Program-made: the position numbers and the translations under genes
Shown here: positions 1 to 41,957 of the stretch, piece by piece
How positions within the stretch are numbered: the first letter of the stretch is position 1
Layout: every line of letters starts with the position of its first letter
From: Nitrospirota bacterium
GTDB lineage: Bacteria > Nitrospirota > Nitrospiria > Nitrospirales > Nitrospiraceae
NCBI GenBank assembly: GCA_028876065.1
Contig: JAGWTI010000021.1
Coordinates: 1 to 41,957 of the forward strand
DNA length: 41,957 bases
Direction: 5' to 3'
The notes under the pieces: model-generated
Database searches by the model: none
What the model saw: only the letters and a program-made list of their open reading frames with translations
Told to the model about the DNA's origin: nothing

Positions 1-1
1 C

Positions 2-2506
2 GAGAACAAGATGCCGGAAGCGCACTGGAAGCTCGAGAGCATCGAGCGGGGCGCCCGGATCGTGGTGATCACGCCGGAGTACAACCCGACGGCCACGCGC
101 GCGGACTACTGGATTCCGGTCCGGCCGGAGACCGACGGGGCCCTGTTCCTGGGCACCTGCAAGATCATCTTCGACGAGAACATGCACGACGTGGACTACA
201 TCAAGGGTTACACGGACATGCCCTTGTTGGTCCGCACGGACACCCTGCAGTACCTGGACCCGCGGGATTGCATCAAGGACTTCGCGTTCCCGGACTATTC
301 CAAGCGGTACTCGGGCCGGATCCAGGCGCTCAAGCCGGATCAGATCGAGCGGCTGGGCGGCTTCATGGTGTGGGACTTGGCCAAGGGCCAGGCCGTGCAC
401 CTGGACCGCGAAGCGGTGGGATGGCATTACCAGCAGAGCGGCATCGATGCGGCCTTGACCGGCACCTACCGGGTCAAGCTGCTCAACGGCCGCGAAGTGG
501 ACGTCATGCCGATCTATCAGATGTACCAGGTCCACCTGCAGGACTACGATCTGGACACGGTGCATCAGATCAACCGGGCTCCCAAGGACCTGATCGTCCG
601 CTGGGCCCGGGACAATGGCACGATCAAGCCGGCCGCGATCCACAACGGCGAAGGCGTCTGCCACTACTTCCACATGACCACGATGGGCCGCGGGGCCGCG
701 CTCGTGATGACCATCACGGGCAACATCGGGAAGTTCGGCACGGGCTGCCACACCTGGTCGGGCAACTACAAGGCGGGCGGCTGGAACGCCACCCCCTGGT
801 CCGGCGGCGGCCTGGGCGTCCACACGGGCGAGGATCCGTTCAACATCACCACGGACCCCAACGCCCATGGCAAGGAAGTCAAGGTCAAGTCCTACTACTA
901 CGGCGAGGAGGTGGGCTACTGGAACCACGGCGACACGGCCCTCATCGTCAACACGCCGAAGTACGGGCGCAAGGTGTTCACGGGCAAAACCCACATGCCG
1001 ACGGCGAGCAAGCTGCGGTGGGTGACCAACGTCAACGTGCTGAACAACTCCAAGCACCACTATGACATGGTCAAGAACGTGGACCCGAACATCGAGTGCA
1101 TCGTCACGCAAGACATCGAGATGACGTCGGACGTCAACCACGCCGACATCGCCTTTGCCTGTAACTCCTGGATGGAATTCACCTATCCGGAGATGACGAT
1201 CACGGTCTCGAATCCCTGGATCCAGATCTGGAAGGGCGGCATCCGGCCGCTCTACGACACGCGCAACGACGCGGACACCTTCGCGGGCGTCGCGGCCAAG
1301 CTGTCGGAGATGACCGGGGACCAGCGGATGAAGGACTACTTCAAATTCGTGTACGACAACCGCGTGGACGTCTACGTGCAGCGGGTGCTGGACGCCAGCG
1401 CCACCACGTACGGCTACAGCGCGGACACGATGCTGAAGTCGGAGAAGGGCTGGATGATGATGACCCGGACCTATCCGCGGCATCCGCTCTGGGAAGAAAC
1501 CAACGAGAGCAAGCCGCAGTGGACGCGGTCGGGCCGCATCGAGACCTACCGCGTGGAGCCGGAAGCCATCGAGTACGGGGAGAATTTCGTGGTGCACCGC
1601 GAAGGGCCGGAGTGTACGCCCTATCTGCCCAACGCGATCATGTCCACGAACCCCTACATCCGGCCGGACGACTACGGCATTCCGATCACGGCGCAGCACC
1701 ACGACGACAAGACGGTGCGCAACATCCGGCTGCCGTGGGCGGAAATTCGGCGCCAGGCCAACCCCTTGTGGGAGAAGGGGTACCAGTTCTACTGCGTCAC
1801 CCCCAAGACCCGGCATCGGGTGCACAGCCAGTGGTCGGTGAACGACTGGGTGCAGATTTACGAGTCCAACTTCGGCGATCCGTACCGCATGGACAAGCGG
1901 ACGCCGGGCGTGGGCGAGCACCAGTTGCACATCAACCCGCAGGCGGCCAAGGATCGGGGCATCAACGACGGCGACTACGTCTATGTGGACGGCAACCCGG
2001 TGGACCGGCCCTACCGCGGCTGGAAGCCCTCGGATCCGTTCTACAAGGTCAGCCGCCTGATGATCCGGACGAAGTACAACCCGGCCTATCCGTACCACGT
2101 CACGATGGCGAAGCACGCCCCGTACGTGTCGACGGCCAAGTCGGTCAAGGGGCACGAGACCAGGCCGGACGGCCGCGCGATTGCCGTCGATACCGGATAC
2201 CAGAGCAACTTCCGGTACGGCGCCCAGCAGTCGTTCACGCGGTCCTGGCTGATGCCGATGCACCAGACGGACTCGCTGCCGGCGAAACATGCGGTCGCGT
2301 GGAAGTTCAAGTTCGGCTATGGCATCGACCACCATGCGATCAACACGGTGCCGAAGGAATGCTTGATCCGCATCACCAAGGCGGAAGACGGCGGCATCGG
2401 GGCGCGCGGACCGTGGGAGCCGGTGCGCACGGGCTTCACCCCGGCGCAGGAGAACGAGTTCATGATCAAGTGGCTCAAGGGCGAACACATCAAGATCAAG
2501 GTGTAA
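2..2506 (+). CDS. nxrA: Nitrite oxidoreductase alpha subunit NxrA, 5'-truncated by the window edge
   Basis: This is the catalytic molybdenum subunit of nitrite oxidoreductase, which oxidises nitrite to nitrate and passes electrons to NxrB. About 834 codons are visible. Nitrospira NxrA has roughly 1,150 residues, so the signal peptide, N-terminal Fe-S ligands and first part of the Mo-bis-MGD domain lie outside the window. The reading frame is open from base 2, and the first ATG (11) is internal. The visible part contains the molybdopterin oxidoreductase core and, in the last 200 residues, the molydopterin-binding domain (around GEHQLHINPQAAKDRGIND). The stop is TAA at 2504-2506. nxrB follows after 111 bp, the usual nxrAB order. 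Identification comes from recognising the characteristic Nitrospira-type sequence and its NxrB partner. Confidence in family is high; the missing 5' end prevents checks of the export signal and first cluster. Confidence 0.95.
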   Translation, partial: ENKMPEAHWKLESIERGARIVVITPEYNPTATRADYWIPVRPETDGALFLGTCKIIFDENMHDVDYIKGYTDMPLLVRTDTLQYLDPRDCIKDFAFPDYSKRYSGRIQALKPDQIERLGGFMVWDLAKGQAVHLDREAVGWHYQQSGIDAALTGTYRVKLLNGREVDVMPIYQMYQVHLQDYDLDTVHQINRAPKDLIVRWARDNGTIKPAAIHNGEGVCHYFHMTTMGRGAALVMTITGNIGKFGTGCHTWSGNYKAGGWNATPWSGGGLGVHTGEDPFNITTDPNAHGKEVKVKSYYYGEEVGYWNHGDTALIVNTPKYGRKVFTGKTHMPTASKLRWVTNVNVLNNSKHHYDMVKNVDPNIECIVTQDIEMTSDVNHADIAFACNSWMEFTYPEMTITVSNPWIQIWKGGIRPLYDTRNDADTFAGVAAKLSEMTGDQRMKDYFKFVYDNRVDVYVQRVLDASATTYGYSADTMLKSEKGWMMMTRTYPRHPLWEETNESKPQWTRSGRIETYRVEPEAIEYGENFVVHREGPECTPYLPNAIMSTNPYIRPDDYGIPITAQHHDDKTVRNIRLPWAEIRRQANPLWEKGYQFYCVTPKTRHRVHSQWSVNDWVQIYESNFGDPYRMDKRTPGVGEHQLHINPQAAKDRGINDGDYVYVDGNPVDRPYRGWKPSDPFYKVSRLMIRTKYNPAYPYHVTMAKHAPYVSTAKSVKGHETRPDGRAIAVDTGYQSNFRYGAQQSFTRSWLMPMHQTDSLPAKHAVAWKFKFGYGIDHHAINTVPKECLIRITKAEDGGIGARGPWEPVRTGFTPAQENEFMIKWLKGEHIKIKV

Positions 2507-2510
2507 CGGC

Positions 2511-2600
2511 CGTGAAGCGTGAAGCGTCGTACGTGAAGCGTGACAGTCCGGACACGGGCTTGCGCTTCACGAGCGACGAACGACGACCAACGGTTCACGA
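2511..2600. repeat. Degenerate heptamer repeats between nxrA and nxrB
   Basis: CGTGAAG occurs at 2511-2517, 2518-2524 and 2532-2538. The complementary-type heptamer TTCACGA occurs twice before the nxrB ribosome binding site. The first two copies are head to tail, and the third is two heptamers further on, so all keep a 7-bp phase. They resemble the period-7 arrays of other composition near 27-29 kb. Opposite orientations could let this spacer fold in the nxrAB mRNA; that is inference. Confidence 0.6.
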
Positions 2601-2617
2601 CTGAAAGGAGAGAACCA

Positions 2618-3907
2618 ATGCCGGAAGTCTATAACTGGCAACTGGGACGGAAGATGCTGTATCCCTACGAGGAGCGGCATCCGAAGTGGCAGTTTGCCTT
2701 CGTGTTCAACATTAACCGGTGTCTGGCCTGTCAGACCTGTTCGATGGCGGACAAGTCGACGTGGTTGTTCAGCAAGGGCCAGGAGTACATGTGGTGGAAC
2801 AACGTGGAGACCAAGCCCTACGGCGGGTATCCCCAGTTCTACGACGTGAAGATCACGCAGTTGATCGAGCAAGTGAACCCGGGCGGGCAGGTGTGGAACG
2901 TGCGGGTGGGCCGCAAGCACCATGCGCCGTACGGGGTGTTCGAAGGGATGACCATTTTCGACGCCGGGGCCAAGATCGGCCAGGCGGCGATCGGGTACAT
3001 CCCCACGGACCAGGAATGGCGGTTCGTGAACATCTACGAGGACACGGCCACCTCGATGCGCGCCATCGTGGAGGGCGTCGACAAGACCGGGTTCTCGCGG
3101 GATGAACCGTGGCGGATGCAGGGGAGCAGCCTGCCGGAGCATGAGACGTTCTTCTTCTATCTCCAGCGGATTTGCAACCACTGCACGTACCCCGGGTGTC
3201 TGGCGGCCTGTCCGCGCAAGGCCATCTACAAGCGGCCGGAGGACGGGATCGTGCTGATCGACCAGAACCGGTGCCGCGGGTACAAGAAGTGCGTGGAGCA
3301 GTGCCCGTTCAAGAAGCCGATGTATCGGGGCACGACGCGGGTGAGCGAGAAGTGCATCGCCTGCTATCCGCGCATCGAGGGCAAGGACCCGCTGACGGGC
3401 GGGGAGCCGATGGAGACGCGGTGCATGAGCGCCTGCGTGGGGAAGATCCGCATGCAGAGCCTGGTGCGGATCGGCGAGGACGGCCTGTGGGCCGAAGATC
3501 GCTGGCACCCCCTGTACTTCGCCATCCGGGTGGAGCAGGTGGCGCTGCCCCTGTACCCGCAGTGGGGCACGGAGCCCAACGGGTACTACATTCCGCCGCG
3601 GTGGGCGCCGCGGGGCTACGCCCGGCAGATGTTCGGGCCGGGGGTGGACAACGCGATCGAGAAGTTCCTGGTGCCGAGCCGGGAGCTGCTGGCGGTGTTC
3701 CAGCTGTGGCGCGCCAGCCAGCAGATCATCTTCCGGTACGACGTGATTCCGGGCCCGAAGGTGTTCGAGACCCAGATCCACGGGAAGCGGTTCGAGATGT
3801 ACAACGATACCGTGCTGGGCTTCAACAAGTCGGGCAAGGAGGTCGCGCGCATCCAGGTCGAAGAGCCGATCTACATTCGGCCGGCCGAGCGCGTCAACTG
3901 GCTGTAA
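2618..3907 (+). CDS. nxrB: Nitrite oxidoreductase beta subunit NxrB
   Basis: This is the electron-transfer subunit of nitrite oxidoreductase, 429 residues, the usual Nitrospira length. It carries four ferredoxin-like cysteine groups matching the NarH/EbdB type: CLACQTC (early), CNHCTYPGCLAAC, CRGYKKCVEQC, and CIACYP with a later CMSAC. In the first group the position of the fourth NarH-type cysteine is Asp (CSMADK). In the third an aromatic residue (Tyr) replaces a ligand, as in the 3Fe-4S centre of NarH. The start ATG at 2618 is chosen because AAAGGAG sits 6-13 bp upstream and the protein then begins MPEVYNWQ; an in-frame upstream extension runs into repeat sequence. There is no signal peptide, so export would depend on NxrA. 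A strong hairpin follows the stop. Confidence 0.97.
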   Translation: MPEVYNWQLGRKMLYPYEERHPKWQFAFVFNINRCLACQTCSMADKSTWLFSKGQEYMWWNNVETKPYGGYPQFYDVKITQLIEQVNPGGQVWNVRVGRKHHAPYGVFEGMTIFDAGAKIGQAAIGYIPTDQEWRFVNIYEDTATSMRAIVEGVDKTGFSRDEPWRMQGSSLPEHETFFFYLQRICNHCTYPGCLAACPRKAIYKRPEDGIVLIDQNRCRGYKKCVEQCPFKKPMYRGTTRVSEKCIACYPRIEGKDPLTGGEPMETRCMSACVGKIRMQSLVRIGEDGLWAEDRWHPLYFAIRVEQVALPLYPQWGTEPNGYYIPPRWAPRGYARQMFGPGVDNAIEKFLVPSRELLAVFQLWRASQQIIFRYDVIPGPKVFETQIHGKRFEMYNDTVLGFNKSGKEVARIQVEEPIYIRPAERVNWL

Positions 3908-3922
3908 GCCGGTGACGGGCGT

Positions 3923-3969
3923 GGGGAGGGGCGTCGGGCCCCTCCCCGCCTCACGGGAGGGTATTTTCC
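3923..3969 (+). terminator. Probable terminator after nxrAB
   Basis: A perfect 10-bp stem, GGGGAGGGGC (3923-3932) with GCCCCTCCCC (3938-3947), has a 5-base loop and is followed by a short T-rich run (TATTTTCC). It lies 16 bp after the nxrB stop and probably separates nxrAB from the sensor genes downstream. Confidence 0.7.
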
Positions 3970-4163
3970 TCGCAGGTCAAGTGCGTCGCCTGGCTGTCAC
4001 TCCACGCCGGCACGCAAGGAGGTGAGTCTCGGGAGCGCCGCACCGGCACAGGCGGCGCCCCCACTCGCCGAGGAGGGGGCGGGAGGCCTCCCTGCCCCTT
4101 ACCTCTTCCACGCGTCGTGAGCGACCCGTAGCCCTTTCCCCTCTAACCAAGCGAGCGAGCACC

Positions 4164-4925
4164 GTGGGCATCCGCACAAGCATGCTGCGCAGAATGCCGG
4201 GCTGGCGACAGGTGCTGATCAGCCTGCTGGTGGCGGGGCTGGGGTGGTTTGCGGCGCAGGCCTTGCAGCAAGTCGATCGGGACCTCCGCATCCTGTACAC
4301 CGAATATACGGTGGCGGCCACGGACTTGGCCCATGTCCTGGCCGACGTCATGCGCTACCGGACGACGATCATCCGCGCGCTGGAAGCGCCGAGCCAACGG
4401 GATTTCGAGCGGATTACCGCCTCGTTGCCGCATCAACGCGCCCTGGTCGAACGGACCATCGACCGGTTTGCGGAAGCCAGCCGCGGGGCCGATGGCCGGC
4501 AAGACGACGCCCCGGAACTCCTGGCCGTGCGCGAGAGCCTGGCGGTCTATTTCGCCGCCGCGGACCGCACGATGACGCTCCTCCAAGAGCGGTGGCGCGC
4601 CACGTCGGCGGCGGACGCGGCGGAACGACAAAGCCTGGCGGAGCGCCATGTGGCGGACACCGCCGGGCCCAAACTCGTGCAGGTGACGCTCGCGATCGAC
4701 CGGCTGCTCGATACGGTTGCGATGGTGGGGAAAGACATGCGCGACGCAGGGACGGGAGTGATCCGCAAACTCAGTCTCGCCTTGTGGCTCGGCAGTCTGG
4801 CGATCGCCGGGTTCAATCTGCTCGTCGGCATCCGGGCGTCGGTATCAACCGCCGCATCTTCGGCGGAGCCTCAGCTCGCGGCGACGCATCAGCGTGAAGA
4901 GCCCGGCACCAGCTTGGGCGCCTAG
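4164..4925 (+). CDS. Two-TM sensor-like membrane protein (four-helix-bundle type)
   Basis: A 253-residue protein beginning with GTG; an internal ATG at 4182 is an alternative. A first membrane helix lies near residues 15-35 and a second near 207-228. Between them are about 170 residues of amphipathic helix rich in Ala, Arg, Leu and Glu, the layout of the periplasmic four-helix-bundle sensor domains of chemoreceptors and kinases. The tail after TM2 is only about 25 residues, so there is no HAMP, kinase or methyl-accepting region. It is followed 192 bp later by a histidine kinase and a response regulator on the same strand. It may be an accessory input protein for that pair, but that is inferred only from position. 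I cannot assign a ligand. Confidence 0.75.
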   Translation: MGIRTSMLRRMPGWRQVLISLLVAGLGWFAAQALQQVDRDLRILYTEYTVAATDLAHVLADVMRYRTTIIRALEAPSQRDFERITASLPHQRALVERTIDRFAEASRGADGRQDDAPELLAVRESLAVYFAAADRTMTLLQERWRATSAADAAERQSLAERHVADTAGPKLVQVTLAIDRLLDTVAMVGKDMRDAGTGVIRKLSLALWLGSLAIAGFNLLVGIRASVSTAASSAEPQLAATHQREEPGTSLGA

Positions 4926-5087
4926 GGCACTCTTCGCTTGGCGCCCGGCCCGCGTCCGCCTCTCGCGCAATGGCCTTCATCACATCACCCGCGCGCAGCA
5001 CCTCGACGCGATCGCTCCCCTTCGCCGGTTCACTCGGCCTTGATGGCCTGGGCGCGGCGCGACTGGAGAAGTCCGTCCGGGTTGCGC

Positions 5088-5093
5088 TAGAAT
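5088..5093 (+). promoter_or_regulatory. Candidate -10 element for the histidine kinase gene
   Basis: TAGAAT stands 24 bp before the kinase ATG in the context GCTAGAATGC, resembling other -10-like elements in the window (GCTAGTATGC, GCTAGACTG, GCTACAGTG). No good -35 is visible, so this is tentative. Confidence 0.35.
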
Positions 5094-5117
5094 GCGCCGC
5101 ACGTCTGCGAGCGTCTC

Positions 5118-7151
5118 ATGACAATTCGAACGATCAAAGGGCGGATCGTGCTGGCCATCGTCTTGGTCGGGTGCGTGCCGTTGTTCATCGGGCTCCTCCT
5201 GGCCTATGTGTCGGGCATGCGGTCGCTGCGCGACGTGATCGGCGGCAATTTCCAAACGATCGCCGCGCAAGCCTCCGACCGTGTCACCATGCTGGTTCAG
5301 GGGGAAATCCAAGGCGTGCGGCTCCTGGCCTCGGCGCCGCTCCGCGTCCGTCAACCGGTCGAACTCGCCAATCGCTCCTACCCGGACGATCGCTCGAAGG
5401 TCACGGCGCTCATCGAAGGGCGCATGCAGGTGTGGGAGCAACGAACGGAGGCCGCCCCGCACCTGCTGAATGCGGAGCTCTCGCGATTCCTGTTGGAAAC
5501 CAAAATCCGAGACGGCGACAAGATGGTCGGGTTGCTGATCACGGATCGATACGGGGCGCTGGTCGCCGCCAGCTCGGAGCCCGATCATTATTTCTTTGGA
5601 GAGGAATCGTGGTGGAACGCCGTCCAGGCAGGCGGGACGGAGCGGGTCTACATCAGCGACGTCGTCGCGCGGCACGCCGGATCGTTCCGCACGCCCGAAG
5701 AGACCATCGACATCGCCGTACCCATCCTCGACGACCGGCAACACAGCGTCATCGGGGCGATCAAGGCTTCGTACCGATTCGACGCCCTCTTGGCCATGAT
5801 CAACCAGATCCGGATCGGGCAGACGGGACACGCGATGTTGTTCAGCGCCGACGGCCAGCCGCTGATCTGCCCCATCCTGCCGCGCCAGGCCCACCGCATC
5901 CCGGAGCCGCTCATGCGGATGATCGTCTCGGCGGACCCGGGTTGGGGCATTGCCGACGACGATGGGCACGGCGCGCGGGACACGGTGGTCGGGTTTGCGC
6001 CGGTCCGCGGGCTGGGGTCTCCCGGCAAGACGTGGCATATCTTCGTCCGCCAGCAACCGTCCGAGAGCTATGCGCCCATTCGAGATCAACTCCGGAACGT
6101 GGCGCTGATCGGGGTGGTGATGATCGGCCTGTTGGCCGCGATGGGTCGCTATGTGGCCACGCGCATTGCGCGACCGATCCACACCCTTCGCCGGGGGGTC
6201 GAGGCGATCAGCCAAGGCACCTATGACGGTCCGCTCGACATCAAGACCGGGGACGAATTTGAGGAGCTGGCCGCGGCGGTGCATCGGATGGCCGATCGGC
6301 TCAGCGCGTCCCGGACGGAATTGGAAGCGTTGAACACGGAGCTGACGCGCCGCGTGGAGGAGAAAACCGCCGAGATGGCGACGCAAATGCGCAAGCTCGA
6401 GTTCTCCGAACGGCTGGCGACGTTGGGCAAGGTCGCCAGCGGCATCGCGCACGAGATCAATAATCCCTTGGGGATCATCCTGAACCGCATCGAATGTATG
6501 GAAGCGGAGGCCGTGCAGGCCCCGTTGCCCGATGAGGTGGCCCGGGACCTGGCCGCTCTCCGTTCGCAGGCGGAGCGGATCTCGCGCGTGACCAAGAGCA
6601 TGTTGACCCTCTCCCGCGGCGCCGCCACCACGCTCAAGCCCCTCGACCTGAACTGCGTGGTCCGCTCCTGCCTGGCCGTGGCGGGCGAACGCGTCACGGC
6701 GCATCGCATCCGTCTGGAGCCGACGCTGGCCGCACCCCTCCCGCCCGTGATGGGCGATCGGGACCGGCTGGAGACCGTGGTGCTCAATTTGATCAACAAC
6801 GCGATCGACGCCGTCCAGGGCTCCGTCGCCCCGGGCCTGGTGATCATCGGGACCCGGACGCGGCGGACCGCGGACGGCGAGTGGGTGGAGTTGACCGTGG
6901 CCGACAACGGCCCCGGCATTGCCGACGAAATCTTGGGCCGGATCTTCGATCCGTTTTTCACCACCAAGTCCACCGGTCAGGGCACGGGGCTGGGACTCTT
7001 TCTGAGCTATGGGATCGTCGCGGAACATCGGGGACGTCTGGAGGCGGCCAACGGAGACGTCGGGGCCTGTTTCACCGTCAGCCTCCCGGCGTTGGCGGCG
7101 GCGGCCGAAGAGCCGCAAGGAGCGCTATGGGGATCGCAGGCAAGATTCTGA
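5118..7151 (+). CDS. Cache-HAMP sensor histidine kinase
   Basis: A 677-residue membrane kinase. TM1 lies at about residues 9-32, a large periplasmic dCache-like domain runs to about 325, and TM2 lies at about 328-348. HAMP follows, then a coiled-coil segment. The phosphoacceptor His is residue 445 (SGIAHEINNPLG, the NtrB/ZraS-type H-box). The HATPase domain has an N box (LINNAIDAV), a G1 box (DNGPGI) and a G2 box (TGQGTGLGL). NtrB-type kinases with HEINNPL boxes usually pair with NtrC-class regulators, and exactly such a gene overlaps its 3' end by 25 bp, so the two are translationally coupled. The signal is unknown. Position between nxrAB and a multicopper oxidase suggests respiratory, copper or redox sensing, which is inference. 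Confidence 0.93.
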   Translation: MTIRTIKGRIVLAIVLVGCVPLFIGLLLAYVSGMRSLRDVIGGNFQTIAAQASDRVTMLVQGEIQGVRLLASAPLRVRQPVELANRSYPDDRSKVTALIEGRMQVWEQRTEAAPHLLNAELSRFLLETKIRDGDKMVGLLITDRYGALVAASSEPDHYFFGEESWWNAVQAGGTERVYISDVVARHAGSFRTPEETIDIAVPILDDRQHSVIGAIKASYRFDALLAMINQIRIGQTGHAMLFSADGQPLICPILPRQAHRIPEPLMRMIVSADPGWGIADDDGHGARDTVVGFAPVRGLGSPGKTWHIFVRQQPSESYAPIRDQLRNVALIGVVMIGLLAAMGRYVATRIARPIHTLRRGVEAISQGTYDGPLDIKTGDEFEELAAAVHRMADRLSASRTELEALNTELTRRVEEKTAEMATQMRKLEFSERLATLGKVASGIAHEINNPLGIILNRIECMEAEAVQAPLPDEVARDLAALRSQAERISRVTKSMLTLSRGAATTLKPLDLNCVVRSCLAVAGERVTAHRIRLEPTLAAPLPPVMGDRDRLETVVLNLINNAIDAVQGSVAPGLVIIGTRTRRTADGEWVELTVADNGPGIADEILGRIFDPFFTTKSTGQGTGLGLFLSYGIVAEHRGRLEAANGDVGACFTVSLPALAAAAEEPQGALWGSQARF

Positions 7152-8527
7152 TCGTCGACGACGAGCCGGAAGCGCTGGAGAACTGCTCCCGCATCCTAAA
7201 ACGCTTCCGCTACGACTGCCTCACGGAACATGACCCGATCCGGGCCGTGGACGTCATCAAGCGGGAACGGCCGGGCCTCGTATTGACCGACTTGTGCATG
7301 CCGGGCTTGGACGGCATCGGCGTACTGAACGCCGCCAAGCAATTGGATCCGGCGGTGCAGGTCGTCCTCCTGACCGCTCACGCCACCGTCCAGACCGCCG
7401 TCACGTCGATGCGGCAGGGCGCGCTGGACTACATCTTGAAGCCCTTTACGGGCGCGGAGCTCGAAGCGGTCGCGCGCCGGGCCTTTGCCGGGGCCGGCGA
7501 ACGTTGTGCGGGCGGGAGCGAGCCGGTCGGGCCGACGGCCGGGCAGGAGAAAGGCGGCGCGGCGCCCATGCTCGGCGGCAGCCGGGCCATCCGCGAGGTC
7601 CTGGACCTGGTGAACAAGGTGGCGCGCACCGATGCCAACGTTCTGATCTACGGTGAGAGCGGGACCGGCAAGGAACTCGCGGCGCAGACGATCCACAGCC
7701 GGAGCCTGCGCGCCGCGCGGCCGTTCGTCCCGGTGGACTGCGTCTCTTTGCCGGACACCCTGTTGGAGTCCGAACTGTTCGGCCACGAGCGAGGCGCCTT
7801 TACGGGCGCGCACACCTCCAAGCCGGGCCTGTTCGAGATGGCGCAGGGGGGGACGGTCTTTCTGGATGAAGTCAGCGGCATGAGCCAGAATCTGCAGTCG
7901 CGGTTGCTGCGCGTGTTGCAGGAGCGCCAGGTCCGCCGGGTCGGCGGCATCCGTTTTGTGGACGTGGACGTGCGCGTGATCGCCGCCTCCAATCAGGATC
8001 TGGAGCAGGCCTGCCGTCAAGGCACGTTCCGCGAAGACCTGTATTTCCGCCTGAACGTGATTCCGATCGCCCTGCCGCCCCTCCGGGCCCGTGGGGGCGA
8101 CATTCAGTTGCTGGCGCAGGAATTTCTCACCCGCTTCGCCAGAAGGTTCGGCCCTGCGTCCGGCGTCGTGCCGGAACTGTCTCCCGACGTGACGGATCGA
8201 TTGGTCCGGTATCCTTGGCCGGGCAATGTGCGCGAACTCCAGAACGTGATCGAACGGGCCGTCGCCCTGGCGGAGGGGCCCGTGATCCGCGTGGAGCACC
8301 TTCCGGAGCGCCTGCACCTGGTATCGGCCGACGAGCCGGCCCAAGCCGACGCCGCATCGTTCAAGGACGCCAAACAACAAGCCGTGCGGCTCTTCGAACG
8401 GACCTTCCTGGTGGACTTGTTGAAGCGGCACGGCGGCCACATGGGCCGCGCGGCCCGCGAAGCCGGTGTCGATCGCAAGACCATCGAGCGCATGGTCAAG
8501 CGGCACGGCCTGCGCGACAAGCGCTAG
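7127..8527 (+). CDS. NtrC-family sigma-54-dependent response regulator
   Basis: A 466-residue enhancer-binding protein. The receiver domain (residues 1-125) has the acidic pocket VDDE and phosphoacceptor Asp55 in LTDLCMPG. The AAA+ domain has Walker A GESGTGKE (176-183), the sigma-54-contacting loop GAFTGA (223-228) and Walker [13 protein letters not shown]-type helix-turn-helix ends the protein ([19 protein letters not shown]). The ATG at 7127 is preferred because AAGGAG lies 5-10 bp upstream and the receiver core begins seven residues in (ILIVDDE); the longer open frame upstream is kinase shadow. It overlaps the kinase gene. All residues for sigma-54 activation are present, and a sigma-54 promoter with two dyads lies just downstream (8632-8842), its most likely target. 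Confidence 0.95.
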
Positions 8528-8631
8528 CACACCGGCCCCACTGCCTCTCCCTTCCGCGGTGCCCACCCGCTTCCCGTCGCCGCAGTGACGCAGACACCAT
8601 GGATCTGTCCGGTAACCCGCGCCGCCCGGCC

Positions 8632-8651
8632 ATGGGGCGATCACGCCCCAT
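8632..8651. promoter_or_regulatory. Dyad operator copy 1, candidate upstream activating sequence
   Basis: A perfect dyad ATGGGGCG-ATCA-CGCCCCAT, extended by CCGGCC/GGCCGG to a 14-bp stem (8626-8657). It lies about 105 bp after the regulator stop and about 210 bp before the predicted sigma-54 start. A terminator role is less likely because no T tract follows and the same dyad recurs at 8723. Confidence 0.7.
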
Positions 8652-8722
8652 GGCCGGCGATCGATACCAATCACATAAACGCCGCTCGTGATGCGCGATT
8701 GCGGTGTCGCTCGTCATCGAAG

Positions 8723-8742
8723 ATGGGGCGCCGGCGTCCCAT
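8723..8742. promoter_or_regulatory. Dyad operator copy 2, candidate upstream activating sequence
   Basis: ATGGGGCG-CCGG-CGTCCCAT: the same 8-4-8 dyad as copy 1 with a single changed arm base and a different central tetranucleotide. Its centre is 91 bp from that of copy 1 and about 120 bp upstream of the predicted sigma-54 start, a normal enhancer distance for NtrC-class regulators. Confidence 0.7.
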
Positions 8743-8826
8743 GGATGCGTATTGCCCCACAGCAGCCCTTGTCGGTAACTGCCTGATTTTCCACGAAACG
8801 GTCGCACGTCGGCTCGTCCCGCGAGA

Positions 8827-8842
8827 TGGAACGGACATTGCT
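8827..8842 (+). promoter_or_regulatory. Sigma-54 (-24/-12) promoter for the multicopper oxidase gene
   Basis: TGGAACG-GACA-TTGCT matches the RpoN consensus TGGCACG-N4-TTGCW with one mismatch. The invariant GG (8828-8829) and GC (8840-8841) are separated by exactly 10 bp. Transcription would start near 8853, leaving a leader of about 210 nt before the ATG at 9064. The leader contains an AT-rich stretch (ATTTATATAAAG near 8970) that could be a second, sigma-70-type promoter. A sigma-54 activator gene lies immediately upstream. Confidence 0.75.
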
Positions 8843-9063
8843 AGATTGGGATCGATTGCGCATGCGAACGCGAGAGGTGTGTCTACAGACCTGTCTGGTG
8901 GAGGAGAGCGGGATGGAAAGGACCGGCCTCCTGACGATCCCCGCTGCGGCGAGCGGCGCTTCCACCGGACATTTATATAAAGCGACGCGCACACATCGAG
9001 CCGTCATTCTTTCATGGAGTCACGAGCGGACATCGTCATCATGAGTTGCAGGAGGAACTGGGC

Positions 9064-12000
9064 ATGAACAGACGTCGCGGAATGGGTCGGATCGGTCTGA
9101 TGGCGCTGGCCGCCATGCTGGCGGGCGCCCCGTCGTTTGCGGAAATGTCGCACCTCGCGCACGGGGTCGCGGACCAGGCGGGAGAGGCGAAAGCCACCGT
9201 CGTGCATCAGCCGGCCGGGCCGGTGTTGCAGGACAAAATGGCGAAGGCTATCGATCAAATCGAAAAACAGGTGCAGAGCAAAGGCCCGTTCCAGGGAGCC
9301 GGCGCCCATGCCATGCAGCAAGGGGTGCTGCTCGTGGCCGACGACCCGGACAAGGTCCAGGTGACGCAAGGGAGCCGGTGCCCGGCGGAGGCGCCGGTCC
9401 GGGCCTTCGACGTCACGGCGATCAACGTGGAAATCACGCTGAACCGCTTCGGCGATTTCTTCCCCGGCTACATGTACGCGCTCACCGAGAACGTCGCGGG
9501 GGTGCGGGAGGAAGAGGCCAAGAACAAGGCCGCGCGCGCCAGCGAGGATCCCACCTTCTCCGCGGGAGCCGTGTCGAACGGACTGCAGGGGGACTTGATC
9601 CAGCCGCTGGTGATCCGGGCCAACCAGGGCGACTGCCTCCGCATCACGCTCCGCAACGAGATCAAGGACGAGCCGACCAACATGATCGTCAACGGCTCGC
9701 AGATGCTCGTGAGCAGCACCGGGAAGCCGGCCACGGCCAACAATCCCGAGGCGCTCGTGCCGTCCGGCAAGGTCGGGGAGTTCGAGTGGTACATCCGGCC
9801 CGACCTGCAGGAGGGCGGACGCGCGTTTCACAGCCATGCCACTCGCGATCAATACTCGCTGGGCATGTTGGGCTCGCTGGTCGTCGAGCCCCGCGGGTCC
9901 CGCCATCTGAGCCCCTTCACCGCCGAGGAGATGAAGAGCGGCTGGGAGGCGATGATCGACCTGGCCAACGGCTCCGACTTCCGGGAGTTCGTGATTTTCT
10001 ACCATGAGGCCGGCGACGAAACCTTCCGCCTCTTGGACCGGAAGGGCGACATGCTGCCGCAGCGCGACCCGCACACCGACACCTACCGGCCGTCGGCGCG
10101 CCTGCTCAACTATCGCAGCGAGCCCCACGGGTCGAGACTGGAAGTCCAGGCGCATCTCGTCGGATTCGCGGACGAGTCGCAGGGCTACGGGTCGTATACG
10201 TTCGGCGATCCGGCCACGACGGTCCCGCGTTCCTACCTGGGCGACCCGGCCAAATTCCGGATGATCGGCGGGTCCGAGATCGTCCACTCGCACCATCTGC
10301 ACGGCGGATCGATCCGATGGGCCAGGCAGCCGGGGACCAGCAGACTCGACCCCACGCTGTCCAAGAACGGCCCGGTGAAGTTCCCGGCGATCAGCGACCC
10401 CTCGGACCGGCTGGACGTCCAGTCCATCGGCCCGTCGGAGATTTACGACGAGGTCATCGAGGGCGGCTCCGGCGGCTTGCAAGCGCTGGCCGGCGAGTTC
10501 GTGTTCCACTGCCATATTCCGCAGCATTACGTCACCGGCATGTGGGGCTTCTGGCGCGTCTACAACACCCTGCAGGTCGAGGGCAACCAGACCGACGTGA
10601 TGAAGCCGCTGGCCGAACTGCCGGACCGCAAGGGCAAGATCAAGCCGGCCGTGAACTCCGACAAGCTCGTGGGCACCACCGTGGACTGGTACGGCGGCAA
10701 GAAATACGAGATCACGAAGGACAAGACCGATTGGAAGGCCAACCCGGTCAAGGTGTCGATCAAGGACTGGGTGGAATACATGCTGCCGCCGCAAGGGCTC
10801 CCCGGCAAGACGGAGGATCAGACCAAGCAGGCGCAGGCCCACGACGCGACGGTGGTGAACTGGAAGTGGGAGAACAGCCTGGCGCTCAACGAGCCGGAGA
10901 CGCCGCACAAGTGGGCGGACTATGCGTCGCCCACACCGCTCAAGCGGCCGCCGATCACGTTCGACCCGCAGACCGGCAAGCTGGCCTTCCCCTGGCTGCG
11001 TCCGCACCTGGGGAAGCGGCCGCCGTTCGCGCCGAACCACGGGGGCGCGCCCTGGCTGGAGCCGTTCCACGTGCGCGAAGACGGCACGAAGAGCACGGAG
11101 CAGGCCAAGCCGGGCGAGCAGGGCCCCTGGAGCCTCTGTCCGGACAACTCGCCGCGGAAGTTCTTCACCGTGCATTCCATCACGCTGCCGATTACGTTGA
11201 AGAAGGCCACGCCGAAGGCGCCGGCCATCGTGGACCCGAACGGCATGATCTACGTCCTGCACGAAGAGGAGCAGGAGGTCCGGAACAATCCGGACAAGCA
11301 GGTGCCGTTGGTCATCCGCGGCAACGTGTATGACTGCGTGGATGTGATCTTCAAAAACGAGATTCCGGACGATGCGCGGACCGGGTGGGCGAACAAGATC
11401 AACCTCCACCCGCATTTCTTCCAGTTCGACACCAGCGCGTCGGACGGACCCACCATCGGGTTCTCCTACGACATGTCCCTGCGCGCTTTCACGATGCTGA
11501 AGGACCCGGAGCCGGAGAAGGGCATGCCGCTGCCGGCCAACACGATCCTGACGGCCGACGTGAAAGCGGGGGCCCGCAGCATTACGGTCGGCGACGCCTC
11601 CAAGTTCCACGTGAACACGGAACTCGGCGTGGGGATGGACGATCCCAAGTTCTTCGAAGTGGCGCGGATCAAGAAGATCGAGGGCAAGACCCTTCACTTC
11701 GAGCTGCCCTTGAAGCACGGTCACAAGAAGGGCGACATCGCCAGCGTCGAGTTCATCCGCGAGCGCTGGTACGTGGACGCGGACTTCGGGACCGTGTTCT
11801 GGCACGACCACGTGTTCGGGACGGATACCTGGGGGCACGGGCTCTTCTCGGCCTTCATCACGGAGCCGCCCCGGTCCACCTACCACGATCCGGTGACGGG
11901 CAAGGAGATCCGGAGCGGGCCCATCGCCGACATCCACACGTTGGAGCCGGTCTCGGCGCACATCCGGGGCAGTTTCCGCGAGGTGATGATGCACATCATG

Positions 12001-13797
12001 GACAGCAACGCCCGCTCGGCGGAGTTGATCACCACGGACAACCCGCAAGCCAAGATGGGCGTGACGACGGTGGACGGCCCCCCGTCGCACCAGTTCCCGG
12101 ACCGGATCAACAAGTCGGCCATGTGGTTCCTGAACGGGGGCGAAGCGACCACCGGCAGCGGCTACAGCATGCGGGTGGAGCCGCTGAGCGTGCGGCTGGC
12201 GAACGACCCGGATCCGTCGAAGCTGTTCGCGTCGCGGATTCACGGGGACCCGGGGACACCGCTGTTGCGGGCCTACCTGGGCGATCCGATCATGGTCCGA
12301 GCCCTCGTCGGCTCGGCCAACGAGGTGCATACCTGGCACGTGACCGGCCACTGGTTCCCGATGGAACGCTACGGGATCACAGCCATGCCGCGCAGCACGA
12401 TCCACCTGGCGATCGGCGAGCGGTATGACCCGGCCATTCCGGCCGCGGGCGGACCGCAAAAGATGGCCGGCGACTATCTGTACTACAGCGGCCGGGCCTC
12501 GCATTTCGCCGAAGGCAGCTGGGGCATCATCCGGGTCCACGACGAGCTGCAGAAGGACCTGAAGCCCCTCCCGAGCCGGGAGCAGATCGAAAAGTCGGCT
12601 CCGTCGGTCTGTCCGGCGGACGCGCCGGTCAAGGCCTTCAACGTGTCGGCCATCGACCAGAACCTCCGGTACAACGAGGGCGCGCCCGGCACCATGGAAG
12701 TGGACCTCGAACGGAAGATGGTGTTCGGGAACGAGCAGGGCAAGATGTACGTCCTGGACGGGGATCGCGGACGCGTCAAGGCGGGCGAACTCAAGCCCAG
12801 CCCGCTCACGCTCCACGTCAACGTCGGGGATTGCGTCAAGATCCACCTCAAGAACGAGATGGCCAAGGACCGGGCCGGGTTCCACGTCGACATGATGGCC
12901 TTCGATCCGAAGGATTCCTTCGGGGCCAACGTCGGGAACAATCCGGGGGACCAGACCGTCGGCCCGGGCGAGAGCAAGACGTACACGTACTACGCGCATC
13001 CGCAGTACGGCGAACTCGCCGCGATGGTCCAGGATTGGGGCAACGTCGTGGAGAATCCGCGGAACGGCCTGTTCGGGTCGATCATCGTCGGGCCGAAGGG
13101 ATCCACCTATCGGGACCCGGTCACCGGCGAGGATCTGACGATGAAGAGCAGTTGGCGGACCGACGTGATCGTGGACCGGTCGCTGCCGGGCAACGAGACC
13201 CGTCGGAACTACCGGGATTTCTCCCTGATGTTCCAGGACGAGGACAACATCATCGGCGTCAGCTTCATGCCCTACATCCAGCAGACGGCGGGCATCACGG
13301 CCGTGAACTACCGGTCCGAGCCGACCGCCTACCGGATCGAAAAGGGCTGCGACGTGTCGGAGGTGTTCAGTTGCGTCAAGGCCGGGGACGGCCCGGTGAC
13401 GCCGTTGCTCCAGGCGCACGTGGGCGACCCGGTGGCGATCCACGTGCTCGGGGTCTTCAGCGAGCAGGTGCAGCTGTTCACCGTGGACGGCCACGAGTGG
13501 CCCCATGAGCCCTATATGCAGGGCGCCGACCAGGTCAGCACCATGGAGTTCGGCGGGTCGGAAATCATCAACGCCTATCTCACCGGCGGCGCCGGAGGGC
13601 CGAACCGGCTGGTCGGAGACTACCTGTGGCAGAACCAGCGGCCGGCCTTCATGAACGCGGGCCAGTGGGGCCTGTTCAAAGTCCTGCCGACCGGCGACCA
13701 ACGGATTCTTCCGCTGACGCCGCAGGCGCCGGCCACCAAGACGGCGGACAAAGACGCGGCGCCGGCGCTGTCGCTCACGTCCTCCTCGGGGCGTTGA
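9064..13797 (+). CDS. Giant secreted multicopper oxidase (multi-cupredoxin)
   Basis: A 1577-residue protein with a Sec signal peptide (cleavage likely after SFA, near residue 26), so it acts outside the cytoplasmic membrane. The ATG at 9064 has AGGAGG 9-14 bp upstream; the TTG at 9046 is unlikely. Copper motifs come in an unusual order. Residues 256-258 are HSH. Residues 408-413 are HSHHLH (HxxHxH), and 482-493 are HCH-xxx-H-xxxx-M, a full type 1 site with trinuclear ligands. Much later come HPH (782-784), HDH (914-916) and HxxHxxxH (1089-1096). The first domain lacks the expected HxHG motif, which HPH at 782 could supply from a distant domain, as in six-domain MnxG/ceruloplasmin folds. Substrate is unknown; Mn(II), Cu(I) or another low-potential donor is possible. 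Regulation is likely by the sigma-54 circuit upstream. Confidence 0.9.
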   Translation: MNRRRGMGRIGLMALAAMLAGAPSFAEMSHLAHGVADQAGEAKATVVHQPAGPVLQDKMAKAIDQIEKQVQSKGPFQGAGAHAMQQGVLLVADDPDKVQVTQGSRCPAEAPVRAFDVTAINVEITLNRFGDFFPGYMYALTENVAGVREEEAKNKAARASEDPTFSAGAVSNGLQGDLIQPLVIRANQGDCLRITLRNEIKDEPTNMIVNGSQMLVSSTGKPATANNPEALVPSGKVGEFEWYIRPDLQEGGRAFHSHATRDQYSLGMLGSLVVEPRGSRHLSPFTAEEMKSGWEAMIDLANGSDFREFVIFYHEAGDETFRLLDRKGDMLPQRDPHTDTYRPSARLLNYRSEPHGSRLEVQAHLVGFADESQGYGSYTFGDPATTVPRSYLGDPAKFRMIGGSEIVHSHHLHGGSIRWARQPGTSRLDPTLSKNGPVKFPAISDPSDRLDVQSIGPSEIYDEVIEGGSGGLQALAGEFVFHCHIPQHYVTGMWGFWRVYNTLQVEGNQTDVMKPLAELPDRKGKIKPAVNSDKLVGTTVDWYGGKKYEITKDKTDWKANPVKVSIKDWVEYMLPPQGLPGKTEDQTKQAQAHDATVVNWKWENSLALNEPETPHKWADYASPTPLKRPPITFDPQTGKLAFPWLRPHLGKRPPFAPNHGGAPWLEPFHVREDGTKSTEQAKPGEQGPWSLCPDNSPRKFFTVHSITLPITLKKATPKAPAIVDPNGMIYVLHEEEQEVRNNPDKQVPLVIRGNVYDCVDVIFKNEIPDDARTGWANKINLHPHFFQFDTSASDGPTIGFSYDMSLRAFTMLKDPEPEKGMPLPANTILTADVKAGARSITVGDASKFHVNTELGVGMDDPKFFEVARIKKIEGKTLHFELPLKHGHKKGDIASVEFIRERWYVDADFGTVFWHDHVFGTDTWGHGLFSAFITEPPRSTYHDPVTGKEIRSGPIADIHTLEPVSAHIRGSFREVMMHIMDSNARSAELITTDNPQAKMGVTTVDGPPSHQFPDRINKSAMWFLNGGEATTGSGYSMRVEPLSVRLANDPDPSKLFASRIHGDPGTPLLRAYLGDPIMVRALVGSANEVHTWHVTGHWFPMERYGITAMPRSTIHLAIGERYDPAIPAAGGPQKMAGDYLYYSGRASHFAEGSWGIIRVHDELQKDLKPLPSREQIEKSAPSVCPADAPVKAFNVSAIDQNLRYNEGAPGTMEVDLERKMVFGNEQGKMYVLDGDRGRVKAGELKPSPLTLHVNVGDCVKIHLKNEMAKDRAGFHVDMMAFDPKDSFGANVGNNPGDQTVGPGESKTYTYYAHPQYGELAAMVQDWGNVVENPRNGLFGSIIVGPKGSTYRDPVTGEDLTMKSSWRTDVIVDRSLPGNETRRNYRDFSLMFQDEDNIIGVSFMPYIQQTAGITAVNYRSEPTAYRIEKGCDVSEVFSCVKAGDGPVTPLLQAHVGDPVAIHVLGVFSEQVQLFTVDGHEWPHEPYMQGADQVSTMEFGGSEIINAYLTGGAGGPNRLVGDYLWQNQRPAFMNAGQWGLFKVLPTGDQRILPLTPQAPATKTADKDAAPALSLTSSSGR

Positions 13798-13863
13798 GCG
13801 GGCTGCCGCAGGATGAGATGAACGGGTAGAGCATTCGAAGGCCGGTGCGAGGAACCCGGACGG

Positions 13864-13887
13864 CGGGGGAGCGGCAGCGCTCCCCCG
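13864..13887 (+). terminator. Hairpin after the multicopper oxidase gene
   Basis: A 10-bp perfect stem CGGGGGAGCG/CGCTCCCCCG with loop GCAG, 66 bp after the oxidase stop, followed by TCATGTTT. The T run is weak, so it may only attenuate transcription into the downstream copper genes. Confidence 0.5.
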
Positions 13888-13924
13888 TCATGTTTCGGCC
13901 GGCGACCGGAAGGAGAGGAGGCAC

Positions 13925-14686
13925 ATGTTCAGTGCGCATTGGCGTCTGTGTCTGACGCTCAGCCTACTCATGGGGCTCGGCGCGGGACCCGCGCGCGCCT
14001 ACGAAGAGGCGGCGGTGGTGGACGGCGGGACGATCACGGGGTCGGTCACTTTTGCCGGCCTGGAGCCGCCGCTCAAACGATTCGAGCTGCGCCGGTCTCC
14101 GGACCGGGCCTATTGCGGAGCCCTGTCCGACGGCTCCGGCTATCGTCTGCTGCGGGAAGTGGCGGTGGATCAGGAAGGCGGGCTCAAGGACGTGGTGGTG
14201 ACGATCGAAGGGGTGGCAAAGGGCAAGCCCTTTGCGTCCGAGGAAACGAAGCTCGACGCGAACGTCTGCCAGTTCCTCCCGTTCGTGTCGGTGGTGCGGG
14301 ACCGGCATCCGCTCACCATCACGAACCTGGACCCGGTCGCGCACGACCTGCAGGTCTATGAGCGGGACCAGGAGCATGTGTTCATCATCTTTCACCGGCC
14401 CTCGCTGACGCGCACGGGGACGACCGACCGGATCAAGCTGACGGGGGCGCGTCGGGAGATGACCATGCAGTGCGGGATGCATCCGTTCATGCAGGCCCAC
14501 GGGCTGGCGGTGGACAATCCCTACTATGCCGTCACCGGACGGGACGGGACCTTTGCCATCGGCGGCGTGCCGCCCGGCACCTATCGTGTCACGGCCTGGC
14601 ATCCGACCCTGGGCGAGCAGCAGCAGGAGATCGTCGTGCCGGCCAAGGGCACGGCGGCGCACCGGTTCACATTTCACAACAAGTAA
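13925..14686 (+). CDS. Exported cupredoxin-like / carboxypeptidase-regulatory-like protein
   Basis: A 253-residue protein with a signal peptide ending near ARA (residue 25). GGAGAGGAGG lies just before the ATG. A plausible type 1 copper site is visible: His140 in VAHDLQV, and Cys183, His186 and Met189 in QCGMHPFM. The order and spacing (H...C-x2-H-x2-M) resemble plastocyanin/azurin sites, although the C-terminal loop is shorter than in plastocyanin. The last 60 residues (GGVPPGTYRVTAWHP) look like a carboxypeptidase-regulatory or transthyretin-like beta fold, as in proteins often labelled methylamine-utilisation-like. Following the oxidase by 127 bp, it could be an electron carrier or copper donor for it; that is inference. 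Copper loading has not been shown. Confidence 0.8.
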   Translation: MFSAHWRLCLTLSLLMGLGAGPARAYEEAAVVDGGTITGSVTFAGLEPPLKRFELRRSPDRAYCGALSDGSGYRLLREVAVDQEGGLKDVVVTIEGVAKGKPFASEETKLDANVCQFLPFVSVVRDRHPLTITNLDPVAHDLQVYERDQEHVFIIFHRPSLTRTGTTDRIKLTGARREMTMQCGMHPFMQAHGLAVDNPYYAVTGRDGTFAIGGVPPGTYRVTAWHPTLGEQQQEIVVPAKGTAAHRFTFHNK

Positions 14687-14701
14687 GGTGATGATTCCGA
14701 C

Positions 14702-15205
14702 ATGTCACGAAGCACGACGATAGGTGCCGTCACTCTGTTTTTGCTCAGCGTAGTGTGGGTCCTGGCGGACGCGTCCATCGCTCCGCCGGTCAGCCGGATC
14801 GAAGTGGTATTGGCCGGCGCCTACAAAGACCAAGTCGCGTCGATCAAGCAGGAGTTTTTCCAGGCCGGATTGGCCAATGTGCACGTCCAGTTTGCGCGTC
14901 AGGGGCAGCCGCCCCAGAACATCGGGCTCGGCGCGCAGGTCCCGGCGGAGCGAGCCAGGGAGGCCATCAGGCTGGCGTTGAAATACAATCAGGACGTCGC
15001 GATTCTCCTGCCGGAACGGCTCTTCCCGCCCCGCTTCATCACCATCGCCTCGTCGAATTTCGACGACACGGTGGAATATCCCATCGACAAGGTGAGTCTG
15101 ACGAGGCTGCAGGACCCCACGCTCACCACGGACCAGTTCCACGAGCTCTACCGGAGCCTGACGCCGGCGGATCGGCCGCCGGTCAGAAAAGGCCGGGCGT
15201 TCTGA
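14702..15205 (+). CDS. Exported or membrane-anchored protein of unknown function
   Basis: A 167-residue protein whose N-terminus is a single hydrophobic helix (residues 6-24), either an uncleaved anchor or a signal peptide. The body is mixed alpha/beta (RIEVVLAGAYKDQV, AREAIRLALKYNQDVAILL) with no cysteine and no motif I recognise. It begins 15 bp after the cupredoxin-like gene and its TGA overlaps the next ATG (TGATG), so the three small genes form one transcription and translation unit. The context suggests a periplasmic role in copper or redox chemistry, but the sequence itself gives no function. Confidence 0.75.
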   Translation: MSRSTTIGAVTLFLLSVVWVLADASIAPPVSRIEVVLAGAYKDQVASIKQEFFQAGLANVHVQFARQGQPPQNIGLGAQVPAERAREAIRLALKYNQDVAILLPERLFPPRFITIASSNFDDTVEYPIDKVSLTRLQDPTLTTDQFHELYRSLTPADRPPVRKGRAF

Positions 15206-15612
15206 TGAACCGGGTCTCTCGCGCGGTCCTCGTGGCGCTCGTTGCCGTCGGTTGGATTCCGGCCGCCATCGCGGGCGCAGAACAGGGAATCCGGGACCAT
15301 ACGACGGCGATGCTCAAGGATGCGGAAGAGATGGTCGCGCACGGGGGGATGGGGGATGCCAAGGCCATCGTCCACCATTGCGGGGAAGTGAGCCGGCATG
15401 CGGAGGCGATCCTGAAGGCGCTGGTGCCGGCGGACCCCCGCGCCAAGGCAGCCGCCTCCCACCTGCAAGAGGCGATCAGGTACTGCCAGCGGGTCGCGGA
15501 GATGGGCGACAAGGTCGATCCCGGGGCCAGCCTGAATCCGGCTACGAAGGCGCGCACCGCCGCGAGGGACGCGGCGAAACACCTCGCTACGGTCAAGGCC
15601 GGCGGCGCCTAG
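15205..15612 (+). CDS. SmbP-like small periplasmic metal-binding protein
   Basis: A 135-residue protein with a signal peptide ending near AIAGA (about residue 24). The mature part is helical with spaced histidines and acidic residues (DHTTAMLKDAEEMVAHGG, IVHHCGEVSRHAEAIL). This pattern resembles SmbP of Nitrosomonas europaea, a four-helix copper-binding protein, and matches its repeated HA-E-A helix heptads. The start ATG overlaps the stop of the preceding gene, indicating coupling. Likely role: buffering or delivery of copper in the periplasm, consistent with the oxidase and cupredoxin-like protein upstream. Family assignment is from pattern, not from a database search. Confidence 0.75.
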   Translation: MNRVSRAVLVALVAVGWIPAAIAGAEQGIRDHTTAMLKDAEEMVAHGGMGDAKAIVHHCGEVSRHAEAILKALVPADPRAKAAASHLQEAIRYCQRVAEMGDKVDPGASLNPATKARTAARDAAKHLATVKAGGA

Positions 15613-15661
15613 CTGCGTGCATGAAGCGCCGGCCGGTTGGAAGTCGGACCCGTACTCCTCG

Positions 15662-16627
15662 TCACTCGGGGGTCTTGGCACAGCGGAAGCCGATGTTGTC
15701 GCTCCGCCTCGTCGGAGAGGCGGAGGCTCTCGTAGCCGACCGGACGTTCCGCGGTTCGCTGTAGCCGGAACTGCCCCGCAGGACCTTGGCATCTCCGTCC
15801 GACGGTCCCGTCGGATTGTGTCGAGGGCTCCGCCCGTAGTAGTCCTGGCCGTACCAGTCGGCCGTCCACTCCAAGACGTTGCCGGTCATGTCGTGCAAGC
15901 CCCAGGGATTCGGCTCGAAGGAGCCCACCGGCGAGGTCCGTGCGTACCCGTCGTCGTACCCGCTCATGATCGGCCACGGCCGGTCGGGCGACGTCCGCTT
16001 GTGCGCCTCATCCGCAATGTTGGCGACGCGTCGCCACCCCGGGTTCCGATCCCCCCACCAGTAGGTCGCCTGGGTCCCCGCCCGCAGGGCATATTCAAAC
16101 TCGGCCTCGGTCGGCAGGCGTTTCCCGGCCCAGCGGCAATAGGCCTCCGCATCGTACCAGGACACGGACACGACCGGATGCTCGTCGCGATCCGGCCACG
16201 ACTCGGTCTCGTTCCCCTCGGGCTGCCGCCAGGTGGCGCCTTTCACTTCCCGCCACTTGTTATCGAGCGCATAGGCCCAGGCTTTGCCTTCCTTCTCGGC
16301 GGTCGTCTTGTGGCCGGTCTCCAGCACGAAGCGATGAAACCGCTGGTTGGTCACTTCATCCCGATCCAAGTAAAAGGCCTCCAGGGAGACCCGATGTGCC
16401 GGTATTTCGTCCGCCTCTCCGTCGTGGCTCCCCATCATGAAGTCGCCGGCGTGAATCAGCACCATCGGCGCGCCGTCCTTGCCGAGAAGCGTCGCGTGAG
16501 CCGCCCCCGTCCGAGCCGCGAGGCCCGCGGCATCCGGCGGCTCGGCGAGCACCGGGCGATGACCCAGCGCCATGACGAGGACGCTGGCGGATAGCAATGA
16601 CCGGCAAGTCCCGGCAGCATGTCTCAT
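15662..16627 (-). CDS. Exported SUMF1/FGE-fold protein without catalytic cysteines
   Basis: A 321-residue protein with a signal peptide (cleavage after LAEP, near residue 30) and one FGE-sulfatase (SUMF1) domain. Typical landmarks are GDFMMGS, EVTNQRFHRF, PVVSVSWYDAEAYCRW, RLPTEAEFEYA, DMTGNVLEW and a C-terminal NIGFRC. The cysteine pair used by true formylglycine-generating enzymes near VLRGSSG is absent, so it probably does not make formylglycine. It may be a lectin-like, structural or PvdO-like protein. AAGGAGG precedes the ATG. It is convergent with the copper genes and divergent from the module at 16.96 kb, which encodes two related domains opening with the same GKDGAPMVL motif. Confidence 0.85.
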   Translation of the reverse strand: MRHAAGTCRSLLSASVLVMALGHRPVLAEPPDAAGLAARTGAAHATLLGKDGAPMVLIHAGDFMMGSHDGEADEIPAHRVSLEAFYLDRDEVTNQRFHRFVLETGHKTTAEKEGKAWAYALDNKWREVKGATWRQPEGNETESWPDRDEHPVVSVSWYDAEAYCRWAGKRLPTEAEFEYALRAGTQATYWWGDRNPGWRRVANIADEAHKRTSPDRPWPIMSGYDDGYARTSPVGSFEPNPWGLHDMTGNVLEWTADWYGQDYYGRSPRHNPTGPSDGDAKVLRGSSGYSEPRNVRSATRASASPTRRSDNIGFRCAKTPE

Positions 16628-16947
16628 GGGAAACCTCCTTAGCGGGAACGTCCGAGAATCGACACGTTCGGCCCCGGATCTATTCGAAACCCCGCCCGCA
16701 CCGGCTCCCTCGGACCGTGAAAGGACGAGGGCCTGGAGTCCTCAGGCGATCAACGGTCCGCGGGCGTCGTCAGGCGGCAGTCCTTGCGCCGTGCCATAGA
16801 CAATGGGCTCAGTCGGGTATCGGTAGAACGCTGAGGAACCTTGAGAGACAGCCGACAGTGTCCGCCGGGCCAAGCCTCGCTCAAAACGGGAGGGGTCGGG
16901 CGGCCCTCGGCGGCACGATTCGGCTTCCGTCGGGAGGCGAACCATGC
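16628..16947. other. Intergenic region upstream of two divergent genes, no gene seen
   Basis: About 320 bp between two divergent genes. Apart from the ribosome binding site of the left gene and the promoter of the right one, I see no conserved open frame, RNA gene or repeat. Confidence 0.5.
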
Positions 16948-16953
16948 TAGTAT
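16948..16953 (+). promoter_or_regulatory. -10 element of a probably leaderless zinc-ribbon gene
   Basis: TAGTAT lies 7 bp before the GTG start. The same block, CATG(C/T)TA(G/A)TAT, precedes the paralogue at 19879 at nearly the same distance, and the 20 bp upstream are also similar. A transcript starting one turn after this -10 would begin at or beside the start codon. Confidence 0.5.
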
Positions 16954-16960
16954 GCGGGGC

Positions 16961-17125
16961 GTGTTGCACTGTCCCGAGTGTAATAGCCCCAATCTCTCCC
17001 GGCTGCATCGCCACCTCTGGGACAAGCTGCTGAGCTTTTTCTTCCACCTGTACCCCTTCACCTGCGATCAGTGCGGACACAGTTTTCGGGCTCGCTACCA
17101 TCTGCCGCCATCCTCAATAGATTAG
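16961..17125 (+). CDS. Small zinc-ribbon protein, copy 1
   Basis: A 54-residue cytosolic-looking protein with two CxxC knuckles, HCPEC (residues 3-7) and FTCDQCGHSF, around an aromatic-rich helix (WDKLLSFFFHLYPF). It should bind one zinc ion. The GTG at 16961 is chosen because the paralogue at 19879 starts at the same point (MIHCPKC versus MLHCPEC) and both share the upstream promoter block; the ATG at 16952 is an alternative. No Shine-Dalgarno sequence stands at proper distance, consistent with leaderless translation. An exported FGE-fold gene follows 109 bp later with its own promoter. The pair is repeated 2.9 kb downstream. Function unknown. Confidence 0.8.
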   Translation: MLHCPECNSPNLSRLHRHLWDKLLSFFFHLYPFTCDQCGHSFRARYHLPPSSID

Positions 17126-17160
17126 CCGGCGCGCGACTCCCGGACGTGCGCGCGAAGCCC

Positions 17161-17189
17161 TTGCATTCGGAATCCGTGCAGCCTAGCAT
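17161..17189 (+). promoter_or_regulatory. Sigma-70 promoter of FGE-fold gene, copy 1
   Basis: TTGCAT, 17 bp, TAGCAT. Copy 2 at 20132-20160 has TTGCGT, 17 bp, TAACAT with an almost identical spacer (TCGGAATCCGYGCAGCC). Conservation of both hexamers and the spacing inside a diverged intergenic region supports a real promoter. Confidence 0.7.
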
Positions 17190-17234
17190 GGAGTCAACCG
17201 TCGTGCCCGAACCCCTCAACCGGCATCGTGACCC

Positions 17235-17969
17235 ATGCATCGTCCGATCCATACCAGTCTGTTCGTCATTTGGCTGACCGTTTTGACCGGGACCCAGCCG
17301 CTCCCGGCCCAGCAGTTGGTGGAGGTCCTCGGCAAGGACGGGGCGCCGATGGTGCTGGTGCCGGGGGGCGAGTTTCTGTACGGAGAGGGGGAAAACCAGC
17401 ACCGGCTGGCGCTGCCCTCGTTCTACATGGACAAGTATGAAGTGACGACCAAGCAGTACCTCGCCTTTCGGCAGGCGACCGGACGGAAAGAACGGTTCAA
17501 AGTGAACGAACTCATCCAGGCCAGCGAAGGGGATCGCCCGATCATCGGCGTGGATTGGCAGGACGCGGAGGACTACTGCCGGCACTACGGGAAACGGCTG
17601 CCGACGGAAGAGGAATGGGAGAAGGCGGCGCGGGGCGCCGATGGGCGGATCTACCCCTGGGGCGACGCCGAACCGACGCAGGCTCTGGCCAGCTACGACT
17701 GGGATGGGAAGCAGCGCTGGCAGGGCTATGACAACCTCTCGCCCGTGGGCGCGCATGACGCCGGCAAGAGCCCCTACGGCCTCTACGATCTGGCCGGCAG
17801 CGTGACCGAATGGACGAGCTCGGAGTACGATTTCGAAACCAAGGTGGTCCGAGGCGGGTCTTGGCTCTCCCACCCCTCGGCGCTGCGGGCCGCGCACCGG
17901 CGCGGCGTCTTGCCCACGTACCGCCTCAACGCGCTGGGCTTCCGCTGCGCGCAGGATGCGCGGGAATGA
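17235..17969 (+). CDS. Exported FGE-fold protein of the duplicated module, copy 1
   Basis: A 244-residue protein with a signal peptide (cleavage near PAQQ, residue 27) and a compact SUMF1/FGE domain: VLVPGGEFLYGEG, KYEVTTKQYLAF, PIIGVDWQDAEDYC, RLPTEEEWEKAARG, YPWGDAEPTQ, LYDLAGSVTEWTSS, VVRGGSWL and ALGFRC. The active-site cysteine pair after GGSW is missing (serine, histidine and proline stand there), so a formylglycine-generating role is unlikely. It is about 80 percent alike by eye to the protein at 20207. The ATG at 17235 is about 39 bp downstream of the predicted transcription start; no strong ribosome binding site is seen. Probably an extracytoplasmic structural or carbohydrate-binding protein. 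Confidence 0.87.
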   Translation: MHRPIHTSLFVIWLTVLTGTQPLPAQQLVEVLGKDGAPMVLVPGGEFLYGEGENQHRLALPSFYMDKYEVTTKQYLAFRQATGRKERFKVNELIQASEGDRPIIGVDWQDAEDYCRHYGKRLPTEEEWEKAARGADGRIYPWGDAEPTQALASYDWDGKQRWQGYDNLSPVGAHDAGKSPYGLYDLAGSVTEWTSSEYDFETKVVRGGSWLSHPSALRAAHRRGVLPTYRLNALGFRCAQDARE

Positions 17970-18040
17970 CGCGCGGCCGGCGGCGCGAAAATTTACCTGC
18001 ATGGAATCACGGCCTTACGCCGGCGACGGCGGAATGTGCG

Positions 18041-18069
18041 TTGACAGCCGGGCCGGTACCCTGTAGCGT
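18041..18069 (+). promoter_or_regulatory. Sigma-70 promoter of the CsbD small-protein operon
   Basis: TTGACA, 17 bp, TAGCGT, starting transcription near 18076. The first gene begins at 18227, so the leader is about 150 nt. A similar promoter and leader occur at 19013. Confidence 0.65.
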
Positions 18070-18110
18070 GCATGCATGACGTATTGAGCCACGCCGACTG
18101 TCCTATCCCT

Positions 18111-18140
18111 CGCGCTCCCGATTCCTTCCTGCGCGTCTGA
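18111..18140 (+). promoter_or_regulatory. Conserved leader element, copy 1
   Basis: CGCGCTCCCGATTCCTTCCT followed by GCGCGTCTGA. Its ends, CGCGC and GCGCG, can pair. A near copy stands at 19088-19118, at a similar distance after a similar promoter. Possibly an RNA element controlling both small-protein transcripts; this is inference. Confidence 0.45.
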
Positions 18141-18226
18141 TTCCCCAGTCTCCGCCGCTGATACGCCGCCGTCCCCGGTCATTCGTTGCCGTGCTTGTGC
18201 ACGATGCGGAAAGGGAGGTGCGCGCC

Positions 18227-18346
18227 ATGTATCCAGTCTCAGCCATGCTCGCATTGATGTTGTTGACCTGGGGAGCCGCCATTTGGGCTTCCTTTGCGGA
18301 GGAGAAGCACCCGCGGGGGGGCCAGCCGCACCAGGCGAAACCATAA
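18227..18346 (+). CDS. 39-residue single-TM protein
   Basis: A tiny protein starting MYPVSAMLALM with one hydrophobic helix (residues 4-24) and a short charged tail (EEKHPRGG...). GGGAGG lies about 10 bp before the ATG. It is first in a unit with the CsbD-like gene (74 bp later) and a lipoprotein gene. Small membrane proteins of this form are common in Nitrospira but I know no function. The good ribosome binding site, its place after a recognisable promoter, and similar small TM genes at 19338 and 19642 support it as a real gene. Confidence 0.6.
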   Translation: MYPVSAMLALMLLTWGAAIWASFAEEKHPRGGQPHQAKP

Positions 18347-18420
18347 GCGGCCGCGACACGACCGACAGGCTTCCCGCGCCCGAGCGGCGCGGGAAGTCGG
18401 ACCTGACGAAAGGACCAGGC

Positions 18421-18681
18421 ATGAACCAGGAGCAGTTCAAAAGTAGCTGGACGCAACTCAAAGGCACGCTGCAAAGGCAGTGGGGCGCGTTCACCGACGA
18501 GGATCTGCGGCAGATTGACGGCGACCAGGGCACGTTCAAGGCCATCGTACAGAAGCGATACGGCGAGAAGCAGGCCGACGTCAGCCAGTGGGCCGACCGG
18601 TGGTACGCCAAGTGGAGCGGCTGGTATGAAGGGTATCAGGAGGTCAAGTCCCCTCAGTTCATCGGGGCGAAAGAGGGATGA
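18421..18681 (+). CDS. CsbD-family stress protein
   Basis: An 86-residue soluble protein with the CsbD signature: MNQEQFKSSWTQLKGTLQRQ, then WGAFTDEDLRQIDGDQGTF and IVQKRYGEKQADV. The family is a general-stress protein of unknown biochemistry, sigma-B controlled in Bacillus. It is longer than the usual 60-70 residues because of a tryptophan-rich tail (WADRWYAKWSGWYEGY). ACGAAAGGA precedes the ATG. Its last bases overlap the start of the lipoprotein gene (ATGA), indicating coupled translation. The operon probably responds to stress. Confidence 0.9.
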   Translation: MNQEQFKSSWTQLKGTLQRQWGAFTDEDLRQIDGDQGTFKAIVQKRYGEKQADVSQWADRWYAKWSGWYEGYQEVKSPQFIGAKEG

Positions 18682-18932
18682 GCGGCCCCCGACGCGTCGT
18701 CGTCAGCTTCGTGAGCCTGTTGATGCTGGGCGCCTGCGTAGCGAGCCTGCCGCTCGCGCCGACATCCGACACCGACCCGGTGACCGCCGCGTACAACGAG
18801 GCGATCACGCAATCCGCCGCCGCTCGGCGCTATGCGGAGCCGGCGCCATCCGGTCGCAACTTTGACCGCCGGATCGGCGCCGGGATGACGGAGGGGCCAT
18901 CGGTTCCCTACCCGATGAATGCCGGGCGCTGA
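18678..18932 (+). CDS. Small lipoprotein
   Basis: An 84-residue protein with a type II signal peptide. The lipobox LMLGAC places the lipidated cysteine at about residue 20. The mature part is short, Ala/Pro-rich and without recognisable domain (DTDPVTAAYNEAITQSAAA). Its ATG overlaps the TGA of the CsbD-like gene by four bases, so it is the third gene of that operon. Probably anchored in the outer or inner membrane leaflet; function unknown. Confidence 0.75.
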   Translation: MSGPRRVVVSFVSLLMLGACVASLPLAPTSDTDPVTAAYNEAITQSAAARRYAEPAPSGRNFDRRIGAGMTEGPSVPYPMNAGR

Positions 18933-19012
18933 GCGCCGCAATCCGGGCCCGCCTGGCCAACCGGCCCGCAATCGTTCGGCCGCCGCAGCATAAATAAATA
19001 TCCCTACTGGCC

Positions 19013-19041
19013 TGTACAAAGTCTGTTTCGTCCTGTAGGAT
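19013..19041 (+). promoter_or_regulatory. Promoter of second small-membrane-protein cluster
   Basis: TGTACA, 17 bp, TAGGAT, with an AT-rich UP-like stretch (ATAAATAAATA) just upstream. Both this spacer and that at 18041 end in CCTG before TAG. The leader to the ATG at 19338 is about 290 nt and rich in potential hairpins; I found no protein in it. Confidence 0.55.
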
Positions 19042-19087
19042 GAGTGCAGTAGACAGCGGTGCGTACCACGGTGAAGGCCTCGTCGTT

Positions 19088-19118
19088 CGCGCTTCCGACT
19101 TCCTCTCCGCGCGTGTGA
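19088..19118 (+). promoter_or_regulatory. Conserved leader element, copy 2
   Basis: CGCGCTTCCGACTTCCTCTC followed by CGCGCGTGTGA. It matches the element at 18111-18140 except for a few pyrimidine changes and one inserted base, and again has CGCGC/GCGCG ends that can pair. Confidence 0.45.
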
Positions 19119-19337
19119 GTGTCTAGCGGCTTCCTGAAAGGCAAGCTCCTCCGGCGAAGGCCCGACAAGGCCGCCGGGGATTCCTGGTCCCCTCACCATG
19201 TCGCCTGTCCCACGGGAGTGGCCTCCCAAAGGACGCGTGTCATCGCGATGCGGGACGCGGAGACGCCTGCGCAGGCGCGGTCGAGTATTGGAACGAATCA
19301 CGCAGGAACCTACACAACGTGAAGGGGGGTGAGGAGT

Positions 19338-19487
19338 ATGGCTTGGGGAATTATCATGACCGCGCTGACGCTGGTCGGCATGCTCGGATTGATCATTGTG
19401 TCGATCAACCAGCAGGAGCAACGCCCCGCCGCGCCGGATTTCGAGACAGTGGCGGCAAGGGCGCTGAGGTTGCAACTGGCGGCGTAG
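19338..19487 (+). CDS. 49-residue single-TM protein
   Basis: It begins MAWGIIMTALTLVGMLGLII, one membrane helix, then a polar tail (SINQQEQRPAAPDFE) that probably faces one side as a short amphipathic helix. GGTGAGGAG lies immediately before the ATG. It is preceded by a long, structured leader with the same element found in front of the CsbD operon. No family is recognised. The strong ribosome binding site and hydrophobic profile support coding. Confidence 0.6.
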   Translation: MAWGIIMTALTLVGMLGLIIVSINQQEQRPAAPDFETVAARALRLQLAA

Positions 19488-19641
19488 TACGCCGGAGACG
19501 CGAGGCCTGCGACGACCGGGAGGAGTCGTGGGAAAAGTAGCCGGCTCATGGCATGAAGACGGAGGAGAACCACCCCTTCGTCTTCATCCTCCGGTCGCGA
19601 TGAAGGCGGTGGGGGATCAAGGTGGAACGAGGAGGTGCAAC

Positions 19642-19812
19642 ATGGGTGTGTTCATCATTGGAATCACGAGCATGAGTCTGCTCGTCTGGGCGCTGGTGTC
19701 GATTCTGGGGACGGAAATCGGATCGGAAAAGCGTCGGATGGCGCAAACGAGCCGGATCGGTCAGGATGCGGCCACGGCCGGGACGGTCGGGGACGTGCGC
19801 CAGGCGGCCTGA
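19642..19812 (+). CDS. 56-residue single-TM protein
   Basis: It starts MGVFIIGITSMSLLVWALVS, one membrane helix, followed by a charged tail (GSEKRRMAQTSRIGQD). GAGGAGGTG lies 5-13 bp upstream of the ATG. It is 154 bp after the previous small gene on the same strand; a 9-bp inverted repeat (19553-19561 with 19579-19587) in that gap could be a processing or attenuation hairpin. Function unknown. Confidence 0.6.
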   Translation: MGVFIIGITSMSLLVWALVSILGTEIGSEKRRMAQTSRIGQDAATAGTVGDVRQAA

Positions 19813-19866
19813 GCCTGGGCCCCGGCCGCCCGCGCGGCCCGGGTGCCAACGGCGGGCGGATCATGT

Positions 19867-19872
19867 TAATAT
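19867..19872 (+). promoter_or_regulatory. -10 element of leaderless zinc-ribbon gene, copy 2
   Basis: TAATAT ends 6 bp before the ATG at 19879. With GTGCCA 18 bp upstream as a -35, transcription would start at the ATG. The element is conserved with 16948-16953. Confidence 0.55.
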
Positions 19873-19878
19873 TTCGGC

Positions 19879-20046
19879 ATGATTCACTGCCCCAAATGCA
19901 GGAGCCACGACCTCTCCCGGCTGCATCGTCACCTCTGGGACAAGCTGCTGAGCGTGTTCTTCGATCTCTATCCTTTTACCTGCGAGGGCTGCGGGCATTG
20001 CTTTCGGGCGCGGTGCCATAACGGGCCGCCGCCAACACTGGATTAG
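19879..20046 (+). CDS. Small zinc-ribbon protein, copy 2
   Basis: A 55-residue paralogue of the protein at 16961, with CxxC pairs in HCPKC and TCEGCGHCF and the same central segment (LSRLHRHLWDKLL). The DNA for that segment is almost identical in the two copies, whereas the tails have diverged (HNGPPPTLD here). There is no Shine-Dalgarno at working distance and a -10 element abuts the ATG, so leaderless translation is likely. It is followed by its own FGE-fold partner at 20207. Confidence 0.85.
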   Translation: MIHCPKCRSHDLSRLHRHLWDKLLSVFFDLYPFTCEGCGHCFRARCHNGPPPTLD

Positions 20047-20131
20047 CCGGTGCGGGCGCCCATCGACAGGGTTCCCGCCCGCCGCCGGCCGACGGGCGTG
20101 CCGAGCGTCTCCCCGCTCTCCGAGCACACCC

Positions 20132-20160
20132 TTGCGTTCGGAATCCGCGCAGCCTAACAT
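20132..20160 (+). promoter_or_regulatory. Sigma-70 promoter of FGE-fold gene, copy 2
   Basis: TTGCGT, 17 bp, TAACAT, the counterpart of 17161-17189 with a nearly unchanged spacer. Predicted start near 20167, 40 bp before the ATG. Confidence 0.7.
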
Positions 20161-20206
20161 GGGCCCCAGCCGTCGTTTCTCAATCCTTCAACCGACCTCG
20201 TCACCC

Positions 20207-20938
20207 ATGCGTCGTGTGATCGCCGCGAGTCTGGTCCTGGCCTGGCTGGGTTTCCTGGCCGACAGCCGGCCGCTCCGGGCCGAGCGGCCCGTCGAGATCC
20301 TCGGCAGGGACGGTTCCCCGATGGTGCTGGTGCCGGGGGGCGAGTTCATCTACGGAGAAGGGGACGACCGACGCAGTCTGGCGCTGCCCTCGTTCTACCT
20401 GGACAAGTACGAAGTGACGACCAAGCGCTACACCAAATTCCTGCAAGCGATCGGGCAGAAGGAACGGGAGCGGTCCAACGAAAGCAGCTTGGCCAGCCCG
20501 GGGGATCGGCCGATCATCGGCGTGGACTGGCAGGATGCGGAGGCCTATTGCCACTACTACGGAGAACGCCTGCCGACGGAAGAGGAATGGGAAAAGGCGG
20601 CGCGGGGGACGGATGGGCGGATCTACCCTTGGGGCGACGCCGAACCGACGCGCGCCGTCGCCAACTACGATTGGGACGGCAAGAAGCGCTGGCGCGGCTA
20701 TGACAGCCTCTCGCCCGTGGGCGCCTATGAAGCCGGCAAGAGTCCCTACGGCATTTACGATCTCGCCGGCAACGTGACCGAGTGGACGAGTTCGGATTAC
20801 GACCGGGAAACCAAGGTCGTCCGCGGCGGGTCCTGGCTTGTGGATGCCGTGACGCTCCGTTCGGCGCACCGCCACGGCGTCATCCCCACGTATCGGCTCA
20901 ACGTGCTGGGGTTTCGCTGCCTGCAAGACGCGTCGTAA
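20207..20938 (+). CDS. Exported FGE-fold protein of the duplicated module, copy 2
   Basis: A 243-residue protein with a signal peptide (MRRVIAASLVLAWLGFLADS, cleavage near RAE) and the same SUMF1/FGE domain as 17235: VLVPGGEFIYGEGD, KYEVTTKRYTKFL, IIGVDWQDAEAYC, RLPTEEEWEKAARG, IYDLAGNVTEWTSS, VVRGGSWLV and VLGFRC. The formylglycine-generating cysteine pair is absent. The ATG at 20207 is in step with the copy 1 start, and the open frame upstream to 20132 is promoter sequence. It ends the duplicated module; a convergent TPR gene follows 30 bp later. Confidence 0.88.
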   Translation: MRRVIAASLVLAWLGFLADSRPLRAERPVEILGRDGSPMVLVPGGEFIYGEGDDRRSLALPSFYLDKYEVTTKRYTKFLQAIGQKERERSNESSLASPGDRPIIGVDWQDAEAYCHYYGERLPTEEEWEKAARGTDGRIYPWGDAEPTRAVANYDWDGKKRWRGYDSLSPVGAYEAGKSPYGIYDLAGNVTEWTSSDYDRETKVVRGGSWLVDAVTLRSAHRHGVIPTYRLNVLGFRCLQDAS

Positions 20939-20968
20939 CGACGGGCGCTCCTCTCCTCGCGATCCATC

Positions 20969-22021
20969 TTACTTCCTGACCCGGGTTTCCCCCCGAAGAG
21001 GCCCGCGCTCGTCAGGCAGCAGCAGCCGGTTGCTCGCCCCGGAGTGGACGCTCGGCGGGGTCTGCGCATGGGCATGCGTCACGGCTTGACTGCGAGGCTG
21101 CGCCGCGGTCGAGGACTTGCCGGTGTTGCCGCTGTCCCCGCCGCCCTGGGCCTGGTCCACGCCGGCGCTCCCGTCCTTGGATGCCGTCAGGTCTTGCCCC
21201 GGCCCGACCTGTGCGCCGCCCAGGCCGAGCCCCAGGGCCCGGGGCGCGCCGACCTCGCGCAACCTGTCCTTGGGCGCCTCGTGCGCCTGCGCGAGCAGGT
21301 CCCTGGCCGCCGCGACATAGTCCGCCTCCGCCTCCGGCGCCGCCGCCACCGCCGCCTCCAGCGTCTGTTTCGCTTCGGTGTAGGCCCCGCGTCGAAAATG
21401 CGCCACGCCGCTGTAATACTGGGCGGTCGGCGCCAGGTCCGGGCTCAGCGTGGCGGCCCGCTGGAACCGGTCCGGCGCGGCTTCGAACTCGCCCAGTTCA
21501 TGGTGGACCAGGCCGAGAAACAGATGCACCAGCGGGTCCTCGGGCGCGACCTTCTCGGCGGCCAGCAAACTCGCTTTGGCCTCCGCGTACTGCTTCTGAT
21601 GGTATTGGACGATGCCCAGGCCCAACCAGGCCGGGCCGGACGAGGCATCCAGCGCGAGCATGCGCCGGAACACCGATTCGGCCTCGGCATATTGCTTGCG
21701 GCGCAACAGAGACTGGCCCAGATAGTGGCTGGCTTCGGGATCGTCCGGCTTCGCCGCGAGGGCGGCGCGGAAGAATTGCTCCGCTTGTTCGTAGTGGCCC
21801 AGGCCGAAGGCCATGGCCCCGCGCGAGTAGTTCAACTCGTAGACCTCCAGCGCCTCCTGGGCCTGGGCGGGCAGGACGGTCCACAGGAACAGGAACCACA
21901 AGCAGGCGACTCGACCGGCCCGACCGGCCCGAGCCGCGGCGCGGCAAGGACCAAAGGCCGGGGCCGTCGTTCGGATCGCTCGGATTGTCCGAATCGCTCG
22001 AACGGACGAAGGGAGCGGCAT
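20969..22021 (-). CDS. Exported TPR-repeat protein
   Basis: A 350-residue protein: an N-terminal basic stretch, a hydrophobic export segment (ACLWFLFLWTVLPAQAQ, about residues 39-55), then five or six TPR units (GLGHYEQAEQFFRAALAAKP, YLGQSLLRRKQYAEAESVF and so on, to about residue 240), then a low-complexity Gly/Ser/Ala-rich tail. Probably a periplasmic scaffold. The first 20 residues (VRAIRTIRAIRT) are encoded by a 9-bp repeat and precede an unusually late signal segment, so the true start may lie downstream; no alternative ATG or good ribosome binding site is visible. It is divergent from the epimerase gene. Confidence 0.8.
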   Translation of the reverse strand: MPLPSSVRAIRTIRAIRTTAPAFGPCRAAARAGRAGRVACLWFLFLWTVLPAQAQEALEVYELNYSRGAMAFGLGHYEQAEQFFRAALAAKPDDPEASHYLGQSLLRRKQYAEAESVFRRMLALDASSGPAWLGLGIVQYHQKQYAEAKASLLAAEKVAPEDPLVHLFLGLVHHELGEFEAAPDRFQRAATLSPDLAPTAQYYSGVAHFRRGAYTEAKQTLEAAVAAAPEAEADYVAAARDLLAQAHEAPKDRLREVGAPRALGLGLGGAQVGPGQDLTASKDGSAGVDQAQGGGDSGNTGKSSTAAQPRSQAVTHAHAQTPPSVHSGASNRLLLPDERGPLRGETRVRK

Positions 22022-22160
22022 AGATCCAGTCTTGGCACCCTCCCATTTTCAAGTCAAGCATATCGGCCGCTTGTGCAGCCCCCTTTCTGCCGGGGCTCCG
22101 GTCTGCTACAACTGACCTCGCGACCGGCAGGACCCAAGCCTGAGCAAGTGGGAGGCGGCC

Positions 22161-23267
22161 ATGCCCAGCGACCCGACCACCATTACGAAACTCGAACTCT
22201 GGCCGGCGGACCTGCCGCTGACCGACCCCTTCGTCGTGGCCACGGGCAGCCGCGTCACCGCCGAACTCCTGTTCGTGCGGCTCACCCTGGCGGGCGGCAT
22301 ACAGGGCTATGGCGAGATCGCCCCGTTCCCCGAAGTGGGAGGGGAGGACCGGACCTCCGCGCTCCAGGCGGCCACGGACCTGGCCCGCATGACGCTGGGC
22401 CGATCCGTCACGGAATACGAACAACTCGGCCGGCTCTTTGGGGAGCAAGCCAGCGCCCATCCGGCCGCGCGCTGCGGGTTGGAGACCGCGCTGCTCGACG
22501 CCCTCGGCCGCCACGTGCGCATCCCCCTCTGGGGCTTCTGGGGCGCCGCCGACGTGCGGGCGCGCGAGACGGACATCACCATCCCCATCGCCGACCGGGA
22601 GAAGTCCGTCGCCCTGGCGCGCGGCTGGGCGCAGCGAGGATTTCGGATCTTCAAAACCAAAGTCGGCACGGATGTGGAGGGGGATATCCGCCGGCTGGAG
22701 GCCATCCATCGCGCGCTGCCCGGAAGCGCCTTCATCGCGGACGCGAACCAGGGCTTCACCGTCGAGGCCTGCCGGAGGTTTCTCGCCGAACTCAAGCAGA
22801 TCGGCGTGAAGCTGCGGCTCCTAGAACAGCCGGTCCCGCGGGAGGATTGGGAGGGGATGGCGGCGCTGACGAAAGAAGCGGGGGTGCCGGTGGCGGCAGA
22901 CGAATCGGCCCGCTCGCTGGAGGACGTGCAACGGGTGGCCCGGACTCAGGCGGCCCAGGTCGTCAACATCAAGATCACCAAGACCGGCCTGCTGCAGGCC
23001 CTCGAGATCGCCAGGTTCGCGAAGGGTGCCGGGCTGTCCCTCATGGCCGGCGGCATGGTCGAAGCGCGGGTGGCCATGGGCTGCTCCTTCGCGCTCGTGC
23101 TGGGGCTGGGCGGGTTCGAGTTTCTGGATTTGGACACGCCGCTCCTCCTGGCGACCGATCCGGCCATCGGCGGCTTTCGCTACGAAGGGCCCATCCTCCA
23201 CCCCTGGTCCGGACCCGGCCTGGACCTAACGGTAGCGCCCACCGGTCCCGTCACGACCATTGCATGA
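22161..23267 (+). CDS. Dipeptide epimerase (L-Ala-D/L-Glu type), enolase superfamily
   Basis: A 368-residue cytosolic enzyme of the muconate-lactonizing subgroup. The catalytic residues are all visible: Lys165 and Lys167 (KTK), metal ligands Asp194 (DANQ), Glu222 (EQP) and Asp247 (ADES), and the second base Lys271 (KITK). This arrangement is that of L-Ala-D/L-Glu epimerases, which act in recycling of murein peptides; other dipeptides are possible. GTGGGAGG precedes the ATG. The last 42 codons are duplicated at 24066-24193 beyond a toxin-antitoxin cassette. A short hairpin (AAGACG/CGTCTT, 23270-23290) after the stop may terminate transcription. Confidence 0.9.
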   Translation: MPSDPTTITKLELWPADLPLTDPFVVATGSRVTAELLFVRLTLAGGIQGYGEIAPFPEVGGEDRTSALQAATDLARMTLGRSVTEYEQLGRLFGEQASAHPAARCGLETALLDALGRHVRIPLWGFWGAADVRARETDITIPIADREKSVALARGWAQRGFRIFKTKVGTDVEGDIRRLEAIHRALPGSAFIADANQGFTVEACRRFLAELKQIGVKLRLLEQPVPREDWEGMAALTKEAGVPVAADESARSLEDVQRVARTQAAQVVNIKITKTGLLQALEIARFAKGAGLSLMAGGMVEARVAMGCSFALVLGLGGFEFLDLDTPLLLATDPAIGGFRYEGPILHPWSGPGLDLTVAPTGPVTTIA

Positions 23268-23279
23268 AGAAGACGGGGG
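23140..23279 (+). repeat. Epimerase 3'-end repeat, copy 1 (in the intact gene)
   Basis: These 140 bp include the last 42 codons, the stop and 12 bp beyond. An equal-length copy with about ten substitutions lies at 24066-24205. The two enclose the PIN/antitoxin cassette. Confidence 0.9.
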
Positions 23280-23296
23280 CGACTCGTCTTTGTCGG

Positions 23297-23707
23297 CTAA
23301 GGCCGCTCTTCGCGGAAGCTGATCAGAAACTCGGCGAGCGTGACCACCCGTGTCTCCTGATGCCGTTGTAAGGCGAGGAGATGGCGGTCTCCTGTCACGA
23401 TCACGTCCGCCCGGCCGAGCTGTGCGCATTCCAGAATACGATTGTCCGGATCATCGCGGAGGATGTGCAGTGTCGGCTCAGTTTTCAAGACTGTGGCAAC
23501 CAGCCCGATCGCGCGAAGAAGCTCCTGGACTTTCTCATGCGACCAGTCGAACTTGACCTGCAGGACCTGGGCGGTTTCGGTCAGAATGGCGACCGACGTG
23601 AGCAGCTCGAAGGTGCCGCGAACGGCTTGGAGGTAGGCCTCTTCGGCGTTTCCGCCGGGGATGGCAAATGCAGACACAAAGATGTTCGTGTCGAAGACCA
23701 CCCGCAC
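23297..23707 (-). CDS. PIN-domain toxin of a toxin-antitoxin pair
   Basis: A 136-residue PIN ribonuclease-like protein of the COG1569 type. Acidic residues in the usual places are seen: VVFDTN (Asp6), LTETAQVL, DDPDNRILECA and ADVIVTGD. It should cleave RNA when freed from its antitoxin. The start is GTG at 23707, 2 bp after the antitoxin stop, so the two are co-translated. It lies between two copies of the epimerase 3' end, convergent to the epimerase gene. Confidence 0.87.
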   Translation of the reverse strand: MRVVFDTNIFVSAFAIPGGNAEEAYLQAVRGTFELLTSVAILTETAQVLQVKFDWSHEKVQELLRAIGLVATVLKTEPTLHILRDDPDNRILECAQLGRADVIVTGDRHLLALQRHQETRVVTLAEFLISFREERP

Positions 23708-23709
23708 GG

Positions 23710-23955
23710 TCAGCGGCCTTGCAACACCAGGGCTTCAACCTCCGCCTCGGTCACCAGGCCTTTCTTGCGGGCCTGCCGCACTCCGTAGCGCTGCAGGCGA
23801 TGGAATTCTTCTTCTTGCCGACGCTGTTCGTAGGTCGCAAACATGTCGCGAAACAGCTGGCTCTTGTTCTTCGCCTCGGTCTTGGCCAGTTTTTCAAACC
23901 GTACAGCCAGCTCCGACGGCACCGAGACAGTCACGGGAACCCGAGGACGCTTCAT
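23710..23955 (-). CDS. Ribbon-helix-helix-like antitoxin of the PIN pair
   Basis: An 81-residue protein starting MKRPRVPVTVSVPSELAVRF, a short beta strand followed by helices as in ribbon-helix-helix DNA-binding proteins, then a charged helical toxin-binding tail (TYEQRRQEEEFHRLQR). The ATG at 23955 is preferred because GGAG lies 7 bp upstream; an ATG at 23967 is possible. A -10-like TACAAT reads at 23986-23981 on this strand. It would neutralise the PIN toxin and repress the operon. Confidence 0.8.
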   Translation of the reverse strand: MKRPRVPVTVSVPSELAVRFEKLAKTEAKNKSQLFRDMFATYEQRRQEEEFHRLQRYGVRQARKKGLVTEAEVEALVLQGR

Positions 23956-24008
23956 GGGCAACTCCATGGTGTATGACAAAATTGTACAGGCGAGGTAAGG
24001 ACAAGTCA

Positions 24009-24059
24009 AACCCGATGTTCAAAAGGAATCACGGAAGGTATCAGGAAAAGGAGCATGCG
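24009..24059. repeat. Short repeat flanking TA modules, copy 1
   Basis: The segment GAAGGTATCAGGAAAAGGAG (24034-24053) and preceding bases recur at about 24999-25039 upstream of vapB (GAAGGCATCAAGAAAAGGAG), the second copy lacking about 13 bp internally. Both copies adjoin a toxin-antitoxin operon. Its left end overlaps the upstream region of the antitoxin gene. Confidence 0.5.
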
Positions 24060-24065
24060 GAGAGG

Positions 24066-24193
24066 CGCTCCTGCTGGCGACCGATCCGGTCACCGGCGGC
24101 TTTCGCTACGAGGGTCCCATCCTCCACCCCTGGTCCGGCCCCGGCCTGGACCTAGCGGTAGCGCCCACCGGTCCCGTCACGACCATTGCATGA
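24066..24193 (+). pseudogene. Duplicated 3' end of the dipeptide epimerase gene
   Basis: It encodes the last 42 residues of an epimerase (LLLATDPVTGGFRYEG... to TTIA and stop) with no start. Compared with the intact gene three residues differ, and several other changes are silent (for example GAGGGT for GAAGGG). This fragment therefore diverged under coding constraint before separation, or came from a related strain. The matching block continues to 24205. It marks the right border of the PIN/antitoxin cassette. Confidence 0.9.
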
Positions 24194-24258
24194 AGAAGAC
24201 GGGGGTTGGCTCGGTCTCTGCCGGCGAGGGTCGTTCGTGGCGGAGGCGGACGGCGGGC

Positions 24259-24762
24259 TCAATAATTACGCTCGTAATAGTATTCCATCAAGACGCCCTC
24301 TGCGCGATGTTGGGCTCGATCCATGACGTGCAGCGCCGTATATTTCAGCACCACTTCTCGCGCGATCCCCACGCCCATAGGAATACTGCCTTGTTTCAGG
24401 TAGGCGTCCGCCACGTCCATGAGCTCGTCGGTGCGTTTTTCCAGCGAGGCGAGCAGGTCGGCGGGAGGCTCATAGCTTGTGGAGCCATAGGCTTGATAGA
24501 GGATATACCCGTGGTCAAGGTAATCTCGGACGGCTTTTTCATATTGTTGCAGGTTAGCCATGGAGGGGTCGCGTTGATAGTGGGCGGCCGCCGCGACCAC
24601 CCCTTTCTCTAGCTGCTCCTCGCCTTTCTTCCACTCCGAAAAACCTTGTTCCGAATGAAGATAGTTCGCGAGGTTGACATAGGGCTTGCCGACGGCGCAC
24701 GCATTCAACCAAACAAGGCCGACGATACAGAGTCCCGAACAGAGTCTGCGCGCAGAGTTCAT
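24259..24762 (-). CDS. Lipoprotein of unknown function
   Basis: A 167-residue protein with a lipoprotein signal (MNSARRLCSGLC..., lipobox WLNAC, lipidated Cys near residue 22). The mature part is all helical and Glu/Tyr-rich (EQLEKGVVAAAAHYQRD, YEKAVRDYLDHGYILYQAY, LASLEKRTDELMDVADAYL), which could be TPR-like. The ATG at 24762 is chosen because the signal peptide starts there; the longer frame to 24906 adds an arginine-rich stretch. Base composition is less GC-rich than its neighbours. Confidence 0.75.
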   Translation of the reverse strand: MNSARRLCSGLCIVGLVWLNACAVGKPYVNLANYLHSEQGFSEWKKGEEQLEKGVVAAAAHYQRDPSMANLQQYEKAVRDYLDHGYILYQAYGSTSYEPPADLLASLEKRTDELMDVADAYLKQGSIPMGVGIAREVVLKYTALHVMDRAQHRAEGVLMEYYYERNY

Positions 24763-25066
24763 GACGATCCCTTCAAGCCGGAGCCCCGAGCGAAGAGTCC
24801 GGACTCTCCCGCTCGCTTGCACGGGCATCCCGGTCGTGCGGTGACGCGGCGGCGACAAGGCCGGCATCGCGGCCACCTCCTTGCCTCGATCGCCCCATGA
24901 AAGCACATCGACAAAGCCTAAACAATACTTAATCGTGCAGGTCGAATGAGGGACCAGCCCCGCAAAACGAGACCGGGTGGCGCGTGAGGATGCGGATGAA
25001 ACCCGTGTACAAAGAAGGCATCAAGAAAAGGAGCGTGTCGCGGGGAGCTTCGATCATCCGACGGTT

Positions 25067-25113
25067 TTGACAAATCCACGCTCGGCAGGTAACCTATGTG
25101 TGGCGCTTACACA
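25067..25113 (+). promoter_or_regulatory. vapBC promoter and candidate operator
   Basis: TTGACA (25067-25072), 17 bp, TAACCT (25090-25095). It is followed at once by the dyad TGTGT-N7-ACACA (25097-25113), placed across the expected transcription start. This suits autorepression by VapB or the VapBC complex. Confidence 0.6.
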
Positions 25114-25123
25114 AGGAGGAACG

Positions 25124-25336
25124 ATGCCGACCAATTTGGCGATCGATGACAAATTGCTGGAAGAAGCCGTACGCTTGGGGCGGATGCGCACGAAGAAGGA
25201 CACGGTCAACCGAGCGTTGGAAGAGTTTATTGCTCGCCGGCGTCAACGGCAGGCCCTCAAAGCCATCGGCACGTTCCGATTCCGCGAGGATTGGAATTAC
25301 AAGCAAGACCGGCTTGGCCGTGAACCTGGTCATTGA
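25124..25336 (+). CDS. VapB-type antitoxin
   Basis: A 70-residue protein, MPTNLAIDDKLLEEAVRLGR, with the VapB (DUF2191) N-terminal strand-helix DNA-binding part and the tail FRFREDWNYKQDR that wraps VapC. AAGGAGGA is placed ideally before the ATG at 25124. The toxin gene starts at GTG 25320, overlapping by 17 bp, the normal vapBC layout. The partner toxin is frameshifted, so this may now be a solitary antitoxin able to counter related VapC proteins. Confidence 0.88.
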   Translation: MPTNLAIDDKLLEEAVRLGRMRTKKDTVNRALEEFIARRRQRQALKAIGTFRFREDWNYKQDRLGREPGH

Positions 25337-25734
25337 CACCTCCGTCTGGTCTCTTGTCCTCAGGCGCCAGCAGGTGGACGAGAGCAATCCCTACGTGCGA
25401 GCGTTTCGGGCTCACGTGACCGCCGGAGATGGAATCTTCCTGATCGGCAATATCCTCCAAGAATTACCGGACGGGCTCCGCAGTAAGAAAGATGTTGATC
25501 GGCTGCTTCGCATCCTCGACCCCTTCCCGCTGATACCCCCTCGAGAGAGACACCTACGTGGCGGCGGCGGTATTACGGCAAATCTGTCGGTCGCAGGGAA
25601 TTCAAGTTGGAGCTGCCGACTGCCTGATTGCGACGGCCTGCATCCAACACGGATTTCCCTTGCTGACCGCGGACCGCGACTTCCTGAGCATCGCGCAACA
25701 GTCGGAACTCGCGGTCCTTCCCCAGGAAAAATAA
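25320..25734 (+). pseudogene. VapC-type PIN toxin, frameshifted in a GA repeat
   Basis: The first frame reads VNLVIDTSVWSLVLRR... to about residue 75. From 25551 the homologous continuation is in another frame (DTYVAAAVLRQICRSQG, AADCLIATACIQHGFPLLTADRDF, stop 25732-25734). The break lies in GAGAGAGA (25543-25550). Adding one GA would restore a single PIN protein of about 138 residues with all catalytic acidic residues. Either the toxin is inactivated by dinucleotide slippage, it is phase variable, or this is a sequencing error. The start GTG overlaps vapB. Confidence 0.85.
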
Positions 25735-25743
25735 GAAGACAGG

Positions 25744-26394
25744 TTACTGCTGGCAGCGGCCGGTCCAGCCGTTGGTCGGGGAGGCTTCATCCCACAGGTC
25801 GGGCGGGCAGAAGGCCCGCATGACCGCCTGGGTCGCGAGCCGATCGATGCCGTAGGTCGCCGAGGCCACGGGCTGAGTCCAGCGGGCCTTGCCGAGGAAA
25901 AAGACTTCCCCCGTCTCCACGCCCACCACGCGCACGGACACGCTCACGTCGAACCCGTCCGCATAGTAGCCGTTCGCCGCGACGCCGGCCGTCTCGACGA
26001 ACGCGACCAGATGCGCCCCGAGCAGCTTGCCCACGCTCACCTGCGACCGGTCGTCCCCATACTTGAGCTGCGTCTCCTGCTCGGCCAACAGCAGCGGCAG
26101 CTTGTCCCGCTCGACCACGTCGAACCCCTTCATCAGCAGCGCCCCCCGCGCCACGATCACCGCCTCGTCGGTGCCGGGACCGGGGGCGCCCTTCACCCAG
26201 ACCGTGGCCTTCGCCAGCGGTTTCGGCCAATGGTAGGACCCGGTCGTCTGGATGAATTGAATATGCTGCTCCGGGTGAGCCGGGGCCACCTCCGCTGGCG
26301 GAGGTGGGGGCGCGCCGGCGCAGCCGGCCAGCGGAAGCACCCCGATGATCCAGGCGATCGCGCGCCGACAGGGTGTGGGGCGGTGGGACATCAT
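25744..26394 (-). CDS. Lipoprotein of unknown function
   Basis: A 216-residue protein with the lipobox PLAGC (Cys near residue 25), a Pro-rich linker (APPPPPAEVAP), and an alpha/beta domain (VIVARGALLMKGFDVVERDKLPLLL, VGKLLGAHLVAFVETAGV, FDVSVSVRVVGVETGEVFF) reminiscent of CsgG/LpoB-like lipoproteins, which share this GF-x-VV-ER-x-KL pattern. The family link is only by pattern. It lies 40 bp after the cytochrome c gene on the same strand, so the two are probably co-transcribed. Confidence 0.75.
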   Translation of the reverse strand: MMSHRPTPCRRAIAWIIGVLPLAGCAGAPPPPPAEVAPAHPEQHIQFIQTTGSYHWPKPLAKATVWVKGAPGPGTDEAVIVARGALLMKGFDVVERDKLPLLLAEQETQLKYGDDRSQVSVGKLLGAHLVAFVETAGVAANGYYADGFDVSVSVRVVGVETGEVFFLGKARWTQPVASATYGIDRLATQAVMRAFCPPDLWDEASPTNGWTGRCQQ

Positions 26395-26434
26395 GAGAGA
26401 GAGGTTATACCACAGAACATGGTTTGCCCAATGC

Positions 26435-26881
26435 CTATGGTTTGGCGGGGCCGTGGCCCTCGGCCCGGAGCGTCGCCAGGTAGGCCAGAAGGTCGGCCAG
26501 CTCCTGGTCCATGAGAAACTTCTTCGGGAACATCGCCGTCCCCGGATGGCCGAACTTGATCGAGCGAAACCGGTCCGGTTCGGTCTGCGCCTTCAGGTCG
26601 GCCTGGTTCCGCAGATCCGCGGGCGGCGGGTTGAGCCGGGACAGCTCCTCCGCGAGCTGGGGCGAATAGTCGGGCCGGCGCGTCAGCACCCCGTCGTACC
26701 CGTGGCAGTTGAAGCAACCGCCGATCCCGTTGAACAGAGCCCGGCCACGACCCGCATCGCCGGGCGCGGCGGCGATAAAATCCGGCGCCGTCGCGCCGGC
26801 GGCCCAGGCCGGCAGGCCGAGCAGCAGGATCAGGGCCAGACCGGGGAATGAAAAAAAGGATCGCTGCAATCGCATAACCAT
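26435..26881 (-). CDS. Periplasmic class I c-type cytochrome
   Basis: A 148-residue protein with a signal peptide (cleavage near WAAGA, residue 29) and one heme c site, CFNCH (Cys56, Cys59, His60). The distal ligand is probably Met117 in GHPGTAMFPK, followed by the closing helix ELADLLAYLATLR. This is a mono-heme electron carrier. The start ATG at 26881 has an in-frame alternative at 26875; no strong ribosome binding site is visible. In a Nitrospira-type cell it could carry electrons in the periplasm, but it is outside the nxr cluster. Confidence 0.88.
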   Translation of the reverse strand: MVMRLQRSFFSFPGLALILLLGLPAWAAGATAPDFIAAAPGDAGRGRALFNGIGGCFNCHGYDGVLTRRPDYSPQLAEELSRLNPPPADLRNQADLKAQTEPDRFRSIKFGHPGTAMFPKKFLMDQELADLLAYLATLRAEGHGPAKP

Positions 26882-27024
26882 CGTGGTTGGTGACGCGGGC
26901 CGATTGACGGGAAACGAGACAGGCGGCCGACGTGGGTCAAGCCTAGGGGTTCGTCACCGTGGAGTCAAGGGCACCGGAGCACAAACGCACCCCGGCTGGT
27001 GACGTCCGTGGCTCACTTCCCGAT

Positions 27025-27143
27025 TCAGCTCTCAGCCGCCAGCTCTTCTCCCCCTCCTGCCATACGCTATACGCTCTTATCCGTCATGCTCTCAGCTCTT
27101 TTCTCCCTCCTGCCATCAGCCATAGGCTATACGCTCTTATCTT
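27025..27143. repeat. Degenerate heptamer array in intergenic region
   Basis: The 363-bp gap 26882-27244 holds no gene. It contains runs of 7-bp units such as TCAGCTC, TCAGCCG, CCAGCTC, CTATACG (27025 onward) and TCAGCCA, TAGGCTA, TACGCTC (27116-27136), with CTCCTGCCAT blocks between. The units stay in 7-bp phase over long stretches. Confidence 0.8.
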
Positions 27144-27244
27144 TTGGCCAATGGTGGGCGGGTATTGCGTGTGGTATATAACGGGACGACGACACCCTGG
27201 CGGATTGTCACTGCCTATTTCGACCGCAAGGAAAGGAGCGGCTC

Positions 27245-27445
27245 ATGAAAGTCCATTTCGATGAGAAGGCCGATGCGCTCTACCTGCGCCTGGACGATTC
27301 CAAGATCATCGAATCCGAAGAGGTGCAACCAGGCATTGTGCTCGACTTCAACGAGTCCAAGCAGGTGGTCGGCATCGAAATCTTGCGGGTCAAGGGCCGC
27401 GTCCCGCTGGCGAATCTTAAGCAGATGCAGTTTGAAATAGCGTGA
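27245..27445 (+). CDS. DUF2283-family protein, copy 1
   Basis: A 66-residue protein: MKVHFDEKADALYLRLDD, then PGIVLDFNESKQVVGIEIL, the two halves of the DUF2283 fold. Such genes are often paired with DUF4258 genes and are proposed antitoxin-like partners; here no partner is visible. AAGGAAAGGAG precedes the ATG by a good distance. It is flanked on both sides by heptamer arrays, so it may be a single-gene cassette. Two further DUF2283 sequences occur at 35111 and 35603. Confidence 0.85.
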   Translation: MKVHFDEKADALYLRLDDSKIIESEEVQPGIVLDFNESKQVVGIEILRVKGRVPLANLKQMQFEIA

Positions 27446-27557
27446 GCGGAGCGGTCCCGGTCCGCCCGCTGTCGTAGTCCTTCCGACCCCCACCGGCTTG
27501 CATGTTCCCTTGACCTGCCGCCCCGGCCCTCATCGGGCAGCTTTCAGCCTCCTGCCA

Positions 27558-27613
27558 TCAGCCATAGGCTGTCAGCTCTGAGCGCTCAGCCGTCAGCATT
27601 CAGCCATCAGCTC
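27558..27613. repeat. Heptamer array of eight in-phase units
   Basis: Eight consecutive units without a gap: TCAGCCA, TAGGCTG, TCAGCTC, TGAGCGC, TCAGCCG, TCAGCAT, TCAGCCA, TCAGCTC. This lies in the 393-bp non-coding gap 27446-27838, preceded by CTCCTGCCA. Confidence 0.9.
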
Positions 27614-27653
27614 GTCGTTCGAGAAGAGTGCTCCGTCTTCAGTCATCAGTGGT

Positions 27654-27726
27654 CAGTTTCCGGAACCGACCACGGAGAACGGTGTACCGAAAACGCTGTT
27701 CCCGCGCTTTCAGCTATCAGCTCTTC
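27654..27726. repeat. 73-bp repeat, copy 1, upstream of the MntA/HepT cassette
   Basis: From CAGTTTCCGGAACCGACCAC to CAGCTCTTCT. The copy at 28758-28830 differs at about five positions. The two lie in direct orientation on either side of mntA, hepT and a small gene, each following a heptamer array or similar TCAG-rich sequence. Confidence 0.85.
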
Positions 27727-27838
27727 TCTTCCCGCCATTCATCACTCATCATTCAGCGTTCATCATTTCGCAGAGGGCGGCGTTGCCTGGCGTTCTCACG
27801 AGAAATTCGCTAGACTGACGGTCGGCAGGAGAGCGAGC

Positions 27839-28129
27839 ATGGGCATCAACGAACTGCTCCGAACCAGGCGCGAAGAGATTCTCCGGATCGCCGCGAAGCA
27901 CGGCGCGCATAACGTGCGCGTGTTCGGCTCCGTGGCGCGAGGCGAAGCCGATGAAACCAGCGACGTGGATTTCCTCGTCGAGATGGAACCAGGACGCAGT
28001 CTGCTCGATCACGCGGGGTTGATTCTTGATCTTGAGGAACTGCTGAAATGCCCGGTGGATGTGGCATCGGAACGAGGGTTGCGGACGAAAGTTCGAAAAC
28101 GGGTCATGAAGGAAGTCGTCCCCTTATGA
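27839..28129 (+). CDS. mntA: MntA-type nucleotidyltransferase antitoxin
   Basis: A 96-residue minimal nucleotidyltransferase with the motif GS-x10-DxD (Gly30, Ser31, Asp42, Asp44: GSVARGEADETSDVDF). Characterised MntA proteins transfer AMP to a tyrosine of the partner HEPN toxin and silence it (type VII toxin-antitoxin). Its TGA overlaps the next ATG (ATGA). GTCGGCAGGAGAG lies before the start, and a -10-like TAGACT stands at 27811. The RX4HXY motif in the neighbour makes the assignment firm. Confidence 0.88.
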   Translation: MGINELLRTRREEILRIAAKHGAHNVRVFGSVARGEADETSDVDFLVEMEPGRSLLDHAGLILDLEELLKCPVDVASERGLRTKVRKRVMKEVVPL

Positions 28130-28461
28130 AGGATGACCGCGTTCGCCTGGAAGACATTCTCGAAGCGATCAAACGAGTCGAACGTTACGCCAAGCGTGGG
28201 CAAAAAGCCTTCCAGGCCGATGAACTGATCCAGAACTGGGCCATCCACCACATTCAAATAATCGGCGAGGCAGCCGGCAAGCTCTCTGAGTCCTTCCGCA
28301 AAGCCCATTCAGAAATCCCGTGGCCACAGATCATCAAGATGCGGCATGTCCTGGTGCACGATTATTTCGGAATCGACCTTGATGAGGTGTGGGCGGCTGT
28401 CGAGCGTGATCTGCCCGATCTCAAGCGCAAGGTAAAAGCCATTCTGCGGGAACAAGCCTAG
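28126..28461 (+). CDS. hepT: HepT-type HEPN RNase toxin
   Basis: A 111-residue all-helical HEPN protein with the RNase motif RX4HXY (Arg73, His78, Tyr80: MRHVLVHDY). The tyrosine is the residue AMPylated by MntA in studied pairs. Other family features are NWAIHHIQIIGEAAGKLS and WPQIIKMRH. The start overlaps the mntA stop by four bases. With mntA it forms an apparently complete and intact type VII system, in contrast to several broken modules nearby. Confidence 0.88.
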   Translation: MKDDRVRLEDILEAIKRVERYAKRGQKAFQADELIQNWAIHHIQIIGEAAGKLSESFRKAHSEIPWPQIIKMRHVLVHDYFGIDLDEVWAAVERDLPDLKRKVKAILREQA

Positions 28462-28519
28462 CCAGATGGCGCGGGCAAAACGGTTCTGCGGCCTTGTTTT
28501 GGCTACTGGAGGAAGGCCC

Positions 28520-28675
28520 ATGACAGCAAACGGCAGGTTGGAGACCAAAAAGTTTGTACAGAGCGTCGGGCGGGCGCTGCGGCGTGCGGCGAAAGTGGCC
28601 CGAAAAACGGCGCGGGCATACCACACGCCTCTCTATATTTGGCAGAATGGCAAGGTCGTAGCCAAAAAGCCGTGA
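28520..28675 (+). CDS. 51-residue basic protein
   Basis: A small, strongly basic protein (MTANGRLETKKFVQSVGRAL, RRAAKVARKTARA) ending in a hydrophobic-to-basic motif LYIWQNGKVVAKKP. GGAGGAAGG stands just before the ATG at 28520; the longer frame to 28466 has no such signal. It lies 58 bp after hepT inside the repeat-bounded cassette. Its charge suggests nucleic-acid binding. I do not recognise a family. Confidence 0.6.
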   Translation: MTANGRLETKKFVQSVGRALRRAAKVARKTARAYHTPLYIWQNGKVVAKKP

Positions 28676-28700
28676 GGCTTCTCTCTTCCCCCTCCTGCCA

Positions 28701-28756
28701 TCAGCCATAGGCTATAGGCTCTTCGCTCTCAGCCGTCAGCTCTCAGCTCTCAGCAT
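28701..28756. repeat. Heptamer array of eight in-phase units, second site
   Basis: TCAGCCA, TAGGCTA, TAGGCTC, TTCGCTC, TCAGCCG, TCAGCTC, TCAGCTC, TCAGCAT, then TCAG entering the 73-bp repeat. The first unit and several others are the same as at 27558-27613, in similar order. Confidence 0.9.
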
Positions 28757-28757
28757 T

Positions 28758-28830
28758 CAGTTTCCGAAACCGACCACGGAGAACGGTGTACTGAAAACGC
28801 TGTTCCCGCGCCTCCAGCCATCAGCTCTTC
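28758..28830. repeat. 73-bp repeat, copy 2, downstream of the MntA/HepT cassette
   Basis: From CAGTTTCCGAAACCGACCAC to CAGCTCTTCT, in direct orientation to 27654-27726. The unit between equivalent points is 1104 bp. Confidence 0.85.
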
Positions 28831-28845
28831 TTCCCCCTCCTGCCA

Positions 28846-28873
28846 TAAGCCATACGCTATACGCCATATGCTC
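28846..28873. repeat. Short heptamer array
   Basis: TAAGCCA, TACGCTA, TACGCCA, TATGCTC, following CTCCTGCCA as at the other arrays. It ends 4 bp before the stop codon of the Asn-Pro repeat reading frame. Confidence 0.75.
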
Positions 28874-28876
28874 TTT

Positions 28877-29119
28877 TCATCGCAGCGGCTTGAACGGCGT
28901 GTTGGGATTGTACTCGTTGATCGGATTCAGCGGGTTCTTGGGATTGACCTCGTTGATCGGATTGAACGGATTGTTCGGATTGATTTTGTTGAGTGGATTC
29001 GCCGGGTTGCCCGGATCAACGCTGTTGATCGGGTTGAAGGGGTTTTTGGGGTGTGCGACGCGAGGAATAACGAGCGTCACGTTTGCACACGCCCGCGAGA
29101 CGGTGAGCGGGCCGGGCAA
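28877..29119 (-). CDS. Reading frame for an Asn-Pro-rich 12-residue repeat protein, start uncertain
   Basis: The minus-strand frame ends NPNTPFKPLR and contains about five units of a 12-residue repeat of the form xNPxNPxNPINx (for example INPNNPFNPINE, VNPKNPLNPINE). Such regular Asn-Pro repeats suggest a secreted or surface-exposed extended domain. The only starts are a TTG at 29119 and internal codons; no signal peptide or ribosome binding site is found. The frame upstream closes at 29147, so the 5' end may be lost or frameshifted. The opposite strand is also open but encodes a Leu/Gly-rich string I regard as a shadow. Confidence 0.4.
   Translation of the reverse strand: MPGPLTVSRACANVTLVIPRVAHPKNPFNPINSVDPGNPANPLNKINPNNPFNPINEVNPKNPLNPINEYNPNTPFKPLR
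28914..29057. repeat. Four tandem 36-bp units
   Basis: Units start at 28914, 28950, 28986 and 29022, each opening with a (T/C)(C/T)GTTGA-like heptamer and GGATT motifs. The 36-bp period equals 12 codons, encoding the Asn-Pro repeat on the minus strand. Confidence 0.8.
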
Positions 29120-29272
29120 GTGAGGCGGGCGTGCTTCGCGTCCGCGTCACCCTCTTAGCCGATTGAGGTAGCCACAGACCTGGCATAGCCATCACGGCAG
29201 TCATCGTAAGCGTGGTCCGATAGATGGCATTCGGATTGAAGGTGAAGAAGGGCCACGTAACCAAGCCTGTAG

Positions 29273-29298
29273 CGTTACCTAACGATTTCCGTTAGACT
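29273..29298 (+). promoter_or_regulatory. Candidate promoter/operator of the restriction-modification gene
   Basis: A -10-like TAGACT (29293-29298) overlaps a set of CGTTA arms: CGTTA-CC-TAACG (29273-29284) and a further CGTTA (29290-29294), so TAACG pairs with either side. Such clustered dyads over a promoter suggest a repressor site. No controller gene is visible. Confidence 0.4.
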
Positions 29299-29347
29299 GC
29301 GGGCCTTAAAGGCTCCTGGCCCTCTCGTCATTTTAGGAGCACAGCGC

Positions 29348-31741
29348 ATGGGCTTGGCCCCGTCCAGAGTCTTGGAACTCGTCGAACAGTTTCACCGCAA
29401 CCGGGACGAGTATCGTAAACACGGCCTCAACGAAACCCAACTGCACCGGGAATATTTAGATCCTTTCTTCGAAGCCCTGGGATGGGATGTCGCCAACCGA
29501 GAAGGCAACGCGCCGGCCTACAGGGAAGTCATCCACGAAGATGCCGTCCGAATCGGGGGCGTGGAGAAGGCGCCCGATTACAGTTTCCGCGTCGGCGGCA
29601 CCCGCAAATTCTTTGTCGAAGCGAAAAACCCCTCCATCAATCTGAAAGACGATCCGCGCCCGGCCTATCAACTGCGGCGCTATGCCTGGTCCGCCAGGCT
29701 GCCGTTGTCCATCCTGAGCGACTTCGAAGAATTCGTCGTCTACGACTGCCGCACCCGCCCGGCTCCGACCGACAAGCCCAGCGCTGGCCGCAGCCTGTAT
29801 CTCACCTATCGGGACTACGAAACCCGTTGGGACGAGATCGCCTCCATCTTTGCCAAAGAGTCCGTCCTCAAAGGCTCCTTCGACAAATATGCCGCCTCGG
29901 AACGGAAACGCGGCACGGCCACGGTGGACAAGGAATTTCTCGCCGAAATCGAACAATGGCGAGAGCTGCTGGCCAAGAACCTGGCGGTACGCAACCAGGC
30001 CCTCTCGGCGCACGACCTCAATTTTTCCGTCCAGCGCACCATCGACCGAATCATCTTTTTGCGCATCTGTGAAGATCGGGGCGTCGAACATTACGGCCAG
30101 CTTCAATCGTTGTTGAACGGAGAGCACACCTACGAACGGCTCAGGCAACTCTTCAGCCAGGCCGACGACCGCTATAATTCCGGCCTCTTCCATTTTCAGC
30201 GCGAAGCTGGCCGGGCCGAAGCGCCGAACGAACTGACGCCCAGGCTCAAGATCGAAGATAAAACCCTCAAACACATCATCGAGCGTCTCTACGCCCCCAA
30301 GAGTCCCTACGAGTTCTCCGTCTTCCCGGCTGAAATCCTCGGCCAGGTCTACGAGCAGTTCCTCGGCAAGGTCATTCGCCTCACGGCAGGCCATCAGGCC
30401 AAGGTCGAAGAAAAGCCGGAGGTGAAAAAGGCGGGCGGCGTCTACTACACCCCGGCCTACATTGTGGACTATATCGTCAAGCACACAGTGGGTGCCCTCT
30501 GCGATGGCAAGACGCCGAAGCAGATCGCCAAACTCCGCATTCTCGATCCAGCCTGTGGCTCCGGCTCGTTCCTAATCGGCGCCTATCAATATCTCCTGAC
30601 CTATCACCGTGATTGGTATGTGAGCGACGGGCCGGACCAGCACAAAAAAGAACTGTTCAAGACCAGAAACGGCGACTGGCGTCTCAAATCGGAAGAAAAG
30701 AAGCGCATCCTGCTGAACAACATCTACGGCGTGGACATTGACAGCCAGGCCGTCGAAGTCACCAAGCTAAGTCTCTTGCTGAAGGTCTTGGAAGGCGAGA
30801 ACGAGGAGTCCCTGCAAGAACTGTTATTCGGTCGCGTGCGGGTGCTGCCGGACCTTGGCAAGAACATCAAATGCGGGAACAGCCTGATCGGGCCTGACTA
30901 TTTCACCGGGCAACTGCTTTCCGATGAAGAGGAAGAGAGCCGGATTAACCCGTTTGACTGGAGAGCAGAGTTTGCCGAGATCATGCAAGCTGGTGGCTTC
31001 GATGCGGTGATCGGAAATCCACCGTATGGGTTCCACCAGATACACAGTGAGAGAGTGAAGACATACTTCAAAGCCCATTATCTAGCTTCTCAGGGAAGCT
31101 TTGAGCATTACTTTCTTTTTTACGAAGCCGCATTAAATCTGCTCAAAGCCCATGGCATGCATGGGTTTATCGTTCCGGTCACTTGGCTGACTATTCCTTC
31201 GGCTCGCTCTTTGCGCAAATTCATCCTTGAGAGGTTTGCAATACGAGAAATATCTTGGCTTCCCGAATTGGTGTTTGCAAATGCCCAAGTCAATACATTG
31301 ATCTCGATTATTGCACGCGATGAGCCAAATAGTGTGCGAGTGAAGATTTATGACTCCTTAGAGCTTCAGTCCAGCCCTCAAAAGGAGTTTATTGCTAAGC
31401 AGGCACGATTTGCTAATGCAGATTATGCCATAGGAATCTTTGAGGACGAGTCTGATACTGGCATCCTGAGCAAGATTGTAAAAGCGGCCGTTCCCTTAGA
31501 CTCCTTAGCCAAGCCATGCTCTGGATACAACCCTTACGAAGTCGGGAAGGGAGAACGCCCCGAAGGAGGGCGCCATGATAAGCACACTGTCGAAACACGG
31601 CCCTACCACTCAACACGGCAAAAAGGAACGCAGTGGAAGCCAGAGATTGTTGGCAGAGATTTTGGCAGACCCGCTTGCAGTCGCAGATTGACGCGACCGA
31701 CCGAGAGATCGACCGATTGGTCTACGACCTCTACGGCTTGA
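29348..31741 (+). CDS. Type IIG restriction-modification enzyme, specificity domain deleted
   Basis: A 797-residue frame. The N-terminus has a PD-(D/E)xK nuclease (Asp77, then FVEAK with Glu91 and Lys93). The methyltransferase core has motif I at residue 400 (DPACGSGSF) and motif IV at 557 (NPPYG), a gamma-class adenine methylase. Intact relatives continue with a target-recognition domain of some 200-300 residues after WKPEIVGRD. Here that domain is gone: at about 31661-31664 the sequence jumps to the family's C-terminal helix (FWQTRLQSQIDATDREIDRL, then DLYGLTEEEIAIVEG), in a different frame. The annotated tail after VGRDF is therefore out-of-frame. GC falls to about 40-47 percent from about 30950 to 31540. 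Probably inactive. Confidence 0.85.
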   Translation: MGLAPSRVLELVEQFHRNRDEYRKHGLNETQLHREYLDPFFEALGWDVANREGNAPAYREVIHEDAVRIGGVEKAPDYSFRVGGTRKFFVEAKNPSINLKDDPRPAYQLRRYAWSARLPLSILSDFEEFVVYDCRTRPAPTDKPSAGRSLYLTYRDYETRWDEIASIFAKESVLKGSFDKYAASERKRGTATVDKEFLAEIEQWRELLAKNLAVRNQALSAHDLNFSVQRTIDRIIFLRICEDRGVEHYGQLQSLLNGEHTYERLRQLFSQADDRYNSGLFHFQREAGRAEAPNELTPRLKIEDKTLKHIIERLYAPKSPYEFSVFPAEILGQVYEQFLGKVIRLTAGHQAKVEEKPEVKKAGGVYYTPAYIVDYIVKHTVGALCDGKTPKQIAKLRILDPACGSGSFLIGAYQYLLTYHRDWYVSDGPDQHKKELFKTRNGDWRLKSEEKKRILLNNIYGVDIDSQAVEVTKLSLLLKVLEGENEESLQELLFGRVRVLPDLGKNIKCGNSLIGPDYFTGQLLSDEEEESRINPFDWRAEFAEIMQAGGFDAVIGNPPYGFHQIHSERVKTYFKAHYLASQGSFEHYFLFYEAALNLLKAHGMHGFIVPVTWLTIPSARSLRKFILERFAIREISWLPELVFANAQVNTLISIIARDEPNSVRVKIYDSLELQSSPQKEFIAKQARFANADYAIGIFEDESDTGILSKIVKAAVPLDSLAKPCSGYNPYEVGKGERPEGGRHDKHTVETRPYHSTRQKGTQWKPEIVGRDFGRPACSRRLTRPTERSTDWSTTSTA

Positions 31742-31813
31742 CGGAGGAGGAGATCGCAATTGTCGAAGGCACAGCGGTTGCGTCGAAGGCCGAACCATGC
31801 GAGGATATGGACC

Positions 31814-32032
31814 ATGAACGCGAGCCCACTTCCCCAACTCGACCTCAAGCAACTGGACGCCAAACTGCGCGCCTGGCGGCAGGAACACAACACGCAGGCC
31901 AAGGTCGCGGCAACCCACCGCAAGGTGCTGCTGGAGCGGGTGAGCCAGTCCATGGCGTTCGAGAACCAACCAGTCAGTACGGACCGCCTGAAGAAGCTCC
32001 TGAAGGGGGTTCCGGCGAGCCCGGTTCGCTAG
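31814..32032 (+). CDS. FicA/VbhA-like Fic antitoxin
   Basis: A 72-residue helical protein. LLERVSQSMAFENQPVS contains SMAFEN, matching the Fic-inhibitory motif (S/T)xxxE(G/N), whose glutamate blocks ATP binding in Fic toxins. The fic-like sequence starts directly after its stop. A GAGGA lies about 8 bp upstream of the ATG. An in-frame ATG at 31760 lies in the remnant of the restriction gene and is less likely. The assignment rests on motif and gene order; an antitoxin of the VbhA class is the best reading. Confidence 0.65.
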   Translation: MNASPLPQLDLKQLDAKLRAWRQEHNTQAKVAATHRKVLLERVSQSMAFENQPVSTDRLKKLLKGVPASPVR

Positions 32033-32040
32033 GCTCCACC

Positions 32041-32608
32041 CGCTATTTCGAGACAGCCGAAGGTCGTCTCTCGTACACGGACCTGTCCGAACGGCTGGCC
32101 GTTCCGCTCGTGGCGATCCTGGATGAGATTCTTCAGACCGACCGGGACGAGATCGCCATCACGTCCGAATGGCTCTGTCTCCGCCACAAGCGGCTCGCCG
32201 CGCATTTGTTTCCCGATTGGGCCGGCCGCTTCCGCGACGTGAACGTGCAGATTGGCGGACACCAGCCGCCGCCGTTCTACGAGGTGCCGGTCCTTGATGC
32301 GGCAATTCTGCGATGACCTTGCCGAGCATCTGCGACATGTGGATGGCACCGCCGGCAGCCTCATCGAATGTTTGACCTGGGCTGACTGGCGGTTTCAATG
32401 GATTCATCCGTTCAAGGACTTCAATGGACGGATTGGCCGGGTCCTGCTGGCGGCCCTGCTCTACAAACTGCACCTCCCGCACGTGGAAACCGCGCCGCTG
32501 TCGCCCGAGGCGCGGACGCGCTATGTGGACGCCCTGCGCGCCGCCGATGCCGGCGACCTTGCATCGTTGCAACAAGTCTGGTTTCAACGGCTTCTGTCCG
32601 CGCTTTGA
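32041..32608 (+). pseudogene. Fic-domain (AMP-transferase) toxin, broken
   Basis: The N-terminal part reads RYFETAEGRLSYTDLSERL to PPPFYEVPVL in one frame. The rest, MRQFCDDLAEHLRHVDG to the end, is in the next frame. One extra G at about 32296 explains the break. The second part has the Fic active site HPFKDFNGRIGR, complete with catalytic His and the NGRxGR anion-binding loop. No start codon is seen after the antitoxin stop, so the 5' end also seems damaged. It would have AMPylated host targets. The partner antitoxin just upstream remains intact. Confidence 0.85.
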
Positions 32609-32662
32609 GCAAGACTCCAGAACAAGCCGAGTAGGTGTGTCTCTGCTGACGTGAGATAGTCC

Positions 32663-32797
32663 ATGAATCAGCCAACCCCACTCCTCGCCGCGCTCTGCTT
32701 CCTCCTGACCCTCTCAGTTCCTGCTTCGGCCGGCAGTGACCGGGCTGCATCGGACGCCTCGCTGGCCCCTTTGGGGGCGGTGAACCGTGAGCAGTGA
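32663..32797 (+). pseudogene. 5' fragment of a duplicated secreted-protein gene
   Basis: This segment encodes a signal peptide and the first 35 residues (MNQPTPLLAALCFLL... to SDASLA) and is about 80 percent identical to the start of the intact gene at 34325. Homology stops at 32766, where a foreign segment carrying the DUF4143 ATPase begins. The matching 3' fragment lies at 34152-34220. The frame runs on to a stop at 32795. Confidence 0.85.
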
Positions 32798-32931
32798 AGG
32801 GCGAAAGGGAGCGCACCGGTCGTGGTCGAACAGGCCCGAGTCGAAGACGGTGCGCGCGGGGCCGGACCGGGGCCTGCCGGCCGGTCTACGGAGGTGCACG
32901 CACCCGCTCCCGCCAGCCTGAAGAAAACATG

Positions 32932-32975
32932 ACCATGAAATTCGAATAATCTCCGTTCGATTTTCATGGTATCAT
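32932..32975 (+). promoter_or_regulatory. Inverted repeat and -10 of the ATPase gene
   Basis: ACCATGAAATTCGAA (32932-32946) pairs with TTCGATTTTCATGGT (32956-32970) except at one position, forming a 15-bp dyad with a 9-base centre. It runs into the -10 TATCAT (32970-32975). Transcription would begin near the ATG at 32983, so the mRNA may be leaderless and the dyad an autoregulatory operator. Confidence 0.55.
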
Positions 32976-32982
32976 GCCGGGC

Positions 32983-34164
32983 ATGATGACACGAGCCGCG
33001 ATCCTGTCCCGGATCCGCCATGCGCTCCGTCGCAGCCGCGTCGTGGCGCTTATCGGGCCGCGTCAGAGCGGGAAAACCACTCTGGCCAGGCAGATCGTGC
33101 CGGCAGACTCGCCCCGCTACTTCGATTTGGAAGAACCGATGAGCCTGGCACGGTTGGCCGAGCCGATGACGGCGCTGGCCCCGCTGCGCGGGGTGATCGT
33201 GATCGACGAAGTCCAGCGGCGTCCGGAGTTGTTTCCGATCCTGCGCGTCCTCGCCGACCGCACGCCCTTGCGTGCTCGCTTCCTGATTCTGGGCAGTGCT
33301 TCGCCGGAACTGTTGCGCCAGTCGTCCGAATCCTTGGCCGGGCGCATGGAGACGATCCCATTGCCGGGATTCGGCCTGGCCGAAGTCGGCGCACGAGCGC
33401 TGAACCGGCACTGGCGGCGCGGTGGCTTCCCGCGCTCTTTTTTAGCCCGCACGGAGGACGATAGCCTGCGTTGGCGGAGAGAATTTATCCAGACCTTCCT
33501 GGAACGAGACCTCCCTCAACTCGGCGTGGCGATTCCGGGCGAGGCGCTTCGGCGGTTCTGGGCGATGGTGGCCCATTACCACGGTAACATCTGGAACGCC
33601 GCGGAACCCGCGCGGTCGTTGGGCGTCAGCGAACCTACCGTACGGCGGTATCTCGACCTGATGACCGGGGTCTTTCTGGTGAGACAGCTCCCGCCCTGGC
33701 ACGAGAATCTTGGGAAACGTCAGGTAAAGGCGCCCAAGGTCTATGTGCGCGACAGCGGTTTGCTGCACGCCTTGCTGGGCATCCGCACGGACACCGAGTT
33801 GTGGCACCATCCCAAGTGCGGCGCGTCCTGGGAAGGCTATGCGGTCGAAGAGACGCTGAAGCTGGCGCAGCCGGACGATGCCTATTTTTGGGCGACTCAC
33901 CAAGGCGCGGAATTGGACCTCTTGCTGCTCAAAGATGGCCGCCGCATCGGCGTGGAGATCAAACGAACGGACGCGCCGACGCTCACCCCTTCGATGCGCA
34001 TCGCGCTCGACGATCTGCGGCTGGAGCATCTCCTCGTACTGTATCCAGGGACGCGACGCTATTCCCTTTCGGCACACGCGACCGTCGTTCCGCTGTCGGA
34101 GCTCGCGACGACTTCTTGGGAAGCGTTCCTGCCTCGGCGAAGGCGGCTCCGGACGGAAAGCTGA
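32983..34164 (+). CDS. AAA ATPase with DUF4143 (nuclease-like) domain
   Basis: A 393-residue protein. The ATPase part has Walker A LIGPRQSGKTT and Walker B VIVIDEVQ, with a sensor region FLILGSASP. A winged-helix segment follows (ARSLGVSEPTVRRYLDLM). The C-terminal DUF4143 has a PD-(D/E)xK-like core (AELDLLLLKDGRRIGVEIKRTD). Such proteins are widespread in accessory regions and of unknown role, perhaps in toxin-antitoxin or defence. The start at 32983 is preferred over 32974 because the latter overlaps the -10. The last four codons (RTES and stop) use DNA of the gene it interrupts. Confidence 0.85.
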   Translation: MMTRAAILSRIRHALRRSRVVALIGPRQSGKTTLARQIVPADSPRYFDLEEPMSLARLAEPMTALAPLRGVIVIDEVQRRPELFPILRVLADRTPLRARFLILGSASPELLRQSSESLAGRMETIPLPGFGLAEVGARALNRHWRRGGFPRSFLARTEDDSLRWRREFIQTFLERDLPQLGVAIPGEALRRFWAMVAHYHGNIWNAAEPARSLGVSEPTVRRYLDLMTGVFLVRQLPPWHENLGKRQVKAPKVYVRDSGLLHALLGIRTDTELWHHPKCGASWEGYAVEETLKLAQPDDAYFWATHQGAELDLLLLKDGRRIGVEIKRTDAPTLTPSMRIALDDLRLEHLLVLYPGTRRYSLSAHATVVPLSELATTSWEAFLPRRRRLRTES

Positions 34165-34220
34165 TCGTCGAGTATGAGGTGAAAGGGACGCACTACCGCC
34201 AGATGCTCTTCCGCCGGTGA
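34152..34220 (+). pseudogene. 3' fragment of the interrupted secreted-protein gene
   Basis: It encodes DGKLIVEYEVKGTHYRQMLF and RR before a stop, the last 22 residues of the protein at 34325 with two changes. It overlaps the end of the ATPase gene in another frame. About 62 middle codons of the gene are missing, so insertion of the ATPase segment (about 1.39 kb) replaced them. Confidence 0.88.
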
Positions 34221-34324
34221 GGATGGGTTTGGGGTCAGGCATGAGTATTGACTTATGCGGAGTGCGGTTCATGGCCATTTTTCCTTCCGCCCTCCTTCCG
34301 CACCTGCACTCGACGAGGTGGTTC

Positions 34325-34681
34325 ATGAATCACCCAGCCCGATTCCTCGCCGCGATCCTCTTCCTCCTGCCCCTCTCCGCTCCTGCTTCGGCCGGCAGCG
34401 GCCAGACTGCGCCGGACGCCTCGCTGGCTGGGACCTGGGCCTGTCAGTCGGTCTACGGTGGCCCGTTCACCGGGCGGGCTTGTCACACCTGGCCGCAATT
34501 GATGCTGCGCTCAGATGGCACTTATACCTGGGGCAGCGAACAGGGGACCTGGGAAGTGAAGGAGCAGCAGCTCCATCTCTCGGGACGAACCGGGACCGGG
34601 CACCTGGATGCAGACGGGAAGCTGATCGTCGAGTATGAGGTGAAAGGGACCAGCTATAGACAGACGCTCTTTCGCCGGTGA
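34325..34681 (+). CDS. Small secreted protein, intact copy
   Basis: A 118-residue protein with a signal peptide (MNHPARFLAAILFLLPLSAP, cleavage after ASA, residue 23). The mature part is a small beta-rich domain (LAGTWACQSVYGG, LMLRSDGTYTWGSEQGTWEV, LIVEYEVKG) with two cysteines that could form a disulfide; it resembles lipocalin-like GTW-x-C domains. The upstream frame to 34217 has no support. A broken paralogue surrounds the ATPase gene immediately upstream, showing an ancestral tandem duplication. Function unknown. Confidence 0.8.
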   Translation: MNHPARFLAAILFLLPLSAPASAGSGQTAPDASLAGTWACQSVYGGPFTGRACHTWPQLMLRSDGTYTWGSEQGTWEVKEQQLHLSGRTGTGHLDADGKLIVEYEVKGTSYRQTLFRR

Positions 34682-34815
34682 TGATCTCCTCAGAGCCGCC
34701 CACTTCCGCGCCGTCCTCGTTGACGGGATGAGCAGCAGCGACTATCCTTCGGCAGAGTTCGGGGCGGGCGTTTGGCGGGTGGGGATGTCCTCTGGGGTGC
34801 TTTCGTGGGAGAGCG

Positions 34816-35126
34816 ATGAAAACCATCCGTGATTGCTTTGGCCGATCCGTCAGGTTGACCGATGAACGGGCAGCACATATTCTCCGGCATCAAGAAATGG
34901 CCGATATGGAGGCAGAGATTGAACGGTGCTCCAATCTCCTGCTGAAGTAAGGATTTCTCGTTCGGATCATACCATCCAGTTGTTTTATGAGTTCTACGCT
35001 CAGACGCGTGTTGGTGGGAAATGGCTGTGTGTCGTGGTAAAGTACTCCCCTGATGATGGGTTCGTGGTGACGGCCTATTTGACTGACCAACTCAAGGCAG
35101 GAGAGACGATATGGCCGAAAAAGTAA
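34816..35126 (+). pseudogene. DUF4258-like toxin-type protein, frameshifted
   Basis: The first frame reads MKTIRDCFGRSVRLTDERAA through EAEIER, then closes at 34950. The second frame, from about 34926, continues LQSPAEVRISRSDHTIQLFY to KAGETIWPKK. Loss of one G in the run at 34925-34926 (CGGTG for CGGGTG) explains the break. Joined, the protein has about 103 residues with the RLTDERxxHILxH and VVVKY patterns seen in DUF4258/phage-associated nuclease-like proteins. It overlaps the DUF2283 gene by 16 bp, the standard layout of these pairs. GGGAGAG precedes the ATG. Confidence 0.7.
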
Positions 35127-35323
35127 AAGTCTGGTTCGATCTCGAAGGCGATTTTCTGGAAGTGCAGTTCAGTGACGCGCCAGGGTTCATGCGTCCGACT
35201 GCCCATGATGCCGTCATGGAGCGGGTGGACGAACAGGGGCATGTATTGGGATTCAGCGTGCTTGGCGTCAGCCGTTTCAAAAAGGACCGTCCCCTGGAAG
35301 CCGAACTTGTGACCGGGGAATAG
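35111..35323 (+). CDS. DUF2283-family protein, copy 2
   Basis: A 70-residue protein, MAEKVKVWFDLEGDFLEVQF, then HDAVMERVDEQGHVLGFSVL, the DUF2283 fold. It overlaps the frameshifted DUF4258-like gene, so it is the presumed antitoxin of that pair. GGCAGGAGAG lies 5-14 bp before the ATG. It appears intact while its partner is broken, as also seen for vapB and the Fic antitoxin in this island. Confidence 0.82.
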   Translation: MAEKVKVWFDLEGDFLEVQFSDAPGFMRPTAHDAVMERVDEQGHVLGFSVLGVSRFKKDRPLEAELVTGE

Positions 35324-35355
35324 CCTGCTCGTATGAGCGGGCCTGTGTGGTGATT

Positions 35356-35496
35356 GTGCGAAAACAGTACAAGAAAAAACGTCGCTCTTGCGCGCTCTGT
35401 AAACCGCACAAAGTTGGCTGGGATAAACGGTGGAAGGCAAGGGAAGCCGCCTGTCGAATTCAAATGGATCGCGATTGTCGGTATCCCGCCGCCTGA
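35356..35496 (+). CDS. Small basic protein with one CxxC pair
   Basis: A 46-residue protein beginning with GTG (an in-frame GTG at 35350 is equally possible). It starts VRKQYKKKRRSCALCKPHKV, then GWDKRWKAREAA. It has a very basic N-terminus, one CxxC pair and a conserved-looking GW-x-K-RW segment. I have seen similar short proteins annotated as hypothetical beside DUF2283/DUF4258 genes, from memory only. The ribosome binding site is weak. A terminator follows. Confidence 0.5.
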   Translation: MRKQYKKKRRSCALCKPHKVGWDKRWKAREAACRIQMDRDCRYPAA

Positions 35497-35532
35497 TCTG
35501 GATGCGGCTCTTGGATATGATTATGGGCTAAT

Positions 35533-35553
35533 AAAGACTCCAGAGTCTTTCTT
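35533..35553 (+). terminator. Rho-independent terminator
   Basis: AAAGACTCCAGAGTCTTT (35533-35550), a 7-bp perfect stem with a CCAG loop, followed by CTT. It is 36 bp after the CxxC protein and closes the DUF4258/DUF2283 unit. Confidence 0.7.
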
Positions 35554-35602
35554 CCGGCGAGCCCTCTTCCCGCGCCATGCTCCTTCGTCAAGGAGTGATC
35601 GT

Positions 35603-35775
35603 ATGAAGTTTCATTAAAGGCCGGGGCTGAGGTTCGCGAGGTGGCGCCCGGCGTCGTGATCGATTTTGATGCCGAGGGACACATTGTCGGCATTGATATC
35701 GACCATGCGAGCCAGTTTGTTGATCTGTCGCGGGTCGACACGGAATCTCTCCCTCTCGCTAAGCCGCGCGGCTAA
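35603..35775 (+). pseudogene. DUF2283 gene with internal deletion, copy 3
   Basis: It starts ATGAAGTTTCAT (MKFH, the usual DUF2283 opening) after AAGGAG, then breaks. The rest in another frame is AGAEVREVAPGVVIDFDAEG, HIVGIDIDHASQFVDLS, ending at 35775. Relatives have about 15 more residues between MKFHY and the AEVREV part, so roughly 45 bp were lost. A partner gene is not seen. It lies convergent to the cis/trans isomerase gene. Confidence 0.75.
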
Positions 35776-35813
35776 GGTCTTTTCACGCTCCTGTCCTAGG
35801 ACCGCCTTCCCTT

Positions 35814-38204
35814 TCACCGATTCTCCAGCCGGTTGTAGTCGAAGAGGCCCGATTCGATCGGGGCGGCCCGGCGGTAGGCCTGGTGCAGTTGGTCGCTGTG
35901 CGGCCAGAAGTCCGGGCTGGTGCGGCGCACGCCGAAGCGCTCGACGAACTTCCGGTAGTCTTCTTCGCTCCCGAGAGCGGCGATGGCCGCGGTGAACTCG
36001 GGCAGCTTGGCCCGCTCGACCTTGTAGAAGGCGTTGGGGTAGGCGCCGACGATGCCGCGCGCGACGGTGAGGCCGTCTTCATCCGGCAGGCGGCGCGCCT
36101 CCTGATTGAAGAGGGAGGCGATGTTGCTGTGCGCCTCGTCGTGCACCAGCGTGTAGAGGCGGTCGTTCCGAATCTGTGGCCGATTCTCCGGCTGCATCTC
36201 CGCCCGGTTCTCCGGTCCCGCCCCCTCCGTGACGGCCAGAAACGCCACTTCCGGCAGCCATTGCAGGGCCCGGCCCTTGATCCGTGCCAGCTCGGTCAGT
36301 TGTTTGCGCAACTCCGCGTCCGATTCCTCGCCGAGATTGTAGTCCTGGTTCAGCGCGCCGGTGAGCCGCTGGCGCAGGAAATCGAACAGCTCGTCTTTGG
36401 GGTTGTTCGTCCGGTAGGGGATGCCGCTCTCGTAGTCGAAGTGAATGCGGCTGCCGTAGACGTAGTCCTTCACCGACTGGTGCGCGTCCCGGTACCAGTA
36501 ATCCCGCTCTTTCTCCCGCATCTGCATGGGAAGGAGCAGCAGGAAGTTGAATTCCCCCTCCATGCGCAGGAAGTCCATGTAGAGGCGCGTGTCGAGCTGG
36601 TGCCCCGCGAAGCCGAAGACGTCGAAGCCGGCGACCAGCAGGTAGTAGACCCGCTCGAACAGGTCGTAGGAGACGAGCCAGGCGGTTTTCGGATTGTCGC
36701 CGACGAAGCCCTTGACGACCGAGGCGCTGTCGGCATGGCGGAAGACGGTCAGGGCCGCGTTCTGGTTCCACCCTCTTCCGTCCCAGATGAAGGCCAGCTC
36801 GGCCGCCTCGTCGTTCAGTTGCAGGTTTTCGAGGTAGACCTGCTTGGCCTGGAGGAACTCGTTCTGCATGCGGGAGTACTTGAGCCAGGAGACCAGCCCC
36901 AGCCTGGTCGCCCCCTCCGTGGTCGGCAGGTACAGGTGCTTGCTCTCGCGGGCCAGGAAGTCCTCGAGGTGATCGAGGGCGGCGCTGTCCGGGTCCACGA
37001 AGAAGATCCAGAAGCGGTCTTCGATGACATCCAATGCGATCGGCCCCCGGCAGACCGGCCCCTTGATGAACTGCATGACGAAGGTGTGGGCATCGTCGAG
37101 CAGGAACTTGTAGCGCGAGCGGACCGGCAGCGCCTGGAAGGCGATGAAGGGGTTGGAGGCGACGGCCGGATCGTAGGAGGGGAGCGAGCGGATGTCGTAG
37201 GAGGCGTCGAGGAACAGCTCCTGAAACCGCTGCTTGCGCGCCGGGCCGAGCGCATAGGGGATGTGCGTCTTGGCCAGCAGGCTGGTCCGGTCCGGCTGGA
37301 GTCGGTAGTAGAAGCGGCCCGGGCCCGGATCGTCGTAGGGTCGGCGCGTGGCGATCGGGGCGATGGGCTGGCCCGGCGCCGTGCGGGAGCGGACCAGGCG
37401 GAACCATTGCCGGTCGGGGAGGCCCTCGAAATACAAGTGGACCAAATGCAGGTGCTCGTAGAGGTAACGGCTCATCAACTGCTGCTTGGGCTGCTGGCCG
37501 TTGAGGAAGGTCTCCCACTCCTGGACGCGCGCGTCGTAGTCGGCCGGCGGGGGGTCCGGTTCCCGGTAGGGAGCGCCCTGCTCGATCCACCGGATCAGGG
37601 TCTCGTGTTCGCGCTCGGTCACCCCCGGCAGGCCGTAGGGCATGCCCCAGAGCGGGTGTTTGTCGGCAAAGCCGTCGAACTGGGTCTCGGTGGGACATTG
37701 CTGGTCGCGGTTCAACGAGAAGTCGAACGAGTCGGGCAGGGGCGACTGGGTCGGCAGGGGATGGGCCCGCTTGAGCGCCAGCATGCGCGCCAGCAGGCCG
37801 GCCCGGCTGGCCGCTTCGGTCGGGTGCGCCTGTTCGGCCAGGACGGGGAAAAAGTCTTTCTTCCGCCACTCCGCGATCGACTGGGCGTCTACGAACAGGC
37901 GCGTCGGCTCCGCTTTGAGCAGCCTGGTGGTGTCGTAGATCGGTTTCTTGTTCGCGCCTCGGGCCAGGCCTTCGTAGGCGCCGAGGTTCAACTGGCAGGG
38001 CGCGTCGTAGCAGCCGTGGCAGACGACGCAGCGCTGTTCGAGGATCGGCTGCACGTCCTTCCAATAGTCCACGGGCGCGATGCCGGCGGAGGTCGGCGGA
38101 GGCGGGGGCGCCTCGCCCAATCCTGGATAGATCGGCGGCGTCGGCAGCTGCGGTTGCCCGCAGCCGGCCAGGGCCAGGAGAAGGAGGGCCAGGGCGTACC
38201 GCAT
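35814..38204 (-). CDS. cti: Fatty acid cis/trans isomerase (heme c lipoprotein)
   Basis: A 796-residue periplasmic enzyme that converts cis- to trans-unsaturated acyl chains in membrane phospholipids, a rapid response to solvents or heat in Pseudomonas and Vibrio. It has a lipoprotein signal (lipobox LAGC, Cys15) and a heme c site CVVCH (Cys59, Cys62, His63) within CVVCHGCYDAPCQLNLGA, typical of Cti, and the full-length Cti domain to the C-terminus. The ATG at 38204 is chosen because the lipobox follows; the much longer open frame upstream lies in the alcohol dehydrogenase gene. It begins 8 bp after that gene's stop and ends the four-gene operon. Confidence 0.92.
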   Translation of the reverse strand: MRYALALLLLALAGCGQPQLPTPPIYPGLGEAPPPPPTSAGIAPVDYWKDVQPILEQRCVVCHGCYDAPCQLNLGAYEGLARGANKKPIYDTTRLLKAEPTRLFVDAQSIAEWRKKDFFPVLAEQAHPTEAASRAGLLARMLALKRAHPLPTQSPLPDSFDFSLNRDQQCPTETQFDGFADKHPLWGMPYGLPGVTEREHETLIRWIEQGAPYREPDPPPADYDARVQEWETFLNGQQPKQQLMSRYLYEHLHLVHLYFEGLPDRQWFRLVRSRTAPGQPIAPIATRRPYDDPGPGRFYYRLQPDRTSLLAKTHIPYALGPARKQRFQELFLDASYDIRSLPSYDPAVASNPFIAFQALPVRSRYKFLLDDAHTFVMQFIKGPVCRGPIALDVIEDRFWIFFVDPDSAALDHLEDFLARESKHLYLPTTEGATRLGLVSWLKYSRMQNEFLQAKQVYLENLQLNDEAAELAFIWDGRGWNQNAALTVFRHADSASVVKGFVGDNPKTAWLVSYDLFERVYYLLVAGFDVFGFAGHQLDTRLYMDFLRMEGEFNFLLLLPMQMREKERDYWYRDAHQSVKDYVYGSRIHFDYESGIPYRTNNPKDELFDFLRQRLTGALNQDYNLGEESDAELRKQLTELARIKGRALQWLPEVAFLAVTEGAGPENRAEMQPENRPQIRNDRLYTLVHDEAHSNIASLFNQEARRLPDEDGLTVARGIVGAYPNAFYKVERAKLPEFTAAIAALGSEEDYRKFVERFGVRRTSPDFWPHSDQLHQAYRRAAPIESGLFDYNRLENR

Positions 38205-38212
38205 CGGGCCGG

Positions 38213-39253
38213 TCACAGGGTGCTCATGTCGATGACGAAGCGATAGCGCACGTCGCCTTTGAGCACCCGTTCGTAGGCCTCGTTGACCTGCCGGATCGGG
38301 ATGGTCTCGATGTCGCAGACGATGCCGCGCTGGCCGCAGAAGTCGAGCATCTCCTGCGTTTCGCGGATGCCGCCGATCAGCGAGCCGACCAGCCGCCGGC
38401 GGCGCAGGACGAGCGAGAAGGAGGACAGCGGCGTCGGCGCGGGCGGCGCGCCGACCAGGATCATGGTGCCGTCCGTCTTGAGCAGTTCCAGATAGGCGTT
38501 GAAGTCGTGCGGGGCCGAGACCGTGTCGAGGATGAAGTCGAACCGTCCGGCGAGCTTTTTGAAGGTCTCCGGATCGCCCGTGGCCCCGTGGTCGGCCGCG
38601 CCCAAGCGCAGGGCGTCCTTCTTCTTGCTGTCGGAGCGGCTGAGCACGGTCACCTCCGCGCCGAAGGCCTTGCCGAACTTGACCCCCATGTGGCCCAGCC
38701 CGCCCAGGCCCACCACGGCCAGCCTGTGGCCCTTGCCGACGCCCCAGTGGCGCAGGGGCGAATACGTCGTGACGCCGGCGCAGAGGAGCGGCGCGGCGCC
38801 GTCCGGCGCGAGGCCGGCGGGCACCTTCAGGCAGAAGGGCTCTTCCACGACGATCTGGTTGGAATAGCCGCCGAAGGTCGGCGCGCCGGCTTTGTCCTTG
38901 GCGTTGTAGGTCCAGACCGGCATCGTCTCGCAATATTGCTCGAAGCCCGCCTTGCAGCTCTCGCAGGTCCGGCAGCAGTCCACGAAACAGCCGACGCCGG
39001 CCAGGTCGCCGGCCTTGAAGCGCGCGACCTTCGCGCCGACGCGGGTGACGCGGCCGACGATCTCATGGCCCGGCACCATGGGGAAGAGGGCGCCGCCCCA
39101 TTCGTCGCGGGCCTGGTGGATGTCGGAGTGGCAGATGCCGCAATGGGAAATCTCGATGAGCACGTCGTTCGGCCCCGGCTCGCGCCGCTCGAAGGTGAAC
39201 GGGGCCAGCTTGGCCGTGGGACCGGAGGTGGCATAGCCGCGTGTGGACAACAT
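38213..39253 (-). CDS. Zinc-dependent NAD(P) alcohol dehydrogenase (YahK/cinnamyl type)
   Basis: A 346-residue MDR-superfamily enzyme that reduces aldehydes or oxidises primary alcohols. Catalytic zinc ligands lie in CGICHSDIH and GHE. The structural zinc site is CRTCESCKAGFEQYC, preceded by GVGCFVDCC. The nucleotide loop is GLGGLGHMGVKFGK, with SRSDSKKKDAL after it, suggesting NADP preference as in YahK. The ATG at 39253 (MLSTRGYATSG) is taken because GAGG lies 8 bp upstream; an ATG at 39265 is possible. It is located between yacG and cti in one operon, so it may share a membrane or aldehyde stress role. Confidence 0.9.
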   Translation of the reverse strand: MLSTRGYATSGPTAKLAPFTFERREPGPNDVLIEISHCGICHSDIHQARDEWGGALFPMVPGHEIVGRVTRVGAKVARFKAGDLAGVGCFVDCCRTCESCKAGFEQYCETMPVWTYNAKDKAGAPTFGGYSNQIVVEEPFCLKVPAGLAPDGAAPLLCAGVTTYSPLRHWGVGKGHRLAVVGLGGLGHMGVKFGKAFGAEVTVLSRSDSKKKDALRLGAADHGATGDPETFKKLAGRFDFILDTVSAPHDFNAYLELLKTDGTMILVGAPPAPTPLSSFSLVLRRRRLVGSLIGGIRETQEMLDFCGQRGIVCDIETIPIRQVNEAYERVLKGDVRYRFVIDMSTL

Positions 39254-39313
39254 GGATGACCTCATTCATCTGGGGCGGTGCAATGGTCCGCCTGTGTGTG
39301 CTGCATGCGGGCG

Positions 39314-39517
39314 TCAGGCCCGCTGGTTGCCTTCTTCATCCTCCGGCTCGGCCGGCTCGGAAGAGTTGACGAGAAAACTGGGGCCGGGGATGCGATAGCC
39401 TTCTCCCGCCCAGGTGCCCAGATCGATGAGCTGACACCGTTCCGAGCAGAAGGGACGCCAGGTATTCCCTTCCCAGGGTACAGGTTTTTTACAAATGGGG
39501 CACGGTCTTTGTCGCAT
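39314..39517 (-). CDS. yacG: DNA gyrase inhibitor YacG
   Basis: A 67-residue zinc protein with CPICKKPV and [21 protein letters not shown] split by about 15 residues. The four cysteines bind one zinc, and the second part is the invariant YacG signature. Characterised YacG binds GyrB and inhibits gyrase. The acidic tail ([11 protein letters not shown]) is also typical. It lies 46 bp after the phosphoglucomutase stop and 60 bp before the alcohol dehydrogenase start. Confidence 0.93.
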
Positions 39518-39563
39518 GTCGTGCGTGCCGTCTCTCGCTCTCGGCCGAGAGTCCGATGGGCCT

Positions 39564-41222
39564 TTATCGGTCGGCGCCGGCCGCGGCGAAGGCCTTGGCG
39601 ATCAGCGCTTGCGCGTCCTCCTGAATGCGGCGCAGGTGCGCCGGGCCGCGGAAGCTCTCGGCATACAATTTATACACTTCTTCCGTGCCGCTGGGCCTGG
39701 CGGCGAACCAGCCCTGGGCGGTGACGACTTTGAGGCCGCCGATGGGGCTGCCGTTGCCCGGGGCCTGGGTGAGCATGGCGGTGATGGGCTCGCCGGCCAG
39801 CTCGGTGGCCGCGATCTGCTGCGGCGTGAGCTGCTGCAACACGGCTTTCTGTGCCTGGGTGACGGGGGCGTCGATCCGCTCGTAGGCCGGGTCGCCCAGC
39901 GTCTGCGTCAGTTCCCGGTACCGTTCGGCCGGGTCGCGTCCGGTGACGGCCATGATCTCGGCGGCCAGGAGGTCCATGATGATGCCGTCCTTGTCGGTGA
40001 CCCAGGCGGTGCCGTCGCGGCGGAGGAAGGCCGCGCCCGCGCTCTCTTCGCCGCCGAAGCCGAGCGAGCCGTCGAGCAGGCCTTGCACGAACCACTTGAA
40101 CCCCACCGGCACTTCCAGCAAGCGGCGGCCGATCTTCGCGGCGACCCGGTCGATCATGCTGCTGCTGACGCAGGTCTTGCCGACGGCCGCCTCCGCCCGC
40201 CAGCCGGGCCGGTGGGTGAAGAGATAGTCGACGGCGACGGCGAGGTAGTGGTTGGGGTTCATGAGACCGCCGCTGCGCGTGACGATGCCGTGGCGGTCTG
40301 CGTCCGTGTCGTTGCCGCAGGCCAGGTCGAACCGGTCTTTGAGCGCGATGAGCGAGGCCATGGCATAGGGGGAGGAACAGTCCATGCGGATCTTGCCGTC
40401 CCAATCCAGCGTCATGAAACGGAAGGTCGGGTCCACGGTCTCGTTGACGACCTGGATGTCGAGTCCGTACCGGTCGGCGAGAGGGCGCCAGTAGGCCACG
40501 CCGGCGCCGCCGAGCGGATCCACGCCGATCTTCAGCTTGGCCCGGCGGATGGATTCCAGGTCCACCACGTTGCCGAGGTCCGCCAGGTAGGTACCCACAT
40601 AGTCGTACGGCTCGACGGTGGCGGCCTGGCTGGCCTGCGCATAGGGCCGGCGGGCGACGCCGGTCAACCGGCCGGCGAGCAATGCGTTGGCCCGGTTTTC
40701 GATGGCCTTGGTGACTTGGGTGTCCGCCGGGCCTCCGCGGGGCGGGTTGTATTTGATGCCTCCGTCCTCGGGCGGGTTGTGCGAGGGGGTGATGACGATG
40801 CCGTCGGCCAGGCCCGTCGTGCGGCCGCAGTTGTACGTCAGGATGGCGTGGGAAATGACCGGCGTGGGCGTGTAGCCGCCCGCCCGGTCGATGCGCGTCG
40901 GCACCTCGTTGGCCGCCAGCACTTCCAGCGCGGTACGGAAGGCCGGCTCGGAGAGGGCGTGCGTGTCCTTGCCCAGGTAGAGCGGGCCGGTGACGCCGGC
41001 CTGCCGCCGCTGCTCGCAGATGGCCTGGGCGATGGCCAGGATATGGGCTTCGTTGAAGGTGCCGCGCAGGGCCGAACCCCGGTGCCCGCTGGTGCCGAAG
41101 CTGACCCGCTGCTGCGGATCGGCGGGGTCCGGCTTGCGCGTCTCGTACTCCCGTTCGAGCTTGGCGGGATCGATCAGTTGCTCGGGGAGAGCCGGCTGTC
41201 CGGCGCGTGGATGCTGGTGCAT
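39564..41222 (-). CDS. pgm: Phosphoglucomutase (alpha-D-glucose phosphate-specific)
   Basis: A 552-residue enzyme that interconverts glucose 1-phosphate and glucose 6-phosphate for glycogen and envelope sugar synthesis. Motifs in order: [10 protein letters not shown] (residues 41-50), the phosphoserine loop [12 protein letters not shown] with Ser147, the metal loop [10 protein letters not shown], the sugar loop GGEESAGA, and the phosphate-binding RPSGTEE near the C-terminus. The length matches E. coli Pgm. The ATG at 41222 is preceded by AGAGGAG; the open frame farther upstream is not coding. It heads a minus-strand operon with yacG, an alcohol dehydrogenase and cti. Confidence 0.95.
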
Positions 41223-41393
41223 GCGGAGGCTCCTCTGTCGTTTCGATCCGGCGGCCCGCCCGGCCGCGCCCTGCGTCTCGCCCGTGTCGCGATGGGGGCG
41301 AGGGGGAGTATAGCCGTCCTGCGCCCGCTTGTCAGCGTCCTCTGCTCGAATGCCGTTGCCCGCGGGGGTTTTCCAATCTTTGGCGCAATCTGC

Positions 41394-41399
41394 TACAGT
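41394..41399 (+). promoter_or_regulatory. -10 element of the right-edge sensor gene
   Basis: TACAGT lies 6 bp before the ATG at 41406, in the context TGCTACAGTG. No ribosome binding site stands before that ATG. This again suggests a leaderless transcript, unless the ATG at 41412 is used. Confidence 0.4.
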
Positions 41400-41405
41400 G
41401 CCCCC

Positions 41406-41957
41406 ATGCTGATGAGGAAACGACGGGCCGAGCTCTATGCCTGGCTGCCGGGGCTGATCGTCATCATGACGCTGCTGACGCTGGCGGTCGGGACGTTGGC
41501 CTTGCACCATTTGGAAAGCGAGCTGGTGGCCTTTGCCGGGGAGAGTCTGGCGATTGCCGCGACCGACATCGCGGACAAGCTGGACTTGCTCATGTTCGAA
41601 CATTACAGCGAAGCCCAGATCCTGGCCGGGGCGTTGGATTCCGCCATGCACGACCACGAACATCTGACCAAGCACCTCTCGACCTGGCAGCATGTCCACC
41701 CGGCCTACCTCTGGATCGGGGTGGCGGACGCGGGCGGCCGGTTGGTGGCGGCCACCGACCTGCAGCATGTCGGGCAGGATCGCGGCAAAGACCGGTGGTT
41801 TCTGGCGGTGAAGGAGAAGGACGACGTGCTGGTGGAGGACGCCAAGCCCAGCCCGGAGACGGGGGGGTCGGGGGCGCTCTCGTTTCCGGCGCCGATCAAC
41901 GGCGCCGACGGCAAGTTCCTGGGCGCGGTGAGCCAGCGGGTGGGGCTCCCGGCGATG
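41406..41957 (+). CDS. Membrane sensor with Cache domain, 3'-truncated by the window edge
   Basis: The first 184 residues of a larger protein. One membrane helix lies at about residues 14-33 ([20 protein letters not shown]), followed by a periplasmic Cache-type domain: helix [20 protein letters not shown], then [38 protein letters not shown] and [10 protein letters not shown]. The reading frame is open to the last base. Such N-termini belong to histidine kinases, chemoreceptors or diguanylate cyclases; the output domain is outside the window. It is divergent from pgm with a 183-bp spacer. Confidence 0.85.

Follow-up and report, generated by a model that had tools for sequence, protein, structure and literature searches.

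Described six-domain multicopper oxidases

Ordinary laccases carry the HxHG/HxH copper motifs early in the chain and the HxxHxH/HCH set at its end. Two-domain laccases (e.g. Streptomyces SLAC) have one cupredoxin pair per chain, form trimers and place the trinuclear site between pairs, while a six-domain ring offers three inter-pair interfaces (1/6, 2/3 and 4/5) at any of which the trinuclear cluster is possible. Ceruloplasmin, with six cupredoxin domains in three pairs, and hephaestin build their interdomain trinuclear site from domains 1 and 6. In the bacterial six-domain oxidases described by Vasin et al. 2013 (PMC3600357), the trinuclear site is located between domains 2 and 3, the one type 1 site belongs to domain 2, and leftover residues are found at the remaining interfaces. 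The solved complex of MnxG, the Mn(II) oxidase from Bacillus sp. PL-12 (9bxa, an H340A mutant), has six cupredoxin domains, a type 1 site in domain 2, and trinuclear histidines in domains 2 and 3. Bacillus MnxG requires MnxE and MnxF (PMC5622069). An MnxG-like oxidase similar to the Mn oxidase of Bacillus SG-1 was reported in 2013 from the nitrite oxidoreductase (NXR) cluster of Nitrospina and Nitrospira (PMC3578206). Earlier publications cover the architecture and the family, as well as the presence of the family near NXR in Nitrospira.

Oxidase gene and domain architecture

The window, i.e. the whole stretch of 41,957 nucleotides that was analysed, corresponds to positions 1-41957 of contig C2 in a 3.4 Mb genome of 158 contigs, whose closest named relatives are Nitrospira. 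Features of the oxidase locus are collected in Table 1. The multicopper oxidase recognized in an earlier note on this DNA is a real gene, with an ATG start, a stop codon and a gene-like GC content by codon position (0.62/0.44/0.91), a pattern typical of real high-GC genes. A 1565-aa antisense open reading frame across the oxidase was rejected as spurious; its codon GC mirrors the sense pattern.

Table 1. Features of the oxidase locus, with positions counted from the start of the window
Feature	Position	Strand	Evidence and remarks
NxrA, 831 aa, truncated by contig start	11..2506	+	Best PDB match NXR 7b04 subunit A, E=0; neighbour, not conserved partner
NxrB, complete	2606..3907	+	Best PDB match NXR 7b04 subunit B, E=6e-179; neighbour, not conserved partner
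Histidine kinase (dCache-HAMP-HisKA-HATPase)	5118..7151	+	Pfam; upstream in 11/46 group A loci with at least 5 kb upstream
NtrC-type sigma-54 response regulator	7106..8527	+	Pfam; upstream in 12/46 group A loci with at least 5 kb upstream
Candidate sigma-54 -24/-12 element TGGAACGGACATTGCT	8827..8842	+	Canonical GG/GC spacing, at -237
MnxG-like six-domain multicopper oxidase, group A paralogue, 1577 aa	9064..13797	+	Start ATG at 9064, stop at 13797
Likely Sec-type signal peptide (MNRRRGMGRIGLMALAAMLAGAPSFA)	9064..9141	+	Judged by eye from the sequence
Cupredoxin domain 1 (residues 108-290)	9385..9933	+	Pfam PF07732, pair alignment; HxHG lost (NMIVNGSQ), remnant HSH 256-258
Cupredoxin domain 2 (residues 291-515)	9934..10608	+	Pfam PF07731; aligned with MnxG domain-2 HxxHxH and HCH motifs
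Presumed domain 2 ligands: type 1 H408, C483, H488, M493; trinuclear His 411, 413, 482, 484	9934..10608	+	Invariant in 57 homologues
Long linker, first to second domain pair (residues 530-689)	10651..11130	+	H648 invariant, H659 nearly invariant
Cupredoxin domain 3 (residues 690-960)	11131..11943	+	Presumed trinuclear His 782, 784, 914, 916 invariant; aligned with MnxG HIH, HDH
Insert of ~90 residues within domain 3 (residues 805-898)	11476..11757	+	Absent from Bacillus MnxG; H849 in 55/57, H887 in 57/57
Cupredoxin domain 4 (residues 961-1172)	11944..12579	+	Aligned with domain 2; degenerate type 1/trinuclear positions H1089, H1092, H1147, not conserved
Cupredoxin domain 5 (residues 1180-1370)	12601..13173	+	Pair alignment; weak PF07732
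Cupredoxin domain 6 (residues 1371-1558)	13174..13737	+	Pair alignment; copper-site motifs all gone
CpdReg, probably exported, carboxypeptidase-regulatory-like domain	13925..14686	+	Pfam; downstream in 30/45 group A loci with at least 2.5 kb downstream
p167, 167 aa, family unassigned	14702..15205	+	Downstream in 41/45 group A loci with at least 2.5 kb downstream
SMBP-family small metal-binding protein	15202..15612	+	PF16785; downstream in 25/45 group A loci with at least 2.5 kb downstream

Among solved structures, MnxG (9bxa) is the top phmmer match (E=1.2e-94), with six stretches that together span the oxidase. The profile alignment of residues 108-515, 690-1172 and 1180-1558 as three tandem homologous domain pairs (probability 99.7-99.9%) gives a domain count of six, and 9bxa aligns along the whole oxidase. 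By its homology to MnxG and its six-domain repeat, the protein is a bacterial six-domain multicopper oxidase of the MnxG-like type. The cupredoxin pair as a unit is common to this oxidase and the two-domain laccases, whereas the oxidase is a covalent six-domain chain.

A predicted model of residues 686-1562 retrieved 9bxa first in Foldseek (5e-48, next entry 4e-21), with ceruloplasmin at 1e-20 to 1e-18, and VIA-align against 9bxa gave a Z of 21.1 over 638 residues. Because the quality of this model is only moderate (mean pLDDT 60), it serves as support at the level of fold and not of geometry. The AlphaFold2 models of residues 100-1185 (pTM 0.39) and 686-1562 (pTM 0.64) came from shallow alignments, with the ligand region of domain 3 mostly below pLDDT 50, and they are too poor for any distances between histidines to be claimed.

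The oxidase is longer than MnxG (1577 versus 1227 aa) and about 27% identical to it over the structurally aligned part. Differences from MnxG are the additional linker that precedes domain 3, the insert within this domain and the HSH motif of domain 1. Neither the linker (residues 530-689) nor the insert had a match in a Pfam search. With one invariant and one nearly invariant histidine, the insert could possibly hold an additional metal site. Although MnxG is its best match among solved structures, the oxidase scores 141 bits against the NCBIfam MnxG equivalog NF041487, far below the cut-off of 3100, which places it far from the curated MnxG subfamily; no oxidase copy of its own genome reaches this cut-off.

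Copper motifs and presumed ligands

The copper motifs comprise HSH 256-258, HSHHLH 408-413, HCHIPQHYVTGM 482-493, HPH 782-784, HDH 914-916 and HTWHVTGH 1089-1096. HCH occurs once in the protein, and the domain-1 site reads NMIVNGSQ in place of HxHG. All of these positions had been given exactly in the earlier note, which took their order to be permuted or distributed. The motifs stand as described there, but their order is accounted for by the 2/3 layout already described for six-domain oxidases of bacteria (PMC3600357): it seems permuted because the active site would be built between domains 2 and 3 of six.

In an alignment of 57 homologues, with identities as low as about 48%, the twelve presumed ligands never vary, and the motifs are therefore not a matter of chance. 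By homology, these residues may be assigned to one type 1 site in domain 2 and to eight trinuclear histidines, four in domain 2 and four in domain 3, that align with those of MnxG, where the same split and the same order are seen (HxxHxH and HCH in domain 2, HIH and HDH in domain 3). The trinuclear cluster would then lie at the domain 2/3 interface. A centre split across two domain pairs as in MnxG had been suggested before, and of the solved structures MnxG lies nearest in both sequence and fold. The likeness to ceruloplasmin, proposed alongside, extends to the six domains in three pairs and an interdomain trinuclear site. However, domains 1 and 6 form that site in ceruloplasmin, in contrast to the probable 2/3 location here (PMC3600357), and since domain 6 has no HxxHxH and HCH and domain 1 no HxHG, the oxidase is not of the ceruloplasmin/hephaestin type.

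Several other histidines vary between lineages: position 256 is H or R, 258 is H, Y or F, 1089 is H or M, 1092 is mostly T and 1274 mostly S. What was earlier seen as a complete late set thus joins the true domain-2 motifs (408-413 and 482-493) with an unconserved remnant of domain 1, HSH 256. Nor do HSH 256/258 and HxxHxxxH 1089, once counted towards the trinuclear centre, appear to belong to it, being variable and situated at the other two interfaces. These residues fit variable remnants of ancestral sites, HSH 256 at interface 6/1 and H1089, H1092 and H1147 at 4/5. Groups A and A2 of the family (see below) retain some histidines at both interfaces, as would be expected if two or three trinuclear sites were in use. 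We consider this very improbable, since the extra sites have lost most of their ligands, with no second HCH and no domain-1 HxHG, and their histidines differ among paralogues.

Paralogues and taxonomic distribution

Three oxidase copies are present in the genome, and the window gene is 54% identical to the other two, located on contigs C4 and C59. In a 61-row tree, built by a quick method with SH-aLRT support only, the family falls into group A (the window gene), group A2 (~70% identical to it) and group B (~54%, including the copies on C4 and C59), and a branch with full support separates each group from the rest. Judged by synteny, the oxidase of the Nitrospina and Nitrospira NXR clusters (PMC3578206) would correspond to group B, ~54% identical to the window gene.

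Of 61 relatives, 59 had an oxidase match, as did 113 of 295 genomes sampled from the phylum; the 113 are all listed under the same class. Group A has a patchy distribution, and a search of three other genomes of the same genus (two near complete, one 77% complete) did not find it, for which reason horizontal transfer was considered. Groups A and B look similarly divergent internally, and the patchiness may reflect either horizontal transfer or loss. In a genome of the same class and another order (locus L133, genome G223), A-like (61%) and B-like (54%) oxidase genes stand in tandem, which makes it probable that A and B diverged before the order arose.

A limited literature search yielded no paper on the group A paralogue; publications on Nitrospirales comparative genomics and on N. 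moscoviensis expression do not mention it. Its gene neighbourhood and its separation from NXR-linked group B appear to be less described, no account having been found in the same search. Distinguishing widespread group B from accessory group A makes the question of manganese oxidation in Nitrospira testable gene by gene, with the motif order explained and a clear ligand map at hand.

Linkage to nitrite oxidoreductase

The genes at the start of the window are genuine NXR, and their proximity had been taken as a clue to function. As such it does not carry over to the family branch: among the 35 group A loci whose upstream flank measures 8.5 kb or more, this window alone is NXR-linked. The count was restricted to loci with long flanks because the loci come mostly from metagenome-assembled genomes (MAGs) and NXR copies often lie at contig ends. 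In contrast, four group B loci (L143, L145, L094 and L025) have nxrB or its tail upstream, and two of them (L143 and L145) show the order NxrA-NxrB-response regulator-oxidase; the order NXR-regulator-oxidase therefore recurs in the family, with group B proteins.

On contig C4 of the same genome, a remnant encoding 27 C-terminal residues of NxrB (4079-4159 of locus L094) lies 446 bp upstream of the group B oxidase. The gene at 4164-4925 of the window, upstream of the histidine kinase, precedes group B oxidases at two loci of the same genus (L020 and L021). Together, the nxrB tail and the placement of this gene suggest a rearrangement between nxr copies in this genome.

The oxidase might draw electrons from NXR or its carriers, O2 reduction then being a side branch of nitrite oxidation. 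The adjoining nxrAB and the NXR-linked group B relatives in L143 and L145 would suit such a branch. We find it barely credible, however, as group A is linked to NXR in this genome only, ~5 kb of regulatory genes separate nxrB from the oxidase, a search for a heme domain found none, and the branch would save no energy.

Gene neighbourhood and proposed function

The locus also differs from that of MnxG in its gene neighbourhood, which has no recognized MnxE or MnxF genes. The three small downstream proteins gave no significant match to PDB sequences, a search in which proteins of MnxE/MnxF size may be missed, and p167 had no match in Pfam, NCBIfam or PDB searches. Upstream, an element of the form TGGAAC-N5-TTGC is found at about -220 to -245 in eight group A loci, including the window, against ~0.007 expected per locus. 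The relaxed form TGG-N2-C-N5-TTGC, by which it was recognized, was picked after the first matches were seen. Since group A loci are mutually related, this recurrence is suggestive only; a stricter sigma-54 consensus had no match within the window.

We favour, as fairly probable, an MnxG-type oxidase of six cupredoxin domains, secreted or periplasmic, with a 2/3 trinuclear cluster, Mn(II) as the most likely substrate and sigma-54/NtrC control where this is kept. The choice of Mn(II) as donor rests on the closest characterized enzyme, a Mn oxidase, and extracytoplasmic Mn(II) oxidation is, by this analogy, the most likely function. Export of the protein is predicted from its putative signal peptide. 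Electrons from the substrate would enter one at a time at the type 1 copper of domain 2 (H408, C483, H488, M493) and pass through the HCH bridge (Cys483-His482/His484) to the trinuclear cluster (H411, H413, H482 and H484 with H782, H784, H914 and H916), where O2 would be reduced to water. Domains 1, 4, 5 and 6 would act as a degenerate scaffold that closes the ring, and Mn(II) would be oxidized to Mn(III)/(IV) outside the cytoplasm. Where a genome has the upstream two-component genes, the adjacent NtrC-type regulator probably drives the candidate sigma-54 promoter. The metal-binding SMBP neighbour, the kinase-regulator pair and the candidate sigma-54 site were counted in favour of this reading, whereas the occurrence of the pair in only a minority of group A loci counts against it.

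The same SMBP-family gene, downstream in 25 of the 45 group A loci, would also suit a periplasmic detoxifying cuproxidase or ferroxidase that keeps the MnxG-like architecture and acts on Cu(I) or Fe(II). The adjoining two-component system would agree with metal-responsive control, and the sequence is far from curated MnxG. We rate this substrate choice as unlikely, as the closest characterized relative is by a wide margin a Mn oxidase, and the dCache domain of the sensor is generic and no known Cu sensor. Alternatively, the oxidation of Mn(II) might stop at a soluble Mn(III) pool, which shields the periplasm from superoxide, as the Nitrospina gracilis genome paper proposed for the Nitrospina/Nitrospira oxidase, arguing from the lack of superoxide dismutase and catalase and from the absence of the gene in anaerobic anammox bacteria (PMC3578206). 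That proposal concerned the NXR-cluster oxidase, which by linkage is group B and not group A, and we hold it to be quite improbable for the window gene.

Mn(II) oxidation, the function we favour, agrees with a 2025 sand-filter study that proposed Mn oxidation by Nitrospira, suspected in Mn removal, partly from MnxG in MAGs (PMC12070406); in the literature examined, no biochemistry on any Nitrospira homologue was found. Group A might further be a functionally distinct, regulated branch of Nitrospira oxidases, with its own SMBP, p167 and CpdReg genes and extra conserved histidines in the insert, a tentative idea that we think possible but doubtful. If true, some nitrifiers would owe to group A an inducible capacity for metal (Mn) oxidation, distinct from the core NXR-linked oxidase, and nitrification could be linked to Mn oxide formation in sand filters.

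Other features of the window

Direct repeats (75-85%) occupy positions 17195-17804 and 20167-20776; the latter is a FGE-sulfatase-like (PF03781) gene and the former encodes a related protein. FGE-sulfatase-like genes recur beside group A/A2 oxidase loci. An Eco57I-type restriction-modification gene is present at 29348-31741, with a HepT-like gene just upstream (28048-28461). A second direct repeat of 140 nt (23140-23279 and 24066-24205, 95% identical) overlaps the end of an MR_MLE enzyme gene and is a recent partial duplication.
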